Origin: Chelativorans sp. YIM 93263 | Lineage (GTDB): Bacteria; Pseudomonadota; Alphaproteobacteria; Rhizobiales; Rhizobiaceae | DNA length: 64,000 bases | Assembly: GCF_028767125.1 (NCBI RefSeq) | Contig: NZ_JAKCWP010000003.1 | Coordinates: 186,001-250,000 of the forward strand | Direction of reading: 5' to 3' | Shown here: piece after piece, positions 1 through 64,000 of the stretch | How the letters are laid out: each line of letters opens with the position of its first letter | Numbering within the stretch: the stretch's first letter is position 1 | Made by a program: the position numbers and the translations under genes | The notes under the pieces: model-generated | What the model saw: the letters and a program-made list of their open reading frames with translations, nothing else | Databases searched by the model: none | What the model was told of the DNA's origin: nothing

Positions 1-2
1 AG

Positions 3-329
3 GCCAACAAAGCCTTCGTAGAAGCCTTCACGGAAGAGTATGGCCGCCTGCCCTCGGTCTACGCCGCGCAGAGCTGGGACACCGCGAACCTGATCCTCTC
101 GGCGCTCGAGAAGGCAAGCCCCGACGATAAGGAAGCCTTCCGCGCGGCGCTCAAGGAAGCCGATTTCGACTCGGTGCGTGGCGAGTTCGCCTTCAACACC
201 AACAATCACCCGATCCAGAACGTGTATATCCGCGAGGTCGTGGAGGAAGACGGCGAGTTGACCAACAAGGTGGTCGCCACCGCGTTCGAAGATCACGAGG
301 ATGCGTTCGCACAAGACTGCAGCATGTAA
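3..329 (+). CDS. Branched-chain-type ABC transporter substrate-binding protein, C-terminal part
   Basis: The frame enters from the left edge and ends at TAA 327-329, leaving 108 residues. The text (AAQSWDTANLILSALEKA, then a charged helix and FAFNTNNHPIQNVYIREVV) has the typical end of a LivJ/LivK-type periplasmic binding protein: a helix after a Y/A-x-Q-x-[WY]D motif and the FxxNxHPIQNxY segment. It sits directly before permease and ATPase genes of the Liv class and would deliver substrate to them in the periplasm. The ligand cannot be read from this fragment; the neighbouring kynureninase/anthranilate-type genes hint at an aromatic acid or kynurenine, which is inference. A hairpin with a T-run follows the stop. 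Confidence 0.85.
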   Translation, partial: ANKAFVEAFTEEYGRLPSVYAAQSWDTANLILSALEKASPDDKEAFRAALKEADFDSVRGEFAFNTNNHPIQNVYIREVVEEDGELTNKVVATAFEDHEDAFAQDCSM

Positions 330-339
330 GCTGATTCAT

Positions 340-381
340 CCCGCGCCGGTGGCCCTGAGCGGCAGCCGGCGCGGGCTTTTT
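340..381 (+). terminator. Hairpin plus T-run after the binding-protein gene (partial terminator)
   Basis: Ten-base perfect arms CCCGCGCCGG (340-349) and CCGGCGCGGG (366-375) with a 16-base loop are followed by CTTTTT. It lies 10 bases after the binding-protein stop and before the permease start. Inside a transport operon such a structure commonly lowers permease expression relative to the binding protein; that role is inferred. Confidence 0.75.
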
Positions 382-411
382 GAGCCTTCCCGAACGCCTT
401 CCGGATCACCC

Positions 412-1332
412 TTGTCCCTCGCGCTCCTGATCGAACAACTCCTCAACGGGCTTCAGCTCGGCGTCATGCTGTTCCTCATGGCGGCGGGCCTTACGCTCAT
501 TTTCGGAGTCATGGGGCTGATTAATCTTGCGCACGGCTCCCTCTACATGGTGGGCGCCTTTGCCTGCGCGATCGTCGCGGCGGCCACAGGGTCGTTCTGG
601 ATCGGGCTGGCCGCCAGTCTCGTCGCGGCGGCTGCTGCGGGCGCTATTGTGGAGGTCACGGTCATCCGCCGCCTCTATGACCGAGACCACCTCGACCAGG
701 TGCTCGCCACTTTCGCGCTTATTCTCGTATTTTCCGAGGGGACGCGCTGGGTGTTCGGCTCCTTCCCTCTCTATCTCGACATTCCCCCGCTGCTTCAGGG
801 CGCCGTTCCACTGCCGGGAGGAGGCCAGTATCAGCTCTACCGGCTGGCCATCATCGGCGTCGGCATCGCCGTCGCCATCGGCCTTTATCTCCTGATTTCG
901 CGCACGAGGCTCGGCATGCGCATCCGCGCCGGCGAATCCGACCGTGAGATGATCGCCGCGCTCGGCGTCGATATCAAAACGCTTTATACGGTTGTGTTCG
1001 CGCTGGGGGCTGCCTTGGCAGGCCTTGCCGGGGCGCTTGTGGGTGCATTGCAGTCGGTGCAGGTGGGGATGGGCGAGCCGGTGCTCATTCTTGCATTCGT
1101 GGTCATCGTGATCGGCGGCATCGGCTCGATCAAGGGCGCGCTCTTCGGTGCGATCCTCGTCGGCGTGGTCGATACCATGGGACGGGTTCTCCTGCCCCAG
1201 GCGCTCTCCCTTATGCTCCCGCCATCCCAGGCCGGGCTGGTGGGCGGGGCCTTGGCCTCGATGCTCATTTACATCGTGATGGCGCTGATCCTCGCGTTCA
1301 GGCCCAGCGGACTTTTCGGGGCGCAGTCATGA
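412..1332 (+). CDS. livH: Branched-chain amino acid-type ABC transporter permease (LivH family)
   Basis: Inner-membrane permease of a Liv-type importer. The sequence from LLIEQLLNGLQLGVMLFLMA onward shows the LivH opening, the GLTLIFGVMGLINLAHG motif and about eight hydrophobic segments, ending with the usual FRPSGLFG tail. I place the start at TTG 412 because an earlier in-frame ATG at 301 lies inside the previous coding sequence and would run translation through the terminator hairpin; TTG 412 gives about 306 residues, near the family norm, but its ribosome site is weak. The stop overlaps the next gene's start (ATGA at 1329-1332), so translation is probably coupled. Substrate unknown. Confidence 0.88.
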   Translation: MSLALLIEQLLNGLQLGVMLFLMAAGLTLIFGVMGLINLAHGSLYMVGAFACAIVAAATGSFWIGLAASLVAAAAAGAIVEVTVIRRLYDRDHLDQVLATFALILVFSEGTRWVFGSFPLYLDIPPLLQGAVPLPGGGQYQLYRLAIIGVGIAVAIGLYLLISRTRLGMRIRAGESDREMIAALGVDIKTLYTVVFALGAALAGLAGALVGALQSVQVGMGEPVLILAFVVIVIGGIGSIKGALFGAILVGVVDTMGRVLLPQALSLMLPPSQAGLVGGALASMLIYIVMALILAFRPSGLFGAQS

Positions 1333-2312
1333 AGGCGACGGGAGCCCGTGAAATCATCGCCAACGCGACCATCGCGCTGCTGCTTCTGGCCGTTCCGCTG
1401 GCCGCGTCCGCGATGGGCGAGCCGTTTTACGTAACGCTTGCAACGCGCATCACCATCCTGGCGCTCGCGGCGGCGGGGCTCAACATCGCGCTGGGCCTGG
1501 GCGGGCTGGTATCCTTCGGCCACGCGGCCTTCTTCGGCCTCGGTGGTTACGCGGCCGGAATCATGGCGGCGCATGCGTTCAATGCGGAACCGTTCTTCCT
1601 CGGCCTCGACTCCACGACCTCCATGCCGGTGATCTGGCTGGTCGCGATCGTGACGTGTGGGCTCGTGGCGCTACCCATCGGGGCCATCAGCCTGCGCACC
1701 TCGGGCGTCTATTTCATCATGATCACGCTCGCGTTCGCGCAGATGATCTACTATTTCGCGAACTCCTGGCCGGCTTATGGCGGCCAGGACGGCCTTCCGA
1801 TCTTCATTCGCAACACCTTTCCCGGAGTGAACACCGCGCAGCCCCTGCCATTCTTCCTGTTGTGCTACGCTGCGCTTCTTCTGGCGCTTCTCATGTTCTG
1901 GTCGTTGCGCAATTCACGTTTCGGCGCCGCACTGCAGGCCGCGAGGCAGAATTCCGTGCGGGTTTCCGCCGTCGGCATCGCCCCTTTCAATGTGCGGCTG
2001 GTTGCGTTCGTCATCTCGGCGATGGTCACGGGGCTGGCCGGCGCGTTATTTGCCGATCTGAACAGGTTCGTCAGCCCCTCAATGCTGTCGTGGCACATGT
2101 CCGGCGAGCTGATCGTTCTTATCGTCCTGGGCGGCATCGGCCGCCTCTTCGGTCCGGTCGCCGGAGCGATGCTTTTCGTCCTGCTCGAGCATTTCCTCGG
2201 TGGGGTTACCGAGCGCTGGCAGCTCTTCTTGGGGCTCATTCTGCTCGGCGTCGTCCTGTTTGCGCGTGGCGGCCTTCTGGGCATGATCGCGGGGAAAGCG
2301 CGCCATGGCTGA
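1329..2312 (+). CDS. livM: Branched-chain amino acid-type ABC transporter permease (LivM family)
   Basis: Second inner-membrane permease subunit, 327 residues, about nine to ten hydrophobic segments. The family motifs ALGLGGLVSFGHAAFFGLGG and, near the C terminus, ELIVLIVLGGIGRLFGP are visible. It overlaps the LivH gene by four bases at the start and the LivG gene by eight bases at the end, as in compact Liv operons. With LivH it would form the membrane channel served by LivG and LivF. Nothing unusual in length or motifs. Confidence 0.93.
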   Translation: MKATGAREIIANATIALLLLAVPLAASAMGEPFYVTLATRITILALAAAGLNIALGLGGLVSFGHAAFFGLGGYAAGIMAAHAFNAEPFFLGLDSTTSMPVIWLVAIVTCGLVALPIGAISLRTSGVYFIMITLAFAQMIYYFANSWPAYGGQDGLPIFIRNTFPGVNTAQPLPFFLLCYAALLLALLMFWSLRNSRFGAALQAARQNSVRVSAVGIAPFNVRLVAFVISAMVTGLAGALFADLNRFVSPSMLSWHMSGELIVLIVLGGIGRLFGPVAGAMLFVLLEHFLGGVTERWQLFLGLILLGVVLFARGGLLGMIAGKARHG

Positions 2313-3054
2313 GCCGGTCCTGACAATCCGGGAGCTCGAAAAGAGCTTTGGTGCGCTGAAGGCTACCGACGGGGTGAGCATCGATCTGATGCCGGGCGAG
2401 ATCCATGCGCTCATCGGCCCCAATGGCGCCGGCAAGAGTACACTGATCCATCAGGTTTCCGGCTCCATCAAGCCTGACCGCGGCACGATCCATTTTCTCG
2501 GCCAGGACATGGCCGGGCTGGATGTGGCAGCACGGGCCCGGTTTGGACTGGCACGCAGTTTCCAGACGTCGTCACTCGCACAGGAATTCTCGGCCTTGCG
2601 CAATGTCATGCTGGCGGTTCAGGCCAAGCAGGGCTCCAGTTTGCGCGTTTTCCGCCCGGTGATGCGCGACCGCAGCCTGATCGAGCCTGCGCTGGCGATA
2701 CTCGAGCGCGTCGGACTGGCCGGGCGCGCGCATGTCCCCGCGGCGGAGCTGTCGCACGGCGAGCGCCGGCAACTCGAGATTGCCATCGCGCTGGCGCTGG
2801 AGCCGAAGGCGTTTCTCCTGGACGAGCCGATGGCCGGCATGGGGCCGGAAGGCTCCAAGGTGCTGACCGGGTTTCTCGACGATCTGCGGCATGAAGCGCC
2901 GATTCTCCTGGTCGAGCACGATATGGATGCCGTCTTTGCGCTGGCCGATCGCATTTCCGTTCTGGTCTACGGACGGATTATCGCATCGGGAACGGTCGAG
3001 GAAATCCGCAACGATCCGGAGGTCCGCCGGGCCTATCTTGGAGACGCCGCATGA
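2305..3054 (+). CDS. livG: Branched-chain amino acid-type ABC transporter ATPase (LivG family)
   Basis: Cytoplasmic ATPase of 249 residues. Walker A GPNGAGKS is at residues 38-45, the signature LSHGERRQ at about 149-156 and Walker B AFLLDEP at about 169-175, followed by the switch histidine in LVEHDMD. The signature has SHG rather than SGG, a variation common in LivG. The start ATG 2305 has a GGGGAAAG ribosome site six bases upstream. It overlaps LivM by eight bases and LivF by four. Confidence 0.94.
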   Translation: MAEPVLTIRELEKSFGALKATDGVSIDLMPGEIHALIGPNGAGKSTLIHQVSGSIKPDRGTIHFLGQDMAGLDVAARARFGLARSFQTSSLAQEFSALRNVMLAVQAKQGSSLRVFRPVMRDRSLIEPALAILERVGLAGRAHVPAAELSHGERRQLEIAIALALEPKAFLLDEPMAGMGPEGSKVLTGFLDDLRHEAPILLVEHDMDAVFALADRISVLVYGRIIASGTVEEIRNDPEVRRAYLGDAA

Positions 3055-3737
3055 GCCTGCTGGACGTCAGGAACGTGGAAACCTTCTATGGCGCGTCACA
3101 GGCGCTCTTCGGCGTGAGTCTTGATGTGAAGGAGGGAGAAGTCGTTGCGCTCATGGGCCGCAACGGTATGGGCAAGACGACGACGATCAGCTCCATCTTT
3201 GGCCTCACCCGTCCGCGTTCGGGATCGATCCGTTTCGCGGACCGGGAGATTGCCGGTATGCTGCCCCACCGTATCGCACGGCTGGGCCTCGGTCTTGTGC
3301 CCGAAGGCCGCCGCTGCTTTCCCAACCTCACAGTGTCGGAAAATCTCATGGCGGCGGCGCGCGGAGAGGACTGGACATTTGAGAAGGTCGTCGAGCTCTT
3401 TCCCCGGCTGGGCGAACGGCGTGACCAGTACGCCGACTCCCTTTCCGGAGGCGAGCAGCAGATGCTGGCGATAGGCCGAGCCCTGATGACCAATCCGAGA
3501 CTCCTCGTCCTCGACGAGGCGACCGAGGGGCTGGCACCCGTCATCCGCCATGATATCTGGCGTGCGATCGCCAGGCTCAAGGCGGAAGGCCAGTCCATTC
3601 TCATAGTCGACAAGACGCTCTTGGAGCTTTTGGCCCTGGCCGACCGCTGCTTTGTTCTGGAAAAGGGCGTAACCGTCTTCGAAGGCTCGCCCCAGGCGCT
3701 CACACCGGAGCTTCAGGACCGCTATCTGGGGGTTTGA
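3051..3737 (+). CDS. livF: Branched-chain amino acid-type ABC transporter ATPase (LivF family)
   Basis: Second ATPase subunit, 228 residues. Walker A GRNGMGKTT (36-44), signature LSGGEQQ (131-137) and Walker B with LLVLDEATEGLAP (from 151) are intact; the LVPEGRRCFPNLTV block is diagnostic of LivF. The usual switch histidine region reads IVDKTLLELLALAD, so the D-loop is followed by K rather than the more common H; LivF proteins vary here. The start overlaps LivG (ATGA). This is the last gene of the operon; it converges on kynureninase with only 53 bases between stops and no clear terminator there. Confidence 0.93.
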   Translation: MSLLDVRNVETFYGASQALFGVSLDVKEGEVVALMGRNGMGKTTTISSIFGLTRPRSGSIRFADREIAGMLPHRIARLGLGLVPEGRRCFPNLTVSENLMAAARGEDWTFEKVVELFPRLGERRDQYADSLSGGEQQMLAIGRALMTNPRLLVLDEATEGLAPVIRHDIWRAIARLKAEGQSILIVDKTLLELLALADRCFVLEKGVTVFEGSPQALTPELQDRYLGV

Positions 3738-3790
3738 AAGCTGACGAGTTCAGACCAGGTTCGCTGGCATGATCCCCGAATTTTCGTGTT

Positions 3791-5038
3791 CTAAGTCACC
3801 GGTGCCCTGACGGCATAGCGTTCGTCTTTCCACGCGGCGGTGCGCAGAACCTCGTCCAGAATATCGACAGCGCGCCAAACATCTTCATATCCGATGTAGA
3901 GCGGAGCAAAGCCGAAGCGGATGGTGGACGGCGCGCGGAAGTCACCAATCACCCCGCGAGCGATCAACGCCTGCATGATCTCGTAAGCGTGCTCATGGGC
4001 GAAGGAGACCTGGCTTCCGCGCCGGGCTCCTTCACGGGGGCTCTCGAGCGACAGGCCGAAGGAGCCGCACCTGACCTCCACCAGATCGATGAAAAGATCG
4101 GTGAGAGCAATGCTCTTTTCGCGCACGACGGCCATATCGACATCCTGCCAGATGTCGAGGGCACCCTTGAGCACCCGCAGTGATAAAACCGCCTGCGTGC
4201 CGCACTGGAACTTGCGGATGCCGGGGTCCGCATCGAAACTCTGTTCGAATGCAAAGGGGCGCGCATGGCCCCACCAGCCGCTCAATGGCTGGCGTGCCTC
4301 GGCCTGATGCCGTTTGGCCGCGTAGATGAAGGCCGGGCTTCCGGGGCCGCCATTCAGATATTTGTATGTACAGCCGACGGCGAAGTCCGCGCCTGCAGCG
4401 TCAAGCTCGACCGGCAAGGCGCCGGCCGAGTGGCAGAGGTCCCAGATCGCCAGCGCGCCGGCGTCATGGATCTTGCGTGTCAGCGCCGCCATATCCTGCA
4501 GCTCGCCTGTCTTGTAATTGACGTGATTGATGAGGACGGCGGCGACCCGCTCGTCGAGCAGATCCTCAATGACGGGCGCATCCACGCCTGCGAGCCGAAC
4601 CTGCGTCTGCGGCCGGGATGCTGCCGCTCCCGCTGCCATGTAAATGTCAGTGGGAAAGCTGTCGCCTTCCGCGACAATGACGGTGCGATCCGGCCGCAAG
4701 CCCATGGCCGCGTGCAGTGCTTTGTAGATGTTGATCGACGTTGTGTCGCTGACGACCACCTGCCCGGCGGCGGCACCGACAAGGCGGCCGATCCTATCGC
4801 CGAGTTCCAGTGGCAGGTCGAACCATCCTGCATCGTTCCAACTGCGGATAAGCCCTTCAGCCCATTCCTCCCGCGTGGCTCTTTCAAGCTCGCCTAATAC
4901 TTCCTGCGATGCCGGCCCCAGGGAATTGCCGTCGAGATAAATAACGCCTTCGGGGAGAGTAAAGCGTTTACGCATGGAGCGTAACGGGTCGGCAGCATCC
5001 ATCGCTTCAATAGCGGCTGAGTCCGGCGTTCCAGTCAT
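3791..5038 (-). CDS. kynU: Kynureninase
   Basis: PLP-dependent hydrolysis of L-kynurenine to anthranilate and L-alanine (or the 3-hydroxy analogue), in the cytoplasm. The 415-residue protein shows the family landmarks YLDGNSLGP (34-42), SDTTSINIYK, NHVNYKTG, the PLP aspartate region WDLCHSAGALP (199-209) and the PLP lysine in CTYKYLNGGPGSPAF (Lys about 226). The start is ATG 5038, preceded by GGAGG at ideal spacing; a longer reading to 5128 would overlap the next gene and has no comparable site. It is the last gene of a minus-strand run that includes a 2-aminobenzoyl-CoA-type monooxygenase, which suggests its anthranilate is fed into a CoA-dependent pathway (inference). Confidence 0.95.
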   Translation of the reverse strand: MTGTPDSAAIEAMDAADPLRSMRKRFTLPEGVIYLDGNSLGPASQEVLGELERATREEWAEGLIRSWNDAGWFDLPLELGDRIGRLVGAAAGQVVVSDTTSINIYKALHAAMGLRPDRTVIVAEGDSFPTDIYMAAGAAASRPQTQVRLAGVDAPVIEDLLDERVAAVLINHVNYKTGELQDMAALTRKIHDAGALAIWDLCHSAGALPVELDAAGADFAVGCTYKYLNGGPGSPAFIYAAKRHQAEARQPLSGWWGHARPFAFEQSFDADPGIRKFQCGTQAVLSLRVLKGALDIWQDVDMAVVREKSIALTDLFIDLVEVRCGSFGLSLESPREGARRGSQVSFAHEHAYEIMQALIARGVIGDFRAPSTIRFGFAPLYIGYEDVWRAVDILDEVLRTAAWKDERYAVRAPVT

Positions 5039-5079
5039 ACTGATATCCTCCAAGGCAGCCGAGGGGTTGGACCGGACGC

Positions 5080-5652
5080 TCAGAATCGGCGGCTGACATA
5101 GGGTGAATCCTTCAGTCCGAAGCGCCACGGCGTTTCAGCCGCGCGAGTGATGCCAATACGCGTCCCGACAGCGACAGGAACATTCTCCGTTGCAAGCCTT
5201 AGCGCAAAAGGTGCCGCATAAAGGGGTGCTCCGTCCAGCGTCCCGTCCACACCGAGCGCCTGACAGAGGCGGCCCGGACCCGAGCAGAGCTGCAAGGGAG
5301 AGGTCATTCGCCGCCGCTCCTGCATCCGTTCTATACCCGCCGTCGGCTGTAGCGCACGGATCAGCACCGCACTTCCTGGAAGGCAGACAAAGTTCAGACA
5401 CCAATGAATCCCGTAGGATCGATAGACATACGCATGCGCGGGCGCCCCGAACATAGCCCTGTTCCGGGGCGTCGGCCCTCGGTAGCTGTGCGAGGCCGGG
5501 TCCTCGTGATCGTAAGCCTCCGTTTCTACAATAAGGCCGCCCGCAGAACCCAAAGAGAGCTGCGCCCCTACAAGGTCCTTCGCCACCGCAGGCGCGGGCT
5601 GCGAAAAAAACTCAATCAGTTTGGTGCTATGGGACGTATTCGGTGCACACAT
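5080..5652 (-). CDS. DNA-3-methyladenine glycosylase (AAG/MPG family)
   Basis: Base-excision repair enzyme that removes alkylated purines. The 190-residue protein is typical of bacterial AAG-type enzymes. It carries VETEAY (42-47), which contains the catalytic glutamate, then [19 protein letters not shown] (51-69) and the [16 protein letters not shown] block (75-90) that lines the base-flipping pocket, and [11 protein letters not shown] further on. It starts 12 bases after the Rid-family stop and ends 41 bases before the kynureninase start, so it is probably co-transcribed with catabolic genes. No functional link is evident; it may be a passenger. Confidence 0.92.
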
Positions 5653-5664
5653 CTGTACCGTCGC

Positions 5665-6060
5665 TCAGTCCGGAACCACTGCCATGGCCTGTATCTCGAC
5701 CTTGGCACGGTCTTCCATGAGTGCAGCGACCTGCACCGCGGCCATTGCCGGGAAATGCCGGCCGATTACGTCGCGATAGGCGCGTCCGATTTCCTTCAGG
5801 TTCGACAGATATTCCTGCTTATCGGTATAATACCAGGTCATCGAAGTGATGTGCTCGGGCCGGGCGCCGGCCTCGCCGAGTATCGCGACGACATTCGCAA
5901 GCGTCTGGCGCACCTGCCCCACCAGATCGTCGCTTTCAAATTCGGAGTGGCTGTTCCATCCGATCTGGCCACCGACGAAGACCAGCCTTCCGCGCGCGGC
6001 AACTCCATTTGCGTAGCCGACGGGCTTGGCCCATCCATCGGGTTGCAGAATTTCGTGCAT
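5665..6060 (-). CDS. Rid (YjgF/YER057c/UK114) family protein
   Basis: Small protein of 131 residues with the Rid fold motifs GRLVFVGGQIGWN, QVRQTLANVVAILGEAG and a C-terminal VEIQAMAVV. Rid proteins hydrolyse reactive enamines/imines; relatives act as 2-aminomuconate deaminases in tryptophan breakdown. Aligned by eye to E. coli RidA, the substrate-binding arginine (VEVARLP) is replaced by alanine here (VQVAALM, Ala about 113), so it belongs to a subgroup without that residue and its chemistry may differ. Start ATG 6060 has CGGAG six bases upstream. It sits in the anthranilate-type cluster, where removal of an amino group after ring reduction is expected. Confidence 0.88.
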   Translation of the reverse strand: MHEILQPDGWAKPVGYANGVAARGRLVFVGGQIGWNSHSEFESDDLVGQVRQTLANVVAILGEAGARPEHITSMTWYYTDKQEYLSNLKEIGRAYRDVIGRHFPAMAAVQVAALMEDRAKVEIQAMAVVPD

Positions 6061-6143
6061 TCAAATCTCCGGGCGATTGGCGGGAATAGAAGCGAGCAAT
6101 GGGGCCGGCGGGACGACACCGGCGGCAGAGCGGATCATTAAAT

Positions 6144-7292
6144 TCATTTCATACCCATTGTCTGCCTGGAAATGACGACCTTCTGGACATCGCTTGCACC
6201 TTCATAGATGCGCAGGGCGCGTATCTCGCGATAAAGGCTCTCGACGATGTGGCCCTTACGCACGCCGTCTCCGCCGTGAAGCTGCACTGCCTTGTCGATG
6301 ACCTGCTGGGCGCGCTCGGTAGCGAAGAGTTTTGCCATGGCCGCCTCGCGCGTGACACGGTCCGCACCCATGTCCTTCGTCCATGCGGCGCGGTAGACGA
6401 GCAGGGCCGCCGCGTCGACGTCGAGTGTCATGTCGGCGATATGGCCCTGAACCATCTGCAACTCGGCCATCGGCGCGCCGAACAGTTCGCGTTCGCTCGC
6501 CCTTTTCAGGCTCTCATCGAGTGCGCGGCGGGCGAAACCCAGCGCCGCCGCGCCCACAGTGGAGCGGAATACGTCTAGCACGGACATGGCGATGCGGAAG
6601 CCCTTGCCCGACTCGCCGATCAGGGCCGAGGCGGGAATGCGCGCATCTTCAAAGGACAAGCGCGCGAGTGGGTGCGGCGCCATAACCTCCAGCCGCTCGG
6701 CGATGTTCAGCCCCTTGGTATCAGCGGGGACGAGAAAAGCCGAAAGGCCCTTGGCGCCCGGAGCCTCTCCGGTACGGGCGAAGACCACATGGACATCGGC
6801 AATGCCGCCATTGGATATCCACGTCTTCTCGCCGTTAAGCACGTAATGGTCGCCCTGGCGCTCGGCCGTCATGTCCATATTGGCCACGTCGGAGCCGGAG
6901 CGCGGCTCCGTGAGAACGAAGGCCGAAATCGCCTTCCCCGCGCGCGTTTTTTTCAGCCAGCGTTGTTGCTCGGGCGAACCGAAAAAGCTGATCGCGCCCG
7001 TGCCGAGACCCTGCATGGCGAAGGAGAAATCAGCCAGGCCGTCATGACGCGCCAGCGTCTCCCGCGTGATGCAAAGCGTGCGCACATCGAGCGGTGCGGG
7101 AGTGTCGGGATCGACGCCCGTCGGTTTCAGCCAGCCATCTTTCCCGAGCTTCGCCACCAGTTCCCGGCAGGCGGTATCGACATCATCATGGGCAACGGGC
7201 AGGTTGGCCGCACACCATTCCTCCAGCCGCTCGGCGTAGTGGCGATGACGGTCCTCGAAAAAGGGCCAGGAAAGAAAGGAGCGATCAGGCAT
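6144..7292 (-). CDS. Acyl-CoA dehydrogenase
   Basis: FAD-dependent alpha,beta-dehydrogenation of an acyl-CoA. The 382-residue protein has the signatures [30 protein letters not shown] and a C-terminal catalytic-glutamate region [14 protein letters not shown], followed by a quinone/ETF-type tail. The start at ATG 7292 is chosen because CAGGAG stands seven bases upstream; an extension to 7439 would run through the palindromic repeat. It belongs to the run of beta-oxidation-like genes downstream of the 2-aminobenzoyl-CoA monooxygenase/reductase, so a cyclic dienoyl or cyclohexenoyl-CoA substrate is plausible but unproven. Confidence 0.92.
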
Positions 7293-7340
7293 TTCCAAGC
7301 TCCTGAGTGGAAACGAGCAATCGCAGGCCGTGATGAGAGG

Positions 7341-7480
7341 CGCCCCTCCTCCCCCTCGACAGGGGAGGTGCCGAGCGCAGCGAGGCGGAGGGGGTGCGCC
7401 TGCGTGGACAGCGAGGGACGAGCACCCCCTCCGGCCCACCTTCGGCAGTCCACCTCCCCCCTCGACGGGGAGGTGGGACA
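7341..7480. repeat. Compound palindromic intergenic repeat (rhizobial RIME/REP-like)
   Basis: The 231-base gap between acyl-CoA dehydrogenase and enoyl-CoA hydratase is filled by nested palindromes: 12-base perfect arms CGGAGGGGGTGC (7386-7397) and GCACCCCCTCCG (7422-7433); outer arms GGGGAGGTG (7362-7370) and CACCTCCCC (7451-7459); and two small end hairpins around CTCGAC. This resembles the mosaic palindromic units dispersed in rhizobial genomes. No second copy was seen in this window. Confidence 0.8.
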
Positions 7481-7523
7481 GCTAACCAGAGCCGGGACGA
7501 TCGGGTGTGAAGTCCAGCGCTCA

Positions 7524-8342
7524 TCAGTTCCCCTCGAAGACCGGTTTTTCCTTGGCGACGAAGGCTTTGTAGGCGCGTTCGAAATCCTTCGTCTGCATGC
7601 AGATCGCCTGCGCCTGGGCTTCCGCCTCGATCGCCTGCTCCAGGCCCATCGACCATTCCTGATTGAGCTGGGTCTTGGTGATTCCGTGCGCGAAGGTCGG
7701 GCCTGAGACGATGCGCTCGGCGAGTGTGAGCGCCTCCTCGTCCAGTTCTTCGGCCCCAACAAGGCGGTTGAAGAAGCCCCAGCGCTCGCCCTCCTCCCCG
7801 CTCATCGTGCGGCCGGTATAGAGAAGCTCGGCGGCACGCGCCTGTCCGATTATCCTCGGCAGGATGGCGCACGCGCCCATGTCGCAGCCGGCGAGGCCGA
7901 CGCGCGTGAAAAGGAAGGCCGTCTTGGCCTCGGGGGTGGCAATGCGCATGTCCGAGGCCATCGCCAGAATCGCGCCGGCGCCCACGGCGACACCATCCAC
8001 GGCGGCGATAATCGGCTTTCCGCAATTGAGCATCGCCTTGACCAGATCGCCAGTCATGCGGGTGAAGGCGAGCAATTCCTTCATCTCCATGCCGACCAGC
8101 GGGCCGATGATGTCGTGGACATCGCCGCCGGAGCAGAAATTCCCGCCATTGGGCAGCAGCACCACCGCGTCGACATCATCGGCATGAGCAATGTCGCGAA
8201 ACGCATCGCGTAGTTCGGCGTAAGATTCGAAAGTGATCGGGTTCTTCCGTTCCGGCCGATCAAGCTGCACAATCCCCACGCGCCGCTGCACCCGCCAGCG
8301 GAAATGTTTCGGCGCAAAATCGGCCATCTGCACAGGCTTCAA
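7524..8342 (-). CDS. Enoyl-CoA hydratase/isomerase family protein
   Basis: Crotonase-fold protein of 272 residues, with oxyanion-hole segments [10 protein letters not shown] and [18 protein letters not shown]. Of the two classical hydratase glutamates, the second (AAELLYTG) is present, but the first position (PE in classical enzymes) reads FT in [12 protein letters not shown], so ordinary hydratase chemistry is uncertain. I use TTG 8342 as start: GGGAGG lies eight bases upstream, within the end of the MarR gene, and TTGA overlaps the MarR stop. An ATG at 8327 is the alternative. It is probably part of the aromatic-CoA pathway run from the promoter upstream of the monooxygenase. Confidence 0.88.
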
Positions 8343-8815
8343 TGTTCAGCCTCCCAGTTGCTGCGGAACGCATGGAGCATTTCGGACAGGCGCTTCACCT
8401 CGTGCGCATCAATGCCACCCAGAAGTTCCGAAATCCATTTCTCGTGCGCCGCCGCCATTTCCCGAAAACGTTCTGTCCCGGTTTGCGTCAGCTTGACGAC
8501 GGAAGTGCGCCTGTCGCCGTCGCGCTTGGCTCGGACCACATGTCCATCCGTCACCAGCCGGTCGACAATGCCCGTCACATTGCCGTTCGAGACGAGCAGG
8601 AAGCGCGACAGGTCACTCATCAACATGCCGTCCGGCTGACGATAGAGCGCCGACATCACGTCGAAACGCGGCATCGTTGAATCAAATTCACGCTTGAGCC
8701 GCTCGCGCAGTTCCGATTCCACAATACGCGTCGTGCGCAAGAGCCGGATCCAAAGCCTCAGGCGCTCTTTGTCTCCGCCCTTCGGATCGATCACCGACAA
8801 CGACGCGCTCACCAT
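8339..8815 (-). CDS. MarR-family transcriptional regulator
   Basis: Cytoplasmic winged-helix regulator, 158 residues, with helix-turn-helix [25 protein letters not shown] and the wing motif [16 protein letters not shown] (the DxRR feature of MarR). It is embedded in the operon: its start overlaps the SDR stop by seven bases and its stop overlaps the enoyl-CoA hydratase start by four. MarR regulators with aromatic-acid or aromatic-CoA effectors often sit inside such pathways, so autoregulation of this cluster by a CoA thioester is a reasonable inference. No operator was identified with confidence. Confidence 0.92.
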
Positions 8816-9567
8816 GTCTCGCCCCCCGAAATGGAAACCGCTTGCCCGTTCACGGAGCCGGCGCCCTTGCTGCAGAGCCAGACGACCGCGGAGGCGACTT
8901 CGTCGGGCTGAATGAATTTCTTCTGCGGGTTGCCGGCGAGCAGGCTTGCGCGTGCTTCTTCTTCCGTTCGTCCGGTCTTTTCGACGATCCGGGCAACCGA
9001 CTCCTGCAGCATCTCGGTTTCGACGTAACCCGGGCAGACGGCATTCACCGTCACGCCGGTTTTGGCCAACTCGGTGGCCAGCGCGCGCATCAGTCCGACA
9101 ACGCCATGTTTCGATGCGACGTAAGGGGCGACATAGCCGTAGCCCTTCAGCCCTGCCACAGAGGCAATGAAAATGATGCGTCCGGCCTTTCGCTCAGCCA
9201 TTCCCGCCAGCGCGGGCTGGACGGTCAGGAAAGATCCCGTGAGATTGACGTCGAGCGTCTTCTTCCAGTCGGAAAGCTTCGTTTTTGCCGCCGGCGCGCT
9301 GGTGGCCGTGCCGGCATTGGCGACCACGATATCAAAGGGGCCGCGCTCGGACTCGGCTTGTGAATACAGGCGCTCGACCGATTCCGGATCCGTGATATCG
9401 GCGGGGATGGCATGAATGTGCGGATGCTCGCTGGCCACCGCCTCGAGAGCCTCGGCGGTTCGCCCGCATATGGTGACCGCAACGTCGGCCTCGGCGAGCG
9501 CCAGGGCGATCTCACGGCCGACACCCGAGCCGCCGCCTGTTACCAATGCGTGCCGTCCGGCGATCAT
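8809..9567 (-). CDS. SDR-family NAD(P)-dependent oxidoreductase, 3-hydroxyacyl-CoA dehydrogenase-like
   Basis: Short-chain dehydrogenase of 252 residues. The nucleotide-binding motif TGGGSGVG is at residues 10-17, NAG at about 84-86, catalytic Ser136, Tyr149 and Lys153 (YVASK), and the C-terminal [14 protein letters not shown] is typical of FabG-like enzymes. The start ATG 9567 has AGGAGG eight bases upstream. By position it should oxidise a hydroxyacyl-CoA intermediate in the pathway begun by the upstream monooxygenase/reductase; the sequence alone does not fix the substrate. Confidence 0.9.
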   Translation of the reverse strand: MIAGRHALVTGGGSGVGREIALALAEADVAVTICGRTAEALEAVASEHPHIHAIPADITDPESVERLYSQAESERGPFDIVVANAGTATSAPAAKTKLSDWKKTLDVNLTGSFLTVQPALAGMAERKAGRIIFIASVAGLKGYGYVAPYVASKHGVVGLMRALATELAKTGVTVNAVCPGYVETEMLQESVARIVEKTGRTEEEARASLLAGNPQKKFIQPDEVASAVVWLCSKGAGSVNGQAVSISGGETW

Positions 9568-9613
9568 GGGAGAGGCCTCCTAGGTCTGCAGGTGTTTCGG
9601 TAAAGCAGCATCG

Positions 9614-11905
9614 TCACACCTTACCCGACATCGCGTCCTGCCGCTCCTGGAGGCGATAGGCCTGATCGCGGCCGGGCAGATAGGGATCCGGCCATTTCAT
9701 ATGCCGATCGCCCAGGCTCACCGCGGCGTGCAGCGTCCAATAAGGATCGGCCAGGTGGGGCCGCGCGAGGCAGACCAGATCCGCCCTGCCCGCCATCAGG
9801 ATCGAGTTCACGTGATCCGGCTCGAAGATATTGCCGACCGCCATGGTCGCCATGCCCGTCTCGTTGCGAATGCGGTCGGAGAACGGCGTCTGGAACATGC
9901 GGCCGTAGACGGGCCGTGCACGATTCGAGGTCTGTCCGGCCGAGACATCGCAGATATCCACGCCGGCCGCCTGCAGCATGCGCGCGATCTCGACCGCATC
10001 CTCCGGCTCTATGCCTTCGTCGCCCACCCAGTCATTGGCGGAGATGCGCACGGAAATCGGCTTCTCCTCCGGCCATGCCGCGCGAACCGCACGGTACACC
10101 TCTAGCGGGTAGCGCATGCGGTTTTCCAGGCTACCGCCGTACTCGTCGGTACGCCGGTTGGTCAAAGGCGTGATGAAGGACGACAGCAGATAACCGTGCG
10201 CCATGTGCAATTCAAGCATGTCGAAGCCGGCGCGGTCGGCCATTTCCGCTGAGGCGACGAAGGCGTCGCGCACCTCATCCATATCCTGCCGGGTCATGGC
10301 TTTCGGCACCGGGTTAACCTCGGACCAGGGCACCTCCGAGGCCGCCATGACGGGCCAGTTGCCCTCGGCGAGCGGGGCATCCATCTCCTCCCAGCCTAGC
10401 TGAGTCGAGCCTTTCCCTCCGGAATGGCCGATCTGGGCGCAGATCTTGGCTTCGGTTTCGCTGTGCACGAAATCCACGATCCGCTTCCAAGCGGATTCGT
10501 GCTCCGGCTTGTAAAAACCCGGACAACCCGGGGTAATACGTCCCTCGGGGCTCACGCATGTCATCTCGATGTAGATGAGGCCCGCTCCGCCCTTGGCGCG
10601 CTCGGCGTAATGCGCGAAATGCCAGTCGGTCGGGCAGCCATCCACCGCCTTGTACTGCGCCATGGGCGAGACCACGACGCGGTTCTTCAGATCCATGTCG
10701 CGCAGCCTGAAGGGGGCGAACATCGGGGCACGCGGGCCGTTGATGTTGTTGCCGGCGCGGCGTTGGAACCACGCTTCCGCTTCGTTCAACCAGTCAGGAT
10801 CGCGCATGCGAAGGTTTTCGTGGCTGATGCGCTGTGAGCGTGTCAGCAGCGAGTAGTTGAACTGGACGGGATCGAGATGGAGATATCGCTCCACATCTTC
10901 GAACCACTCCAGCGAATTGCGTGCGGCCGACTGCAGTTTCAAAACTTCCGTGCGGCGAGCGTCCTCATACTTTTCGAAAGCAGCCGGCAGCGTCGGTTCC
11001 GAATGGATATGGTCAGCCATCGCCACGGCGCTTTCGAGCGCTAGCTTGGTGCCGGAGCCGATGGAGAAATGCGCGCTCGCCGCCGCATCGCCCATCAGGG
11101 CCAGATTCTCGTGCGACCAGCGCTCGCACAGCACGCGCGGGAAGTTGATCCAGGCCGAGCCACGGACGTGATCGGCGTTTGATATGAGCCTGTGCCCGTC
11201 CAGATGCGCGGCAAAAATCCGCTCGCAGGTGGCAATCGACTCTTCCTTCGACATGTCGCCGAAGCCGAACTTCGCCCAGGTCTCCTCCGAGCACTCGACG
11301 ATGAACGTCGCCGTATCGTCGTCGAACTGGTAGGCATGGGCCCAGACCCAGCCGTGTTCCGTCTCCTCGAAGACAAAGGTGAAGGCGTCGTTGAATTTCT
11401 GATGCGTCCCAAGCCAGACGAACTTGCATTTGCGGACATCGATGTCGGGCTTGAAGACGTCTGCAAATGCGGCGCGGCTTTTGGAATTCAACCCGTCCGC
11501 AGCAATAACAAGATCGTGCTTAGCCATAAGCGGGCGCGGATCGTCGATTTCCGACTGAAAGTGCATCTCGACGCCCAGCGCGCGCGCCCGCTCCTGCAGG
11601 AGCGTAAGCAGCTTCTTGCGCCCGATGCCGCAGAAACCGTGGCCGGTGGAGACTGTCCGCGTCCCGCGATAGACGACGGCGATGTCGTCCCAATAGGCGA
11701 AATGTTCACGGATCGCCGAGGCGCTTACGGGATCGTTCGCTTCAAGATTGGTGAGCGTCTCGTCCGACAGAACGACGCCCCAGCCAAACGTGTCGTCCGA
11801 CCGGTTGCGCTCATAGACCGCGACCGCATGATCCGGATCACGCAGTTTCATGGAAACTGCAAAGTAGAGCCCGGCTGGTCCACCTCCAAGAACCGCAACT
11901 CTCAT
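9614..11905 (-). CDS. Two-domain FAD monooxygenase / old-yellow-enzyme reductase (2-aminobenzoyl-CoA or salicylyl-CoA type)
   Basis: A 763-residue fusion. The N-terminal half (about 1-385) is an aromatic flavin monooxygenase: GGGPAG (7-12), [10 protein letters not shown] and the FAD-ribityl motif [19 protein letters not shown]. The C-terminal half (from about 400) is an old-yellow-enzyme domain: [39 protein letters not shown] and [13 protein letters not shown]. This architecture is known from 2-aminobenzoyl-CoA monooxygenase/reductase of Azoarcus evansii, which hydroxylates and then reduces the ring, and from salicylyl-CoA 5-hydroxylases. With kynureninase nearby, 2-aminobenzoyl-CoA is the more likely substrate. 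Start ATG 11905 has AAGGAGG at nine bases; ATG 11914 abuts the ribosome site and is unlikely. Confidence 0.93.
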
Positions 11906-11977
11906 TCCATCCATCCTCCTTGCAGGCCATCCAACGACTCGCACTGAAAGGAAGATATTTCAAGTATAAAATTTATG

Positions 11978-12002
11978 CGCCGGCCGAGTGCAGAAGCCGG
12001 CG
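11978..12002 (-). terminator. Hairpin after the L-fuconate dehydratase gene
   Basis: Perfect seven-base arms CGCCGGC (11978-11984) and GCCGGCG (11996-12002) with an 11-base loop lie 48 bases after the fucD stop on the minus strand and are followed by an AT-rich stretch without a clean T-run. It may end the fucose operon; the AT-rich bases 11940-11976 may also hold the promoter of the monooxygenase gene. Confidence 0.45.
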
Positions 12003-12049
12003 GTCCCTCCAGACCCATGAGCGACCTGTGGAAGGCGACGGGGCCGCGA

Positions 12050-13327
12050 TCAGCCGCGGAACCGGTGACTCTCGATAGATGCAGGCTTCATTTCAATCGA
12101 GAAGCCCGATTTCTCGGGCGGCATGTAGGCAGCGTTCTCAATGCGACAGGGATCGAGGAAATGCTCGTGCAGATGATCGACATACTCGATGACGCGGTCC
12201 TCCCTGGTTCCCGAGATCGCCAGATAATCGATCATGGATATATGTTGAACGTATTCGCACAATCCAACTCCGCCGGCATGCGGCCACACCGGGAGCTCGT
12301 ATTTCGCGGCCATGAGGAGGACGGCGATGACCTCGTTCAGTCCGCCCATGCGACAGGCGTCGATTTGGACGATATCGATGGCGCCCTGGGCAATCAGCTG
12401 TTTGAAGATGATCCGATTCTGGCACATCTCGCCCGTGGCCACCTTCACCGGCGCGACGGCCTCTCGGATCTTGCGATGGCCGGCAATATCGTCGGGACTG
12501 GTCGGCTCCTCGATAAAATAGGGATCGGCAAAAGCCAGCGCCTTCATCCAATCGATGGCTTCGTTCACCTCCCAGACCTGGTTGGCATCGACCATAATGC
12601 GGCGGTCCGGGCCGAGCGCCTCACGCGCGATCCGCAGACGGCGGATGTCATCGTTGAGATCGCCGCCGACCTTCAGCTTAATATGGTCAAAGCCGGCCTC
12701 GACCGCTTCTCGGCAAAGCCGCCTCAGCTTGTCGTCATCATAGCCGAGCCAGCCGGCCGACGTTGTGTAACAGGCATAGCCTTCCGCCTCCAGTTTGGTG
12801 ATACGCTCAGCTTTTCCCGGTTCAGCCTTCTTCAGAAGTTCAAGCGCTTGATCGGGCGTGAGGACGTCGTGCAGATAACGGAAGTCGACAAGCCGGACGA
12901 TTTCCTCCGGGCTCATCTCGCCAACCAGACGCCAGACTGGCTTGTCTTCCGCCTTTGCCCAGAGATCCCAGACGGCATTGACGACGGCGGCGGTCGCCAG
13001 GTGCATCGCGCCCTTGTCGGGCCCGATCCAGCGCAGTTGGCTATCGCCGGTCACATGGCGCCAAAAACGCCCAGCATCAGCCTTGATCCACTCGAGGTCG
13101 AGCCCCACGATGAGATGGCGCATCGCCTCGATCGCGGCACAGCAGATGTCGTTGCCCCGCCCTGTCGTAAAGGTCAGTCCATGACCCGCCAGCCCCTCCG
13201 TATCGGTTTCGAGGACGACATAAGCCGCCGAATAGTCGGGAGCGGTATTCATCGCGTCCGAGCCGTCCAGGTTCTGCGAGGTCGGGAAGCGTAGATCGAA
13301 AGTTTTGAGGTCTGTGATCTTGGTCAC
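12050..13327 (-). CDS. fucD: L-fuconate dehydratase (enolase superfamily)
   Basis: Removes water from L-fuconate to give 2-keto-3-deoxy-L-fuconate. The protein (about 425 residues) strongly recalls the Xanthomonas enzyme: LRFPTSQNLDGSDAMN, PDYSAAYVVLETD, GRGNDICCAA, FRYLHDVLT, YTTSAGWLGY, the KLKVG catalytic lysines, metal ligands in VDANQ, IEEPTSPDD and ATGEMCQNR, and PHAGGVGLCEYVQH. I choose GTG 13327, which has an AGGA site and gives an N terminus matching the family; a TTG at 13354 is an alternative. Last gene of the long minus-strand operon that starts at 22312. Confidence 0.93.
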   Translation of the reverse strand: MTKITDLKTFDLRFPTSQNLDGSDAMNTAPDYSAAYVVLETDTEGLAGHGLTFTTGRGNDICCAAIEAMRHLIVGLDLEWIKADAGRFWRHVTGDSQLRWIGPDKGAMHLATAAVVNAVWDLWAKAEDKPVWRLVGEMSPEEIVRLVDFRYLHDVLTPDQALELLKKAEPGKAERITKLEAEGYACYTTSAGWLGYDDDKLRRLCREAVEAGFDHIKLKVGGDLNDDIRRLRIAREALGPDRRIMVDANQVWEVNEAIDWMKALAFADPYFIEEPTSPDDIAGHRKIREAVAPVKVATGEMCQNRIIFKQLIAQGAIDIVQIDACRMGGLNEVIAVLLMAAKYELPVWPHAGGVGLCEYVQHISMIDYLAISGTREDRVIEYVDHLHEHFLDPCRIENAAYMPPEKSGFSIEMKPASIESHRFRG

Positions 13328-13367
13328 GGATGCTGTCCTGTTTCGCGGATTCAATTTTCAGCGGGCG

Positions 13368-14213
13368 TCAGTCGTCGGCGCGAACGGCCTGTCTCTGGCT
13401 TCCCAGACCTTCAATACCGAGTTCGACCGTATCGCCGGACTTCAGGTATCGGGGAGGCTTCATGCCCATACCGACGCCCGGCGGCGTGCCGGTGGATATG
13501 ACGTCGCCGGGCTGCAGCGACATGAAGCGGCTAAGATAGGAGACGAGGAAGGCCGGTCCGTAGACCATCGTCTTCGTTGAGCCGTCCTGCATCGTCTCGC
13601 CATTCACCTTGAGCCACATCTTGAGGTCGAGCGGGTCGGCCACCGCGTCGCGCGTGACCAGCCACGGGCCGACCGGGCCGAAAGTATCGGCCGATTTGCC
13701 CTTGGTCCACTGACCGTGATGTTCGATCTGGAAGGCACGCTCGGAGACGTCGTGCACCGTGCAGAAGCCGGCCACATAATCCAGCGCTTCGTCCTCGGAA
13801 ACGTATTTTGCCGTCTTGCCGATGACGATCCCGAGTTCAACCTCCCAATCGGTTTTCTCGGAACCGCGCGGGATAATCAGATCGTCGTTCGGTCCGCAGA
13901 TCGCGGAGGTTGCCTTCATGAAGATGATCGGCTCGGGCGGGACTGTCGCGCCTGTTTCGGCGGCGTGGTCGGAGTAGTTGAGGCCGATGCAGATGAATTT
14001 CCTGGTACCGGCCACGCAGGGGCCGAGGCGCGGGCTGCCCTCGACGGCGGGAAGGTCAGCGGTGTTGATACGATTCAACCCGGCAAGCGCTGCCGGATCG
14101 AGTGCAGCACCGGAAAGATCGGAAAAATGGCCGGAGAGATCGCGGAGAGTGCCGTTCTCGTCGAGAAGACCGGGGCGTTCCTCACCGGGAGCGCCGTAAC
14201 GCAGCAGTTTCAT
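13368..14213 (-). CDS. Fumarylacetoacetate hydrolase-family protein, probable 2,4-diketo-3-deoxy-L-fuconate hydrolase
   Basis: FAH-fold hydrolase of 281 residues with the family marks FICIGLNYSDHAAETG, PIIFMKATSAICGPND, the metal-ligand segment DWEVELGIVIGK, FGPVGPWLVTRD and the ending DVISTGTPPGVGMG. Enzymes of this group split 2,4-diketo-3-deoxy sugar acids to pyruvate and a hydroxyacid (L-lactate from the fucose intermediate). Placement between the keto-deoxy dehydrogenase and the fuconate dehydratase supports this step; ureidoglycolate lyase-type alternatives are less likely here. Start ATG 14213 has AAAGGA at seven bases. Confidence 0.86.
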   Translation of the reverse strand: MKLLRYGAPGEERPGLLDENGTLRDLSGHFSDLSGAALDPAALAGLNRINTADLPAVEGSPRLGPCVAGTRKFICIGLNYSDHAAETGATVPPEPIIFMKATSAICGPNDDLIIPRGSEKTDWEVELGIVIGKTAKYVSEDEALDYVAGFCTVHDVSERAFQIEHHGQWTKGKSADTFGPVGPWLVTRDAVADPLDLKMWLKVNGETMQDGSTKTMVYGPAFLVSYLSRFMSLQPGDVISTGTPPGVGMGMKPPRYLKSGDTVELGIEGLGSQRQAVRADD

Positions 14214-14229
14214 AGTGATCCTTTCACAG

Positions 14230-14964
14230 TCAGATGGTCCAGCCGCCATCGATGGCGTAGGCTTGGCCCGTCGTGTAGGTGGCGCTGGCTAGATACATCG
14301 CCAGGTCGGCGATTTCCTCGGCCGTTCCGAGACGGCCCATCGGCTGGCGCGCGATGAAGGCGGCCCGTGTGGCCTCGTAGTCGCCGCCTGCTTTCATTCT
14401 CTCCTGCAGCGAAGGGCTTTCCACCGTGCCGGGGCAGATGGCGTTGCAGCGGATGCCCTGGTCGACATAATCGGCGGCAACCGACTTGGTCAGGCCAATC
14501 ACCGCGGCCTTGGTCGTCGTATAGACGAAGCGGTTGGGTACGCCCTTCATGCTGGAGGCGACGGAGGACATGTTGATGATGGCGCCCTCACCGCGCTCAA
14601 GCATGCCCGGCAGGACGGCGCGAATGGTGCGCATCATCGAGCGGACATTCAGGTCGAGCGCGAATTCGAAGTCCTCATCTGTCGCTTCCAGTATAGTGCC
14701 GGAGTGGACGAAGCCCGCGCAATTGAAAAGAACGTCGAACGCGCCATGCTCGGCGACAAGCGATGTCACAGCCGCATCGTCACGCACGTCGAGATGCGCC
14801 GTTTCCAGATCTGCCTCACCAGCAAGTTTGTCGAGCGCCTCATCATTGATGTCGGTAGCGAGTACGCGGGCACCGGCTGCGGAAAAGGCCAGAGCGCTTG
14901 CGCGTCCGATCCCCTGCCCGGCCGCTGTCACCAGCACGCGTTTTCCTTGCAGCTTTTCTGTCAT
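14230..14964 (-). CDS. SDR-family dehydrogenase, probable 2-keto-3-deoxy-L-fuconate dehydrogenase
   Basis: NAD-dependent short-chain dehydrogenase, 244 residues. It opens with KLQGKRVLVTAAGQGIGRA (TxxxGxG cofactor loop). Asp38 after the second strand (LATDI) suggests NAD preference. NCAG, the catalytic serine in NMSSVASSM and YTTTK are present, and it ends in GQAYAIDGGWTI. The N terminus and the QGIRCNAICPGTVESPSL block resemble the 2-keto-3-deoxy-L-fuconate dehydrogenase group. Start ATG 14964 (GGAGG 12 bases upstream). Its stop is 16 bases before the FAH-family gene. Confidence 0.86.
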   Translation of the reverse strand: MTEKLQGKRVLVTAAGQGIGRASALAFSAAGARVLATDINDEALDKLAGEADLETAHLDVRDDAAVTSLVAEHGAFDVLFNCAGFVHSGTILEATDEDFEFALDLNVRSMMRTIRAVLPGMLERGEGAIINMSSVASSMKGVPNRFVYTTTKAAVIGLTKSVAADYVDQGIRCNAICPGTVESPSLQERMKAGGDYEATRAAFIARQPMGRLGTAEEIADLAMYLASATYTTGQAYAIDGGWTI

Positions 14965-14995
14965 GGCTTCTGAAGGCCTCCGTGTTTGCCGCGCC

Positions 14996-15448
14996 TCAGC
15001 CGGCGGATTTACGACGTTCGACGATGTAAATGTGATCGGTGACCAGAACAACTTCGTCGTTCTGGTTGATGACTTCGCACCGCTCGAAGACACGGCCTGC
15101 CTCGGGGCGCTTGGGATCGTCCTCCTTTGCAACGATGCTGATGCGGGTGCGGATTGTGTCGCCGATGAACACCGGCTTGACGAAACGCAACCGGTCATAG
15201 CCGTAGGAGAAGGCTACCGGATTGATCTCGCTCGCTGTCAGGCCGACGCCGATGGCAAACACCATCGTGCCATGGGCGATGCGCTGGCCGAAGGGCGTAT
15301 CTTCCATGAATTCCGCATCCATGTGATGCGGGAAGAAGTCGCCCGTGTGGCCGGCATGTACGACGAAATCCGTCTCGGTTATCGTGCGTCCGTTGGTCTC
15401 CCGGCCGTCACCGATCTCATAGTCCTCGAAATAGCGTGTTCGTTCCAT
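14996..15448 (-). CDS. MaoC-family (hot-dog) dehydratase-like protein
   Basis: Hot-dog fold protein of 150 residues: YFEDYEIGD, the R-hydratase-type catalytic segment [12 protein letters not shown] (FxxxHxD...), and [17 protein letters not shown]. MaoC proteins hydrate enoyl-CoAs. No CoA step is expected in L-fucose oxidation, so its presence in this operon is unexplained; it could dehydrate another sugar-acid derivative or act on a product. It lies 31 bases upstream of the keto-deoxy dehydrogenase and 29 bases downstream of the Gfo/Idh/MocA gene. Confidence 0.85.
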
Positions 15449-15477
15449 TTGCGATTGGCTCCCGTGTTCCGACCCGC

Positions 15478-16554
15478 TCAGGGGCGCTGCTCAAGCGGCG
15501 TCGCAGGTGCTGCGCTCGAACGATAGGCGGCTTCCACAAGCGCCATGGTGTTCCACGCATCTTCCGCGGAGCCGATCAGGCGGTCATCCTCGCCGCTGAC
15601 AAAGCGCTGAAGATTGGCCATGCGGCCGACAAAGGCGTCGGGAAACCACGTACCTTCCAGCGGCACCTGCACCCATTCGCTACCGCCGGCTGGAAAAACC
15701 TCGAGGATATCCGGCTCGCCGTGCGGATAATCCAGGTTGACGCCGAGTTGCAGATAGGCCGCCCCTTTCGTTCCGCAGACGCGGAACTCGCAGGCCTGGT
15801 GGCGGCGGCCGAACGGGTGGTCGTGGTTGACCGAAAGCTGGCAGCGGACGCGGTCGCCATAGTCGAGGATCGCGCTTGTGCGCGTCTGCGCCATATCGTG
15901 GTTAGGGTGGCCGATGGTCTTGGCGTGCACGCCTTTCGGATCGCCCAGCATATGCCGGATGGCATCGAGATAGTGGATGGAGTGCATGGCGATTTCTACG
16001 CGCGGCAGGTCTCTCAGGAAGGCCCACAGGTGCCAGGGCGTGTCGAGCGCGAGCCAGACATCGAAGTCGACGATTTCGCCAAGCAGACCCTTCTCAATGG
16101 CATCACTTAGCGCCAACATCATCGGGGCGAAGCGAAGCTGGAAATTGACCGCAGCAACCAGTTCTTTCTCGCGGCACACGGCCAATATGTCGGTCGCCTC
16201 GCCAAGATCGCCGCCCATCGGCTTCTGTATCAAGACCGGTGCGCCATTGGGCAAGCCCCTCAGGACGTCGGCATGGCGGGCGGGCGGCGTGGCGAGGTCG
16301 AACAGCGCACCTTCGACGGCGGCGGCCTCCTCGGGCGTCTCAAAGGCCGTCACGTTCCATTCTCGTGCCAGCTTTTCGGCCTTTTCCCGATCCGGGTCGT
16401 AGAGCCCGGCAATGGGGATGCCGGATTTCTTCCAGGCCGGGAAGTGAGCATCGCCGACGATGGAGCCAGCACCGAAGGTGACGACCGGGCGGGGGTTGGC
16501 GGGCGCAGGCCAGTGCTGGCGCAGGCTCGCCGGATCGAATAGCGCGTCAGTCAT
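15478..16554 (-). CDS. Gfo/Idh/MocA-family oxidoreductase
   Basis: NAD(P)-dependent sugar oxidoreductase of 358 residues. The Rossmann part has [17 protein letters not shown] and [16 protein letters not shown], then the [12 protein letters not shown] motif (the EKP lysine position, here QKP), and a C-terminal beta-sheet domain with [16 protein letters not shown]. In this operon the first oxidation, L-fucose to the lactone, has no other obvious candidate, so this protein may be the sugar dehydrogenase; that is inference. Start ATG 16554 with GGAGGAGG upstream, overlapping the mutarotase stop by eight bases. Confidence 0.88.
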
Positions 16555-16876
16555 GATAGAACACCTCCTCCATCATGGCCCACCACTCGCCCTCCTTACG
16601 GGTTTCAAGCGGCTCCTGACAGGGCATGCAGACCGACCACCATTCCTGGGTCACGGGATCGGCTGCCATCTTGGCGGCGTCGGCCTCGAAGTCTTCGCCG
16701 TGATACTCCCAGTAGCCGAACAGCAGGTTTTCCGGCTCCTTGAGGAAGATCGAGTAGTTTCGGATGTTGCAGGCGGAAATCATGGCCAGGACATCCGGCC
16801 ACGCCTCCGCGTGCAGGCGCTTGTATTCGGCCACCTTGTCGGGCTTGAGACCAATGACCATGCCCATGCGTTGCAT
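16547..16876 (-). CDS. RhaM-family L-rhamnose/L-fucose mutarotase
   Basis: Small protein of 109 residues with the RhaM-type features MGMVIGLKPDKVAEYKRLH (the H of YxxxH is catalytic), NYSIFLKEPENLLFGYWEY and the tail EEVFYHD. These enzymes speed interconversion of sugar anomers so that a dehydrogenase can use the right one. Start ATG 16876 follows GGGAGG by five bases; a longer reading to 16909 would overlap the enolase-superfamily gene. Context favours L-fucose (or another 6-deoxyhexose). Confidence 0.9.
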   Translation of the reverse strand: MQRMGMVIGLKPDKVAEYKRLHAEAWPDVLAMISACNIRNYSIFLKEPENLLFGYWEYHGEDFEADAAKMAADPVTQEWWSVCMPCQEPLETRKEGEWWAMMEEVFYHD

Positions 16877-16893
16877 CTCGTCCTCCCTGCGTT

Positions 16894-18003
16894 TCACGTC
16901 AGTTCGCAAGTGAACTCTTCGACTGCGCGGTGCGCAATCACCTCATGATCCCAGTCTATTCCGAGTCCCGGCGTGCTTGGCGCCAAAGCCATGCCGTCCT
17001 CGACGGTCATGCCGGTGTGGGTCAGCTCATCAAGTTGAGGGATGTATTCGACATACTTTCCGTTCGGCACGGCGCAAACGAGGCTGACATGCAGCTCCAT
17101 GAGGAAATGCGGGCAGACCGGGATGTCGAAGGCTTCCGCGGCATGTGCCACCTTCAGCCAAGGCGTGATGCCGCCGATGCGGCCCACATCGACCTGCACA
17201 ACGCTGCAAGCGCCCTTCTGCATGTACTCGCGGAAATGGCGGATGGAATAGAGCGACTCGCCGACGGCGATCGGAACCGAAGTGGCGGTCGACAGCCTGA
17301 TATGCCCGTCGATGTCATCGGCCGGCAGCGGCTCCTCGTACCAGGCAATGTCGAGCTCGGCGAGGCGCGCGGCGCGGCGGATGGCCTCGTCCACACGAAA
17401 ACTCTGATTGCAGTCGGTCATGATCTCGTAGTCGTCGCCGACCGCATTCCGAACCGCGGCAAGGCGCTGGAAGTCCTCCGACCAGTGCGGCTTTCCGATT
17501 TTCACCTTAGAACCGCGGAAACCTTTCGAGCGGGCATCGAGAGCGTCCTCCACGAGAGCTTCCGGCGCGATGTGCAGCCAACCGCCCTCGGTGGTATAGA
17601 GAGGACAGCTATCCTTCGCGCCGCCGGCGAGCTTCCATAAAGGCAAGCCCTGCTTGCGGGCGCGCAAATCCCAAAGCGCGGTGTCGATGGCGGCAAGCGC
17701 GATTGCGGTGATGGGGCCCACCGTGGTGGCGTGGGTGGCGTATTCCAGATCGTGCCAGATCGCCTCGATCATATCGGCATCGCGGCCGATAAGCCTCGGC
17801 GCGAGGTGATCGCGAAGCAGGCGCATGACGGAGGAACCGCCCGTACCGATGGTGTAGCTGTAACCGGTTCCCGTGGCTCCGTCGGAATCCGTTATGGTGA
17901 CGATGGGCGTTTCCTGGCTAACGAAACTCTGGATCGCATCGCTGCGCGGAACTTGCGGAGGCAGGTCCACCATGCACAGCTCGACTTTCTCGACGCGGGC
18001 CAT
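16894..18003 (-). CDS. Mandelate racemase/muconate lactonizing enzyme family protein (acid-sugar dehydratase-like)
   Basis: Enolase-superfamily enzyme of 369 residues. It has the catalytic lysines in SKVKIGK, metal ligands in TDCNQSF, YEEPLP and VGESLYS, and a late histidine in CPHFLMELH. This pattern fits acid-sugar dehydratases of the mandelate racemase subgroup; the substrate is not clear. It is the second enolase-superfamily member in the same operon as fucD, so the cluster may process two sugar acids or two stereoisomers. Start ATG 18003 uses AGGAGG located in the end of the ATPase gene. Confidence 0.88.
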   Translation of the reverse strand: MARVEKVELCMVDLPPQVPRSDAIQSFVSQETPIVTITDSDGATGTGYSYTIGTGGSSVMRLLRDHLAPRLIGRDADMIEAIWHDLEYATHATTVGPITAIALAAIDTALWDLRARKQGLPLWKLAGGAKDSCPLYTTEGGWLHIAPEALVEDALDARSKGFRGSKVKIGKPHWSEDFQRLAAVRNAVGDDYEIMTDCNQSFRVDEAIRRAARLAELDIAWYEEPLPADDIDGHIRLSTATSVPIAVGESLYSIRHFREYMQKGACSVVQVDVGRIGGITPWLKVAHAAEAFDIPVCPHFLMELHVSLVCAVPNGKYVEYIPQLDELTHTGMTVEDGMALAPSTPGLGIDWDHEVIAHRAVEEFTCELT

Positions 18004-18007
18004 TCGC

Positions 18008-19105
18008 TCAGCCTCCTAGCCTGCGGCCGGTCTCGGAATCGAAGAGATGCGCATTGGATAGATCTATGTTGAAACGGTGTGCCTCGCCTGTTGCCAACGG
18101 CTTCGGATTGAGCATGCGCGCAATCCATTCATGCCCGTCGACCTCGGTGTAGATGAGCGTCTCGTTGCCCAGCGGCTCCATGATGCCGGCAGGCAGGTCG
18201 ATGGCGTGAACATCGGACTCGCCACCGGAATGAAGGCCATGGCCTTCCGGATAAAGATCATCCGGTCGCAGCCCGAAAACAACCTTACTGCCCGTCTCGG
18301 TCTTGTCCTTGAAGGCACGCGGTAGGGGAAGCCGCGTTCCGCCGGCGAATACAAGCCCTCCGTCGTCCACCACCGCTTCCTGGAGGTTCATCGGCGGCGA
18401 ACCGATGAAACCTGCCACGAAGCGCGTGGCCGGCTGATGGAAAACATCCTCCGGTGTGCCCACCTGCTCGATATGGCCGTCACGCATGATGACGATGCGG
18501 TCGGCAAGCGTCATGGCCTCGATCTGGTCGTGGGTCACGTAAACAACGGTGGAACGCACCTTGGCGTGCAGCTTTTTGATCTCGGTGCGCATCTGCGTGC
18601 GCAGCTTGGCATCGAGATTGGAAAGAGGCTCATCGAACAGAAAGACCGCCGGATTGCGGACGATGGCACGGCCCATGGCGACGCGCTGGCGCTGTCCGCC
18701 GGACAACTGTGAGGGCCGACGATCGAGAAGCGGCTCGAGATCCAGTGTCCGCGCGGCCTCGGCCACACGTTGGTCGATCTCATCCTGCGGGCGCCGGGCG
18801 ATCTTCAGCGAAAAGCCCATGTTCTCGCGCACCGACATGTGCGGGTAGAGCGCGTAGGACTGAAAGACCATTGAAATGTTGCGCGAGCGCGGCGGCAGGT
18901 CGTTGACCACCTCGCCGTCGATGCGAATCTCACCACCGGAGATGTCCTCCAGCCCGGCAATCATACGCAGGGTCGTGGACTTGCCGCATCCGGAAGGACC
19001 CACAAGCGCGATGAACTCGCGATCCGCGACCTCCAGGTCAATGCCGTGCACGACCTCTACTGACGCGTAGCGCTTTACCAGCTTGTGCAGGGACACAGTT
19101 GCCAT
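18008..19105 (-). CDS. Sugar ABC transporter ATPase (MalK/UgpC-type)
   Basis: Cytoplasmic ATPase of 365 residues with Walker A GPSGCGKST (36-44), LSGGQRQRVAMGRAIVR, Walker B VFLFDEPLSNLDAKLR, and a C-terminal OB/TOBE regulatory domain (FVAGFIGSPPMN onward). The arrangement is that of CUT1 importers, where one ATPase homodimer serves two permeases. Start ATG 19105 has AAAGGA upstream; the permease stop is four bases before it. The LFDSETGRRLGG ending is typical. Confidence 0.95.
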   Translation of the reverse strand: MATVSLHKLVKRYASVEVVHGIDLEVADREFIALVGPSGCGKSTTLRMIAGLEDISGGEIRIDGEVVNDLPPRSRNISMVFQSYALYPHMSVRENMGFSLKIARRPQDEIDQRVAEAARTLDLEPLLDRRPSQLSGGQRQRVAMGRAIVRNPAVFLFDEPLSNLDAKLRTQMRTEIKKLHAKVRSTVVYVTHDQIEAMTLADRIVIMRDGHIEQVGTPEDVFHQPATRFVAGFIGSPPMNLQEAVVDDGGLVFAGGTRLPLPRAFKDKTETGSKVVFGLRPDDLYPEGHGLHSGGESDVHAIDLPAGIMEPLGNETLIYTEVDGHEWIARMLNPKPLATGEAHRFNIDLSNAHLFDSETGRRLGG

Positions 19106-19109
19106 GGAG

Positions 19110-19976
19110 CTATCCTTTCACCGCGCCGGAAGTCAGGCCGGACACGAGATGTTTTTGCACGATGAATGTCAGGGCGAGCGCCGGAATGATCATGACCACG
19201 GCCAGCGCGCACATGCCGCGCCAGTCGGTGGTGAACTCGGCGGTGTAGTCGAGAAGACCAACGGGCAGCGTCTTGGAGTTCGTCGAGCGCGTGAGTTGTG
19301 AAGCCAGGGCGAATTCATTCCATGAAATCAGGAAGGCGAAAATGCCCGCCGACGCGATACCCGGACGCGCCAGCGGGAACTCCACCTGCCAAAAGGCCTG
19401 CCAGCGCGTGCAGCCATCGATCTGCGCCGCCTCGGCCAGATCCTTCGGTACCTGGCGGAAGAAGCCGTCGATGAGCCAGACGGTAAACGGCACGTTCAAG
19501 GCGACATAGGCCATGATCATGCCGAAATGGGTATCGATGACGCCGAGCCGCGCATAGACGTAGAAAAGCGGGAGCGAAAGCGCGATGCCGGGAACCGTGC
19601 GGGTCAACATGAAGCCGACGAATATCGCCGTCTTTCCACGGAAACGGTAGCGCGCAAAGGCATAGCCACCGGCCATTCCAACCACCAGGGCAATAATTGT
19701 CGAGCTCGCCGCGATGATGACCGAGTTGATGAAGTAGTCGAGGACGGGAATTCCACCGCGTCCCGCCCCGCTGAACATGCTGACATAGGCGTCAAAGGAA
19801 AGCTGCTGCGGTATCCAGACCGGCGGCTTGGCCATGATCTCTACTGTCGGGCGCAGCGAACTGAGCACGACCCACAAGCCCGGCAGACAGATAATGGACA
19901 TGGCCAGGAAGAGGCTAATTAGATGGCCGATCTTCAAGAGGCGCCGGTTCAGGCGGTTGAGCGTGTTTGCCTCCAT
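19110..19976 (-). CDS. Sugar ABC transporter permease (MalG-type)
   Basis: Inner-membrane permease of 288 residues with about six hydrophobic segments and the EAA loop DLAEAAQIDGCTRWQAFWQV characteristic of CUT1 MalG-like subunits. The ending LVSGLTSGAVKG is typical of the family. The start at ATG 19976 lies just after the preceding permease stop (TAA), with GGGAGCGGAG as a possible ribosome site; longer readings overlap that gene in another frame. Confidence 0.92.
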   Translation of the reverse strand: MEANTLNRLNRRLLKIGHLISLFLAMSIICLPGLWVVLSSLRPTVEIMAKPPVWIPQQLSFDAYVSMFSGAGRGGIPVLDYFINSVIIAASSTIIALVVGMAGGYAFARYRFRGKTAIFVGFMLTRTVPGIALSLPLFYVYARLGVIDTHFGMIMAYVALNVPFTVWLIDGFFRQVPKDLAEAAQIDGCTRWQAFWQVEFPLARPGIASAGIFAFLISWNEFALASQLTRSTNSKTLPVGLLDYTAEFTTDWRGMCALAVVMIIPALALTFIVQKHLVSGLTSGAVKG

Positions 19977-19978
19977 CG

Positions 19979-20875
19979 TTACCACTCCGCTCCCACCTGC
20001 TGGCGTGCCTTGGCAAGCTGCCGGAAGAAAATCAGAGTGAAGACAATGGACAGGAGGATCGCGATGTAGGCCATGGCGTTGGCCAGCCCCATGCGGGCGT
20101 CGGAATAGCCGGTGCGCGCGATCAGCGTCCATAGAATTTCGGTGCGTCCGGCCGGACCGCCGTCCGTCATGATCTTTACGATGTCATATGCACGCGCGAT
20201 ATCGAGCGAGCGGATCGTCATGGCGATAAAAGCGAAAGGCATGATGAAGGGCCATACTACGTAGCGAAAGGTCTGCCATGGGGTGCACCCATCGACCCGC
20301 GCCGCCTCGATCGGCTCGCGCGGCATCGCCATCAATCCGGCCAGGATGAAGATCGCGAAGACCGAGGTGGATGACCATATCTCAGCGGTGAGAATGGCGA
20401 AAAAGGCGAGATTTCCGTCGATAAGCCAGGGTATCGCCTGATCGGTGAGACCGAGCGATTGCAACGCGTTGTTCACGAGCCCGACATTGTCGTTGAACAT
20501 GAACTTGAATTGGAAACCCACCAGGACCGGTGAGAACATCATCGGGAACATCATCATGGTTCTGAGGATGCGCTGCCCGCGAGTGGCCTTTTCCACCAGC
20601 ATTGCAAGGCCTAGCCCCAGGACCATCTCCAGATTGAGCGCCACGGCGAGGAACAGGACAGTGCGGCCAAAAGCCGTCCAGAACGCCCAGTCCCCGAACA
20701 GGCGGATGTAATTGTCCAGCCCGATGAATACCCAGATGCTGTCCGGGCGGGTCAGCCTGAATGGCGTAAAGCTGGAATAAAGTGAGAGGAAAAGCGGTAC
20801 GACAACGACCGCGGAAAGCACGATAAAGGCCGGCATGAGCAGAAGAACCGGCGCCGGCAATCTCCATGCTTTCAT
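19979..20875 (-). CDS. Sugar ABC transporter permease (MalF-type)
   Basis: Inner-membrane permease, 298 residues, six or so hydrophobic segments beginning with APVLLLMPAFIVLSAVVVV. The EAA loop reads MPREPIEAARVDGCTPWQTF, and IMTDGGPAGRTEILWTLIAR is a usual MalF-type segment. It is first after the intra-operon hairpin and pairs with the MalG-type permease downstream. Confidence 0.93.
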   Translation of the reverse strand: MKAWRLPAPVLLLMPAFIVLSAVVVVPLFLSLYSSFTPFRLTRPDSIWVFIGLDNYIRLFGDWAFWTAFGRTVLFLAVALNLEMVLGLGLAMLVEKATRGQRILRTMMMFPMMFSPVLVGFQFKFMFNDNVGLVNNALQSLGLTDQAIPWLIDGNLAFFAILTAEIWSSTSVFAIFILAGLMAMPREPIEAARVDGCTPWQTFRYVVWPFIMPFAFIAMTIRSLDIARAYDIVKIMTDGGPAGRTEILWTLIARTGYSDARMGLANAMAYIAILLSIVFTLIFFRQLAKARQQVGAEW

Positions 20876-20944
20876 GATTTTCTATCCGTCGTCTCGCAAT
20901 AATCGGGCTCAGCCTGAGGGCATCTTCGCACGCACCGGCTGAAG

Positions 20945-20981
20945 AAAAAGGGGCGCGCACCTCAAACGGGTGCCGCCCCTG
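20945..20981 (-). terminator. Hairpin with T-run between binding-protein and permease genes
   Basis: Arms pair 49-55 with 74-80 and 57-61 with 69-73 (all plus 20900), with one bulged C and a 7-base loop; on the minus strand the stem is followed by TTTTTC. It stands 12 bases after the binding-protein stop, as a partial terminator that would leave the binding protein in excess over the membrane parts. Confidence 0.75.
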
Positions 20982-20992
20982 TAGTTTCGGCG

Positions 20993-22312
20993 TCAGAGTT
21001 CGCCGGTTTCCTCGAGGATTTCCGTGGCCTGAGCGGCGGCATCGTCGAGCGCCTGCTTGGCGGTTTTATCACCAAGGATCGCCGCTTGCAGCTGCGGATA
21101 AACTGCATTGGAGATTTCAATCCAGGCAGCAGTCTGCGGCACGGGATAGGCAACTTCGGCAGCACCCTGGAATGCAGTCAGGACCTCCTTGCGGAAGGGA
21201 TCGTCGGCCGCTTCCTCGATCACCCAGTCCCATACGGCGCTGCGTGTCGGCAATGGACCGGCGGAAGCCTCAAGCTGCTGGCTCTCCTCATTGGTGAGGA
21301 ACCAGACGAGAGATGCGGCCGCTTCCTTATTATCGCAGCTTTCCGTGACCGAGAAGCCATGATGCCCTGACCATGCCGAGTATTCTCCGGCAGATCCCTT
21401 TGGCGGCATGGTGATGCCGACATCGCCGGCGACCTTGGAAGACTCCGGATCATTGAAGAATCCGGCCCAACCCGGCCAGTCCAGGTTGATCGCGATGGTG
21501 CCGGAGGCGAAGCCCTGGCCAATATCGTCCCAGAGATAGTTGGTGGTACCGGCCGGTACGGCTTTCGCCTCGTAAAGATCGACGAACCACTGGAGAGCGC
21601 GTACACCGGCTTCCGAGTTGAAAGCCGGGCGTCCCTCGGCGTCGAGATATTCACCGCCCTCGGCAATCAGCATCTCGTAGAAGCGGCCGTTAATGGCTTC
21701 TTCCTTCCCGGCGAACTGCGTGCCGTAAAAATTCGGCGGGTCAGCAAAGAAAATGGCCTGATCCTTGACTTCGTCCCAGGTTTCCGGCGGACGAAGCTCG
21801 TAGCCATACTCTTCCTCGAACGCCGCCTTGCTCTCCTCGTCCTCGTAGAGGCTCTTTTGATAATAGAGCGCCGAAACGTCGTACTGGGCGCGCGGAAGCA
21901 TGACGAGACGACCGTCCAGAGTCGACGCTTCGATCGTGCTCGGCACGAAGGCGTCGATCTCCTCCTGCGGCAGGAGTGCGGCAAGGTCCGTGTAGATGCC
22001 CGGATATTGCGGAGCGAAGGACGAATGGTTGGAGCCGACGCACCAGTTGATCAGGCCGGTTGCGAGGTCCGTCTTGATTTCCTTGTCGAGCTCGAAGTGG
22101 TTCTGCTTGGAGGCAATGTTGACCGTGGCGCCGGTCGCCTCCTCCCATTCTCCGATGCGCTCGTAAAGCGCCTCGTATTGCTGACCGCCGATCAATTTTA
22201 CGTCGAGCCTTACACCCTCGAAGCTGCCCGGCAACTCCTGTGCATATCCTCCCGCCCCTGATAGCGCCAACGCGACAGTGGCTATGGAAACGCCGAGATA
22301 AGTACGCCTCAT
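20993..22312 (-). CDS. Sugar ABC transporter substrate-binding protein
   Basis: Exported family-1 solute-binding protein, 439 residues. A signal peptide covers about residues 1-24 (hydrophobic VSIATVALALSGAGGYAQ). The mature part shows sugar-binding-protein features: YERIGEWEEATGATVNI, GLINWCVGSNHSSFAPQYPG, FASGTIAINLDWPGWAGFF and a C-terminal helix with multiple Ala. It should capture the operon's sugar (L-fucose or a fucoside by context). First gene of the 11-gene operon; ATG 22312 has GGGAGGA upstream. Confidence 0.93.
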   Translation of the reverse strand: MRRTYLGVSIATVALALSGAGGYAQELPGSFEGVRLDVKLIGGQQYEALYERIGEWEEATGATVNIASKQNHFELDKEIKTDLATGLINWCVGSNHSSFAPQYPGIYTDLAALLPQEEIDAFVPSTIEASTLDGRLVMLPRAQYDVSALYYQKSLYEDEESKAAFEEEYGYELRPPETWDEVKDQAIFFADPPNFYGTQFAGKEEAINGRFYEMLIAEGGEYLDAEGRPAFNSEAGVRALQWFVDLYEAKAVPAGTTNYLWDDIGQGFASGTIAINLDWPGWAGFFNDPESSKVAGDVGITMPPKGSAGEYSAWSGHHGFSVTESCDNKEAAASLVWFLTNEESQQLEASAGPLPTRSAVWDWVIEEAADDPFRKEVLTAFQGAAEVAYPVPQTAAWIEISNAVYPQLQAAILGDKTAKQALDDAAAQATEILEETGEL

Positions 22313-22385
22313 GGAATCCTCCCAGTTGCATTTACATACGTGCGAGACAGACGGTCACTTGCGTCATCTCATAGGTGATGCTTTA

Positions 22386-22399
22386 ATTCATTAATGAAT
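22386..22399. promoter_or_regulatory. Perfect 14-bp palindrome, likely IclR-type operator
   Basis: ATTCATTAATGAAT is a perfect inverted repeat in the divergent spacer between the sugar-binding-protein gene and the IclR regulator. It covers the -10 of the predicted minus-strand promoter, a position suited to repression. That the neighbouring IclR protein binds it is inference. Confidence 0.6.
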
Positions 22400-22419
22400 G
22401 TCTCGGCGGATCGTGTCAA
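22390..22419 (-). promoter_or_regulatory. Predicted promoter of the sugar uptake/fucose operon
   Basis: On the minus strand TTGACA (22419-22414) is followed after 18 bases by ATTAAT (22395-22390). The start codon of the first gene is about 78 bases downstream. The -35 is a perfect match and the -10 matches four of six. Confidence 0.55.
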
Positions 22420-22455
22420 GCGCTTCCGCCGGTTGCGCCAGTATGTTTTGTATAT

Positions 22456-23325
22456 ATGAAGGTCACCATTCACCTGGAATGGGCTAACCTGGGGGAACGA
22501 TTGGCTAACGACATCGGAACGGAGCAGAACAATGGTGAGCGCTACCGCGCGCCGGCGCTCGACAAGGGACTCGACATTCTCGAGCTGCTTGCATCCGTGG
22601 AAGGCGGTCTGACGCAAGCGGAAATCGCCAAAAGGCTCGGGCGCAATCCAAACGAGTTTTATCGCATGCTCGACAGGCTGGTACGGCGCGGCTACGTCAC
22701 ACGCACCGACAGCGACCGTTACTCACTGAGCCTGAAGCTCTTCGGACTGGCGCAGATGCACGCGCCGATCCGCCGGATCGTTTCCTACGCCACCCCGCTG
22801 ATGCGCGAACTGGCGGAGAATTCGCTGCAGGCGAATCAGCTGGTCGTATTCGACCGCGGCGCGGCCGTCGTCATCGCCCAGCAGGAAGCGCCGAATTACT
22901 GGGGCATCTCGATCCGGGTCGGATCGCATATCAGCCTCTTCGATACCGGTTCGGGGCACATCCTCCTCGCCTTCCGCTCCCCGGAAGAGCGAGAGATGAT
23001 GATTGCGGAGAATGCGCGCAACCGCGAAACGCCAAAGCTGACGCAGGATTTCTACGACCGGCTCGATCAGATCCGCGAGCGCGGCTACGAAATGATGCCG
23101 AGCGTGCAGACCGCAGGTGTGCTCAATCTATCCGCCCCCATTCTCGGCCCGGATGGAAAGGCGTTCGCCGCCCTCACCGTCCCCTATATCACGATCATCA
23201 ACACCCCTTCTGCTCCGGACATTTCCGGCACGATCGAACTTCTCAGGCGAACGGCCGACGAACTCTCGAGGCTCGCGGGCGCCGACATCGCGCACCAGGC
23301 GAAGAGTTCTTCTTTGGAAACGTAA
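22456..23325 (+). CDS. IclR-family transcriptional regulator
   Basis: Regulator with an N-terminal winged helix (ALDKGLDILELLASVEGGLTQAEIAKRLGRNPNEFYRMLDRLVRRGYV) and a C-terminal effector domain (RELAENSLQANQLVVFDRG, SPEEREMMIAENARN, GVLNLSAPILGPDGKAFAALTVPY). Length is 289 residues from ATG 22456, which lacks a ribosome site; TTG 22501, with GGGGGA four bases upstream, would give 274 residues and may be the true start. It is divergent from the fucose-type operon and followed 50 bases later by the lactonase-like gene, so it likely controls both by sensing a pathway sugar acid. Confidence 0.92.
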   Translation: MKVTIHLEWANLGERLANDIGTEQNNGERYRAPALDKGLDILELLASVEGGLTQAEIAKRLGRNPNEFYRMLDRLVRRGYVTRTDSDRYSLSLKLFGLAQMHAPIRRIVSYATPLMRELAENSLQANQLVVFDRGAAVVIAQQEAPNYWGISIRVGSHISLFDTGSGHILLAFRSPEEREMMIAENARNRETPKLTQDFYDRLDQIRERGYEMMPSVQTAGVLNLSAPILGPDGKAFAALTVPYITIINTPSAPDISGTIELLRRTADELSRLAGADIAHQAKSSSLET

Positions 23326-23375
23326 TTTCCATATGAGACCATCGTCGAGAATGGCGGCATTTCAGGAGGACACGT

Positions 23376-24212
23376 ATGCTCATCGATACACATTTGCATA
23401 TCATAGACCAGTCGGCCCTCAGCTATCCCTGGCTTGCGGGCGTCGACGCGCTGAACCGCGACTTTCTCTATGCCGACTACGCCCGTCAGGCACGCCGCGC
23501 CGGGATCAGCCAGGCCATGCATATGGAAGTCGATGTCGATCCGGCACGAATCGACAATGAGAACGCCTATGTCGCAGGCCTTTCAAAAAAACCGGACAGC
23601 CTGATCACGGCCGCCATCGCGGCCTGCCGGCCCGAGGAAGAAGGATTTGCCGTCTATCTCGAAGAGCAACGGGCCAACCCTTTCGTGCGCGGGTTCCGCC
23701 GGCCCCTCCACGTCGTACCCGATGAAGTTTCCGAGCAGCCGATCTTTCGCGAGAACATAAAGCGGCTCTCCGGCACCGGCCTGACATTCGATCTGTGCGT
23801 GCTTCCACGACAACTCGACAAGGCGATCGCGCTTGCGGATACGGCACCCGACGTACAATTCATTCTCGATCATTGTGGCGTGCCGGATATCGCTGGCGAT
23901 GCGCGTGAGCCCTGGCGGAGCCGGATTGAGGATATCGCCCGTCGTTCCAACGTGACGGCCAAGATTTCCGGCGTTGTTGCGTATGCCGATCAGGACGACT
24001 GGACAATCGACACGCTTCGTCCATGGGTCGAGCACGTGGTCGCCTGCTTCGGCTGGGACCGTATCGTCTGGGGCAGCGACTGGCCCGTCTGCACGTTGGG
24101 TGGTGGGCTGGCGACCTGGGTCGCCGCCACCCATGCGCTTTTTGCCAACGCCAGCGCGGATGAGCGTGAAAAGCTCTTTGCGGGGAATGCCCGTCGGATC
24201 TGGCGGCTGTAA
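23376..24212 (+). CDS. Amidohydrolase-family (COG3618) lactonase, probable L-fucono-1,5-lactonase
   Basis: TIM-barrel hydrolase of 278 residues with metal-site motifs DTHLH (4-8), the barrel histidine in FILDHCG and aspartate in VWGSDWPV. This COG3618 group includes bacterial L-fuconolactonases that open the lactone made by sugar dehydrogenases. The GGAGG ribosome site precedes ATG 23376. Together with fucD and the 2-keto-3-deoxy dehydrogenase/hydrolase across the spacer it supplies the missing lactone-opening step. Substrate specificity is inferred from context. Confidence 0.87.
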   Translation: MLIDTHLHIIDQSALSYPWLAGVDALNRDFLYADYARQARRAGISQAMHMEVDVDPARIDNENAYVAGLSKKPDSLITAAIAACRPEEEGFAVYLEEQRANPFVRGFRRPLHVVPDEVSEQPIFRENIKRLSGTGLTFDLCVLPRQLDKAIALADTAPDVQFILDHCGVPDIAGDAREPWRSRIEDIARRSNVTAKISGVVAYADQDDWTIDTLRPWVEHVVACFGWDRIVWGSDWPVCTLGGGLATWVAATHALFANASADEREKLFAGNARRIWRL

Positions 24213-24217
24213 CGACG

Positions 24218-25357
24218 TTATGCCTCGAAGCTTTCGCGGAACAGCGCATTGAGGCGCTTGACCGCCGCGGCCGCCGGCTCATTCTCCGCGAAAACGGCAT
24301 TGACCACCTCAGAGGCGGACTGCTGGAAGTCCATGTACCCGCGATGGCGCGGGCGCAACCAGCCGCCCTCCAGCGTTTCGCGCGTGGCGCGGTAGAAATC
24401 GCCTGTCATGGCGTTGACTGCATCGTCCTCCCACGCCTCGCCATGGCCGGGCTGTCCACCGGACTGCGCATAGAGGCCGCGCTGCACGGCGCCGCTTGCG
24501 ACCCAATAGGCAAAATCCTTGGCCGCTTCGCGGTCGCTCGAGAAGGCCGAAACGGCAATTCCCGTTCCGCCGATGGCCGAGCCCACCGGGCCCGCCGTGC
24601 CTGCCGGCGGCAGGTCGCCGAACAGAACCCGCCGGTCCCGAAAACCTTCCACGGAGTAGCTGACATAACCATAAATGAGCGGAGAGCAGGCAATCGGGCT
24701 ATCCTTTTCCGCCATGCGCTCGAGCACCGCGATGGGATCCATGCCAAGGCATTCGCGGTCGATCAGCGCCGCCATGGCGCGCATCGTCTCCAGAACCTCT
24801 TCGCCAGCTGGCGCATCGACGAAATCGCCGCCGCCATCGTTGCGGCAGGGACGACCCGTGTTCGCGGCGAGGCTGTAGAACGTCATCAGCGAATGCGGCG
24901 GGCGCAGCGGAAGCAACACCATGCCGCGCCCGGCAAGTTCCATGACCTCGTTCCAGTCCGCGGCCGGGCTGTCGATCAGATCAGGGCGCCAGGCCTGCAC
25001 CTGGGCGGCAGCGTCGATGGGAAAGGCCCATTGCCGGCCCTCCCATTCGTAGCTCGGGTAAGAGGCGCCGACGCTCGCCGCCTCCAATGCGGCGCGCTCG
25101 GCTTCGCGGCCCGGCACATCCAGCGGCGCAAGGCAACCCTGGGCCGTGATTTCCCCCACATGGGGATGGTCGATGACGATCAGGTCATACTCACGTGCCA
25201 ACGTCTCGACGGGGAAGGACTCGAAATCTTGCAGAGAACGTTTTTCCCAGTCGATGGAAACGCCGGTTTTTGCCTGCCACTCCTTGGCACAGGCCTGCAT
25301 GGGATCGAAGCCGCGCGGATGGCTCCATGTCATGCCCTTCAGCCGGACGCCGCTCAC
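24218..25357 (-). CDS. Solute-binding-protein-like protein lacking a signal peptide
   Basis: A 379-residue protein with the fold of family-1 solute-binding proteins: KGMTWSHPRGFDPMQACAKEWQAKTG, EYDLIVIDHPHVGEITAQG, a central hinge region, AFSSDREAAKDFAYWVASG and a C-terminal YMDFQQSASEVVNAVF. The N terminus MSGVRLKGMTWSHPRG has no hydrophobic signal, so as read it would stay in the cytoplasm. Its start overlaps the stop of the CoA-transferase gene (ATGA), so the two are translationally coupled and no upstream signal-coding segment fits. It may be a cytoplasmic binding or sensor protein for the CoA-transferase substrate; function unknown. Confidence 0.8.
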   Translation of the reverse strand: MSGVRLKGMTWSHPRGFDPMQACAKEWQAKTGVSIDWEKRSLQDFESFPVETLAREYDLIVIDHPHVGEITAQGCLAPLDVPGREAERAALEAASVGASYPSYEWEGRQWAFPIDAAAQVQAWRPDLIDSPAADWNEVMELAGRGMVLLPLRPPHSLMTFYSLAANTGRPCRNDGGGDFVDAPAGEEVLETMRAMAALIDRECLGMDPIAVLERMAEKDSPIACSPLIYGYVSYSVEGFRDRRVLFGDLPPAGTAGPVGSAIGGTGIAVSAFSSDREAAKDFAYWVASGAVQRGLYAQSGGQPGHGEAWEDDAVNAMTGDFYRATRETLEGGWLRPRHRGYMDFQQSASEVVNAVFAENEPAAAAVKRLNALFRESFEA

Positions 25358-26517
25358 AGTCCGAACTCCGCTCGGATCTTCGCGCTGTGCTCGCCTATGC
25401 CCGGTGCCGCCCGGTCCGATGAGGGGCGCACACCGTTGATGCGGATTGGCGAGCGGGTGGTGCGGATGGAAACCTCACCGCCCCGCTCAACGGTCTGGAG
25501 CATATCGAGCACGCCAAAGCCTTCGCTGTTCATCAGATCGTTCCAATCCATAACTTTCGCACACCAGATGTCGTGCGGTTCCAGAAGCTGCACCCATTCG
25601 TCAATCGTGCGCGCGGCAATCCGCCCGGCGATGATGGTCTTGATCTCGTCCCGGCGCGTGAACCAGCTCTCGGGCTGATCTCGATAGGGCGCCAGTTCCT
25701 CGAGCTCGAGAATATCGGCCAGCTTAGGAATGGGTGTCATCGCGATTGCAAGGAAGCCGTCGCGCGCCGGATAGACACCATACGGAGCGGCCAGATACGC
25801 ATGTGCGCTGCGCACACTGGAACGGCGCGGCATACGCTGGCCATCATTGAGAAATGTCGTCAGCACCTCGAACTGCAAATCGACCAAGGCTTCCAGCAGG
25901 CTTGTTTCGACATGGCTGCCTTTGCCGGAGACGCCGCGCTTGACCAGCGCCGCCAGGATGCCTTGCGCAGCCGCCGCGCCCGCCAGCATATCGCCTATAG
26001 CCAGACCGAAAGGGACCGGCCCCTGTCCGTCATCACCGTTCAGCCACATCACGCCCGAGCGCGCCTGGGCGAGCAGATCCTGACCGGGTCGCTTCACCCA
26101 GGGGCCTTCCTCGCCATAACCGCTGATGGAGGCGTAAACGATGCCGGAATTGAGCTTGCGCACGTTATCATAATCCAGGCCGAGACGGGCGATCACGCCG
26201 GGACGGAAGTTCTGGATCACCACATCGGCCTTCTCCATCAGGCGGCGCAGAAAGGCCAGATCTTCCTCATCCTTCAGGTCAACGGCCAGACTTTCCTTTC
26301 CACGATTGATGGCGTGGAAGATGGTGGAATCGCCACCGATCTCCGTATCGCTCAGGTAAAGCTGGCGCGAGAGATCGCCGAGGTTCGGGCGTTCTACCTT
26401 GATAACCCGCGCCCCCAGATCAAGCAGGCGTAACGAGCAGTACGGCCCGGATAGAAACTGGCTGAGGTCAAGGACGGTAATGCCCTCGAGCGGCAGGTCC
26501 GACTGGGTGGCTGTCAT
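25354..26517 (-). CDS. CaiB/BaiF-type class III CoA-transferase
   Basis: Transfers CoA between carboxylic acids. The 387-residue protein has LPLEGITVLDLSQFLSGPYC, DLGARVIKVERPNLGD, NRGKESLAVDLK, FRPGVIARLGLDYD and the catalytic aspartate in GDMLAGAAAAQG (Asp about 176), followed by the C-terminal small domain. It is upstream of, and coupled to, the binding-protein-like gene. The substrate acid is not evident. Confidence 0.93.
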   Translation of the reverse strand: MTATQSDLPLEGITVLDLSQFLSGPYCSLRLLDLGARVIKVERPNLGDLSRQLYLSDTEIGGDSTIFHAINRGKESLAVDLKDEEDLAFLRRLMEKADVVIQNFRPGVIARLGLDYDNVRKLNSGIVYASISGYGEEGPWVKRPGQDLLAQARSGVMWLNGDDGQGPVPFGLAIGDMLAGAAAAQGILAALVKRGVSGKGSHVETSLLEALVDLQFEVLTTFLNDGQRMPRRSSVRSAHAYLAAPYGVYPARDGFLAIAMTPIPKLADILELEELAPYRDQPESWFTRRDEIKTIIAGRIAARTIDEWVQLLEPHDIWCAKVMDWNDLMNSEGFGVLDMLQTVERGGEVSIRTTRSPIRINGVRPSSDRAAPGIGEHSAKIRAEFGL

Positions 26518-26872
26518 CAGGATATCTTCTGTTTGCGTTGTTCAATGAAATCGGCGCAAGCTCTTCCTGCCGGTCGTCGCATTCCCACCGACGACATCCG
26601 TGCCGTCCGCATCAAGGTCTCCCACATCGTCAAATCTCCTCCCCTTCGCACGCCACTGCTGCCGCACAGGAATCGGCTCACGTTTTCTTAAATGAAGAGT
26701 TTATTCACATATGATTTGCACTTCAAGGCTTTCGACGACACGCCTGATCTTCTGCCGGGGGAAGATCCGTTTGCGCAGACCGTGAAGTAGGCCCAAGGTG
26801 ACCTGCTATCGTTCTGAGATACGATTTTGCACTTGCGTCTGACGTCGCGAGAATATAGGCATTTGCACGGCT
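26518..26872. other. 355-base spacer before tRNA-Pro
   Basis: No convincing gene. It must hold the minus-strand promoter of the CoA-transferase operon and the plus-strand promoter of tRNA-Pro; CTTGCG then TATAGG with a 16-base spacing just upstream of the tRNA (about 26832-26859) is a weak candidate. An AT-rich patch at 26690-26725 is otherwise unexplained. Confidence 0.4.
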
Positions 26873-26949
<77 letters not shown>

Positions 26950-27521
26950 TTTAAAATCAAAGCCTGGATTGCACGGCTGTCTACACGGGAAATCCTTGTA
27001 GCCACGCAGGCAAAGCCTGTGGAAGCGGGCTGGACCGCGGGGAGCACGTCCCTCGTGCCCCCTGCGACAATCCGTACGTCTTGCCGATTGCCTGGAATGG
27101 CACTATCTCGCATGTGTCGGCCATCTCCTCCTCCCAGATGCGATGCCGACGGCGAAAGCGGCGCACCTCCTCCCGCGCCGCAATCGAGTTAAGCCCGCCA
27201 GATCTCCTCCCCTGGCGGGCTTTTTCGTCCCCCCGATCGCCCCGCCATTCTCCTGACACGACATTTAGGACGAAAGGAATGGTGCCCGGCGCACTATCGT
27301 TCTTACGAGGTGCGGACCGCTACCTTTCAACCGTCCGGCAGCGGTATTGTAACTCGCTCTGCAACTGATCTGGTTGCCCTTCTCTGAAATTCCGAGGGTT
27401 CAATGCTCAGGCGCTGATATATTCGCAGCCGCATTGCATCTATACTGGCAGCGATTCGTGTTCATAGGCGTACTGTCGCGTTATCCAGAGAGCCGCGTCC
27501 TGCCTGCGGGGTCCTATACGC
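26950..27521. other. 572-base spacer with one strong terminator and no clear gene
   Basis: No convincing protein gene. A plus-strand terminator stands at 27191-27226. On the minus strand a 47-codon frame (27124 to 26981) starts MADTCEIVPFQAIGK after GGAGGAGG; its opening is faintly like small rhizobial DUF6074 proteins, but the rest does not continue the family, so it may be a remnant. A small RNA ending at the terminator is possible. Confidence 0.4.
27191..27226 (+). terminator. Strong rho-independent terminator
   Basis: Perfect 11-base arms AAGCCCGCCAG (27191-27201) and CTGGCGGGCTT (27212-27222), then further T residues to 27225. It is 240 bases downstream of tRNA-Pro with no gene between, so it either ends a long tRNA transcript or a small RNA. 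Confidence 0.85.
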
Positions 27522-28097
27522 ATGAAAAAATTCCGTCTCGCCTCCACGATTGTTGGCGCAAGCTGTCTTCTAGCGTCCGCGGGCTTTGCTGAAGACAATA
27601 CGGGATATTTTCTTCAGCCCGGCATCCATTCGGACCATTATGAACTTCGGTTGGGTGTGCTGGCCTATGATCGTGGCCCGTTCACGACGGATCAATTCAG
27701 CGGCATCGTCGTTAATGGCGAATTCCTCTTCAAGTCTCCGGAATTTTTGAGCGCGATCGGATCTCCAAGACCCTATATCGGAACGGACATCGCCATAGCC
27801 GATGATGCGTTCCATTTTGCCTATGCGGGGCTGAACTGGGATTTCCGCCTTACCGACCGCTTCTATCTGAGCACCAGCCTTGGCGGCGCGGTGACCACGG
27901 CGGACAATCTGAAAGATCCGACAGGCTATAAAGCGCTCGGTTGCCGGGCGCTTTTTCATCTCGGCGCCGCGCTCGGATACGATGTGAATGACCGGTGGAC
28001 GGTTCAGGCCTATGCCGATCACTTCTCGAACGGGCAGCTTTGCGAGCCGAATGCTGGAGCCGAGGCGGCGGGAGTTCGGATCGGTTATCGCTTCTGA
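27522..28097 (+). CDS. PagL-like lipid A 3-O-deacylase (acyloxyacyl hydrolase family)
   Basis: Outer-membrane beta-barrel enzyme that removes the 3-position acyl chain from lipid A. The 191-residue protein has a signal peptide (about 1-23, MKKFRLASTIVGAS... GFA), aromatic-rich barrel strands and the C-terminal motif DHFSNGQLCEPNAGAEAAGVRIGYRF region. His167, Ser169 and Glu181 match the spacing of the PagL catalytic triad (His, +2 Ser, +14 Glu), and it ends in Phe as outer-membrane proteins do. Its last 13 bases overlap the convergent ligase-like gene. Confidence 0.86.
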   Translation: MKKFRLASTIVGASCLLASAGFAEDNTGYFLQPGIHSDHYELRLGVLAYDRGPFTTDQFSGIVVNGEFLFKSPEFLSAIGSPRPYIGTDIAIADDAFHFAYAGLNWDFRLTDRFYLSTSLGGAVTTADNLKDPTGYKALGCRALFHLGAALGYDVNDRWTVQAYADHFSNGQLCEPNAGAEAAGVRIGYRF

Positions 28098-29359
28098 TCG
28101 ACGGGGGTGAATTCCCCTCGCCCAAGCTGGCTTTGGTGTCGCTGCTCCAGCGCCATCATCCCCCAGAGCATACCAAGCATCAGATAGAAATGGCGCCAAT
28201 GGTCCGTGTCGATGACAGTGCCTAGCGCAACGTGGCCCACAAAGACGATGAAGGTGCATACGAAATAGGGCTGCCACGGGCGCGCGCGAAAGATGTAGCG
28301 AAATGCGCCGGCGATCGTCCAGACGATGAGGAGAAAATAGGCCGCAAAACCCAACCATGAATAGGCGAGCAATGCCTTGAGCCAGATATTGTGCGTGTCT
28401 TCGCCGTACATCCTCCCGAAGACCAGCGGGCCGATGCCGAGAGGATTTTCCGTAGCCAGCATGAAACCGATGAAGTGGCGGGCAAAACGGCCGAGCCGGG
28501 CGCCGTCGTAGTCCTGGGTGAGTTGCGCGCGCACGCTGAGCAAATCGGCAACGGCTGGAATCTGAAGAAGGATAAGCAGAGCCAGCCCAACGATCACCGT
28601 CGAAACAAGACTCATGGTGACGATACGCAGCCTCACATGCCCTTCTCGATAGTGAATGAAAAGCGCCACGACCAATCCTACGGCCGAGAAGGAAAAGAGG
28701 CCCCATGCGGCGCGCGAGAAGGAGAGAAAGATACCAAGCACGATAACAAGGAATGGCAGTACTGCGAGAAGCGCGAGCGTCAATCTGCCGGTCATGATCT
28801 TGTAGAGAAGAAACGCGGCCGGGAGCGTCAGAAACGGACCGAAAACATTAGGGTCCTGGAAAACACCGGTCGCCCGTCCGTAACGAGTAAACATTTCGGC
28901 ACCGGGAAAGGCTTGAAAATAACCCGCTATGCCAAAAAGGGCAGTGAAAATACCTGCGACAATCCAGCCGCCGATGATGGCGGGGAGAATACCCGGTTGG
29001 GTCTCTATGACTGCGGCGACGAACACAGAAGTGATGGCGAGAAAGAACGACACTGCCAAGTAAAGCGGAATGTCACCGAGATCCGCAAGCTGGCTCATGG
29101 AAATGAGGCCGCCGATGTTGAACAGAACGAGCAACAGCAACAACGGCATCTGATGCCGCGAGAGTCGCAGGCCGAACAACGCCCAAATGGGGATCAATCC
29201 GGCCATGTATAGTTCGTATGGCGCAGGTTCTTGGATCACGAAACCCGAAAGGAACACCGCAAGCGAAATCGCGCCGGCTCGCACAATTGCAAGTAGCCGC
29301 CGATTAACGGCCGCTCTTGGCAAAGTGATCGGGTCTGTGTTGTCCAGCCGCGTCGTCAA
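28085..29359 (-). CDS. O-antigen ligase/polymerase-like membrane protein (Wzy/WaaL family)
   Basis: Integral membrane protein of 424 residues with about ten to twelve hydrophobic segments and a large periplasmic loop late in the sequence. The block RATGVFQDPNVFGPFLTLP and the later ATENPLGIGPLVFGRMYGEDTHN are typical of the O-antigen ligase/polymerase superfamily. It overlaps the sugar-transferase gene by four bases, so it likely polymerises or ligates the exopolysaccharide built by this cluster. Polymerase and ligase roles cannot be separated from sequence alone. Confidence 0.86.
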   Translation of the reverse strand: MTTRLDNTDPITLPRAAVNRRLLAIVRAGAISLAVFLSGFVIQEPAPYELYMAGLIPIWALFGLRLSRHQMPLLLLLVLFNIGGLISMSQLADLGDIPLYLAVSFFLAITSVFVAAVIETQPGILPAIIGGWIVAGIFTALFGIAGYFQAFPGAEMFTRYGRATGVFQDPNVFGPFLTLPAAFLLYKIMTGRLTLALLAVLPFLVIVLGIFLSFSRAAWGLFSFSAVGLVVALFIHYREGHVRLRIVTMSLVSTVIVGLALLILLQIPAVADLLSVRAQLTQDYDGARLGRFARHFIGFMLATENPLGIGPLVFGRMYGEDTHNIWLKALLAYSWLGFAAYFLLIVWTIAGAFRYIFRARPWQPYFVCTFIVFVGHVALGTVIDTDHWRHFYLMLGMLWGMMALEQRHQSQLGRGEFTPVDQKR

Positions 29360-30942
29360 TAGGCGTTATCCGAACCGAGGAGCCGAAACGGCGTCAGCAA
29401 CAGGATTTTCAGATCGAACCACAACGACCAGTTCTCGATGTAATAAAGATCGAATTCGGTCCGCTTTCTGATCTTCTCCTCCGTATCCGTCTCACCGCGC
29501 CAGCCGTTGATCTGTGCCCAGCCGGTCACCCCTGGTTTGACTCGGTGGCGTGCAAAATACCCGTCGACGACTTCATCATAGAGCCTGTTCTCTGCTTTGG
29601 CGGTCGGCGCGTGGGGACGCGGGCCCACCAGCGACAGGCTGCCCGAAAGTGAATTGAAAAACTGTGGTAGCTCATCAATCGAAGTCTTGCGAATGAACCG
29701 CCCTACCCGGGTAACTCGAGGATCATCCTTGGTGACCAGGTTCCGCGCCGTCGGGTCACACTGCTCAATATACATCGAGCGGAACTTGAAAACGTTGATC
29801 TCTTCGTTGTTGAAGCCATGGCGCTTCTGCCTGAAAAGCACCGGACCCTTGCTATCGAGCTTGATGGCTATCGCTGTGGCCAGCATGACGGGAGAAAAGA
29901 CGACAATTCCCAGCAGGCTGAACAGGATGTCGAACGCGCGCTTGGCAACCGAATCCCAATCGTTGATAGGACGATCGAGCACGTCGAGCATCGGGACCGA
30001 GCCGATGTAGGAGTATGCGCGTGGGCGAAAACGCATGTGGCTGGAATGGGCAGAAAGGCGAATGTCGATCGGCAGCACCCAGAGCTTTCTCAACATGGTC
30101 AGCACGCGCGCCTCAGCCGTGATCGGCAGCGACACGATCATCATGTCAATGCGGGCGATGCGAGCGAACTCGATCAGTTCGTCCACATTGCCCAACTTGG
30201 GATAGCCTGCCACGATGGGCGGCGAGCGGCGGTCGTCCCTGTCATCGAAGATGCCGCAAATGCGAATGTCGTTGTAGGGCTGGCGCTCAATCGAGCGGAT
30301 CAGGAGTTCGGCGTTTTTGCCGCCGCCCACGATCACCGCGCGCCGCTCGATCCGCCCGTTGCGGGTCCAGCGGCGGATAACCCGCGAGGTCACCAGCCGC
30401 AGGACGAAGACCACCCCGAGCCCGCTCGCGAACCAGGCACCCAGCCAGAGCCGCGAGAACTCTTCAGAAATCTTGAGAAAGAAGAGCGCGACGAGGAGAA
30501 CGGCAAACGACGACGACCAGCATAGGAAGATGCGCCCCGCGTGAGACATGGGATTGCGCAGAGCGGGCATCTGATAAGCGTCGCTGAACTCGAACAGGAT
30601 CACCGAAAGCAGCGACACGCCGGCAATCACCAGTGGATACTCAAGTGACAGGTGTGTAGAGAGGCCCACATGGCCGGCATAGATAGCAAAGCCGGGCAGA
30701 AGCAAAACGCAAAACTCGATAATGCGCATGACCCCACTCACCATGACGGGGGACATGGTGTCACGCCGGTACTGCTCGGCCACTTGTCGAGCCACGGGAC
30801 CGAGCGTCGGTCGAGCGCGCTGCTCCCGCTTGGAGTCAGCGGCGTGAACGGGCGTGGCAGCTCGGTTCTTCGGGTCGACGGGATTCATTTTCATTATTCG
30901 TCGCGTAGCACTCAGAGTTAAACATTCCCTTGATATTTTCAT
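29356..30942 (-). CDS. Undecaprenyl-phosphate sugar phosphotransferase (WcaJ/PssY-type)
   Basis: Starts lipid-linked repeat-unit synthesis at the inner membrane. The protein (528 residues from 30942) has four N-terminal hydrophobic segments (FCVLLLPGFAIYAG onward), a Rossmann-like domain (RRAVIVGGGKNAELLIRSIE), and the C-terminal transferase: FRQKRHGFNNEEINVFKFRSM, TSIDELPQFFNSLSGSLSLVGPRPH and RVKPGVTGWAQINGWRG. Start is uncertain: ATG at 30942, 30894 or 30888 all lack a clear ribosome site. The added sugar (glucose or galactose type) is not readable. Confidence 0.92.
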   Translation of the reverse strand: MKISRECLTLSATRRIMKMNPVDPKNRAATPVHAADSKREQRARPTLGPVARQVAEQYRRDTMSPVMVSGVMRIIEFCVLLLPGFAIYAGHVGLSTHLSLEYPLVIAGVSLLSVILFEFSDAYQMPALRNPMSHAGRIFLCWSSSFAVLLVALFFLKISEEFSRLWLGAWFASGLGVVFVLRLVTSRVIRRWTRNGRIERRAVIVGGGKNAELLIRSIERQPYNDIRICGIFDDRDDRRSPPIVAGYPKLGNVDELIEFARIARIDMMIVSLPITAEARVLTMLRKLWVLPIDIRLSAHSSHMRFRPRAYSYIGSVPMLDVLDRPINDWDSVAKRAFDILFSLLGIVVFSPVMLATAIAIKLDSKGPVLFRQKRHGFNNEEINVFKFRSMYIEQCDPTARNLVTKDDPRVTRVGRFIRKTSIDELPQFFNSLSGSLSLVGPRPHAPTAKAENRLYDEVVDGYFARHRVKPGVTGWAQINGWRGETDTEEKIRKRTEFDLYYIENWSLWFDLKILLLTPFRLLGSDNAY

Positions 30943-30954
30943 ATCATTGATTGC

Positions 30955-32073
30955 TTAACTCGTGCGCACCCCGCGATAGATCGCATCGACCGCCGAGGTC
31001 ATCGCCTCCACGCTAAACCGTTCCTTGAGCGTTTCCTCCGACGGCATTTCCCGGCAAAAGGCGGCTTCGTCTGAGAGTGCAAACGTCATTCTCTCGGCAA
31101 GGGAGCCGGTATTCGGGTCGCACAATGCGGCCGTTTGCTTTGCGAAGACTTCCGGTATCCCGCCGACCCGCGTGGCGATCATCGGCTTGCCGGCGGCGAG
31201 TGCTTCCAGAACGATATAGGGCATCGCTTCGGCGCGGGAGGGCACGACCATTATCCGCCCCAGCGCGAAAGCCGCGCGCGCCGGCATGGCCGGGTGAAAC
31301 CGGACGCGGTCGGAGAAGCCGAGCGCGTCCACCTGCGCGATGTATTTGTCGCGGTCGTCGCCGTCGCCGACCATTACGGCCGTCAAGGTCCGCCCGCTCT
31401 GCCGCTCGGCTTCCTTGAGCGCGTCCAGGAAGAGATCCGGCCCCTTCAGGTCGCGCATCATGCCGATGTAGAGAAAATCCGCCGCATCCGGCGCATTCCC
31501 GACCGGGATGAACTCCTCGGCGCGCAACCCGTTGTAGACCACGCTCACCGGCGCGCGCGGGCGGCCGATCTTCTTTTCGTAGGTGCGTTTTTCATAGTCC
31601 GAGACAAAGAGGATATGGTCCGTCGCGCGCTCCATCATCCGCTCGATCCCGAAGTAGAACCGTCCGGACCGCGTATCGGGATCGTAGTGAAGACTGCCGC
31701 CGTGTGGGGAATAAAGTCGCGCGACGCGGCGCCCGCCCACGCGCATCGCGGTACCGAAAAGGCGTGCGTAGATCCCGCCCTTCGCACCATGGCCATGCAG
31801 TATGTCGGGCCGCATGCGCCGGAACACACGCAATGTACGCCAAGCCGCACCCAGGTCACCAAGTCCGACATTGCGCTGCATCGGTGTACGGATCAGGCCG
31901 AGCGGAAGCTTTCTCCCGATTTCCTCGAGGCGCCGATCCTCATAATCACCACCGGTCGTGGAATCGCAAACGATGCCAACTTCGTGTCCGGCCGCGATCT
32001 GTGCTTCGCAAAGGTCGCGGACATGGCGAAAGATTCCGCCAACGGGAGACCGGAAGCAATGGACAATGCGCAT
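30955..32073 (-). CDS. Glycosyltransferase family 4
   Basis: GT-B glycosyltransferase of 372 residues. The N-terminal domain has MRIVHCFRSPVGGIFRHVRDL and ILHGHGAKGGIYARL; the C-terminal domain has VYNGLRAEEF, FLYIGMMRDLKGPDLFLDAL and the E-x7-E motif region VPSRAEAMPYIVLEALAAGKP followed by ATRVGGIPEVF. Cytoplasmic, it should extend the lipid-linked oligosaccharide. It lies 25 bases after the export lipoprotein gene and 12 bases before the sugar-transferase gene. Confidence 0.93.
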   Translation of the reverse strand: MRIVHCFRSPVGGIFRHVRDLCEAQIAAGHEVGIVCDSTTGGDYEDRRLEEIGRKLPLGLIRTPMQRNVGLGDLGAAWRTLRVFRRMRPDILHGHGAKGGIYARLFGTAMRVGGRRVARLYSPHGGSLHYDPDTRSGRFYFGIERMMERATDHILFVSDYEKRTYEKKIGRPRAPVSVVYNGLRAEEFIPVGNAPDAADFLYIGMMRDLKGPDLFLDALKEAERQSGRTLTAVMVGDGDDRDKYIAQVDALGFSDRVRFHPAMPARAAFALGRIMVVPSRAEAMPYIVLEALAAGKPMIATRVGGIPEVFAKQTAALCDPNTGSLAERMTFALSDEAAFCREMPSEETLKERFSVEAMTSAVDAIYRGVRTS

Positions 32074-32098
32074 GGAGTGGCTACCTTGCGGCCGTCAT

Positions 32099-32662
32099 TC
32101 AGAACAGCCGCTCACGCACATAGATCGTGTCACCTGGCATCAGCGGGTCTGAGATGAAGACGCGGCCAGTCATGACCTCGCCGTTGATCTCGCGGGTCAC
32201 GTCCACGTTTGCCTGCTCGGCGCGAGGGGTAAAGCCGCCCCCCACTGCGATCGCTTTCTGGACGGTCATGCCGGGCACAAAGGAATACTGCCCCGGTTCT
32301 CCCACTTCGCCCATCACAAAGATCGGGCGATACTGGGCCACCTCCACGGTTACATCGGGGTCGCGCAAGTATCCGCCGCGTAGTTTTTGCGCGATTGTCT
32401 TCTCGATCTGCGCCGCGGTCCTCCCGCGCGCCGGCACCGAGCCGACAATCGGGAAGGCCACGTTACCGGACTGGTCCACACTATAGCTGTTGGTAAGCTC
32501 CCCCTGCCCCAGCACAGTGATGCGCAACTGGTCGCCCGCACCGATCAGATAAGGCTGGTACAGCGCCTCGTGGAAGGCGGGAGGTGGCGGGCGATACCCG
32601 GTGCATCCCGCCAGCAGGGCGAGCGCCATAACCCCGACAGCGAATTGAAACGGCTTTCCCAT
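32099..32662 (-). CDS. Wza-like polysaccharide export lipoprotein
   Basis: Outer-membrane export protein of 187 residues, with signal and lipobox ALLAGC (Cys20), then the polysaccharide-export domain (LIGAGDQLRITVLGQGELTNSY, GNVAFPIVGSVPARGRT, YLRDPDVTVEVAQYRP) and an SLBB segment (FVMGEVGEPGQYSFVPGMTV). It is short relative to E. coli Wza, having a single SLBB, as in rhizobial ExoF/PssN-like proteins. First gene of a four-gene minus-strand operon. Confidence 0.92.
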   Translation of the reverse strand: MGKPFQFAVGVMALALLAGCTGYRPPPPAFHEALYQPYLIGAGDQLRITVLGQGELTNSYSVDQSGNVAFPIVGSVPARGRTAAQIEKTIAQKLRGGYLRDPDVTVEVAQYRPIFVMGEVGEPGQYSFVPGMTVQKAIAVGGGFTPRAEQANVDVTREINGEVMTGRVFISDPLMPGDTIYVRERLF

Positions 32663-32740
32663 GCGTCTCGGAACCTAACCTGTAGCACCCGGCATCCAAC
32701 TTTCGTGATTGGCTTTATCGAACACTTACGGTTAATGGGC

Positions 32741-32811
32741 GGTTAACCAACAGCTGCTGTGCGGCTGATAAAGGGTTAACCCTATGGTTACCATGCACAC
32801 TTAAGTTGCAT
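32741..32811. promoter_or_regulatory. Cluster of palindromes in the divergent exopolysaccharide promoter region
   Basis: Within the 175-base spacer between the Wza-like and Wzc-like genes are GGTTAACC (32741-32748), AGGGTTAACCCT (32772-32783), ATGGTTACCAT (32784-32794) and ATGCA/TGCAT arms around ACTTAAGT (32793-32811). Repeated GGTTAACC-type sites suggest binding of one dimeric regulator controlling both directions. The regulator is unknown. Confidence 0.5.
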
Positions 32812-32837
32812 GGAGATACTTTCCCGGAGGGCGACGC

Positions 32838-34991
32838 ATGAAAAGCAGTGAGCCGATGGCCAACGATGTCGATGTCGACCTCGGCCGGCTGCTGGCCAGT
32901 CTGAGGCGGAACTGGTGGCGCATCGCTCTCGTCGCGCTGGTCATGACGGCGATCGTGTATGCGCTTCTGGTCACGGCCACGCCGCTCTACCGTGCGGAAA
33001 CGCGCGTGCTGATCGAGCCGCGGGAATCCGTCTACACGCGCCCGGAAGGTTCGGTGCAGAACGACCGGGCGATCCTCGATGCGGAGGGTGTAGCGAGCCA
33101 GGTCGAGGTCATGACCTCCTTGGACCTGCTCAGCAACGTGGCCAATGAGCTCGATCTCGCCAACCATCCGGAGTTCGAGAGCCAGCCCTCTCGCATCGAC
33201 CGCATTCTCATGGCGTTCGGGCTGGAATCCGACCCCGACAATGCGGCGTCGGAGGAAAGCGTCCTCGGCACACTTAGCACGAATCTCGACATCTATCGCG
33301 TTGAGAACTCGCGCGTTATCACCATCCAGTACTCCTCCGAAGACCCGGAGCTTGCCGCGCGCGTGCCCAATGCGATTGCCGCGGCCTATGTGGCGGACTT
33401 GCGCGAGGCTGAGCGGGAGTCCAACGCAAGCGCAACCGCATGGCTTGAACCGGAGATTGAGGACCTGCAGCAACGGGTACGCGAAGCGGAGGAACGCGTT
33501 GCGAACTTCCGCGCTCAGTCGGATCTTTTGATCGGGCAGAACAATACGGTTCTGGCCACCCAGCAGCTTGCCGAGATTTCCAGTGAGCTCTCGCGCGCCC
33601 GTGCCGAGCGCGCCACCGCCGAGTCCACACTGGAAAGCGCACAGGCTTCTCTGGACCGGGGAGCCAGTTTGCAGAGCCTTCCAGCTGTGCAGAATTCCAG
33701 CCTCATCCAAGTCTTGCGCGAGCAGCAGGTGAGGCTGGATGCGCAACTTGCCGACCTCTCGACCGACCTCATGGACAATCACCCGCGCCTTCGCGCGCTC
33801 CGCTCCCAGATTGCCGATATTGAGGCCCAAATCCGCGCCGAGGAGCAGAATATCGTGGAGGGACTGGAGACCTCGGCGGATGCTGCGCGCAGGCGCGAAG
33901 CCGAGCTGAGGGCCAATCTCGACGAGCTAAAGACGGAGGCCGCCCGCGCCGACGAGCAGCAGGTTCAGCTTCGTGCCTTGGAGCGCGATGCGACCGCCCA
34001 GCGAGAACTTCTTGAAAGCTATCTCACCCGATTCCGCGAAGCGGCTGCACGTGGCAGCCGGGACTATCTGCCCGTCGATGCGCGTGTCTTTTCGCGCGCC
34101 GTGGTGCCGAGCGAGCCATATTTCCCGAAGGTTATGCCGCTCACCGCCGCCGCGTTTGCCGGCTCTCTCCTCCTGATGGTCGTCCTGGTCCTGCTTCGGG
34201 AGCTGTTTAGCGGACGCGCCATGCGGCCGGCGCAGGGCAGCACGACAGTCACGCCGCAACCGCAGGAACTCGCGCTGATCGAGCAGGTCGACCATACGGC
34301 TTCCGCAGCCGCCACAGGCGCCGCTGCCGGCGCGGCTATTGGCGGGGCCGCTATGGACAGAGAAGACGAAGAAGATGTCGAGGAAGACGTTCCCGCGACG
34401 GCCGAACTGACTATCGACGATGCCGCCAAGACCTTGATTTCATCGGGTGTGTCGCGCGCCATCTTCATTTCGCCGGAAGGCGACGAAGCTGCCGCTTCCG
34501 CCGTATTGGTGGCGCGCCAGGTGGCCGATCAGGGGCAGCGCGTCATCCTGCTCGACCTGACCGATACCGGTGCGGCTTCACAACCGACGCTGGAGAGCAA
34601 GTCCTACAGCGGGATCACCAATCTACTGGCAGCACAAGCGCAGTTCGCCGATGTCATTCACGCCGACCTTCACTCTTCCTGCCATGTGATTCCCATCGGC
34701 ACGGCGGACCGGGAGCGCGCGATGCGTGCCGTCGAGCGTCTGCCGATCATCATGGATTCGCTGGGTACGGCCTATGATCTGCTGGTCATCGAGTGCGGCC
34801 CGACCGACGCGGACGGAGTCGCACCGCTGATGGACAGCAATACACAGCTTCTGATCAGCGTGCTCGATCCGCACGAAGCCCGGGTGGCGGAAACCGAACA
34901 GGCCTTGGAGGAAAGCGGCTTCGACAAGCCCCTGCTCGTCACGCCCGATGAGAATGCGCCCTCCCCGACCCCCGACCGGGACGTCGCCTGA
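32838..34991 (+). CDS. Wzc/ExoP-like polysaccharide chain-length protein with degenerate kinase domain
   Basis: Inner-membrane polysaccharide co-polymerase of 717 residues. A Wzz domain with a first membrane segment (about 30-52), a long coiled coil (about 195-410) and a second membrane segment near 432-452 precede a low-complexity Ala/Gly and acidic linker and a C-terminal BY-kinase-like domain. That domain shows RAIFISPEGDEAAASAVLVA where a Walker A should be: the GKT/S is absent. There is also no tyrosine cluster at the C terminus (ends TPDENAPSPTPDRDVA). It probably controls length without kinase activity. Start ATG 32838 has GGAGG seven bases upstream. Confidence 0.88.
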   Translation: MKSSEPMANDVDVDLGRLLASLRRNWWRIALVALVMTAIVYALLVTATPLYRAETRVLIEPRESVYTRPEGSVQNDRAILDAEGVASQVEVMTSLDLLSNVANELDLANHPEFESQPSRIDRILMAFGLESDPDNAASEESVLGTLSTNLDIYRVENSRVITIQYSSEDPELAARVPNAIAAAYVADLREAERESNASATAWLEPEIEDLQQRVREAEERVANFRAQSDLLIGQNNTVLATQQLAEISSELSRARAERATAESTLESAQASLDRGASLQSLPAVQNSSLIQVLREQQVRLDAQLADLSTDLMDNHPRLRALRSQIADIEAQIRAEEQNIVEGLETSADAARRREAELRANLDELKTEAARADEQQVQLRALERDATAQRELLESYLTRFREAAARGSRDYLPVDARVFSRAVVPSEPYFPKVMPLTAAAFAGSLLLMVVLVLLRELFSGRAMRPAQGSTTVTPQPQELALIEQVDHTASAAATGAAAGAAIGGAAMDREDEEDVEEDVPATAELTIDDAAKTLISSGVSRAIFISPEGDEAAASAVLVARQVADQGQRVILLDLTDTGAASQPTLESKSYSGITNLLAAQAQFADVIHADLHSSCHVIPIGTADRERAMRAVERLPIIMDSLGTAYDLLVIECGPTDADGVAPLMDSNTQLLISVLDPHEARVAETEQALEESGFDKPLLVTPDENAPSPTPDRDVA

Positions 34992-35022
34992 TCGCGGCTA
35001 ACGCTCCCGCGTTCAGCCGCAC

Positions 35023-35241
35023 TTACCGGCGCCCCTCACGTGGCTTGCCCTCCATCCACTTGATGATCAGCATGGCCGGCAAGACCCACAAAAGGCCTGA
35101 AAACAGATAAAAAGCCAGGTGAACGACGGCGCTGCTGTCCGCCAGGTGCGCGACGGCAATGGCGGTCGATACGAGTGCATAGACAATAACAAGCGCTACC
35201 AGCGCCAGCATGCCGATAAACTTCTTCAGGCGAATGGGCAT
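35023..35241 (-). CDS. DUF2842 family small membrane protein
   Basis: Small protein of 72 residues with two hydrophobic segments (MLALVALVIVYALVSTAIAV and LAFYLFSGLLWVLPAMLIIK) and the tail WMEGKPREGRR, which matches the DUF2842 pattern of alphaproteobacteria. Start ATG 35241 has AAAGGAA at seven bases; the longer reading to 35358 lacks support. It sits divergently from ctaA, an association common in rhizobia. Function unknown. Confidence 0.85.
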   Translation of the reverse strand: MPIRLKKFIGMLALVALVIVYALVSTAIAVAHLADSSAVVHLAFYLFSGLLWVLPAMLIIKWMEGKPREGRR

Positions 35242-35394
35242 CGCAAGTTCCTTTCGGCGCCTCCATAGACCATTCGTGTGCAGCCCGACAGGCCTTAAGG
35301 CCCGTGGCGACCGCATGTCGCGCAGCGAAGGCTTGCAAGACGGGCCGCGCTGGTTCACCTAACATTCGATTTTCCCGCGCAGCGGACCTTGAGA

Positions 35395-36486
35395 ATGGCC
35401 ACGTCCACAGCATCGAACCTTGAACCTGTCACCGAGACCGCCCGAAACCGAGCGTGGGTGCGCGTATGGCTTTACGTAGTTCTGGTGACGCTTTTCGCGT
35501 TGGTGGTTGTCGGCGGCGCCACGCGGCTGACGGAGTCAGGCCTCTCGATCACGGAGTGGAAACCAATCCACGGCGTCATCCCGCCGCTCACCGAGACGGA
35601 GTGGAATGAGGAGTTCGAGAAATACCGGCAGATTCCGGAGTATCAGCAAATCAACCGGGGTATGAGCCTGGACGACTTCAAGACGATCTATTGGTGGGAG
35701 TGGACCCATAGGCTGCTGGCGCGTGGTGTCGGTTTCCTCTTCGCCCTGCCGCTCGCATTCTTCTGGCTGACCGGAAGCCTGGAAGATAAACTCAAGCCCA
35801 AGCTTCTGGGCATCCTGGCGCTGGGTGGGCTGCAGGGCGCCATCGGCTGGTGGATGGTGGCCTCCGGCCTTGTCGAGCGAACCGATGTCAGCCAGTACCG
35901 CCTTGCCACCCATCTCACAATCGCCTGCATCATCTTTGTCGCGGTCATGGCCGTGGCACGCGGGCTTGCACCGCACAGCCGCGGAGAAGCAGTCGGCAGT
36001 ACGCGGCGGTTCGCCGGCTGGCTCGTTGTTGCCGTCCTTGCGCAGATTTATCTTGGCGGGCTCGTGGCCGGGCTCAATGCAGGCATGGCTTATAACACCT
36101 GGCCGCTGATGGATGGCGCTCTCATTCCCGGCGGACTGTTCACCCACACGCCGGCGTGGATCAACATCTTCGAAAATCCAAAGATGGTGCAATTCATCCA
36201 CCGTCTGGGCGCCTACGCTGTTCTGGCGCTCGCCCTTTGGCATGCGGTGTCGGCCTGGCGCGCCGAACCTGGCACGACTCACGCCCGCCGGGCATGGCTT
36301 CTTTTCGCACTCGTCGGCCTCCAGGCAGCCATCGGAATCGTCACGCTGCTGATGGTCGTGCCCATGGACTGGGCGCTCGTACACCAAGGCATGGCGCTCA
36401 TCGTTCTGGGCTTCGCCACTGCCCATTGGCGCGCGGCGAAGGGCAGCTACCCTCTCCCTGCCCAGGTGCCGCAACCCGCCGAGTGA
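35395..36486 (+). CDS. ctaA: Heme A synthase (COX15/CtaA)
   Basis: Converts heme O to heme A for cytochrome c oxidase, in the inner membrane. The protein has eight membrane segments and the family landmarks [69 protein letters not shown] and LVHQGMAL, containing the four haem-ligand histidines. Start is ATG 35395; a TTG six bases upstream is possible. Length (363) is normal for the alphaproteobacterial type. Confidence 0.96.
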
Positions 36487-36544
36487 ATGTCCGGAGCCGG
36501 TCTTTCTGAGAGGCCGCCTGGGGCGGTGACCCGCGATGGGCGCA

Positions 36545-37477
36545 TCAAGCCATGTCGCCGAGCATCAAATCCAGGTTCTGGACCGCCGCACCCGAGGCGC
36601 CCTTGCCGAGATTGTCGTAGACGGCGATCAGCAGCGCCTGGGCGCGGGTATCGTTGACGAAGACGTGGAGGCGCATGGTGTTGGTGCCGTTGTAGCGCTC
36701 GGGCTCGATTTCGGGGGAACGCTCCAGCGCCTCTAGCGGCGCCACCTCGAGGACGCTTTCCTCCAACCCAGCATAATGGTCGGCTATAGCGGCGTGCAGC
36801 TCTTCCCCCTTGGGCACTCGGTCAAGATGCCCGAGCTGGAGCGGCACGGCCGCGACCATGCCTTGCGCGAAATTGCCGACTGCCGGCTGCATGAGCGGGT
36901 CGCGCGCAAGGTTTGCATACTGCCGCAACTCGGGCAGGTGCTTGTGACTGAGCGAAAGGCCATAGAGCAGAAATTCAGGTGCATCCTCGCCCTTTGCCTC
37001 ATAGTCCTCGATCATCGTCCGCCCGCCGCCCGAATATCCGGTGATGCCGTTTACGGTCACCGGGAAATCCGCGGGAAGCAGGCCGGCGGAGACCAGCGGG
37101 CGCAGGAGCGCGATGGGGCCCTGGGGCCAGCAGCCGGGATTGGCCACGCGCCTGGCCTCGGCGATTGCCCTGCCCTGCTGCCGGTCCAGTTCGGGAAAGC
37201 CATAGACCCAGCCGTCCGCCACGCGGTGGGCGGTGGAGGCGTCGATCACGCGTGTCGTGTCATTCTCGATCAGGGAAACGCTTTCGCGCGCGGCATCGTC
37301 CGGCAGGCAGAGAATGGCGATATCGGCGGCATTCAGGCACTCGGCACGCGCCGCCTTCTCCTTGCGCCGCTCCGTGGGTACGGAGATGAGTTCGATGTCC
37401 TTGCGGTCGGCGAGCCGGGAGCGGATCTGCAATCCGGTCGTGCCGTGTTCGCCGTCGATGAAGATTTTTGCGGTCAT
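36545..37477 (-). CDS. argC: N-acetyl-gamma-glutamyl-phosphate reductase (type 2)
   Basis: Third step of arginine synthesis: NADPH reduction of N-acetylglutamyl phosphate. The 310-residue protein has the short type 2 form: FIDGEHGTTGLQI, DASTAHRVADGWVYGFPEL, the catalytic cysteine in VANPGCWPQG (Cys116), GYSGGGRTMIEDYE and HLDRVPKG. It lies downstream of speB on the same strand with a 72-base gap. Confidence 0.95.
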   Translation of the reverse strand: MTAKIFIDGEHGTTGLQIRSRLADRKDIELISVPTERRKEKAARAECLNAADIAILCLPDDAARESVSLIENDTTRVIDASTAHRVADGWVYGFPELDRQQGRAIAEARRVANPGCWPQGPIALLRPLVSAGLLPADFPVTVNGITGYSGGGRTMIEDYEAKGEDAPEFLLYGLSLSHKHLPELRQYANLARDPLMQPAVGNFAQGMVAAVPLQLGHLDRVPKGEELHAAIADHYAGLEESVLEVAPLEALERSPEIEPERYNGTNTMRLHVFVNDTRAQALLIAVYDNLGKGASGAAVQNLDLMLGDMA

Positions 37478-37549
37478 TCCTGGGGCCCCAAAGAAAACGG
37501 TAATGAGGAGTTCTAACGCGCCTCAAGGCGCAAGCATATCGTAGGCGAT

Positions 37550-38497
37550 CTATTCTCGTCGCTTCTCGGCCAACAGGCCGATGTAGTGCATCGCCACCGA
37601 CGCGCCCGCGACCGCTGTAATGTCGGCATGATCATAGGCCGGTGCAACCTCGACGATGTCGGCGCCAACCAAATTCAGTTTGCCGAGATGGCGCAGGATT
37701 GAAAGCATCTTTGCCGAGGAAGGGCCACCCGCAACCGGTGTGCCCGTGCCGGGCGCAAAGGCCGGGTCCAGGCAGTCGATGTCGAAGGTGATGTAGGCCG
37801 GCGCATCACCGACGCGCTCCACAATCATTTTCGCGACCTCGGCTGCGCGGATCTCTTCGAGATCGTAACCGTGGACGATCTCTATACCGCAATCCTCCGG
37901 CGCGTGCGTGCGGATGCCGACCTGGATGGAACGCGCGGGGTCGATCACGCCGTCGCGCACCGCCCGGCCGACGAAGGAGCCGTGATCGATGCGCTTGCCG
38001 TCGTCATCCCAGGTGTCCTGATGTGCATCGAACTGAACGAGCGCCAGTTGTCCATGCCGGGCCGCATGAGCCCTGAGAAGCGGCCAGGTGACGAAGTGAT
38101 CGCCCCCGAGCGTAACGAGAAAGGCGCCGGCGCGCAGAATTTTCGACGCCTCCCGCTCGATGATGCCGGGTGCTTTATCGTGCCGGCCGTAGTCCAGCAG
38201 GCAGTCACCGTAGTCGATCACCGCAAGGGCGTCGAACAGGTCGCGGCCAAAGGGATACTGCGGGTCGTTGTCGAAAATGACCGAGGCACGGCGGATCGCC
38301 TGCGGCCCGAAGCGCGCGCCCGGCCGGTTCGAAACCGCGGCATCGAAGGGAATGCCCCAGACCACCACGTCCGCGCCCTTGACGTTCTTGGTGAACTTGC
38401 GGCGCATGAAGGAGAGCGCCCCCGCGTAAGTCGGGTCGCTGGCCGCGCCGACGCTCTGGCGCGCTGTGAAAGCATGGTCGATGGTCTTTGATGGCAT
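37550..38497 (-). CDS. speB: Agmatinase (ureohydrolase family)
   Basis: Hydrolyses agmatine to putrescine and urea using a two-manganese centre. The 315-residue protein has the ureohydrolase motifs VTLGGDHFVTWPL, QFDAHQDTWDDD and ITFDIDCLDPAFAPGTGTP, which carry the metal ligands, and SNRPGARFGPQAIRRAS at the N terminus. Start ATG 38497 has GAGGAG at five bases. Related guanidino-acid hydrolases are an alternative, but the length and motifs fit agmatinase. Confidence 0.9.
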   Translation of the reverse strand: MPSKTIDHAFTARQSVGAASDPTYAGALSFMRRKFTKNVKGADVVVWGIPFDAAVSNRPGARFGPQAIRRASVIFDNDPQYPFGRDLFDALAVIDYGDCLLDYGRHDKAPGIIEREASKILRAGAFLVTLGGDHFVTWPLLRAHAARHGQLALVQFDAHQDTWDDDGKRIDHGSFVGRAVRDGVIDPARSIQVGIRTHAPEDCGIEIVHGYDLEEIRAAEVAKMIVERVGDAPAYITFDIDCLDPAFAPGTGTPVAGGPSSAKMLSILRHLGKLNLVGADIVEVAPAYDHADITAVAGASVAMHYIGLLAEKRRE

Positions 38498-38552
38498 GCA
38501 CGCTCCTCTAGACCAGCCTATGGCTATTAAACGAACCTTTGTGTGCGCAATA

Positions 38553-38579
38553 AAAAAGCGGGCGCAAGGCCCGCTTTTT
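38553..38579. terminator. Bidirectional-looking terminator after rpsI
   Basis: Perfect 11-base arms AAAAAGCGGGC (38553-38563) and GCCCGCTTTTT (38569-38579) with a five-base loop lie 23 bases after the rpsI stop. On the minus strand the stem GCGGGC is followed by TTTTTT, ending the rplM-rpsI transcript. Confidence 0.9.
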
Positions 38580-38602
38580 CGAAAGTTGCTTTTGCAGCGG
38601 CT

Positions 38603-39085
38603 TTAGCGCTTGGAGAACTGGAACGAACGGCGGGCCTTGGCGCGGCCGTACTTCTTGCGCTCCACAACGCGGCTGTCGCGGGTCAGGAAACCGCCCTTCT
38701 TGAGCACAGGGCGCAGATCCGGCTCGTAATGGGTCAGCGCCTTGGAAATGCCGTGGCGAACGGCACCGGCCTGGCCGGAAAGTCCGCCACCCACCACCGT
38801 GGCAACCACGTCGTACTGGCCCTTACGGTTCGATGCCATGATCGGCTGCTGCAGAATCATCTGCAGAACCGGGCGGGCAAAATACTGTGCAAACTCTTTG
38901 CCATTGACCGTGATCTTGCCGGAGCCCGGCTTCACCCAGACACGGGCGATCGCGTTCTTGCGCTTGCCGGTGGCGTAGGCGCGGCCCTGCTCATCGAGCT
39001 TCTGCACGTAAACCGGTGCGGCCTGCTCGGCGCTCTCCGCCTGCGTTGCGGCGCCCAGATCCTCAAGGGAGTTAATTTCAGCCAT
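38603..39085 (-). CDS. rpsI: 30S ribosomal protein S9
   Basis: Small-subunit ribosomal protein, 160 residues, with an alphaproteobacterial N-terminal extension ([19 protein letters not shown]) before the conserved core [21 protein letters not shown]. It ends in [17 protein letters not shown], the tail that contacts tRNA in the P site. Its start overlaps the end of rplM by eight bases, so translation is coupled, and a terminator follows. Confidence 0.98.
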
Positions 39086-39551
39086 ATGCCTTGACCCTTA
39101 CATTCTTCTTGCTCATCGCCGCGACGTCCAGATTCTCGGGCTGCTGCGCCTCGTGCGGATGTTCCGAACCGGCGTAGATGCGCAGGTTCTTCATCTGGCG
39201 GCGTCCGAGCGGCCCGCGCGGGATCATCCGCTCCACGGCCTTCTCGACCACCCGCTCCGGGAAGCGGCCTTCGAGGATATCGCGCGCCGTGCGCTCTTTG
39301 ATGCCGCCGGGATAACCGGTGTGCCAGTAATACTTCTTGTTGCGGTATTTCCGCCCCGTCAGCACCACCTTGTCGGCATTGACGACGATGACATTGTCGC
39401 CATCATCGACATGCGGCGTATAGGTGGGCTTGTGCTTGCCGCGCAGGCGGTTGGCGACGATGGAAGCAAGGCGGCCGACGACGAGCCCTTCGGCGTCGAT
39501 CAGCACCCACTTTTTCTCCACCTCCGCAGGCTTCTGCGAAAAGGTTTTCAT
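39078..39551 (-). CDS. rplM: 50S ribosomal protein L13
   Basis: Large-subunit ribosomal protein of 157 residues: [58 protein letters not shown] and [28 protein letters not shown] are all standard. Start ATG 39551 ([11 protein letters not shown]) is the normal rhizobial N terminus; upstream in-frame codons belong to the leader. A good promoter lies about 110 bases upstream. Confidence 0.98.
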
Positions 39552-39650
39552 GGTTGTCTTATCCGTGTCTGGACCCTGCCCGAAGCAGGGCTTTTCTTGT
39601 TGCTTGAACCGATGGCCCGAAGACCCTCGAAAATGCAGCTTTGCTGCGAT
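39552..39650 (-). promoter_or_regulatory. rplM leader with two small hairpins
   Basis: Between the predicted promoter and rplM the transcript contains GCAGC/GCTGC (39635-39647, loop of 3) and CCCTGC/GCAGGG (39574-39590, loop of 5). Ribosomal-protein leaders often bind their own product; whether L13 binds here is not shown. Confidence 0.35.
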
Positions 39651-39656
39651 GACGTG

Positions 39657-39685
39657 CTTATATGGACAGGTGCCGCACGAGTCAA
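39657..39685 (-). promoter_or_regulatory. Predicted promoter of rplM-rpsI
   Basis: On the minus strand TTGACT (39685-39680), 17-base spacer, TATAAG (39662-39657), with an AT-rich upstream region. It is among the closest matches to the housekeeping consensus in the window. Confidence 0.8.
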
Positions 39686-39747
39686 GCGCATCTTCCTGCC
39701 AGATATATGAAATATGCACGCAAAAACAATGGTTTATAGAATAGGTA

Positions 39748-40215
39748 TTATTTTACCACACCCGCAGGCGCGGGCGGCAGTGAATAGGTGCCCGTGGCAT
39801 GGGCAACAAGCACCTCATCCGGGCCGGCGGTGATCGCCACGTCGAACACCATCAGCGATCTGCCGAGCTTGAGAATGCGGCACGCGCCGTCGACACGGCC
39901 GGCCTGCGCCTTGCGCATGAAATTGATGTTGAGGTTGGTTGTCACGGCCAGGGCCTCGCGCCCGACATGCGACAATGCGCAGACATAACCGCCGATGTCG
40001 GCAAGCGTGAACAGCGAGGGACCCGAAACGGTGTTTCCCGGGCGCAGGTGGCGCTCCCCTGCTTCCAGCCGCACCGTGCACCCGCCCGGGCGCACGGCGA
40101 CCGCGCAGTAATCCGAACGGTCATCGTTGAGCTGCGGGTAGACCTCCGCGAGATAGGCGTTGACCTCCTCGACCGACAAGACCGGCTGAAGCTCCCTCCC
40201 CGCGCGCACATTCAT
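39748..40215 (-). CDS. PaaI-family hot-dog thioesterase
   Basis: Acyl-CoA thioesterase-like protein of 155 residues. The PaaI pattern is visible: a loop before the central helix ([21 protein letters not shown], with the catalytic-type aspartate in ADIGG) and [32 protein letters not shown]. Start ATG 40215 follows GGGAGG by seven bases. It lies just upstream of rplM on the same strand and diverges from the enoyl-CoA hydratase-like gene. Natural substrate unknown. Confidence 0.87.
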
Positions 40216-40344
40216 TCCACGTCCTCCCTGCTTCAGTTTGCAAGACGATGACCTTTTCCTCCATGATCTTCAAGCTATCCTGTGTTAGGCCCACATAATC
40301 GGAAGCCGCCGGAAGGCGGAATGCATGACAGGGAGAGAAAAGTC

Positions 40345-41166
40345 ATGGCCGAGGTAGCGACACCCAGCCGCGAGGACGCGCAGGAACTGGTGGAACGCAG
40401 GCTTGAGACCGGCATCCTGACGCTGACGCTCAAGAACCCGCCGGCCAATGCGCTCTCCACCGGCATGATGACGGCATTGAAGAGCGCTCTCGACGAAGCG
40501 CGGGATGACAAGGCAGTGCGCGTCATCATCCTGGCGCACGAGGGCAAGGTCTTTTCGGCCGGGCACGATCTCAAGGAGATGACGGCGCACCGCAGCGACC
40601 CCGACCGGGGACGGGCATTTTTCGCCGAGACCATGGAGCTGTGCGCCAGCCTTATGCAGACGGTGGTGCGCCATCCCAAGCCGATGATCGCGTCGGTCGG
40701 GGGCGTGGCGACGGCAGCGGGGTGCCAGCTTGTCGCCTCCTGCGATCTCGCCGTGGCAAGCGACGCGGCGCGCTTTGCCACACCCGGCGTGAACATCGGC
40801 CTGTTCTGCTCCACGCCGATGGTGGCGCTTTCGCGCAACATCCCGCGCAAGCAGGCGATGGAAATGCTTCTCACGGGAGAGATGATCGGCGCCGAAACCG
40901 CCCTTTCCTTCGGAATTGTCAACCGTGTCGTGGCGCCGGAGGCGCTTACCCGCACCGCTCTGGAACTAGCCGAGACCATCGCGTCCAAATCCCCGCTGAC
41001 GCTCAAGATCGGCAAGGAAGCTTTCTACGAGCAGGCCGAGATGGGTCTTTCGGACGCGTATGAATACACCGCGCGCGTGATGGTGGAGAACATGCTGGCG
41101 CGCGACGCGGAAGAAGGCATCGGTGCCTTTATCGAAAAGCGCAGGCCGGAGTGGAAAGGCGAGTGA
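40345..41166 (+). CDS. Enoyl-CoA hydratase/isomerase family protein (ECHDC3-like)
   Basis: Crotonase-fold protein of 273 residues: LKNPPANALSTGMM, FSAGHDLKEMTAHR (oxyanion hole) and GVATAAGCQLVASCDLAVAS. As in the ECHDC3 group, the first classical glutamate site reads PG (FATPGVNIGLFCST) while the second glutamate (AMEMLLTGE) is kept, so hydratase activity is not assured. Start ATG 40345 has GGGAGAG at seven bases. Its TGA overlaps the next ATG (TGATG). Confidence 0.88.
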   Translation: MAEVATPSREDAQELVERRLETGILTLTLKNPPANALSTGMMTALKSALDEARDDKAVRVIILAHEGKVFSAGHDLKEMTAHRSDPDRGRAFFAETMELCASLMQTVVRHPKPMIASVGGVATAAGCQLVASCDLAVASDAARFATPGVNIGLFCSTPMVALSRNIPRKQAMEMLLTGEMIGAETALSFGIVNRVVAPEALTRTALELAETIASKSPLTLKIGKEAFYEQAEMGLSDAYEYTARVMVENMLARDAEEGIGAFIEKRRPEWKGE

Positions 41167-41615
41167 TGGAACCGCGCATCTCGATCATCACCCTGGGCGT
41201 GGACGATCTGGAGCGCGCTGTCCGCTTCTATGAAGCCATGGGGCTGGAGCGGAACGAGCGCTTCACCGAAGGCGTTGCATTCTTTCAAATGGGCGGCATG
41301 GCGCTTGCGCTCTGGCCAAGAGACGAGCTTGCGGCGGACGTTGGCAGGGAGAACTATCGAGCCTCTCATGGACAGGCCGGCGGCGACGATTTCTCCGGTG
41401 TCGCGCTGGCCTACAACACGCGTGAGGAATGGGAGGTCAGCGATACCCTTGAACGCGCCGAGAAGGCCGGAGGCCGCATCGTGAAACCGGCCCAGCGCGC
41501 CTTCTGGGGCGGCGTTCAGGGCTATTTCGAGGATACCGAAGGCAATCTTTGGGAAGTCGCGCACAATCCCGACTTCCCAATCGACGCCGAAGGCAATATT
41601 ACGCTACCCGAATGA
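41166..41615 (+). CDS. VOC (glyoxalase/bleomycin-resistance) family protein
   Basis: Vicinal-oxygen-chelate fold protein of 149 residues with ISIITLGVDDLERAVRFYEAMG, FFQMGGMALALWPRDELA and GYFEDTEGNLWEVAHNP. The usual first metal histidine (H in the first strand) is Thr here (IITLGV), so the metal site is at most partial. Overlaps the gene on each side (TGATG before, ATGA after), so it is translated from one polycistronic message. No substrate can be given. Confidence 0.87.
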   Translation: MEPRISIITLGVDDLERAVRFYEAMGLERNERFTEGVAFFQMGGMALALWPRDELAADVGRENYRASHGQAGGDDFSGVALAYNTREEWEVSDTLERAEKAGGRIVKPAQRAFWGGVQGYFEDTEGNLWEVAHNPDFPIDAEGNITLPE

Positions 41616-42133
41616 ACCACGATCGTTACGAAGAATCCTATATCAGCGACATTCTCAACGGCGTGAAGAGCGTCGCCATCGTCGGCGCCTCGGCCAATGA
41701 AGTGCGCCCCAGCTTCTTTGTCACAAAATACCTGATCGACAAGGGCTATCGCGTATTCCCGATCAATCCCGGCCAGGCCGGCAAAGAGATCGCCGGTGCG
41801 AAGGCCTACGCCTCGTTGGCGGACTTGCCGGAGCCGGTCGACATGGTCGATATCTTTCGCGCCTCCAGCGCCGTGCCCGGCATTACGGACGAAATCCTGG
41901 CCATGGACCCGTTGCCCAAGGTGGTTTGGATGCAGTTGGCTATCCGCGACGACGCTTCCGCCGCCCGCCTGGAAGAAAAAGGCATCAAGGTCGTGATGGA
42001 CCGCTGCCCCAAAATCGAATACGGGCGGCTCTCCCGCGAGATCGGCTGGAACGGCGTTAACAGCCGCGTCATCTCGTCGAAAAAACCGGTTCTGCGCAAG
42101 GGCTTTCAGAGTTTCGGTATTCGGCAGAAGTAA
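41612..42133 (+). CDS. CoA-binding domain protein (YccU family)
   Basis: Rossmann-like CoA-binding protein of 173 residues: VKSVAIVGASANEVRPSFFV, GYRVFPINPGQAGKEI, PVDMVDIFRASSAVPGI and VWMQLAIRDDASAARLEEKG, with VVMDRCPKIEYGRL at the end. The family resembles the N-terminal domain of succinyl-CoA synthetase alpha; its role is unknown. Start ATG 41612 overlaps the VOC gene by four bases. It is 252 bases upstream of metY. Confidence 0.92.
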   Translation: MNHDRYEESYISDILNGVKSVAIVGASANEVRPSFFVTKYLIDKGYRVFPINPGQAGKEIAGAKAYASLADLPEPVDMVDIFRASSAVPGITDEILAMDPLPKVVWMQLAIRDDASAARLEEKGIKVVMDRCPKIEYGRLSREIGWNGVNSRVISSKKPVLRKGFQSFGIRQK

Positions 42134-42385
42134 TGATGGGTTGGGGTTTATCCTCATTTCCCTTCAGTCTGCACCTTCGCCTTGAAAGCGGTGAGGCAAA
42201 CGCCGGTCTACTGCGTTACGGTTGGCGAGCCACTCTGGTCGAGCAATCTCATTCCCGCCGTTGAACGAGTTGCCCGCGCACGCGCACGATCTTCCTTCTG
42301 TCCACCCGAAATTAGACAAATCTTCTTTGCCTTGGCGTAGCGGGTCTGTATTGATGCGGGAAAGAACGGTCGAATGGAGGAAACG

Positions 42386-43669
42386 ATGAACGAGCGCACA
42401 CCCGGTTTGAACACACTTGCCGTCCATGCCGGCGCCCAACCGGATCCTGCAACCGGCGCCCGCGCCACGCCGATTTATCAGACAACCTCCTACGTCTTCG
42501 AAGACGCCGACCACGCCGCCTCACTCTTCGGCCTGAAGGCCTTCGGCAACATCTACAGCCGCATCATGAATCCCACGGCGGCGGTACTTGAGGAGCGCGT
42601 CGCGGCGCTCGAGGGCGGGACGGCGGCGCTCGCCACCGCGTCGGGACACGGCGCGCAGCTTCTCGTCTTCCACACGCTGATGCAGCCGGGTTGCAACTTC
42701 ATCGCTGCGAAAAAGCTTTATGGCGGCTCGATCAACCAATTCGGCCACGCCTTCAAGAACTTCAATTGGGAAGTGCGCTGGGCCGATCCGGACGATATCT
42801 CTGCTTTCGAGAGCCAGATCGACGAGAACACCCGCGCCATTTTCGTCGAAAGCCTGGCCAATCCCGGCGGCTCGTTCGTCGACCTGGGAGCCATCGCCGA
42901 GGTGGCGCACCGGCACGGGCTGCCGTTTATCGTCGATAACACGATGGCCACGCCCTATCTCCTCCGCCCGGCCGAGCACGGGGCGGACATCATTGTCCAC
43001 TCGCTCACGAAGTTCATGGGCGGGCACGGCAATTCGGTCGGCGGCGTGCTGGTCGACTGTGGCACGTTCGACTGGTCGAAGTCCGGCAACTATCCGATGC
43101 TGTCAGAGCCCCGGCCCGAATACGGCGGCATGGTTCTGCACGAGACCTTTGGCAATTTCGCCTTTGCGATCGCCGCGCGCGTTCTGGGGCTGCGGGATTT
43201 CGGCCCCGCCATCTCGCCCTTCAATGCGTTCCTGATCCTCACCGGCATCGAGACCATGTCGCTGCGCATGCAGCGCCATTGCGACAACGCGCTCAAGGTG
43301 GCCGAATGGCTGCAGAAGCACCCTGCCGTCGCCTGGGTCTCCTATCCGGGCCTGCCGGACGATGCGAACCACGCGCTGATGCAAAAATACTCGCCTAAGG
43401 GCGCTGGCGCCGTCTTCACCTTCGGGCTGAAAGGCGGCTTCGATGCCGGCGTGAAAGTGGTCGAGGGCGTGGAGCTCTTCTCTCACCTTGCCAACATCGG
43501 CGACACCAAGTCACTCATTATCCATCCAGCCTCCACCACCCATCGCCAGCTCTCCGACGAGCAGAAGACGGCGGCCGGCGCGGGGCCGGATGTGGTGCGG
43601 CTTTCCATCGGCATCGAGGACGTCGAGGACATCATCGCCGATCTGGAGCAGATACTGGCGAAGCTTTGA
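42386..43669 (+). CDS. metY: O-acetylhomoserine (thiol)-lyase / aminocarboxypropyltransferase
   Basis: PLP enzyme that makes homocysteine from O-acetylhomoserine and sulfide. The 427-residue protein has LAVHAGAQPDPATGARATPIYQTTSY, the ASGHGAQ loop, VDNTMATPYLLRP and the PLP lysine in HSLTKFMGGHGNSVGG (Lys209). The start at ATG 42386 is set by GGAGG five bases upstream; an ATG at 42374 contains that site. No SAM-II-type riboswitch was recognised in the 252-base leader. Confidence 0.95.
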   Translation: MNERTPGLNTLAVHAGAQPDPATGARATPIYQTTSYVFEDADHAASLFGLKAFGNIYSRIMNPTAAVLEERVAALEGGTAALATASGHGAQLLVFHTLMQPGCNFIAAKKLYGGSINQFGHAFKNFNWEVRWADPDDISAFESQIDENTRAIFVESLANPGGSFVDLGAIAEVAHRHGLPFIVDNTMATPYLLRPAEHGADIIVHSLTKFMGGHGNSVGGVLVDCGTFDWSKSGNYPMLSEPRPEYGGMVLHETFGNFAFAIAARVLGLRDFGPAISPFNAFLILTGIETMSLRMQRHCDNALKVAEWLQKHPAVAWVSYPGLPDDANHALMQKYSPKGAGAVFTFGLKGGFDAGVKVVEGVELFSHLANIGDTKSLIIHPASTTHRQLSDEQKTAAGAGPDVVRLSIGIEDVEDIIADLEQILAKL

Positions 43670-43728
43670 AGTGAGTATTGTTTCTCGCCTGCATGGCAGG
43701 CTTCGGGAGCGATAAGAACAGCTCTCCT

Positions 43729-43756
43729 GCGGCAGTGCAAAATGCACCGCCGCTTT
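43729..43756 (+). terminator. Hairpin downstream of metY
   Basis: Arms GCGGC-A-GTGCA and TGCAC-C-GCCGC (43729-43739 and 43743-43753, one mismatch) enclose a three-base loop and are followed by TTTCTT. It stands 60 bases after the metY stop and before tRNA-Ser. Confidence 0.6.
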
Positions 43757-43864
43757 CTTCGTACCGTCGAGGAACCGCGCCGATATGGCGCGGCAGACAG
43801 ATTCCTGACAAAAACTGCGACCAGAGCCTTGTCTTCTACGCTTTTCCCGTTTATCCGAGCCCGC

Positions 43865-43954
43865 GGAGAGGTGGCCGAGTGGTCGAAGGCGCTCCCCTGC
43901 TAAGGGAGTAGACGGGCAACCGTCTCGAGGGTTCGAATCCCTTCCTCTCCGCCA
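43865..43954 (+). tRNA. tRNA-Ser(GCT)
   Basis: A 90-base class II tRNA: acceptor GGAGAGG pairs with CCTCTCC, then G and encoded CCA. The anticodon stem CTCCC/GGGAG holds CTGCTAA, anticodon GCT. There is a long variable arm and T-loop GTTCGAATC. Its antisense reads as the spurious peptide GRDSNPRDGCPSTPLAGERL. Confidence 0.97.
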
Positions 43955-44741
43955 CCGGATTTCGGAAGCGAATCGACTCTCCGCCAATCTGCGGCCAAAC
44001 CGCTGATGATTTTTCCGCCGGAACCTGGCAAAATAAGGTTCGCGACGATGGAATCACGGTCGGATGTATCGCTCGATGTAGCGTCCGAAGTATCGTTCAA
44101 TGAATCGCCCGGCAAAGGGCATCAGCCTTCTCCTGCAATCGGCGGCAAGGGACCACGGTCACGGAATGGCGGCAAGCCGAAGACCGCTTCGCCCGGTCGC
44201 TATCGCTCAGGATCGCCGCGAGATCGACAAGGTAGCCGACGGCAATCCCGTCATCGTCGACAACGCAGAAATGCTGAAGGCGCAGTATGTCGAAAGCTTA
44301 CGCCGGACCAGGGTTCCGGTTCGGAAGGCGTGGGGGAATCACCGAAACGGGAGAACGCGCCCGTCCCAAATGCCGAGACCGCTGGGCCGGCAGCGCCGGA
44401 GCACGCTCCTGACAGCCCCGCTCCGGGCCCTGTAGCTACGCCCGCCTCAAAGACAAACGTCAGATGCAACGATCTGCGGTCAAGCCGGTGATCCGCCATA
44501 TCAGAAGCGAACACGGGATAGGCCGCAACTGTCTCGCCCACGCCTCAACGGTTCTCACGGCCGCGGGGACACAACTTCTCACTCCTGCTCGAGTAGCGAA
44601 AGGATTTTTTGCCGCTCTTGATCGTTGTGCTGTAACCCCGGCCAAAACAGCCGCCGCTTAGGATATGGATTGTTCAGGTCGACCAAAAAAGCGTCTCTTC
44701 TGCCGTTTACTGGGAACCATTGTCGCATCGTTTTCCTGTGA
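43955..44741. other. 787-base stretch after tRNA-Ser with no recognised gene
   Basis: Open frames exist on the plus strand (44006-44491 and 44100-44435) but neither looks like a known family. One has a Pro/Ala-rich end (ENAPVPNAETAGPAAPEHAP) and the other a more protein-like centre (REIDKVADGNPVIVDNAEML), so a gene broken by a frameshift near 44310 is possible. No integrase or repeat of the tRNA 3' end was seen. The last 100 bases are AT-richer. Confidence 0.35.
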
Positions 44742-45881
44742 CTACACGTAGCAGGGACCTTCGATTAAAGGATGCGCGGCTATGAATTTCTCGTCCACTT
44801 CCACTCCTAACCCGGGTCCATCCTTGGGACGGACGCACCCATCCTCATCAAGTTCATAGGGTGAACCGCATACCTCGTCCCGGAATGGATTGTGTCGAGC
44901 TAAATCGCCTTCGAAATATCCTGGATTGTCCACTGCAGCCAAGAGATGGATTGTCGCCGCCATGTTGATCCCGGTGGCTGACGTGTGGGGATTGAAGCTC
45001 ATCTTCCACGACGAACACAGGATGGCGATACGTGTGCACTCGCTAATGCCTCCCGCCTTTGAAAGATCCGGCTGAGCAAATCTTACCGCTCTGTCTTCGA
45101 TCATGCGGGTAAATTCGAACCTGGTGAAATGATTCTCGCCAGCTGCCAAGGGTACGCGGCCCAGTCCAGCAGCAATCTGGTAATTGCGATAATCCTGTGG
45201 CGGAAAGGGCTCCTCGAGCCAGCCAACGCCGAGTTCCTCATAAGCAGGCATGACACGACGTACATCATCAAGTGAATAGCCAGTGTTGGCGTCGACCAGA
45301 ATGTCCACGCTATCGCCCACAGCCTCTCGTACTGCCCGGACCCTAGCCACGTCGATGACTGGGGCATCTCCCACGCGAAGCTTCAGCGCGCGGTTTCCCT
45401 GCGCGACATAAGCCAGCGCCTCTTCAGCCAGACTTTCCGGCGCTTGCCAACCAAGCGCTATGCCTCCTCCGTAAGCGGCAATCGGACGATTGCCACCCCC
45501 TAGCAGTCGATAGAGAGGCCATCCAGACACCTTGCCGCGAATATCCCATAGCGCAATGTCTATACCTGATTGTGCCATGGCAGCCGCCGCTCCCATTCCG
45601 TGGCTCGAGAGCTGCATCTTGTAAACCTTCGCCCAGACACCGTGCACGTCGAGCGGATCCATTCCGAGGACAAGATCCGACATGGTCGTGTCGATCAACT
45701 TCGCAATCGCACCGGGGCAGCGCCCATGATGTGCCTCGCCCCAACCGATAATCCCTTCGTCAGTCGTCACCTTAACCAGCACTGCGTCGCGCTTTACCGC
45801 TCGACCTATGCCGAGCGTGACATTTTGTCCTTCGGGAACACGAAAGGAGACCGGAACGGCCTTAATCTCAGTAATACGCAT
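44742..45881 (-). CDS. Mandelate racemase/muconate lactonizing enzyme family protein
   Basis: Enolase-superfamily enzyme of 379 residues. The catalytic loop reads RALKLRVG, so the second lysine of the usual KxK is arginine. Metal ligands are in VDANTGYS, LEEPFPPQ and AGENHFTR, and a late histidine in NPHTSATGINMAA. KxR with a late histidine points to a dehydratase, epimerase or cycloisomerase of unknown substrate. Last gene in a minus-strand run with a hydroxyacid dehydrogenase, FAH-family protein, a second superfamily member and a TctABC transporter. Confidence 0.87.
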   Translation of the reverse strand: MRITEIKAVPVSFRVPEGQNVTLGIGRAVKRDAVLVKVTTDEGIIGWGEAHHGRCPGAIAKLIDTTMSDLVLGMDPLDVHGVWAKVYKMQLSSHGMGAAAAMAQSGIDIALWDIRGKVSGWPLYRLLGGGNRPIAAYGGGIALGWQAPESLAEEALAYVAQGNRALKLRVGDAPVIDVARVRAVREAVGDSVDILVDANTGYSLDDVRRVMPAYEELGVGWLEEPFPPQDYRNYQIAAGLGRVPLAAGENHFTRFEFTRMIEDRAVRFAQPDLSKAGGISECTRIAILCSSWKMSFNPHTSATGINMAATIHLLAAVDNPGYFEGDLARHNPFRDEVCGSPYELDEDGCVRPKDGPGLGVEVDEKFIAAHPLIEGPCYV

Positions 45882-45913
45882 GGGGCACCGCCCTCCTTCG
45901 GCAGTACGTGGCT

Positions 45914-46873
45914 TCAGCTGTCGCGAATCTCGGGATTGACGAAGTTCAGGGGTGGCTGCCCGGAGAGAATAAGGCGCATCTCCTCGGCTGCTCCCACGCT
46001 CATCGCACGCATGCTTGTGGCCGTTATTGCGGCAACATGAGGAGATAGCAGCAGGTTAGGACAACGAAGCAGCGGATCATCTTCACTCAGCGGCTGTATT
46101 TCGAAGACATCGAGTGCTGCGCCAGCCAGCCGGCCGCTCTCCAACGCTTCCACCAGGGATGGGGTTTCGACAACTGCTCCGCGCGAAACATTGATCAAGA
46201 CTGATCCAGGTTTCATCAGTGCGATGCGTTGAGCATTCGCAAGGCCGCGCGTTTCATCGGTGAGCGCGCAACTCAGAACAACCACATCGGCCTCTGCAAA
46301 AAGCCTGTCCAGCGCGACCTCTTCCACGTTGCCCGGCATCTGGCCGCTGCGTCGCGAAGTGCCAATTACCCTCATCCCAAAGCCGTTCGCAGCTATCTGC
46401 GCCACCCGTGAACCGATGGCCCCCACCCCCACGATACCCAGTGTCTCAGCGCTTATTTCGGCGGTTTGGCCGGCCGCCCCCCGCGCGCGATCCCATCCTT
46501 CGTCCCGCAACATCGCATCAAAGCGCGCGTGCCGGCGCTTCAGGTTCAGAAGGGCTGCCACCACGAATTCGGCTACCGCATTCGTGTTGCTTCCGGGAAG
46601 ATTTGCCACTGCGATCTTCTTAGCTGTCGCTTGAGCAACGGGAATGAAGTCCAAACCGACGCCGTGTCGCACCATACCCTTCAGTCTCGGCGCATGGTCG
46701 GCGATATCATCGGGCAGTTTGGCCCGCACGACGATCCCGGTGGCGTCCCGCGCGAAGCGTCGCAACGTATCCGGCTCGGTGTCGGGTGCAACAACCAGCT
46801 CTGCATGCTCTTTGAGTATCGCTTCCCCCTCCGGGTGTATCGGGTTGGTAAGCAGGACGACGTCATCTGCCAT
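45914..46873 (-). CDS. D-isomer 2-hydroxyacid dehydrogenase family protein
   Basis: NAD-dependent 2-hydroxyacid dehydrogenase of 319 residues: GVGLDFIPVAQA, LPGSNTNAVAEF, the NAD motif LGIVGVGAIGSRVAQIA, catalytic arginine in NVSRGAVVE, glutamate in LDVFEIQPL and histidine in LSPHVAAIT. Start ATG 46873 is chosen (GAGG nine bases upstream); it lies within the end of the FAH-family gene. It could oxidise or reduce an acid produced by the neighbouring enzymes. Confidence 0.9.
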   Translation of the reverse strand: MADDVVLLTNPIHPEGEAILKEHAELVVAPDTEPDTLRRFARDATGIVVRAKLPDDIADHAPRLKGMVRHGVGLDFIPVAQATAKKIAVANLPGSNTNAVAEFVVAALLNLKRRHARFDAMLRDEGWDRARGAAGQTAEISAETLGIVGVGAIGSRVAQIAANGFGMRVIGTSRRSGQMPGNVEEVALDRLFAEADVVVLSCALTDETRGLANAQRIALMKPGSVLINVSRGAVVETPSLVEALESGRLAGAALDVFEIQPLSEDDPLLRCPNLLLSPHVAAITATSMRAMSVGAAEEMRLILSGQPPLNFVNPEIRDS

Positions 46874-47774
46874 GGAAGGCGGCCTCACTTTCAACAGGAT
46901 TACTGAGTTGCCCGAACCCTTCCATGGCGACGGTCATCACCGTGCCCGGTTTCAGCCACGTTGGTGGCGTTTGCACGGGTGCGACACCAGCAGGCGTTCC
47001 GGTGGCAATCACTGTGCCTGAAGCGAGCGGCGTTTCGTAAGACAGCAGAGAAATCAACTCGGCGATGCCGAACACCAAATCTGCGGTTGACCCGTCCTGC
47101 CGCATTTCTCCGTCAATTGACAACGTCAGCCGAGGACCTGTCGCAAGATCGACTTCTTCCGGCGTTGCCAGCCACGGCCCCATTGGGCCGAAGGTCCGAA
47201 AGTTCTTTCCCCTCTCAAAATGACCGTCGGCCTTGATCACCTCGCTTGCGCTCACGTCGTTGAACAGGGTGTAGCCCGCCACATGCTCCAATGCCGTTTC
47301 AGGTGCTACTTTCTCCGCACGCTGACCAATGACGACCGCCAGCTCAGCTTCATAGGTCACGCCGCCGGCACCCTCTGGCAATACCACCGGCACGTCCGGG
47401 CCGATTACACTCGTAGGGAGCTTCTCGAAAAGGACAGGCGCATCGGGGAGAGGCAGACCCCTCTCGCGCAAAGCACAGCGATAATTGTGCGCTGCCCCCA
47501 CGATTCGCGGCGGGTTTGGCAGGGGCGCCAGCAAACTGACCTCTGCGAGTGGCAGCCTTGCGCCTGCCTCCACATCGCTTCTCGACATTATCCGCCTGGC
47601 GATATGCGCCAATCCGGTCTCAATCATTGCCAAAAGGTGCGGATCTGTCCCCTTCAGGCAGTGGGAGAAGGTTTCGTGAGAGAGATCAAGAACCTCGCTT
47701 TTGCCTGATGCCGCACTGTCTAGAAGTGCACCGGCACGGGTGAACCCGTCATGATTGAAGGTAACGAAACGCAT
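46863..47774 (-). CDS. Fumarylacetoacetate hydrolase-family protein
   Basis: FAH-fold protein of 303 residues with IVGAAHNYRCALRERG, PVLFEKLPTSVIGPDVPV, YEAELAVVIGQRAEK (metal ligands), FGPMGPWLATPEEV and GTVIATGTPAGVAP. It would cleave a diketo acid or decarboxylate an oxo-acid. Its ATG overlaps the stop of the upstream cycloisomerase-like gene by one base (TAATG). A second FAH-family member occurs in the fucose operon; the two are clearly diverged. Confidence 0.88.
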   Translation of the reverse strand: MRFVTFNHDGFTRAGALLDSAASGKSEVLDLSHETFSHCLKGTDPHLLAMIETGLAHIARRIMSRSDVEAGARLPLAEVSLLAPLPNPPRIVGAAHNYRCALRERGLPLPDAPVLFEKLPTSVIGPDVPVVLPEGAGGVTYEAELAVVIGQRAEKVAPETALEHVAGYTLFNDVSASEVIKADGHFERGKNFRTFGPMGPWLATPEEVDLATGPRLTLSIDGEMRQDGSTADLVFGIAELISLLSYETPLASGTVIATGTPAGVAPVQTPPTWLKPGTVMTVAMEGFGQLSNPVESEAAFHGR

Positions 47775-48913
47775 TATGTTACCCGGTACTGCGCAATGAT
47801 TTCCCGATCAACGTCGATGCCAAGTCCCGGACCATCCGGCACCGGCACCATGCCGCCCTTCTGCACGATGGGATCGACGGCCAGGAAGTCTCTGAAGGGA
47901 TTTTCCTCCTGCTCGAACTCCAACAATACCGGCTGGGGCACGAGGCATGGCGGTTGATCCGGCAATGAGGCGAGGAAATGGATGGTCGCCGATAGACCTA
48001 CTGCCGATCCCCACGCGTGCGGCACGCATTCTACACCGTGGGTGGACGCGAGCGCGGCAATCTTCTTGCATTCGGTCAGACCTCCTGCTGCACACACGTC
48101 CGGCTGCACGATGTCCATCGCCTTGCGAACAATCTTGTCGCGGAAGCCCCAGCGGGTAAAGTCGTTTTCGCCTCCGGCCACGGCGATGTCGAGAGCGCGG
48201 GAGACCTCCACATACCCATCTACATCCTCAGGGGAAATCGGCTCCTCGAACCAGTCAATGTGCAGCTCTTCTAGTCTGCGACCGAGGCGAATGGCATTTG
48301 GTACAGAATAGCAGTGGTTCGCATCCACCATCAGCCGCACATCGGGCCCGATGGCCTCGCGAACTGCAGCAACACGGTCAATATCCTTCTGGAGCGATCC
48401 CAGACCGATCTTCATCTTGATCGCGCGGAATCCCTGTTCCACAAACTTTGCTGCTTCCTCGACCGCCTCCTCGGTTACCCGGTCCATATCGATAAAGTAG
48501 AGCCCCGTCGCATAGGCCTGCACCTCGGTGCGAAAGGCGCCCCCGATCAGCTTGTGAACGGGTTTGCCACAGGTCTTTCCAATGATGTCCCAGAGCGCGA
48601 TGTCGATCCCGCTGATTGCAGCGATGGCCATGCCCGTCTGGCCGTAGTCTTTGATTCTATTGTAAAGATGCTCCCAGATCACTTCGACATCGAAGGGGTC
48701 GCGGCCGATGATCTGGCTGGCGAGCTGGCTTTCGATGAAAGCGCGCGCCACCGCCGAAGGACCATAGCATTCGCCCCAACCCACTGTTCCGTCGTCTGTT
48801 TCTATTTCCACCAGGCAGGTATTGCGGGTTGTGTACAGCCAGCCACGCGAGGAGGTGAATGGACGTTCGACCGGCGCGCTCAGCCAGTGACAGGCTACTT
48901 TCTTGATCTTCAC
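47774..48913 (-). CDS. Enolase-superfamily protein resembling D-galactarolactone cycloisomerase
   Basis: 379 residues of the mandelate racemase/MLE type. It closely recalls the Agrobacterium galactarolactone cycloisomerase: TDDGTVGWGECYGPS, RDPFDVEVIWEHLYNRIKD, AISGIDIALWDIIGK, AIKMKIGLGSLQKD, VDANHCYS, FEEPISPEDVDGY, GGENDFTRWGF, VPHAWGSAVGLSATIHF and a PDGPGLGIDVDRE ending. It may convert a sugar-acid lactone or acid brought in by the TctABC transporter encoded just upstream. Substrate is inferred only by resemblance. Confidence 0.87.
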   Translation of the reverse strand: MKIKKVACHWLSAPVERPFTSSRGWLYTTRNTCLVEIETDDGTVGWGECYGPSAVARAFIESQLASQIIGRDPFDVEVIWEHLYNRIKDYGQTGMAIAAISGIDIALWDIIGKTCGKPVHKLIGGAFRTEVQAYATGLYFIDMDRVTEEAVEEAAKFVEQGFRAIKMKIGLGSLQKDIDRVAAVREAIGPDVRLMVDANHCYSVPNAIRLGRRLEELHIDWFEEPISPEDVDGYVEVSRALDIAVAGGENDFTRWGFRDKIVRKAMDIVQPDVCAAGGLTECKKIAALASTHGVECVPHAWGSAVGLSATIHFLASLPDQPPCLVPQPVLLEFEQEENPFRDFLAVDPIVQKGGMVPVPDGPGLGIDVDREIIAQYRVT

Positions 48914-48916
48914 TCT

Positions 48917-50446
48917 TTACTCCTCGGTTGGAACGTTTGCATGGGCAGAGGCTGACCGATCAGCGCGTATCTGCCTGAGTTTCATAAGCGTTGGCAGGAC
49001 AAGGATCGTGACGGCGAGAATGACGAGCACCGCCGATACCGGGCGCGTCAGGAAGGTCATCCAGTCGCCCCCGCTGATTACCAGCGCTCTTCGGGTTTCG
49101 CTCTCCAGCAACGGGCCGAGAATGACGCCAATGACCATCGGGTAGACAGGGATAGCGGCGAGCGTTGCTATGAAGCCGAAGACACCCAGGCCGAGCATAA
49201 TCACGACGTCGAACCAGTTGTTCGACAGTGCGTAGGTCCCCACGACAGCTAGCACGAACAGCGCAGGCGCAAGCAGGTGCTTGGGAACGTCGAGCACCCG
49301 GATGAAGAAGCGGAATCCTATTGCCCCCACCACAATAATTGCCATATTGGCCAACAGCACTGCAGCAAGAATATTCCAGACAATATCGCCACTCGTCTCG
49401 AACAGCCGCGGCCCAGGTTGCAAGCCATGGATCATGAGGCCGCCGAGAAGCATTGCTGTCACCGTATCTCCGGGGATGCCGAGTGTAAGAAGGGGAATCA
49501 AGGAGCCGCCGGTCACGCCATTGTTGGCGCTCTCCGACGCAATCACACCGCCCGGCGCTCCCTTGCCGAACTCTGCCCTATTCTTAGAAAATCGCTTGGC
49601 TTGGTCGTAGGCGATTAGCGCACCTACGCTGCCACCGAGTGCGGGGACGATCCCGGTCACCACGCCGATTACCGAGGAGCGCAACATGTTTACAAACTGC
49701 CCCGCAAAAGCAGTAGCTGTGGGAAACATGCCCTTGACGGATTTCGGCGCCACGACCTTCGCGTCGCGCTGAAAAAGCGTCATCATCAATTCGGGAATGA
49801 CGAGCAGCCCGATGAGTGCCGGCATTATGCCGATGCCGCGCGTGAGCTGCAGACTGCCAAAAGTCCATCGCCCCTCCCCGGTGATCTGGTCGAACCCCAC
49901 CACCGACAAACCAACACCGATTACGGTGGCGAGCACACCCTTGATCAAAGGTGCCGGGACGACCGAAGAAATGATCGCAAGTCCCAGAAACGCTACGGCT
50001 GCGTATTCGGCCGAGCCAAGCTTCAGCGCCAGTCGCGCCAATGCCGGAGCAAGCGAAACCAGCGCGACCCAGGCCACTATACCGCCGACGACCGACCCCA
50101 CCAGTGCCCAGCCGTAAGCCTCCACCGCTCGGCCATTTCTTGTCATCGGATAGCCGTCGATGGTGGTCACGACCGCAGATGGCGTTCCGGGTATATTGAT
50201 GAGGATGGCCGGGATCGCCCCGCCAGCCATCGATCCACAATAGAGCGCAATCATCATGCTGATGGCCATGTCGGCGGGCAGCGGGAAAGTCAGAGGGATG
50301 AACAGCGCTACACCCATGGTAGCGGTTAGCCCAGGTGTTGCACCAAACGTGAAGCCAACCATCACGCCAAAGAGGATCAGCGCGAGAGATGCCGGGCTGG
50401 TAAGCTCGTTGCCGAAGGCAACTGTCAGATTTGAAATGATTTCCAT
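48917..50446 (-). CDS. tctA: Tripartite tricarboxylate transporter large membrane subunit (TctA)
   Basis: Inner-membrane protein of 509 residues with about twelve hydrophobic segments and TctA motifs GATPGLTATMGVALFIPLTF, GGAIPAILINIPGTPSAVVT, GYPMTRNGRAVEAYG and IPLLTLGIPGDTVTAMLLGG. Start ATG 50446 follows the TctB stop by four bases. It would use the ion gradient to import an organic acid bound by TctC. Substrate likely a sugar acid, from context. Confidence 0.94.
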   Translation of the reverse strand: MEIISNLTVAFGNELTSPASLALILFGVMVGFTFGATPGLTATMGVALFIPLTFPLPADMAISMMIALYCGSMAGGAIPAILINIPGTPSAVVTTIDGYPMTRNGRAVEAYGWALVGSVVGGIVAWVALVSLAPALARLALKLGSAEYAAVAFLGLAIISSVVPAPLIKGVLATVIGVGLSVVGFDQITGEGRWTFGSLQLTRGIGIMPALIGLLVIPELMMTLFQRDAKVVAPKSVKGMFPTATAFAGQFVNMLRSSVIGVVTGIVPALGGSVGALIAYDQAKRFSKNRAEFGKGAPGGVIASESANNGVTGGSLIPLLTLGIPGDTVTAMLLGGLMIHGLQPGPRLFETSGDIVWNILAAVLLANMAIIVVGAIGFRFFIRVLDVPKHLLAPALFVLAVVGTYALSNNWFDVVIMLGLGVFGFIATLAAIPVYPMVIGVILGPLLESETRRALVISGGDWMTFLTRPVSAVLVILAVTILVLPTLMKLRQIRADRSASAHANVPTEE

Positions 50447-50450
50447 CAGA

Positions 50451-50942
50451 CTATCGCAACGGCACTTTGAGAAGATACGTGAATACCAGCCACACACCGA
50501 TCGAGAAGAGCACTGAGGTGAGGACTATTGTGAACATCCCGCGCCGTGTGCGCGCACCGCGAGGCGCGATGACCAAGCTCACCAGAGTTACAAAGACTGC
50601 TGTGGTCAGGGGAAAAGGCAGCGGGCGCCAAGCAAAGACATAGGCGGCTAAGAGCATCATTACGCCGCCGCCGACCAGCGCCACCTGCCTCCCTGGCGCG
50701 AAAGCCTCTTCCGATTCCACGCCGCCGTGACGCGAAGCCCGCCATCTCCGAAAGTCGCTGACGACCGATAGCACGGCCAGCATGACCACCATCACGACCA
50801 CGAACTGAGGCAGCGCCCCCGCCTGAAGTCCGCCTCGCGGTCCGATGCTCACCAAGTCGAAAGCCGGACCCGCGAGAAGTGCGGAAAGACCGATCAGAAA
50901 CAGGCTCACGGCGAGGCTGGCAATGAAGTGCAGTGTCGGCAC
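50451..50942 (-). CDS. tctB: Tripartite tricarboxylate transporter small membrane subunit (TctB)
   Basis: Small membrane protein of 163 residues with four hydrophobic segments (FIASLAVSLFLIGLSALLAG, FVVVMVVMLAVLSVV, VALVGGGVMMLLAAYVFAW and a C-terminal pair) and the TctB-like RPLPFPLTTAVFVTLVSL block. It lies between tctC and tctA as usual; sequence conservation in TctB is low, so the call rests partly on position. Confidence 0.9.
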   Translation of the reverse strand: MPTLHFIASLAVSLFLIGLSALLAGPAFDLVSIGPRGGLQAGALPQFVVVMVVMLAVLSVVSDFRRWRASRHGGVESEEAFAPGRQVALVGGGVMMLLAAYVFAWRPLPFPLTTAVFVTLVSLVIAPRGARTRRGMFTIVLTSVLFSIGVWLVFTYLLKVPLR

Positions 50943-51011
50943 GGCGTGAAATCTCCCAACGTGTCAGGCCCAGCGGCTACCGCGGGCATGACACGAGGCT
51001 GGTGTGAAGAA

Positions 51012-51980
51012 CTATTCAGAGAAGACCTGATTGGCCACTTCAGCGATAGCGGCTGCGACGCCATTCACTTCCTTGTCCAGTTCCTCGCCTCGGATTGGAT
51101 CGATCACGAAGCCGTTCTGCACTGCAAAAGCCTTGAACTTATCACTTGTCAGAGCCGCTTCGAATGCATCGGCCAGCTTTTCCTCGACGGCAGGGTCGAG
51201 CCCCGCGGGAGCCTGAATGTAAGCCATCTGTACCACCGGCCCGTAAGGAAAGACATCTACTCCTGCCTCTCCAAAAGTCGGCACCTCGGGCAGCACCTCA
51301 AGCCGCTCCTTGGAGAATGCTCCAAGAGCCTTGAGTTCGCCCGCTTTGATCTGCTCGATGGTCTCGGAGGGTTTGAGTACCCCGGCCTCGACTTGGTTAC
51401 CCATGAGCTCGGCGATCACACGGGAGCCACCCGGAAAGGGCACGTGGCGATACTCCACCCCAGCCCCACGTGCGGTCATGGCGGCAAATATGTGGTTCAG
51501 GTTGTTAGTGCCAGGCGTGCCGATTGACACTTCACCCGGATTCTCCTTCATATGCGCGAGAAATGCGTCAAGCGTCTCATATTCGCTGTTTCCCGGTACC
51601 ACAAGGATCAGCGGGTCCACCGAAACGCGGATCACATTGGTGAAGTCGCTGTTTTCGAGCGGCGCCTTTTTTTGTGCGATGATTGCCAGAGTCGAGCTCG
51701 TGCCGTTGCCGATCGTGTAGCCGTCAGGCTGCGACGTTGCGACTTCGCCCATGCCCACCGCACCAGTGCCGCCAGGTAAGTTCTCGATCACCACAGACAC
51801 GCCCTGCTCCGCAAGGAGCGGCTGCAGGAAGCGAGCCATGATGTCATTCGAGCCGCCAGCATTCCAAGGAATAATCCAGCGGACCTCCTTGCTCGGATAG
51901 TCTTGCGCGCCTGCGGGTGCAGTGGTGGCTGCGGCCATGAGTGCAGCTGCCGCGACAGATAGAATCGTTTTGGTGATCAT
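51012..51980 (-). CDS. tctC: Tripartite tricarboxylate transporter substrate-binding protein (TctC)
   Basis: Exported binding protein of 322 residues; signal peptide about 1-25 (SVAAAALMAAATTAPAGAQ). Family features: YPSKEVRWIIPWNAGGSNDIMARFL, VVIENLPGGTGAVGMGEVA, LILVVPGNSEYETLDAFLAH, GTPGTNNLNHIFAAM and VPFPGGSRVIAELMGNQVEAG. First gene of the minus-strand operon reaching to 44742. A palindrome and promoter lie just upstream. Confidence 0.95.
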   Translation of the reverse strand: MITKTILSVAAAALMAAATTAPAGAQDYPSKEVRWIIPWNAGGSNDIMARFLQPLLAEQGVSVVIENLPGGTGAVGMGEVATSQPDGYTIGNGTSSTLAIIAQKKAPLENSDFTNVIRVSVDPLILVVPGNSEYETLDAFLAHMKENPGEVSIGTPGTNNLNHIFAAMTARGAGVEYRHVPFPGGSRVIAELMGNQVEAGVLKPSETIEQIKAGELKALGAFSKERLEVLPEVPTFGEAGVDVFPYGPVVQMAYIQAPAGLDPAVEEKLADAFEAALTSDKFKAFAVQNGFVIDPIRGEELDKEVNGVAAAIAEVANQVFSE

Positions 51981-52001
51981 GTACCTTCCTCCCTTTGTTG
52001 T

Positions 52002-52036
52002 TTGTTATAACAAGCATGATATAAGAGGTTTGTCAA
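52002..52036 (-). promoter_or_regulatory. Predicted tctC promoter overlapped by a perfect palindrome
   Basis: On the minus strand TTGACA (52036-52031), 18 bases, TGTTAT (52012-52007). The palindrome TTGTTATAACAA (52002-52013) covers the -10 and contains the TNGTNNNACNA-like core of FadR-type GntR operators. The divergent GntR gene starts 68 bases away, so it is the likely ligand-controlled repressor. Confidence 0.6.
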
Positions 52037-52081
52037 ATCTCTATCTTGGGTGCTATTCTCGCGAGCTAAAGGAGAGAGTTC

Positions 52082-52792
52082 ATGGCGGCGGTCTCAGCGA
52101 AAGCATTCAAAAAAATAGACAGCGCGCCCCTCTGGGATCGGGTGCGCAGTCAAATTAAGCATGCACTGCTCGCCGGTCGATTCGAGCCCGGAGAAACTTT
52201 GACCTTGCGTTCGCTCGCGGAGATGTTTGGCACGTCAGTAACTCCGGTCCGTGACGCAGTTAATCATCTGGTTGCCCAGGGTGTACTGGAGGCCGGCCCC
52301 CGCAACGCCGCAGTCGTGCCTGACGTCGCGACGGGGACGCTCCGTGAAATCATGTGTGTTCGTACCGAACTGGAAGGAAGAGCGGCGAGAGAAGCGGCTT
52401 ATCGCTCAAACCTGGAGACGGTCTCATCACTACGTCTACAGCTGGAGACGATGCGAGACCTTATCCACAAACGCCGTCTCGACAGCTATCTGGACGTGCA
52501 CCGCAATTTCCATTTTACCGTCTACAGCGGCGCTGAGATTCCACTCCTGTATGAAATGATAGAGAATTTGTGGCTGCGGACGGGTCCCATTCTGGCATAC
52601 GTAATCCCCGACTACGTGATCTCGCTCAAGGGAACCGACCATCACGAAAAGATCGTCGCAGCGATAGAGGCAGGAGACGGCACGACGGCAGAAGCTGAAG
52701 TAGTAGCGGATATTGAAGAAGCGACGAATTATCTACTGACTTGCTCCGATGATTTGGGGCGAATACGCCGGCCGCTAAAAACGCCGCTGTAA
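52082..52792 (+). CDS. GntR-family transcriptional regulator (FadR/FCD subgroup)
   Basis: Regulator of 236 residues. The N-terminal winged helix (LLAGRFEPGETLTLRSLAEMFGTSVTPVRDAVNHLVAQG) is followed by an FCD effector domain with metal-type histidines in DVHRNFHFTVY and DHHEKIVAAIEAGD. Start ATG 52082 has AGGAGAGA upstream. Divergent from the TctABC/sugar-acid operon, it should respond to the transported acid or an intermediate. Confidence 0.93.
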   Translation: MAAVSAKAFKKIDSAPLWDRVRSQIKHALLAGRFEPGETLTLRSLAEMFGTSVTPVRDAVNHLVAQGVLEAGPRNAAVVPDVATGTLREIMCVRTELEGRAAREAAYRSNLETVSSLRLQLETMRDLIHKRRLDSYLDVHRNFHFTVYSGAEIPLLYEMIENLWLRTGPILAYVIPDYVISLKGTDHHEKIVAAIEAGDGTTAEAEVVADIEEATNYLLTCSDDLGRIRRPLKTPL

Positions 52793-53076
52793 TGGACGTT
52801 ACGGCCTCCTCGACTTGTGAATAACGTTTTTCGGCGCATACTGATGATTTTGCTCACGCGCACTGCAAATCGACGGATTATCGGGGCGGCATAGTTCGTC
52901 AGCGCCCACGCATACATGCCCATGCAATGCTGGACCGATTGCGGCTTGCCGATATAATGCTCGACGCGGTGGCTGGTGGCGTTCGTCATGCCGACGCACC
53001 AGGTCAGAGCACCGGCGCTGTCCTTGTAGGTCTGGCGTGCAAGCGCCTCATGCGCGGCGACTTCCATCGACGTCAA
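52793..53076 (-). pseudogene. Fragment of a phage-type lysozyme/endolysin gene
   Basis: Reading on the minus strand from 53076 gives TSMEVAAHEALARQTYKDSAGALTWCVGM then HRVEHYIGKPQSVQHCMGMYAWALTNYA, which I recognise as the N-terminal part of a GH24-like lysozyme seen in rhizobial prophages (catalytic-type Glu before R..YKDS-G, then the TWxVG strand). After about residue 65 the resemblance stops, and no usable start fits: ATG at about 53093 is in another frame. The remainder of a roughly 170-residue enzyme is missing. The frame also runs on past the GntR stop without family features. Confidence 0.5.
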
Positions 53077-53125
53077 AAACGACGCGCATCGTCTTTCCTC
53101 TCGGTTTTCAGCTGGTGAGCACGGG

Positions 53126-53157
53126 GGAGAACCACCCAGTTACACTGGGAGTTCTCC
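53126..53157. repeat. Strong inverted repeat
   Basis: GGAGAAC (53126-53132) and CCCAGT (53135-53140) pair exactly with ACTGGG (53144-53149) and GTTCTCC (53151-53157), with a three-base loop and small internal bulges: 13 base pairs in 32 bases. No T-run follows on either strand, so it is more likely a mobile-element end or REP-type unit than a terminator. Confidence 0.7.
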
Positions 53158-53196
53158 GGGGTGTACAGGTCATTTCCGGCGGGCTATGAGGCTCGC

Positions 53197-53355
53197 ATGG
53201 AAGATATCTTGTATTTCGCCTCGTTCATGCTGGCAGTCGCCCTGGGGGTGTGCATCCTATGGGAGTTCTTTTTCGGGTCGAGGGACCGGCCAACAGACCT
53301 GCACGAAAATCTCGCCTATGAAGGTGATGACCAGGATGGCGATGCGGATGATTAG
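53197..53355 (+). CDS. Possible small single-span membrane protein
   Basis: A 52-residue frame: one hydrophobic segment (ILYFASFMLAVALGVCILW) then charged FGSRDRPTDLHENL and an acidic tail. ATG 53197 has a weak GAGG site; a GTG at 53161 is the longer option. The membrane-plus-acidic-tail layout is protein-like, but I recognise no family. The surrounding region is debris, so this is tentative. Confidence 0.35.
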   Translation: MEDILYFASFMLAVALGVCILWEFFFGSRDRPTDLHENLAYEGDDQDGDADD

Positions 53356-53522
53356 CGCTGGCCTGCACCGGGCCTGTTTGAAGGCGAGGTCGTGGCGCCG
53401 CTGCCATTTAGAGTGCTACCGCCATGATGGCACCAGCCACCTCATCTTGCAGTGCGTCTAGGAAAACGCTTCGACGCCAGACTGCAAATGTGCTATGGTT
53501 CCTAGACCGCTGGGGCAATTAG

Positions 53523-53783
53523 GTGATAACCAGCGACCGAGAGCTCGTTCGGTCCGCCAGAAGATTTGAGCGCTCCCGTACAGTTTGGAGTAGCCCCCTG
53601 TCTTCATTTCCTAAGAAATCTTCGCAAAGCGACCCGCAGGGCGTTCAAACAAGCCTCGAGGAGGCTGACGCCCGGAAAGTCGAAGAAGCGCGCGAGACCG
53701 AGCGAGGTTTGACCGTTTGGTCGATAATGGTGGTGGTCATTATCATCGCCTCTATCCTCTTTGTGATCGCGACATACGTTTGA
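53523..53783 (+). CDS. Possible small tail-anchored protein
   Basis: An 86-residue frame from GTG 53523: a basic N-terminal half, a charged helix (SLEEADARKVEEARETERG) and a clean C-terminal hydrophobic anchor (WSIMVVVIIIASILFVIATY). The C-terminal half looks real; the N-terminal half and start are doubtful. No family recognised. Confidence 0.35.
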   Translation: MITSDRELVRSARRFERSRTVWSSPLSSFPKKSSQSDPQGVQTSLEEADARKVEEARETERGLTVWSIMVVVIIIASILFVIATYV

Positions 53784-53832
53784 GCCTCACCAACCCCGCC
53801 GCCCCGGCTGCCCTACGGCGCAGTAGATCGTT

Positions 53833-54215
53833 CTATCTCGCGCGCAGCCGCTTGATGTGATCTACGATCAACCTGTGATCGTAAGGTTTTGCTAGATGAG
53901 GGCCTTCCTCACACAGATCTCCGGCCGTATCGGCAATGCGTTCTACGGCACTGGCGAGCAGAATCTTCACCTGGGGCATGGATTTGCGAATCAGTGTGAC
54001 AGGTCGAAACCGCTGGTTTCGCCAGGAAGCTCCACGTCGGATAGAACGATGTCAATGGTAAAGTCCGGATGCTGGAGCGCCTGCATGGCCTCCGTTCCGG
54101 TGCCTGCCTCGACCACGCGGTAGCCGCAGTGGCGCAGATACTCGGCGATCACAGTTCGAGTTATCACGTCGCCGTCGACGACGAGAATCGTCTCGGCTGC
54201 GGTTTCATGCTCCAT
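53833..54215 (-). pseudogene. Response-regulator receiver protein with a frameshift
   Basis: From ATG 54215 the frame reads ETILVVDGDVITRTVIAEYL, then IDIVLSDVELPGETSGFDLS and stops at 53993-53991 (TGA). Slipping back one base at about 53997 restores a perfect continuation: TLIRKSMPQVKILLASAVER, then PHLAKPYDHRLIVDHIKRL and TAG at 53835-53833. Together these form a complete CheY-like receiver (phospho-acceptor Asp in LSDVELP, Lys in AKPYD). One base therefore seems to be missing. The acidic pair DGD replaces the usual DD/EDE. The start overlaps the upstream response-regulator gene by 11 bases. Confidence 0.8.
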
Positions 54216-54639
54216 CAGCCGTCCGCCTTGCAGGGCCTGCGTCAATCATTTCCACTATCGCCCTTGCCAGCCGCTCACTCGGAGTCGGCTTCGGAAAGAA
54301 TAGATCGAAAAGGTGCTTGTGCTCGTCGGCTGGCTTGAGATGGGCCGATATCACGACAACACTCACACCCGGTCGCTCCTCTCTTACGGTCCGCGCCACA
54401 TCGAAACCATCGTGTTTGCCAGGCATCCATAAATCCGTCACGACAATGTCTATGCGAGCCGTGGACCTCAGGACGTCGATTGCCTCATCGGCGCTCCCGG
54501 CCTCTATCACCTGGCACCCCCGCTGTCTGAGTTCATCGGCGATGTCAAACCGGATGAAAAATTCATCCTCCGCCAGGAGCACCACGTGTTCGTCGGTATC
54601 GACTTCATGCCAGAGTTTAGATGCAGCCACGGGCTGCAT
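54205..54639 (-). CDS. Single-domain response regulator (CheY-like)
   Basis: Receiver-only protein of 144 residues: HVVLLAEDEFFIRFDIADEL (acidic pair), phospho-acceptor Asp69 in VVTDLWMPGKHDGFDV, VVVISAH (Thr/Ser position is S) and Lys117 in FFPKPTPSE. It has no output domain. It follows the hybrid histidine kinase gene at a distance of about 550 bases and is the likely phosphorylation partner, together with the frameshifted receiver downstream. Start ATG 54639. Confidence 0.9.
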   Translation of the reverse strand: MQPVAASKLWHEVDTDEHVVLLAEDEFFIRFDIADELRQRGCQVIEAGSADEAIDVLRSTARIDIVVTDLWMPGKHDGFDVARTVREERPGVSVVVISAHLKPADEHKHLFDLFFPKPTPSERLARAIVEMIDAGPARRTADGA

Positions 54640-55187
54640 CCTTGCGTGTGATTATCATGTTACCCATGGCGCCCCTGTTAACCCCGATCAGAATGAACTT
54701 TCCACGGACTACCTGGTTCCCCATTCTGCAAATGGATCAACAATGTTCCCTGAGCCCAGCCACTCGAAGGCCCGCGCGCCGCTTATCTCACATGTGCTAC
54801 CCGGCTACCACTTCGGCAGCGTTGCAATCCACCGCCTTCCCGCAATGATGGATTTTAGTCGAAGCTCGCTCCCTCCGGCCACGCCGCCGGCTTCCGGCAG
54901 TGTTGTTGGATACAGTTCCCCCGGTAACCAGATGGGCGTCAACGCCCATGCTGTCCGCCATTTCCACCGTTACCGCCACTGGATCCGTCTTCTCCACCAG
55001 TTCCGCCGGAGCCGCCATCGCCGCCAGAAACGCTCCCTGAAACTCTTGTGCTCCCATTGATAACCTGATCTCCGAAGGGCGCCGCGCCCCCCGTTTCCGC
55101 CATAATTGCCGGAACCATGCTTGCCGCCTTTGCCGAGATTTCGTCATCGGAGCGGCGGCGCTGTAGACTAGGTAGCGCTGTCCCCGT
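54640..55187. other. 548-base gap between histidine kinase and response regulator
   Basis: No recognised gene. On the minus strand a 133-codon frame (55198 to 54797) starts inside the kinase stop codon but is Arg-rich and unlike any family I know. A second frame contains a glycine-rich peptide (listed separately). The plus strand shows nothing convincing. Confidence 0.35.
54939..55118 (-). CDS. Possible small glycine-rich protein
   Basis: A 59-codon frame from ATG 55118 to TGA 54941-54939. After MVPAIMAETGGAAPFGDQVI it becomes GSVSGGDGGSGGTGGEDGSS and further GGN repeats. Gly/Ser/Asn repeats of this kind occur in secreted or surface peptides but also arise by chance in GC-rich DNA. No signal peptide; ribosome site weak. 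It competes with an overlapping Arg-rich frame. Confidence 0.25.
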   Translation of the reverse strand: MVPAIMAETGGAAPFGDQVINGSTRVSGSVSGGDGGSGGTGGEDGSSGGNGGNGGQHGR

Positions 55188-57278
55188 TCAAGTCGCATCC
55201 ATGATAACGCGCACCTTTGCCGCGAGCTCGTCGATCGTATACGGCTTCACGATAAGCTCAACGCCGGGATCGAGCACGCCGTTATGTACAATGGCGTTGC
55301 GGGTGTATCCTGTCGTGAACAGCACCTTCAGGTCCGGCCGGCGACGTTGCGCCTCTTCAGCCAGCTTGCGGCCATTCACGTCCGGCATGACGATATCGGT
55401 GAAGAGCAATGAGACTTCCGGATGAGCGTCAAGAACCGTGAGAGCAGCTTTGGCGCTATCCGCCTCGAGCACGCGGTAACCGAGATCCGTCAGCGCGTCC
55501 ACGCTGAACTGACGTACGGAGGGCTCGTCTTCTACGACCAGAATTACCTCCTGATACTCTCCCGTGGGAAGAACTGAAGTGCTCTCCTCTTCTATTTCCT
55601 CCTCTTCGGTCGAGAAGTACCGTGGCAGATAGATCTTCACCGTCGTGCCTTGGTCAATTTCCGAGTACACTTTGATGTGCCCGCCTGATTGCTTCACGAA
55701 GCCGTAAACTTGGCTCAATCCCAACCCTGTGCCCTTGCCCGCCTCTTTGGTCGTGAAGAAGGGATCGAACACCTTCGCCGCGACTTCGGCCGTCATCCCC
55801 GTTCCGGTATCGGTTACGGCGATCATCACATATTGACCGGCAGGTACGCCGATATGAGCGGCGGCGTATCGTGTATCGAGAAAGCTGTTCAGGGTTTCGA
55901 TCGTTAACCTTCCCCCTTCAGGCATGGCATCGCGCGCGTTTACGGCCAGGTTGAGCAGCGCGCTCTCAAGCTGATTGTGGTCGGCATGGATTTTCCATAA
56001 GCCTCCCGCGAGTACTGTCTCAAGACGCACCTCAGGACCCAGGGAACGGCGGAGCAGATCCGACATGTCTGCCACAAGTCTGTTTACGTCGATCTGCTCG
56101 GGCTTCAGAGGCTGCTGGCGAGCAAAGGCGAGGAGGCGCTGAGTCAATGTGGCTGCCCGTCTGGCGCCCTCCATCGCCGCGTCCACGTAGCGCCGGGCCC
56201 TCGGCTCCGCGCCGATTCGGCGTGTCAAAAGGTCGAGCGAGCCGATCACGACAGCAAGCATGTTGTTGAAATCGTGAGCAATCCCTCCGGTAAGCTGCCC
56301 TAGCGCCTCCATCTTCTGCGCCTGCCGCAATGCCTCTTCCGCTTCCTCGCGATCTGCAATAGCTTGCGCGACACGTTGTTCTAGGCTCTCGTTCAGTTGC
56401 CGCAGATCCTCTTCAGCGCGCTTGCGGGCCGTTACGTCCCGTGCCGTAATCGAGACGCTGACAATCCGGCCGTCTTCGTCGTGAACGGGTGCGAGACTGA
56501 CCTCCCCGTGAACGCGCACCTCACCAGCCTCGATCCTTAGGGGAAGTTCGCACTGCCGAACGATTTCATCGCGCTTGGCGGCCTCGATCAGCCGCTCAAT
56601 CTCGGCACTGTACTCGTTCGGGAACAACTCTGCAGCGGGAAGCCCCATCATTTCATCGGAGTAGACAGCAAACAGTTGCTTCGCCGCTTCATTCCAGGCG
56701 ACAAGAGCGCCCAGACTGTCGACCGCCAGGAACGCATCTGGCGACTGGCTGAGAAGCGTTGCCAGGTATCGCTCCGACAGTGCCAGTTGCGACCTGCGCA
56801 CGTCGCTCTCCGTGCGCTGCGCGCTGGATGTGAGCTGGAGGTTGATGCGCCCGAATAGGCTTGCTGTGTCCGCGCGTTCGCGCGATGTATTTACCGCCTC
56901 GTGAACAACCGAAGCCATCCGTTCATCGGTGGCATCGATGCTCACCGTCCAGGTGGCGCCGAGGTGGGGCACGAAAGGAAGGCTTTCGCGAAACCGGTCT
57001 ACGCGGTCCGGCGGAAGAAGGAAGACAATTTGCGAGCGCGGGCTGAGTTGCCGGAGAAGGCGCGCGTTCTTCAGCGGGTTGGAGACCCCGGAACCTATCA
57101 CTACCGCGTCTGGAGGCTTTGCCCTGACCTGCTCGACAAACGCGTCCTCCTCCGCGGCCTCTCCATCTACGGCCTCGATGCTGGAGTCGCCCGTATCCGT
57201 GGGCAAAGCTGCCCTGAGCCGGGCCGCTTCCGCCGGGTCGCCAACGAATAACACGTGAAAGCTGTGACCCACCCGCAT
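55188..57278 (-). CDS. Hybrid histidine kinase with PAS and receiver domains
   Basis: Sensor kinase of 696 residues without membrane segments. In order: an N-terminal receiver-like domain lacking the phospho-acceptor motif (about 1-115), a PAS domain (about 170-285), a coiled coil (285-325), HisKA with His335 in GGIAHDFNNML, HATPase with NLAVNARDAMPEGG, DTGTGM (490-495) and GKGTGLGLSQVYG, then a C-terminal receiver with Asp628 (FTDIVMPD) and Lys678. Start ATG 57278 abuts GAGGA; GTG 57272 has better spacing. It begins three bases after the acyl-CoA dehydrogenase stop, so the two are co-transcribed. Confidence 0.94.
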   Translation of the reverse strand: MRVGHSFHVLFVGDPAEAARLRAALPTDTGDSSIEAVDGEAAEEDAFVEQVRAKPPDAVVIGSGVSNPLKNARLLRQLSPRSQIVFLLPPDRVDRFRESLPFVPHLGATWTVSIDATDERMASVVHEAVNTSRERADTASLFGRINLQLTSSAQRTESDVRRSQLALSERYLATLLSQSPDAFLAVDSLGALVAWNEAAKQLFAVYSDEMMGLPAAELFPNEYSAEIERLIEAAKRDEIVRQCELPLRIEAGEVRVHGEVSLAPVHDEDGRIVSVSITARDVTARKRAEEDLRQLNESLEQRVAQAIADREEAEEALRQAQKMEALGQLTGGIAHDFNNMLAVVIGSLDLLTRRIGAEPRARRYVDAAMEGARRAATLTQRLLAFARQQPLKPEQIDVNRLVADMSDLLRRSLGPEVRLETVLAGGLWKIHADHNQLESALLNLAVNARDAMPEGGRLTIETLNSFLDTRYAAAHIGVPAGQYVMIAVTDTGTGMTAEVAAKVFDPFFTTKEAGKGTGLGLSQVYGFVKQSGGHIKVYSEIDQGTTVKIYLPRYFSTEEEEIEEESTSVLPTGEYQEVILVVEDEPSVRQFSVDALTDLGYRVLEADSAKAALTVLDAHPEVSLLFTDIVMPDVNGRKLAEEAQRRRPDLKVLFTTGYTRNAIVHNGVLDPGVELIVKPYTIDELAAKVRVIMDAT

Positions 57279-57281
57279 TCC

Positions 57282-58448
57282 TCATGTTCCGAGCGGGGGG
57301 AGCCCCAGGAGAGACCGGCCGAGCCAGCTTTTCAGGAGCTGGCTTGTAGGCGCCATGATGTGTGATGCCTGGGCATCGCGAACCAACTGGCCGATTGCTC
57401 CGTCGCGGCCATACGCACGACCGCCACCGAGAATCATTGCCTGCTGAGTTACGGCTGTAACTGTTTCCGCAATATCCGCCTTTGCTGCGAAAAGCGCCAG
57501 AGACGTCTGCGGATCCCCCGCGTCGCCGATCGATGCTGCATGATGGATAAGTCGTCTGGAGCGTTCGATTTTCATCCACATCTCCGCGACCTGCTGGGAG
57601 ATGACCGGAACCGTGCTCAAGCTTTCCCCCGTGTGGGCGTGGACGCGTTCTTTCAGGTGAGAGATCGTCTTATCCAGAGCTGCTTGCGCAATGCCAAGGT
57701 AGACAGCTGACATGCCTACGATGAAGAACGGGGCGACGACCTCGAAGACGTACCAGATCTCGTCGCCTTCCGACCCGAGCATGTCCTCCTTCGGGATCCG
57801 CACCTGCTCAAGGCGCACGCCGCGCGAACTGTTCCCACGCATGCCGAACCCTTGCCAATCCGGCAGCCATTGAAGACCGGGTTCTCGCCCTTCCACCACA
57901 AAGCAGGTGAAGGTTCCGGGGTCGAGCTCAGAGCCTGGCGGGACGGCTGACATCACGTATGAGTCGGCATGCCCGCCGCTCGTAACAAAGCTCTTCTCCC
58001 CCTCAAGGACGACCTCTTCGCCCTCGAAGGTAAACTGGGTGCGCGGAAGGAAGAAGAAGGCACCCGTACCCGGCTCGCTGAGAGCCAGCGAGGTGATGTG
58101 CTTTCCCTCCGCAATCGGGCGAAGGAAATGTTCCTCGTGATGAGGCGTCGCCTTGCTCGCCAACACCTTGGTGGCCACGCTATGCATTCCGAAGCACATG
58201 GCCGTGGAGCTACAACGCTTGCCGAGTTCCTCAGTGACCACTGCCAACGCCAAGAGCCCCTGGCCGTGCCCCCCGAGCCGTTCTGGGACATGCAGCGCCA
58301 TGAGCCCGGCTTCGGCAAGTGTTCTTAGGCCGCGTTCGGGCCAATGGCCATCTCGATCGACTGCCTCGCGTTCCTTTGCGAGAACCTGCGCCGCCGTGTC
58401 GGCGGCGACTTGGCGCAGCCGTTCAATTCTGGACGGCAGCCGCTCCAC
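57282..58448 (-). CDS. Acyl-CoA dehydrogenase family protein (acyl-ACP-type C terminus)
   Basis: FAD enzyme fold of 388 residues: GLMALHVPERLGGHGQGLL, ITSLALSEPGTGAFFFLPRT, GEKSFVTSGGHADSYVM, WQGFGMRGNSSRGVRLEQV and AMILGGGRAYGRDG. At the usual catalytic-glutamate site (xYEGTSQ) it reads HIMAPTSQLL, so that glutamate is alanine; members with an APT motif are often acyl-carrier or otherwise atypical dehydrogenases. GTG 58448 has GGAG eight bases upstream. It leads the operon with the hybrid histidine kinase. Confidence 0.88.
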   Translation of the reverse strand: MERLPSRIERLRQVAADTAAQVLAKEREAVDRDGHWPERGLRTLAEAGLMALHVPERLGGHGQGLLALAVVTEELGKRCSSTAMCFGMHSVATKVLASKATPHHEEHFLRPIAEGKHITSLALSEPGTGAFFFLPRTQFTFEGEEVVLEGEKSFVTSGGHADSYVMSAVPPGSELDPGTFTCFVVEGREPGLQWLPDWQGFGMRGNSSRGVRLEQVRIPKEDMLGSEGDEIWYVFEVVAPFFIVGMSAVYLGIAQAALDKTISHLKERVHAHTGESLSTVPVISQQVAEMWMKIERSRRLIHHAASIGDAGDPQTSLALFAAKADIAETVTAVTQQAMILGGGRAYGRDGAIGQLVRDAQASHIMAPTSQLLKSWLGRSLLGLPPLGT

Positions 58449-58619
58449 TACAGATTCTCCAATAATTCCATGCAGAAATCCCCCGCAGCCATTTTTCTGC
58501 GACTCTAGTAATGACCTAGCTCGCGCTTAAACTAGCAAACGTAACAAGCCTTCTGAAGGTTCCGTATTCTCTTGTGAGAGTAGCCTTCTGGGGCTGCAGT
58601 GATCGGCGGTTAGAGAGCC

Positions 58620-59657
58620 TCAGAGATACCGCTTCGCCATGTCGCCCAATGGCACCGCTCGAATTTTTTCGGCCTGCCCTGCCGTCCCGAAACCCTCGAA
58701 TTTTTCCACGCAGAGCTTGGTTACCGCTTCCCGGGCCAGCATCAGATATTTGCGCGGGTCGAACTCGGCCGGCGCCTCACCGAGGGTGCGCCGGACGGCG
58801 GCCGTGATGGCCAGGCGGATATCGGTGTCGACGTTGATCTTGCGCACGCCGTGTTGAATCCCGCGCTTGATCTCCTCCATCGGGACACCCCAGGTGGGTT
58901 TTATCTCACCACCATGAGCATTGATGATTTCGCAAAGATCCTGCGGGACGGAAGACGATCCGTGCATGACGAGATGCGTGTCGGGCAGCCGATTGTGAAT
59001 CTCCTCGATCACGTTCATGGCAAGGACCTCGCCGTCAGGTTTGCGGCTGAATTTGTACGCACCGTGGCTCGTCCCCATGGCCACCGCCAGGGCATCGACA
59101 CCTGTTTCGGCCACGAAGCGCTCCGCCTCATCAGGGTTTGTGAGGAGCTGGTCGTGGGAAAGCTTGCCGGTCGCGCCGTGGCCATCCTCCTGATCGCCCA
59201 TGCCGGTTTCGAGTGATCCCAGGACACCCAATTCGCCCTCGACGGAAACGCCGGCCGCATGGGCCATTTCCACAACGCGAGATGTTATCTCCACGTTATA
59301 GGCGTAGTCGGCGGGCGTCTTTCCGTCCTCCGTGAGGGAGCCGTCCATCATGACAGACGTGAAGCCGTGCTGGATCGCCGTGACGCAGGTGGCCAGGTTG
59401 TTTCCATGGTCGAGATGCACGCAGACCGGAATATGCGGGTAGAGTTCGACCAATCCATCAATGAGCCGGGACAGCACAATGTCGTTGGCGTAGGTTCGCG
59501 CGCCACGGCTCATCTGCAGGATCACCGGAGCGCCGGCCTTGTCCGCGGCGGCCATAATGGCCAGTCCCTGTTCCATGTTACTAATGTTGAAGGCGGGCAC
59601 GCCATAACCGTTTTCGGCGGCGTGATCGAGAAGTTGGCGCAGCGTGATACGTGCCAT
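58620..59657 (-). CDS. fba: Fructose-bisphosphate aldolase, class II (CbbA-type)
   Basis: Zinc aldolase that joins or splits fructose 1,6-bisphosphate (and sedoheptulose bisphosphate). The 345-residue protein has [11 protein letters not shown], the zinc site [52 protein letters not shown] and [10 protein letters not shown]. The form with [11 protein letters not shown] and GDQEDGHG insertions resembles CbbA/class IIB enzymes. It is the last gene of a tkt-fbp-fba operon; the fbp stop is six bases upstream. Confidence 0.95.
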
Positions 59658-59663
59658 TTGTGA

Positions 59664-60683
59664 TCAGTCTCCTTGGGAATCCAGATAGCTTTGAAGCGTA
59701 ACCACCTCCGCTGCGGAGCCGAAGACCAGCGGAGTTTTTTCGTGAATCTCGGCGGGCGTGCGGTCGAGGATGGGCCCGTCTCCATCCGTTGCGGCGCCAC
59801 CTGCCTGCTCCATCAGAAAAGCGATCGGGAAGGCCTCGTATAGAAGGCGCAGATGCCCTTTTTCGTACCCCGGGCGAGCATCGGCCGGATAGAGGAACAC
59901 GCCGCCCTTCAGCAGAATTCGGTGAAGGTCGCCAACTGCGGCTGCGATCCAGCGCATATTGAAGTCCTGGCCGCGCGATCCCTTGCGACCGGCAAGGCAG
60001 TCATCGATATAGCGGCGCAGCCCGGCAGGAAAATGCCGGTGGTTCGAAGCGTTATAGGCGATCGTGCTGGTTCTTTCCGGAATGACGGCGGCACGGCCTG
60101 CCATTTTGAAGCTGCCGTCGCGGGGATCGAGCGTTGCAAGCATCACACCGTCACCAACGCTGAAGCCGAGATCGACGCTGTGCCCAAAGGAGACATAGCC
60201 AGCCGCAACGATTTCGCGGCCCGGCCGGAGAAACGTCTCCCCCTTCGGAAAAACGGCAAACAAAAGGCCAAGCGGCGCCCCAGTGCCAATGCTGCCCGAT
60301 CCGTCGATCGGATCGATGGCCACATCCAACAAACCTGATCCGTTCAAGACGATCGGATCCCTGGCCTCCTCTGAAACCAGCCGGGCAACCCGCGCCCTGT
60401 CCAAAGCATCGAGAATGTGCGTGTGCGCGGCCAGATCCAACGCCTTCTGGACGTCGCCGCTCTCGTTCTCCGCTAGAGGTGCAGCCGGATCGCCCGGCAG
60501 CCGCGCCAACGCCAGACGCAGAGCAAGCGGAACGGCAGCCTCGGCGATACTAGAAATGACACCGGTGAGCGCACAGCGACCGTCATCCGCGCCCGCCCAT
60601 TCCGACAGGAATTGAGATAGAGACGGCGCCTTAACGGGATGGTCACCGGCCAGTTCAAGAGCCGCAAGACCGGCCATCGGCAT
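59664..60683 (-). CDS. fbp: Fructose-1,6-bisphosphatase, class I
   Basis: Removes the 1-phosphate from fructose 1,6-bisphosphate. The protein (about 339 residues) has the metal site in LVSEEARDP and AIDPIDGSGSIGTGAPLG (the usual DPLDGSSN is DPIDGSGS), substrate site NMRWIAAAVGD and YPADARPGYEKGHLRLLYEA, and FLMEQAGGAATDG. Start ATG 60683 overlaps the transketolase stop (TGATG); ATG 60677 with AAAGG is an alternative. Function supports gluconeogenic or Calvin-type carbon flow. Confidence 0.93.
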   Translation of the reverse strand: MPMAGLAALELAGDHPVKAPSLSQFLSEWAGADDGRCALTGVISSIAEAAVPLALRLALARLPGDPAAPLAENESGDVQKALDLAAHTHILDALDRARVARLVSEEARDPIVLNGSGLLDVAIDPIDGSGSIGTGAPLGLLFAVFPKGETFLRPGREIVAAGYVSFGHSVDLGFSVGDGVMLATLDPRDGSFKMAGRAAVIPERTSTIAYNASNHRHFPAGLRRYIDDCLAGRKGSRGQDFNMRWIAAAVGDLHRILLKGGVFLYPADARPGYEKGHLRLLYEAFPIAFLMEQAGGAATDGDGPILDRTPAEIHEKTPLVFGSAAEVVTLQSYLDSQGD

Positions 60684-62701
60684 CAACCTTTCACCAGTGC
60701 GAATGCCCGGCTTACGACCGCGTCGACGGTTATCCCGAATTTTTCGTAGAGAATTCCGGCCGGCGCCGATGCACCAAAATCCTCCATCCCGATGACATCC
60801 GATTCAGAAGCCACATATCGGGTCCAGCCGAACTTGCTTGCCGCCTCGACGGCAACACGCGGAGCCGTGCCAAGGACACGCTCTCTGTACTCGGTGGACT
60901 GCGCTTCGAACAGTTCCCAGCATGGCATGGAAACGACTGCCGCTCGCACGCCCTGTTCGCGGAGATTGCGCGCGGCATCGACTGCAAGCGAAACCTCGGT
61001 CCCCGTCGCGAGAATGGTTATGTCACGCGGACCCTCTGGTTCCTGCAGGACATAGGCCCCGCGAGCCGAGAGGTTTTCTTCTCCGTCCTTACGCAGTTGC
61101 GGAACGCCCTGGCGCGAGAGGGCGAGGAGCGAAGGCGTCTTGCGACTGCGCACCGCGAGATCCCAGCACTCAAGCGTTTCCACCGCGTCGGCCGGCCGAA
61201 AGACATTCAGATTGGGCATGGCGCGCAGACTCGCCAGATGCTCGACCGGCTGGTGCGTCGGACCGTCCTCACCCAGTCCGATGCTGTCGTGAGTCATGAC
61301 GTAGATGGTCCCGATCTTCATCAGGGCGGAAAGCCGTATGCCATTGCGCGCATAGTCGGAGAAAACGAGGAACGTCCCGCCATAGGGAATGATGCCGCCG
61401 TGAACGCTCATGCCGTTCATGACCGCGGCCATTCCGAACTCCCGAACACCGTAGGAGATGTAGCGCCCTTCCGGGGTATCGGGCTGGAAGTCGGTTTTCA
61501 TCGCCGCGACGCGCGTAAGGTTCGATCCGGTGAGATCGGCCGACCCGCCGATCATTTCGGGGCAGACTTCCGTCAGCGTTTCCAGCGCCATCTGGCTGGC
61601 TTTTCTCGTGGCCACCTTTTGTGGCTCGGCAAAGAGCCTGGCCTTCGCTCCGGCGACAGCCGTATCGAGCTCGGCTGGCACTTCACCCTTTTGCCGGCGT
61701 TCGAATTCGCTGCGACGATCGGGGTTGAGAGCGGCAACGCGCCCTTCCCAGGCTTCCCGCGCGGACGCACCGCGCCTTCCGGCTTCCCGCCAGGTGGAAA
61801 GCAGATCCTCGGTGATTTCGAAGTCATTAGCAGACAGGCCCAGCGCCTCGCGCGCCAAAACGCGCTCATCCGCACCCAGCGGCGCGCCGTGCACCGAAGC
61901 TTCGCCTGCCTTGTTTGGCGCACCCAGACCAATTACCGTTTTCAAGGCAATCAGCGTCGGTCGGGATGTGTCGGCCTTTGCCGTTTCGATTGCGCGATCA
62001 ATCTCCTCAACGTCGTGACCGTCACACGCCAACATCTGCCAACCCGCTGCTTCGAAGCGACCATGCGTGTCTTCCGTGAAGGCTTTGGCCGTATCACCGT
62101 CGATCGATATCCCGTTGTCATCATACATGACGATCAGCTTTCCGAGCCTGTGGTGCCCCGCGAGGCTAATCGCCTCCTGGCTGATGCCCTCCATGAGGCA
62201 TCCATCACCGCAAAAGACCCAGGTGCGATGATCGACGATTTCATCACCGAACTGCGATGCAAGCGAGCGTTCGGCCATTGCCATGCCGACCGCGCCGGCT
62301 AGGCCCTGCCCCAGCGGTCCCGTTGTGATGTCCACGCCGGTGGCGTGACCGTATTCAGGATGTCCGGCCGTCTTTGAACCCCATTGGCGGAACGCCTCGA
62401 GTTCCCCGAGCGGCATATCTTCGAACCCGGTCAGATAAAGCAGACTGTAAAGCAGCATCGAGCCATGACCGTTCGAGAGCACGAAGCGGTCGCGGTCCGG
62501 CCAATCGGGCCGAGAGGCATCGAACTTCAAGTGCCTGGTCCAAAGAACGGTCGCGGCTTCGGCCAGCCCCATCGGAGCGCCGGGATGACCGGACTGGGCC
62601 GCTTCAACGGCATCGATCGACAGAGCGCGTATGCAATTGGCAAGCGCGAATTGCCCGGCGTTGCTGCTGGCCCGAGCGAGCGCGCGGCTATGTTCGGTCA
62701 T
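60683..62701 (-). CDS. tkt: Transketolase
   Basis: Thiamine-diphosphate enzyme that moves two-carbon units between sugar phosphates; 672 residues, normal length. Seen: RALSIDAVEAAQSGHPGAPMG, TGPLGQGLAGAVGMAMAE, the ThDP motif GDGCLMEGISQEAISLAGH through NN-type YDDNG, MTHDSIGLGEDGPTHQPVEHL and the C-terminal VSMPCWELFEAQS. First gene of the tkt-fbp-fba operon; GGGGAG precedes ATG 62701. Divergent from the DeoR gene. Confidence 0.97.
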   Translation of the reverse strand: MTEHSRALARASSNAGQFALANCIRALSIDAVEAAQSGHPGAPMGLAEAATVLWTRHLKFDASRPDWPDRDRFVLSNGHGSMLLYSLLYLTGFEDMPLGELEAFRQWGSKTAGHPEYGHATGVDITTGPLGQGLAGAVGMAMAERSLASQFGDEIVDHRTWVFCGDGCLMEGISQEAISLAGHHRLGKLIVMYDDNGISIDGDTAKAFTEDTHGRFEAAGWQMLACDGHDVEEIDRAIETAKADTSRPTLIALKTVIGLGAPNKAGEASVHGAPLGADERVLAREALGLSANDFEITEDLLSTWREAGRRGASAREAWEGRVAALNPDRRSEFERRQKGEVPAELDTAVAGAKARLFAEPQKVATRKASQMALETLTEVCPEMIGGSADLTGSNLTRVAAMKTDFQPDTPEGRYISYGVREFGMAAVMNGMSVHGGIIPYGGTFLVFSDYARNGIRLSALMKIGTIYVMTHDSIGLGEDGPTHQPVEHLASLRAMPNLNVFRPADAVETLECWDLAVRSRKTPSLLALSRQGVPQLRKDGEENLSARGAYVLQEPEGPRDITILATGTEVSLAVDAARNLREQGVRAAVVSMPCWELFEAQSTEYRERVLGTAPRVAVEAASKFGWTRYVASESDVIGMEDFGASAPAGILYEKFGITVDAVVSRAFALVKG

Positions 62702-62748
62702 TATCTATCTCCCCAAACAATTTGTGCCAATGTTAAGGAGTTATGATA

Positions 62749-62778
62749 AAAACCACAATATCAAATCGCAAAATCACA
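62749..62778. promoter_or_regulatory. Direct repeats in the tkt/DeoR divergent spacer
   Basis: AAAACCACA (62749-62757) and AAAATCACA (62770-62778) repeat with a 21-base step, two helical turns, in an AT-rich part of the 145-base spacer. DeoR-type repressors often bind such tandem sites; binding by the adjacent regulator is inference. Confidence 0.4.
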
Positions 62779-62846
62779 CGCGATATGTTGCATCTCACGT
62801 TCTCAGTGTTATATCTTATGTACCGGAATGCGGAAAGGCGCTGCGA

Positions 62847-63614
62847 GTGAAACCGGAAGATCGTCGGCACGATATCGTGGAAATGCTGGTCGAGGTGGGG
62901 TCTGCCTCTCTGGAGGAGTTGTCCCAGCGCTTTGGTGTTTCCAAGATGACGATCCATCGGGACCTCGACGAGCTCGAGCAGGAGGGGCTTCTGCGCAAGA
63001 TGCGCGGCGGCGCGACCATCGAAGCGAGCGGACAGTTCGAAAGCGATTTCCGTTACCGCGCCCGTATGGCGGCAGAAGAAAAGAGGCGGATTGCATATCG
63101 GGCGGCGCAGTTTCTTGAGCCGGGCATGAGCGTGATGGTCGATGATGGCTCGACTTCGCAAAACCTCGTGCCCTTTCTCGTCGAAAAGCGCCCTCTTTCG
63201 GTCATCACCAACAACCTTGCGGTCATCGGCGGGCTATCCGGCGTTTCGGGAATAGAGTTAATCACGCTCGGCGGCACATATTCCCGCAAGTTCAACGGCT
63301 TTTTCGGTGTACTGACCCTTTCGGCGCTGGAAAACCTGCGCGCGGATGTCGTGCTCCTGTCGAGCTCCGCCATCGACGGCCGGACAGCATTTCACCAGGA
63401 CCAGGAAGTGCTCGAGGTAAAACGCAGGATGATCGCCTCCTCGGCGCGCCGTTATCTCATGGTCGATCATGAAAAGTTCGGGCGCACCGCGCTTCACCTG
63501 ATGTCCAACCTGGATGTCTTCGACGGCGTCGTGACGACGCGGGCTCTGCCCGAAGCAAAAGCTCGGGCGCTCATGGACCAGGGTATCAAACTTTATTTCG
63601 CGGAAGAGGAGTAA
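62847..63614 (+). CDS. DeoR-family transcriptional regulator
   Basis: Regulator of 255 residues. An N-terminal helix-turn-helix (SLEELSQRFGVSKMTIHRDLDELEQEGLLRKMRGGA) is followed by a DeoR sensor domain (EEKRRIAYRAAQFLEPGMSVMVDDGSTSQNL, LSVITNNLAVIG, ITLGGTYSRKFNGFFG, YLMVDHEKFGRTALHLM). The start is GTG 62847 with GGAAAGG upstream; earlier in-frame ATGs lie over the divergent transketolase gene. The neighbouring EryH-like gene suggests an EryR-like role sensing a tetrose/triose phosphate (inference). Confidence 0.92.
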   Translation: MKPEDRRHDIVEMLVEVGSASLEELSQRFGVSKMTIHRDLDELEQEGLLRKMRGGATIEASGQFESDFRYRARMAAEEKRRIAYRAAQFLEPGMSVMVDDGSTSQNLVPFLVEKRPLSVITNNLAVIGGLSGVSGIELITLGGTYSRKFNGFFGVLTLSALENLRADVVLLSSSAIDGRTAFHQDQEVLEVKRRMIASSARRYLMVDHEKFGRTALHLMSNLDVFDGVVTTRALPEAKARALMDQGIKLYFAEEE

Positions 63615-63616
63615 GC

Positions 63617-64000
63617 ATGTCGGAGTCGCCTCAGGCTTGGATCGGCACAAGCTGGAAAATGACAAAAACCCTGCACGCGGCGATGGCATTTGCCGAAAGC
63701 GTACGCCGAGTCGCACGCGATCCGCGCATACAGCGTTTTGTAATTCCGCCTTTCACTGCCGTACGTGAAGTTAAAGCAGCTCTTGCCGAAACCGACTTCA
63801 AGGTCGGCGCTCAGAATATGCATTGGGCCGAGTCCGGCGCCTGGACGGGTGAAATATCGGCCGGGATGCTGACGGATTGCGGCCTGGACATGGTGGAACT
63901 CGGGCACTCGGAGCGGCGAGCACATTTCGGCGAAACGAATGAGACTGTGGGTCTTAAAACCGAGGCCGCGGTGAAGCACGGGCTCATCCCCCTCGTTTGC
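63617..64000 (+). CDS. Triose-phosphate isomerase family protein, EryH/TpiA2-like (cut by the right edge)
   Basis: The first 128 residues of a TIM-barrel isomerase. It opens WIGTSWKMTKTL: the active-site lysine is kept, but the preceding asparagine of ordinary triose-phosphate isomerase (NWKMN) is serine. FVIPPFTAVREVKAAL, VGAQNMHWAESGAWTGEIS and the catalytic-histidine strand VELGHSERRAHFGETNE follow. This wording is that of Brucella/rhizobial TpiA2 (EryH), which isomerises L-erythrulose 1-phosphate. ATG 63617 is two bases after the DeoR stop, so both are one operon continuing to the right. Confidence 0.9.
   Translation, partial: MSESPQAWIGTSWKMTKTLHAAMAFAESVRRVARDPRIQRFVIPPFTAVREVKAALAETDFKVGAQNMHWAESGAWTGEISAGMLTDCGLDMVELGHSERRAHFGETNETVGLKTEAAVKHGLIPLVC

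Follow-up and report, generated by a model that had tools for sequence, protein, structure and literature searches.

A probable regulon joining predicted kynurenine-pathway genes to a CoA-dependent anthranilate module in Chelativorans sp. YIM 93263

Besides the textbook catechol route, anthranilate can be degraded by opening its ring as a CoA thioester, a path that is known but has received little study. The gene list that Schuhle gave in 2001 for Azoarcus evansii reportedly includes a ligase, a Rid protein, a MarR regulator, a LIV-type binding protein, and three beta-oxidation-type genes. The locus described here resembles that type of pathway in all of these components and in its fusion enzyme, but differs in that the tryptophan-to-anthranilate genes lie within the same locus and an operator-like motif is common to both operons. 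It also resembles the aromatic branch of the bacterial kynurenine pathway (kynA, kynB, kynU) in having a tryptophan dioxygenase, a formamidase candidate, and a kynureninase. Unlike in that branch, the formamidase candidate belongs to the alpha/beta hydrolases rather than to the metal-dependent KynB enzymes, and anthranilate 1,2-dioxygenase is unmatched in this genome.

The accessible text of a review (PMC4539516) describes the reactions of the 2-aminobenzoyl-CoA pathway and, for the steps beyond the fusion enzyme, gives only "beta-oxidation". According to the open portion of a report on Arthrobacter Rue61a (PMC3534580), two ligases have anthranilate-CoA ligase activity in extracts, and one of the active ligases adjoins a fusion gene on a 113-kb plasmid. 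Plasmid pAL1 of this strain is like our locus in its ligase adjoining the fusion gene and its Rid gene, but there cupin, fumarylacetoacetate-hydrolase (FAH), and thioesterase genes replace those for the short-chain dehydrogenase/reductase (SDR), crotonase, and dehydrogenase, and the fusion enzyme has Asp429. The active plasmid ligase belongs to this other (cupin/FAH) type of neighbourhood, unlike the ligase described here.

The abm pathway is listed for Cupriavidus JMP134 and CH34 in the available parts of two papers (PMC2842291, PMC8879955), the second of which reports abm and kyn genes in Cupriavidus metallidurans CH34, yet no growth on anthranilate. For Streptomyces thermocarboxydus DF3-3, the accessible text lists abmG, kynU, and a tryptophan dioxygenase gene and speculates on a path from tryptophan to anthranilate (PMC9277890). 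These parts of the Cupriavidus and DF3-3 papers describe no joint cluster, no joint control, and no fusion enzyme as the next step from tryptophan, and a search of open text found no description of a joint kyn/CoA cluster. Each half of the pathway is already known, and the gene lists for Cupriavidus and a Streptomyces hold parts of both. What seems to be new is that the halves are united in a probable regulon, that fusion genes fall into separate neighbourhoods, and that the crotonase is without both hydratase glutamates. From the gene content, linkage, residues, and motif observed, and from the missing genome matches to two competing ring-cleavage enzymes, we consider it very likely that these genes form a regulon for the catabolism of tryptophan, kynurenine, and anthranilate.

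Gene content on the two strands

The window is the whole 64,000-nucleotide stretch that was analysed. Features further left on the same contig are given in L003 coordinates, in which a window position equals the L003 position minus 20000. The features are as follows.

L003 15619-16488, minus strand: alpha/beta hydrolase, kynurenine formamidase candidate, related to 4e11
L003 16529-16554, plus strand: operator-like motif before the ligase operon (28.6 bits)
L003 16705-18330, plus strand: ligase; closest relative of known structure, an anthranilate-CoA ligase
L003 about 18327-19163, plus strand: tryptophan 2,3-dioxygenase, above its family cut-off
L003 19187 to window 329, plus strand: LIV-type ABC transporter periplasmic binding protein (PF13458)
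301-1332, 1329-2312, 2305-3054, and 3051-3737, plus strand: two permeases and two ATPases of the LIV-type transporter, after the binding-protein gene
3791-5128, minus strand: kynureninase (TIGR01814, 342 bits, cut-off 246)
5080-5652, minus strand: 3-methyladenine DNA glycosylase (NF002003, 248 bits, cut-off 182)
5665-6060, minus strand: Rid-family enamine/imine hydrolase (PF01042, 76 bits)
6144-7439, minus strand: acyl-CoA dehydrogenase (PF00441, PF02770, PF02771)
7524-8342, minus strand: crotonase-family enzyme (NF006107, 478 bits, cut-off 330)
8339-8815, minus strand: MarR-family regulator (PF12802, PF01047)
8809-9567, minus strand: SDR (PF00106)
9614-11944, minus strand: fused flavin monooxygenase/OYE reductase (NF006101, 1293 bits, cut-off 1078)
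11951-11976, minus strand: operator-like motif before the fusion gene (32.4 bits, best site in 84 kb)

An earlier note on this DNA had listed seven minus-strand genes at 3791-11905, and family profiles located all seven there; the list was incomplete in that it overlooked the glycosylase gene at 5080-5652, which sits between the Rid and kynureninase genes. The glycosylase is probably an operon passenger, present in the same position in the relatives L007 and L012 and missing there in L008-L010. The fusion protein, a candidate 2-aminobenzoyl-CoA monooxygenase/reductase, is full length (NF006101 profile 1-763 of 768), and its gene likely starts at 11905 rather than 11944, which coincides with the right end given in the earlier note. 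Downstream lie the SDR, crotonase, and dehydrogenase genes. For the acyl-CoA dehydrogenase a start at 7292 is likely preferable to 7439, and the true kynureninase start is more likely to be near 5041 than at 5128. The Rid protein does not reach the NCBIfam cut-off for TIGR00004.

One plus-strand operon carries the ligase and dioxygenase genes and closes with the five genes of the LIV-type transporter, ending at window 3737; the alpha/beta hydrolase gene diverges from it. The earlier note had proposed a search left of base 1 for anthranilate-CoA ligase, tryptophan 2,3-dioxygenase, and kynurenine formamidase genes. Within 5 kb this search found the candidate ligase, which scores slightly under its family cut-off, and the dioxygenase. 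As the formamidase candidate it turned up, also within 5 kb, a hydrolase related to kynurenine formamidase 4e11 (E 8e-19), although its NCBIfam name is hormone-sensitive lipase. The whole binding protein is closest to 4evq and 4ey3, which we take to be aromatic-acid binders, and the same permease and ATPase genes come after the binding-protein gene in relatives. The genome holds one tryptophan 2,3-dioxygenase, one kynureninase, and one full fusion enzyme.

Shared promoter motif and linkage to anthranilate-yielding genes

The two operator-like sites were found with a matrix learned from relatives, in which 71 of 80 near loci yielded a promoter and the 23 of these 71 without the regular expression were excluded. 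Scanned over 84 kb, it matched two promoters, one ahead of each half of the locus; a first scan for 9-mers shared between these promoters had found none. The motif also occurs in the hydrolase/ligase gap of L011. An inverted-repeat search of the fusion-gene promoter found none, so the motif in that promoter can be no more than partly palindromic. Both halves of the locus form one probable regulon on this evidence, and the MarR protein would probably control both via the common operator.

The gene grouping is not a chance one: the gene order of the window set recurs in relatives, fusion enzyme and dioxygenase co-occur across the class, and the ligase, dioxygenase, and formamidase candidate adjoin on the left of base 1. 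A dioxygenase and/or kynureninase gene lies within 10.5 kb of the fusion gene in 31 of the 80 near loci; neither was seen within that distance in the other 49, some of which end at contig ends or at the 10-kb flank. In an evenly drawn Pseudomonadota sample the same linkage is present in 17 of 69 type A loci, those in which the fusion gene has SDR, crotonase, and dehydrogenase neighbours (the dearomatising type). Dioxygenase, kynureninase, hydrolase, and ligase all occur together in 22/220 loci, and annotated examples include Thalassospira marina (kynU, kynA, ligase, and fusion gene), Ruegeria pomeroyi, and Ensifer. Linkage of kyn genes to the fusion gene therefore recurs across Pseudomonadota. 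Within the class (n = 192), the dioxygenase was found in 22 of 34 genomes bearing a fusion gene, the window's own counted, vs 12 of 158 others, with dioxygenase and kynureninase matches taken at E 1e-40, some under the family cut-off, and with kinship and genome size ignored.

The dioxygenase was not found in the remaining 12 of those 34 genomes, and the core module therefore also serves other substrates or sources. Fusion genes do have other anthranilate-yielding partners, such as quinaldine genes (pAL1) and an alkylquinolone dioxygenase gene (pRLCBG43). Anthranilate might accordingly come here from indole, isatin, or quinolones, with the kynurenine genes a recent add-on of little use. The core module is indeed also found without kyn genes beside other front ends; among the 74 type A near loci, 25 have a cyclase-family gene but lack any kyn gene inside 10.5 kb. 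We nevertheless regard this source as very unlikely in Chelativorans, where the cluster itself holds the dioxygenase, hydrolase, kynureninase, and ligase genes and the motif stands in both promoters.

Two neighbourhoods of the fusion gene

Besides type A, fusion genes occur in a type B (gentisate-type) neighbourhood with cupin and FAH genes. The earlier note had named salicylate as the main alternative substrate: the fusion enzyme would be a salicylyl-CoA 5-hydroxylase in a cluster degrading salicylate via gentisate, with the kyn genes as chance neighbours. NF006101 does carry the salicylyl-CoA 5-hydroxylase label in NCBIfam, fusion genes adjoining cupin and FAH genes do exist, and an FAH-fold gene lies at 13368-14249, only 1.4 kb from our fusion gene. 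That gene, however, belongs to a sugar-type operon, and for neither it nor its neighbour was a match kept in the 80 related loci. Of the large reading frames adjoining the window's fusion gene, none was seen to encode a cupin, and the SDR, crotonase, and dehydrogenase genes place the locus outside the gentisate-type neighbourhood.

The residues of the OYE half point the same way. The window enzyme has Ala429, His580, His583, and Tyr585, with His-x-x-His-x-Tyr intact, whereas Gln580 replaces the His in all 7 cupin/FAH loci outside Actinomycetota and in 0/175 dearomatising-type rows. The four Actinomycetota type B rows retain His580. On the tree, the change of His580 to Gln has two independent origins, and an independent-pairs test of Gln580 vs neighbourhood gave three pairs, two agreeing and one without difference (p 0.5), on a tree of 782 kept columns of which two are the trait's own. 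Asp429 was dropped as an indicator of gentisate-type surroundings; it is present without cupin and FAH in the Actinomycetota row L171 and may thus simply follow lineage.

Since gentisate-type fusion genes form a separate neighbourhood, with Gln580 outside Actinomycetota where the window has His, salicylate is disfavoured. We rejected this route on neighbourhood, OYE residue, and the recurring kyn linkage, the comparison with salicylyl-CoA hydroxylases having been made through neighbourhood and residues only, and we hold it to be highly improbable. The name salicylyl-CoA 5-hydroxylase, borne under NF006101 by plasmid fusion genes of both neighbourhood types, is probably wrong for Pseudomonadota fusion enzymes of this pathway.

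Kynureninase and tryptophan dioxygenase also serve the NAD synthesis route in some bacteria, but that the kynurenine genes here supply 3-hydroxyanthranilate and NAD synthesis beside an unrelated CoA module is scarcely credible, with 3-hydroxyanthranilate 3,4-dioxygenase giving 0 genome matches at E 0.001 and a kynureninase closest to 1qz9 (458 bits, other kynureninase entries at most 141). The 3-hydroxyanthranilate route was rejected on the same missing match, as was the catechol route on that of its key enzyme, the large subunit of anthranilate 1,2-dioxygenase (AntA; 0 genome matches at E 0.001).

Predicted pathway and its lower steps

For the preferred tryptophan, kynurenine, and anthranilate regulon, we infer from sequence all enzyme activities and the order in which the reactions beyond the fusion enzyme proceed. 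Tryptophan 2,3-dioxygenase would yield N-formylkynurenine, the alpha/beta hydrolase may remove the formyl group, kynureninase would give anthranilate and alanine, and the ligase would form 2-aminobenzoyl-CoA. The fusion enzyme would then hydroxylate C5 and reduce the ring to 2-amino-5-oxocyclohex-1-ene-carbonyl-CoA. Release of the ring nitrogen as ammonium is probably aided by Rid, and the SDR, Asp-type crotonase, and acyl-CoA dehydrogenase would open the alicyclic CoA ester toward beta-oxidation. The ABC transporter would import an aromatic carboxylate. The route from tryptophan to a dearomatised CoA thioester that the earlier note had suggested is thus supported by the ligase and dioxygenase operon, the neighbourhood type, and the absence of an anthranilate dioxygenase match.

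Both hydratase glutamates are absent from the crotonase in 178/178 aligned rows, so it may act as a hydrolase or isomerase rather than a hydratase; the window crotonase has Asp154, which aligns with the Asp of PaaG 4fzw. We tentatively suggest, as possible rather than probable, a joint reading in which two modes of the fusion enzyme can be told from sequence and the lower path runs through Rid and this crotonase. An intact OYE half would mark the dearomatising mode, partnered with SDR, crotonase, and dehydrogenase, and an altered reductase site (His580 to Gln outside Actinomycetota) with cupin/FAH a pure 5-hydroxylase. The amino group would be lost with the help of Rid, and the ring opened by the Asp-type crotonase in a hydrolase or isomerase role. 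The open portion of the Arthrobacter report (PMC3534580) includes a CoA ester of a C7H8O4 acid from anthranilate-grown cells, which would fit the deaminated intermediate of this lower path.

The crotonase without hydratase residues, the Rid protein, and the single OYE residue that tracks dearomatising vs gentisate-type neighbourhoods all offer testable points of entry to the reactions that follow the fusion enzyme. If the proposed pathway is true, many Pseudomonadota would have a complete aerobic tryptophan route that avoids both catechol and 3-hydroxyanthranilate.

Genes flanking the start of the window

An earlier note took the genes at 3791..11905 to suggest a route from tryptophan through anthranilate and dearomatised CoA thioesters to central metabolism. 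All the genes that it named are present on the minus strand of 3791-11944: kynureninase, a Rid protein, acyl-CoA dehydrogenase, crotonase, a MarR regulator, an SDR, and the fused flavin monooxygenase/OYE reductase (9614-11944), a candidate 2-aminobenzoyl-CoA monooxygenase/reductase matching NF006101 over profile positions 1-763 of 768 (1293 bits). Position 11905, where the note ended the fusion gene, is its likelier start, because homology begins at residue 14 and an AGGAGG lies a few bases 5' of that ATG. The ligase, tryptophan 2,3-dioxygenase and kynurenine formamidase that the note would have sought left of base 1 all turned out to be adjacent there, the formamidase as a candidate.

Last genes before base 1 (L003, the 20 kb to the left on the same contig; its position p is window position p minus 20000)
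L003 15619-16488, minus strand: alpha/beta hydrolase
L003 16705-18330, plus strand: ligase, benzoate-CoA ligase family, below cut-off
L003 about 18327-19163, plus strand: tryptophan 2,3-dioxygenase, above the family cut-off
L003 19187 to window 329, plus strand: transporter binding-protein gene, the remaining transporter genes filling window 301-3737

The dioxygenase scores 426 bits against a cut-off of 391, and the ligase falls just short of its family (367 bits, cut-off 375); the best solved relative of the ligase is the anthranilate-CoA ligase 4wv3 (300 bits), followed by the benzoate-CoA ligase 2v7b (271 bits). The kynureninase is nearest to 1qz9, which we take to be the Pseudomonas enzyme, at 458 bits, with three other listed kynureninase sequences, presumably human, at 141 bits or less. 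At two aligned positions that we assume to set the preference for kynurenine or 3-hydroxykynurenine, it has the Trp and Thr of 1qz9 and not the His and Asn of 3e9k. The closest matches of the transporter's binding protein are 4evq and 4ey3, presumably binders of aromatic acids. Kynurenine formamidase 4e11 is a relative of the hydrolase (HGGYW and GHSAG align; E 8e-19), but the uncharacterised esterase-like protein 2pbl is a closer one. The NCBIfam family of the hydrolase is named hormone-sensitive lipase. The 2pbl structure, labelled putative esterase, may itself be a bacterial kynurenine formamidase.

The host genome (G000; 4.25 Mb, 99.99% complete), in which the window occupies C21:186001-250000, holds one match each for the dioxygenase and the kynureninase and one full fusion enzyme, and a search of it gave no match to the anthranilate 1,2-dioxygenase large subunit or to 3-hydroxyanthranilate dioxygenase. 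Another ligase-like frame, perhaps a decayed gene, lies at G000:C1:800048-801646 and contains one TAG.

The earlier note overlooked a 3-methyladenine DNA glycosylase gene (5080-5652) between the Rid and kynureninase genes, inside the catabolic operon. We treat it as a passenger, since two Chelativorans loci, L007 and L012, have it at this position whereas L008-L010 lack it; a FadB-like gene occupies its place in L008. Nested GC-rich inverted repeats resembling a rhizobial intergenic palindromic element lie at 7330-7480, between the crotonase gene and the dehydrogenase gene. To the right, 12050-22312 is a sugar-type operon with two enolase-superfamily enzymes, a FAH-fold hydrolase, an SDR, a GFO/IDH-type enzyme, an L-rhamnose mutarotase family protein, sugar-type ABC transporter genes and, as its odd member, a MaoC-like gene; it looks like L-fucose or L-rhamnose catabolism.

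A shared motif and linkage in other genomes

A 26-base motif matrix was built from 48 sites in the fusion-gene promoters of relatives (71 promoters from 80 loci, 23 of them without the core). In a scan of L003 and the window together (84 kb), two sites stood out: one of 32.4 bits ahead of the fusion gene, at 11951-11976, and one of 28.6 bits in the hydrolase-ligase gap, at L003 16529-16554, the latter outside the training set. Reverse complements of these two sites aside, the next score was 3.1 bits, and the best of 20 simulated sequences reached 6.6. The hydrolase-ligase gap of another locus, L011, likewise outside the training set, matched at 36.6 bits. Across 1.59 Mb of related loci, 127 matches of at least 18 bits fell at fusion-gene promoters and 34 elsewhere. 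Overlapping matches on the two strands enter these totals separately, and the 34 include a few at fusion genes with an undetected start. One match lies beside a cyclase gene in L008; in L066 and L074, the two loci of Reyranella type that were examined, the match near 4.4 kb falls where an indolepyruvate-oxidoreductase-like gene begins. We infer that the MarR protein binds this motif.

Among the 80 best of 456 fusion-protein relatives from a genome-contig scan (the near set), a recurring order is hydrolase (divergent), fusion, SDR, MarR, crotonase, dehydrogenase, ligase, kynureninase, dioxygenase and transporter, with parts missing from many loci. The dioxygenase, kynureninase or both lie within 10.5 kb of the fusion gene in 31 of the 80. 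Many loci end at contig ends or at the 10-kb flank; in L007-L010 and L012 the dioxygenase lies 151 to 1,515 bases past the locus edge, judged by coordinates and assuming the same contig. Whole-genome search found the dioxygenase in 28 of 35 hand-picked near-set genomes. Annotated examples are Thalassospira marina, Ruegeria pomeroyi (a cluster without kynureninase), Aminobacter and Ensifer. The last two have fusion enzymes only 53-54% identical to that of the window and also carry FadB-like and thiolase genes.

Two further samples were not selected by nearness to the window. In the class sample, 34 of 192 genomes carry a fusion gene over cut-off, with dioxygenase in 22/34 of these versus 12/158 others and kynureninase in 22/34 versus 17/158 (21/33 for each without the window's own genome). 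Only 3 of 35 class places have either gene within 10.5 kb, so in the wider class the genes share a genome more often than they stand side by side. The phylum sample (397 genomes) has a fusion gene over cut-off in 75 and at E 1e-200 in 83; 79 places were examined, 69 of them type A (at least two of SDR, crotonase and dehydrogenase), and 17 of the 69 have dioxygenase or kynureninase within 10.5 kb.

The hydrolase gene tends to occur with these genes: with relatedness ignored, it occurs in 9/17 type A phylum loci with dioxygenase or kynureninase versus 2/52 without (Fisher p 2e-5), and in 24/30 versus 6/44 in the near set, again with relatedness ignored. This association argues for its candidacy as the kynurenine formamidase. 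All of dioxygenase, kynureninase, hydrolase and ligase lie near the fusion gene in 22 of 220 loci (80 near, 26 plasmid, 35 class, 79 phylum).

Neighbourhood types and the lower path

The 220 loci comprise 177 of type A, 11 of type B (cupin and FAH with fewer than two of the type A genes) and 32 of neither, some of these having genes below threshold or beyond the contig. Position 580 in window numbering, the first His of His-x-x-His-x-Tyr in the OYE half, is His in 176/177 type A rows (a gap in one) and in 32/32 unclassified ones; in type B it is Gln in 7/11 (L092, L121, L124, L168, L195, L198, L229) and His in the other four, all Actinomycetota. A quick tree of 54 rows needs two origins of Gln580, forced by starred branches, which are too few for the test against neighbourhood (p 0.5). 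The window has type A genes and His580, and a careful tree of 51 rows groups it with Chelativorans rows (100/99) among type A.

Fusion loci also carry genes for quinaldine degradation (on pAL1, the Arthrobacter Rue61a plasmid) or alkylquinolone degradation (on pRLCBG43), cyclase-family genes that we take to be isatin-hydrolase-like, and indolepyruvate-oxidoreductase-like genes. These partners, too, point to anthranilate. A haloarchaeal fusion enzyme on a Natronococcus plasmid (L131; 43% identical) lies with crotonase, dehydrogenase, Rid, LIV-type transporter and acyl-CoA synthetase genes, and the module may thus reach archaea.

Of 178 crotonases aligned, that of the window among them, none has either glutamate of the classical hydratases: position 145 is Phe in all 178, and position 125 is Ile in 158, Met in 10, Cys in 5, Ala in 4 and Val in one. 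Rows were chosen by >55% identity to two cluster crotonases (the window, 176 type A and one unclassified), and the three classical hydratases compared were selected by their glutamate motif. Asp154 is invariant (178/178) and aligns with an Asp of PaaG 4fzw that is presumably catalytic. With the glutamates missing and this Asp kept, the crotonase is more likely an isomerase or ring-opening hydrolase than a hydratase.

In four Actinomycetota loci (L118, which is pAL1, and L127-L129) the fusion gene stands with cupin, FAH, thioesterase and Rid genes, L127 also having tryptophan dioxygenase and a kynureninase-like gene; this content suggests a 5-hydroxyanthranilate or gentisate-type end route. Available text of PMC3534580 reports that Arthrobacter Rue61a grown on anthranilate contained anthraniloyl-CoA as well as the CoA esters of two acids, C7H7NO3 and C7H8O4. 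The C7H8O4 ester would accord with removal of the amino group, for which Rid is suited; since the Rue61a plasmid cluster is type B whereas the window is type A, the analogy is loose. The same finding weakens a reading of the Actinomycetota type B enzymes as pure 5-hydroxylases.

Relation to known pathways

Both halves of the pathway are already known. Excerpts of PMC4539516 describe the reactions in Azoarcus evansii, with beta-oxidation as the stage that follows them. The portions available of two Cupriavidus papers list abm pathways (PMC2842291, PMC8879955), in PMC8879955 together with kyn genes, and those of a Streptomyces paper list abmG, kynU and tryptophan dioxygenase and speculate on tryptophan to anthranilate (PMC9277890). 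Quinolone synthesis is another known use of kynurenine-derived anthranilate and anthraniloyl-CoA, according to extracts of PMC3053476. Among the titles and partial texts that our literature search returned, we found no description of a joint locus of these genes with the fusion-enzyme module. What seems new is the union of both halves under a probable common operator, the split in neighbourhoods and the crotonase residues.
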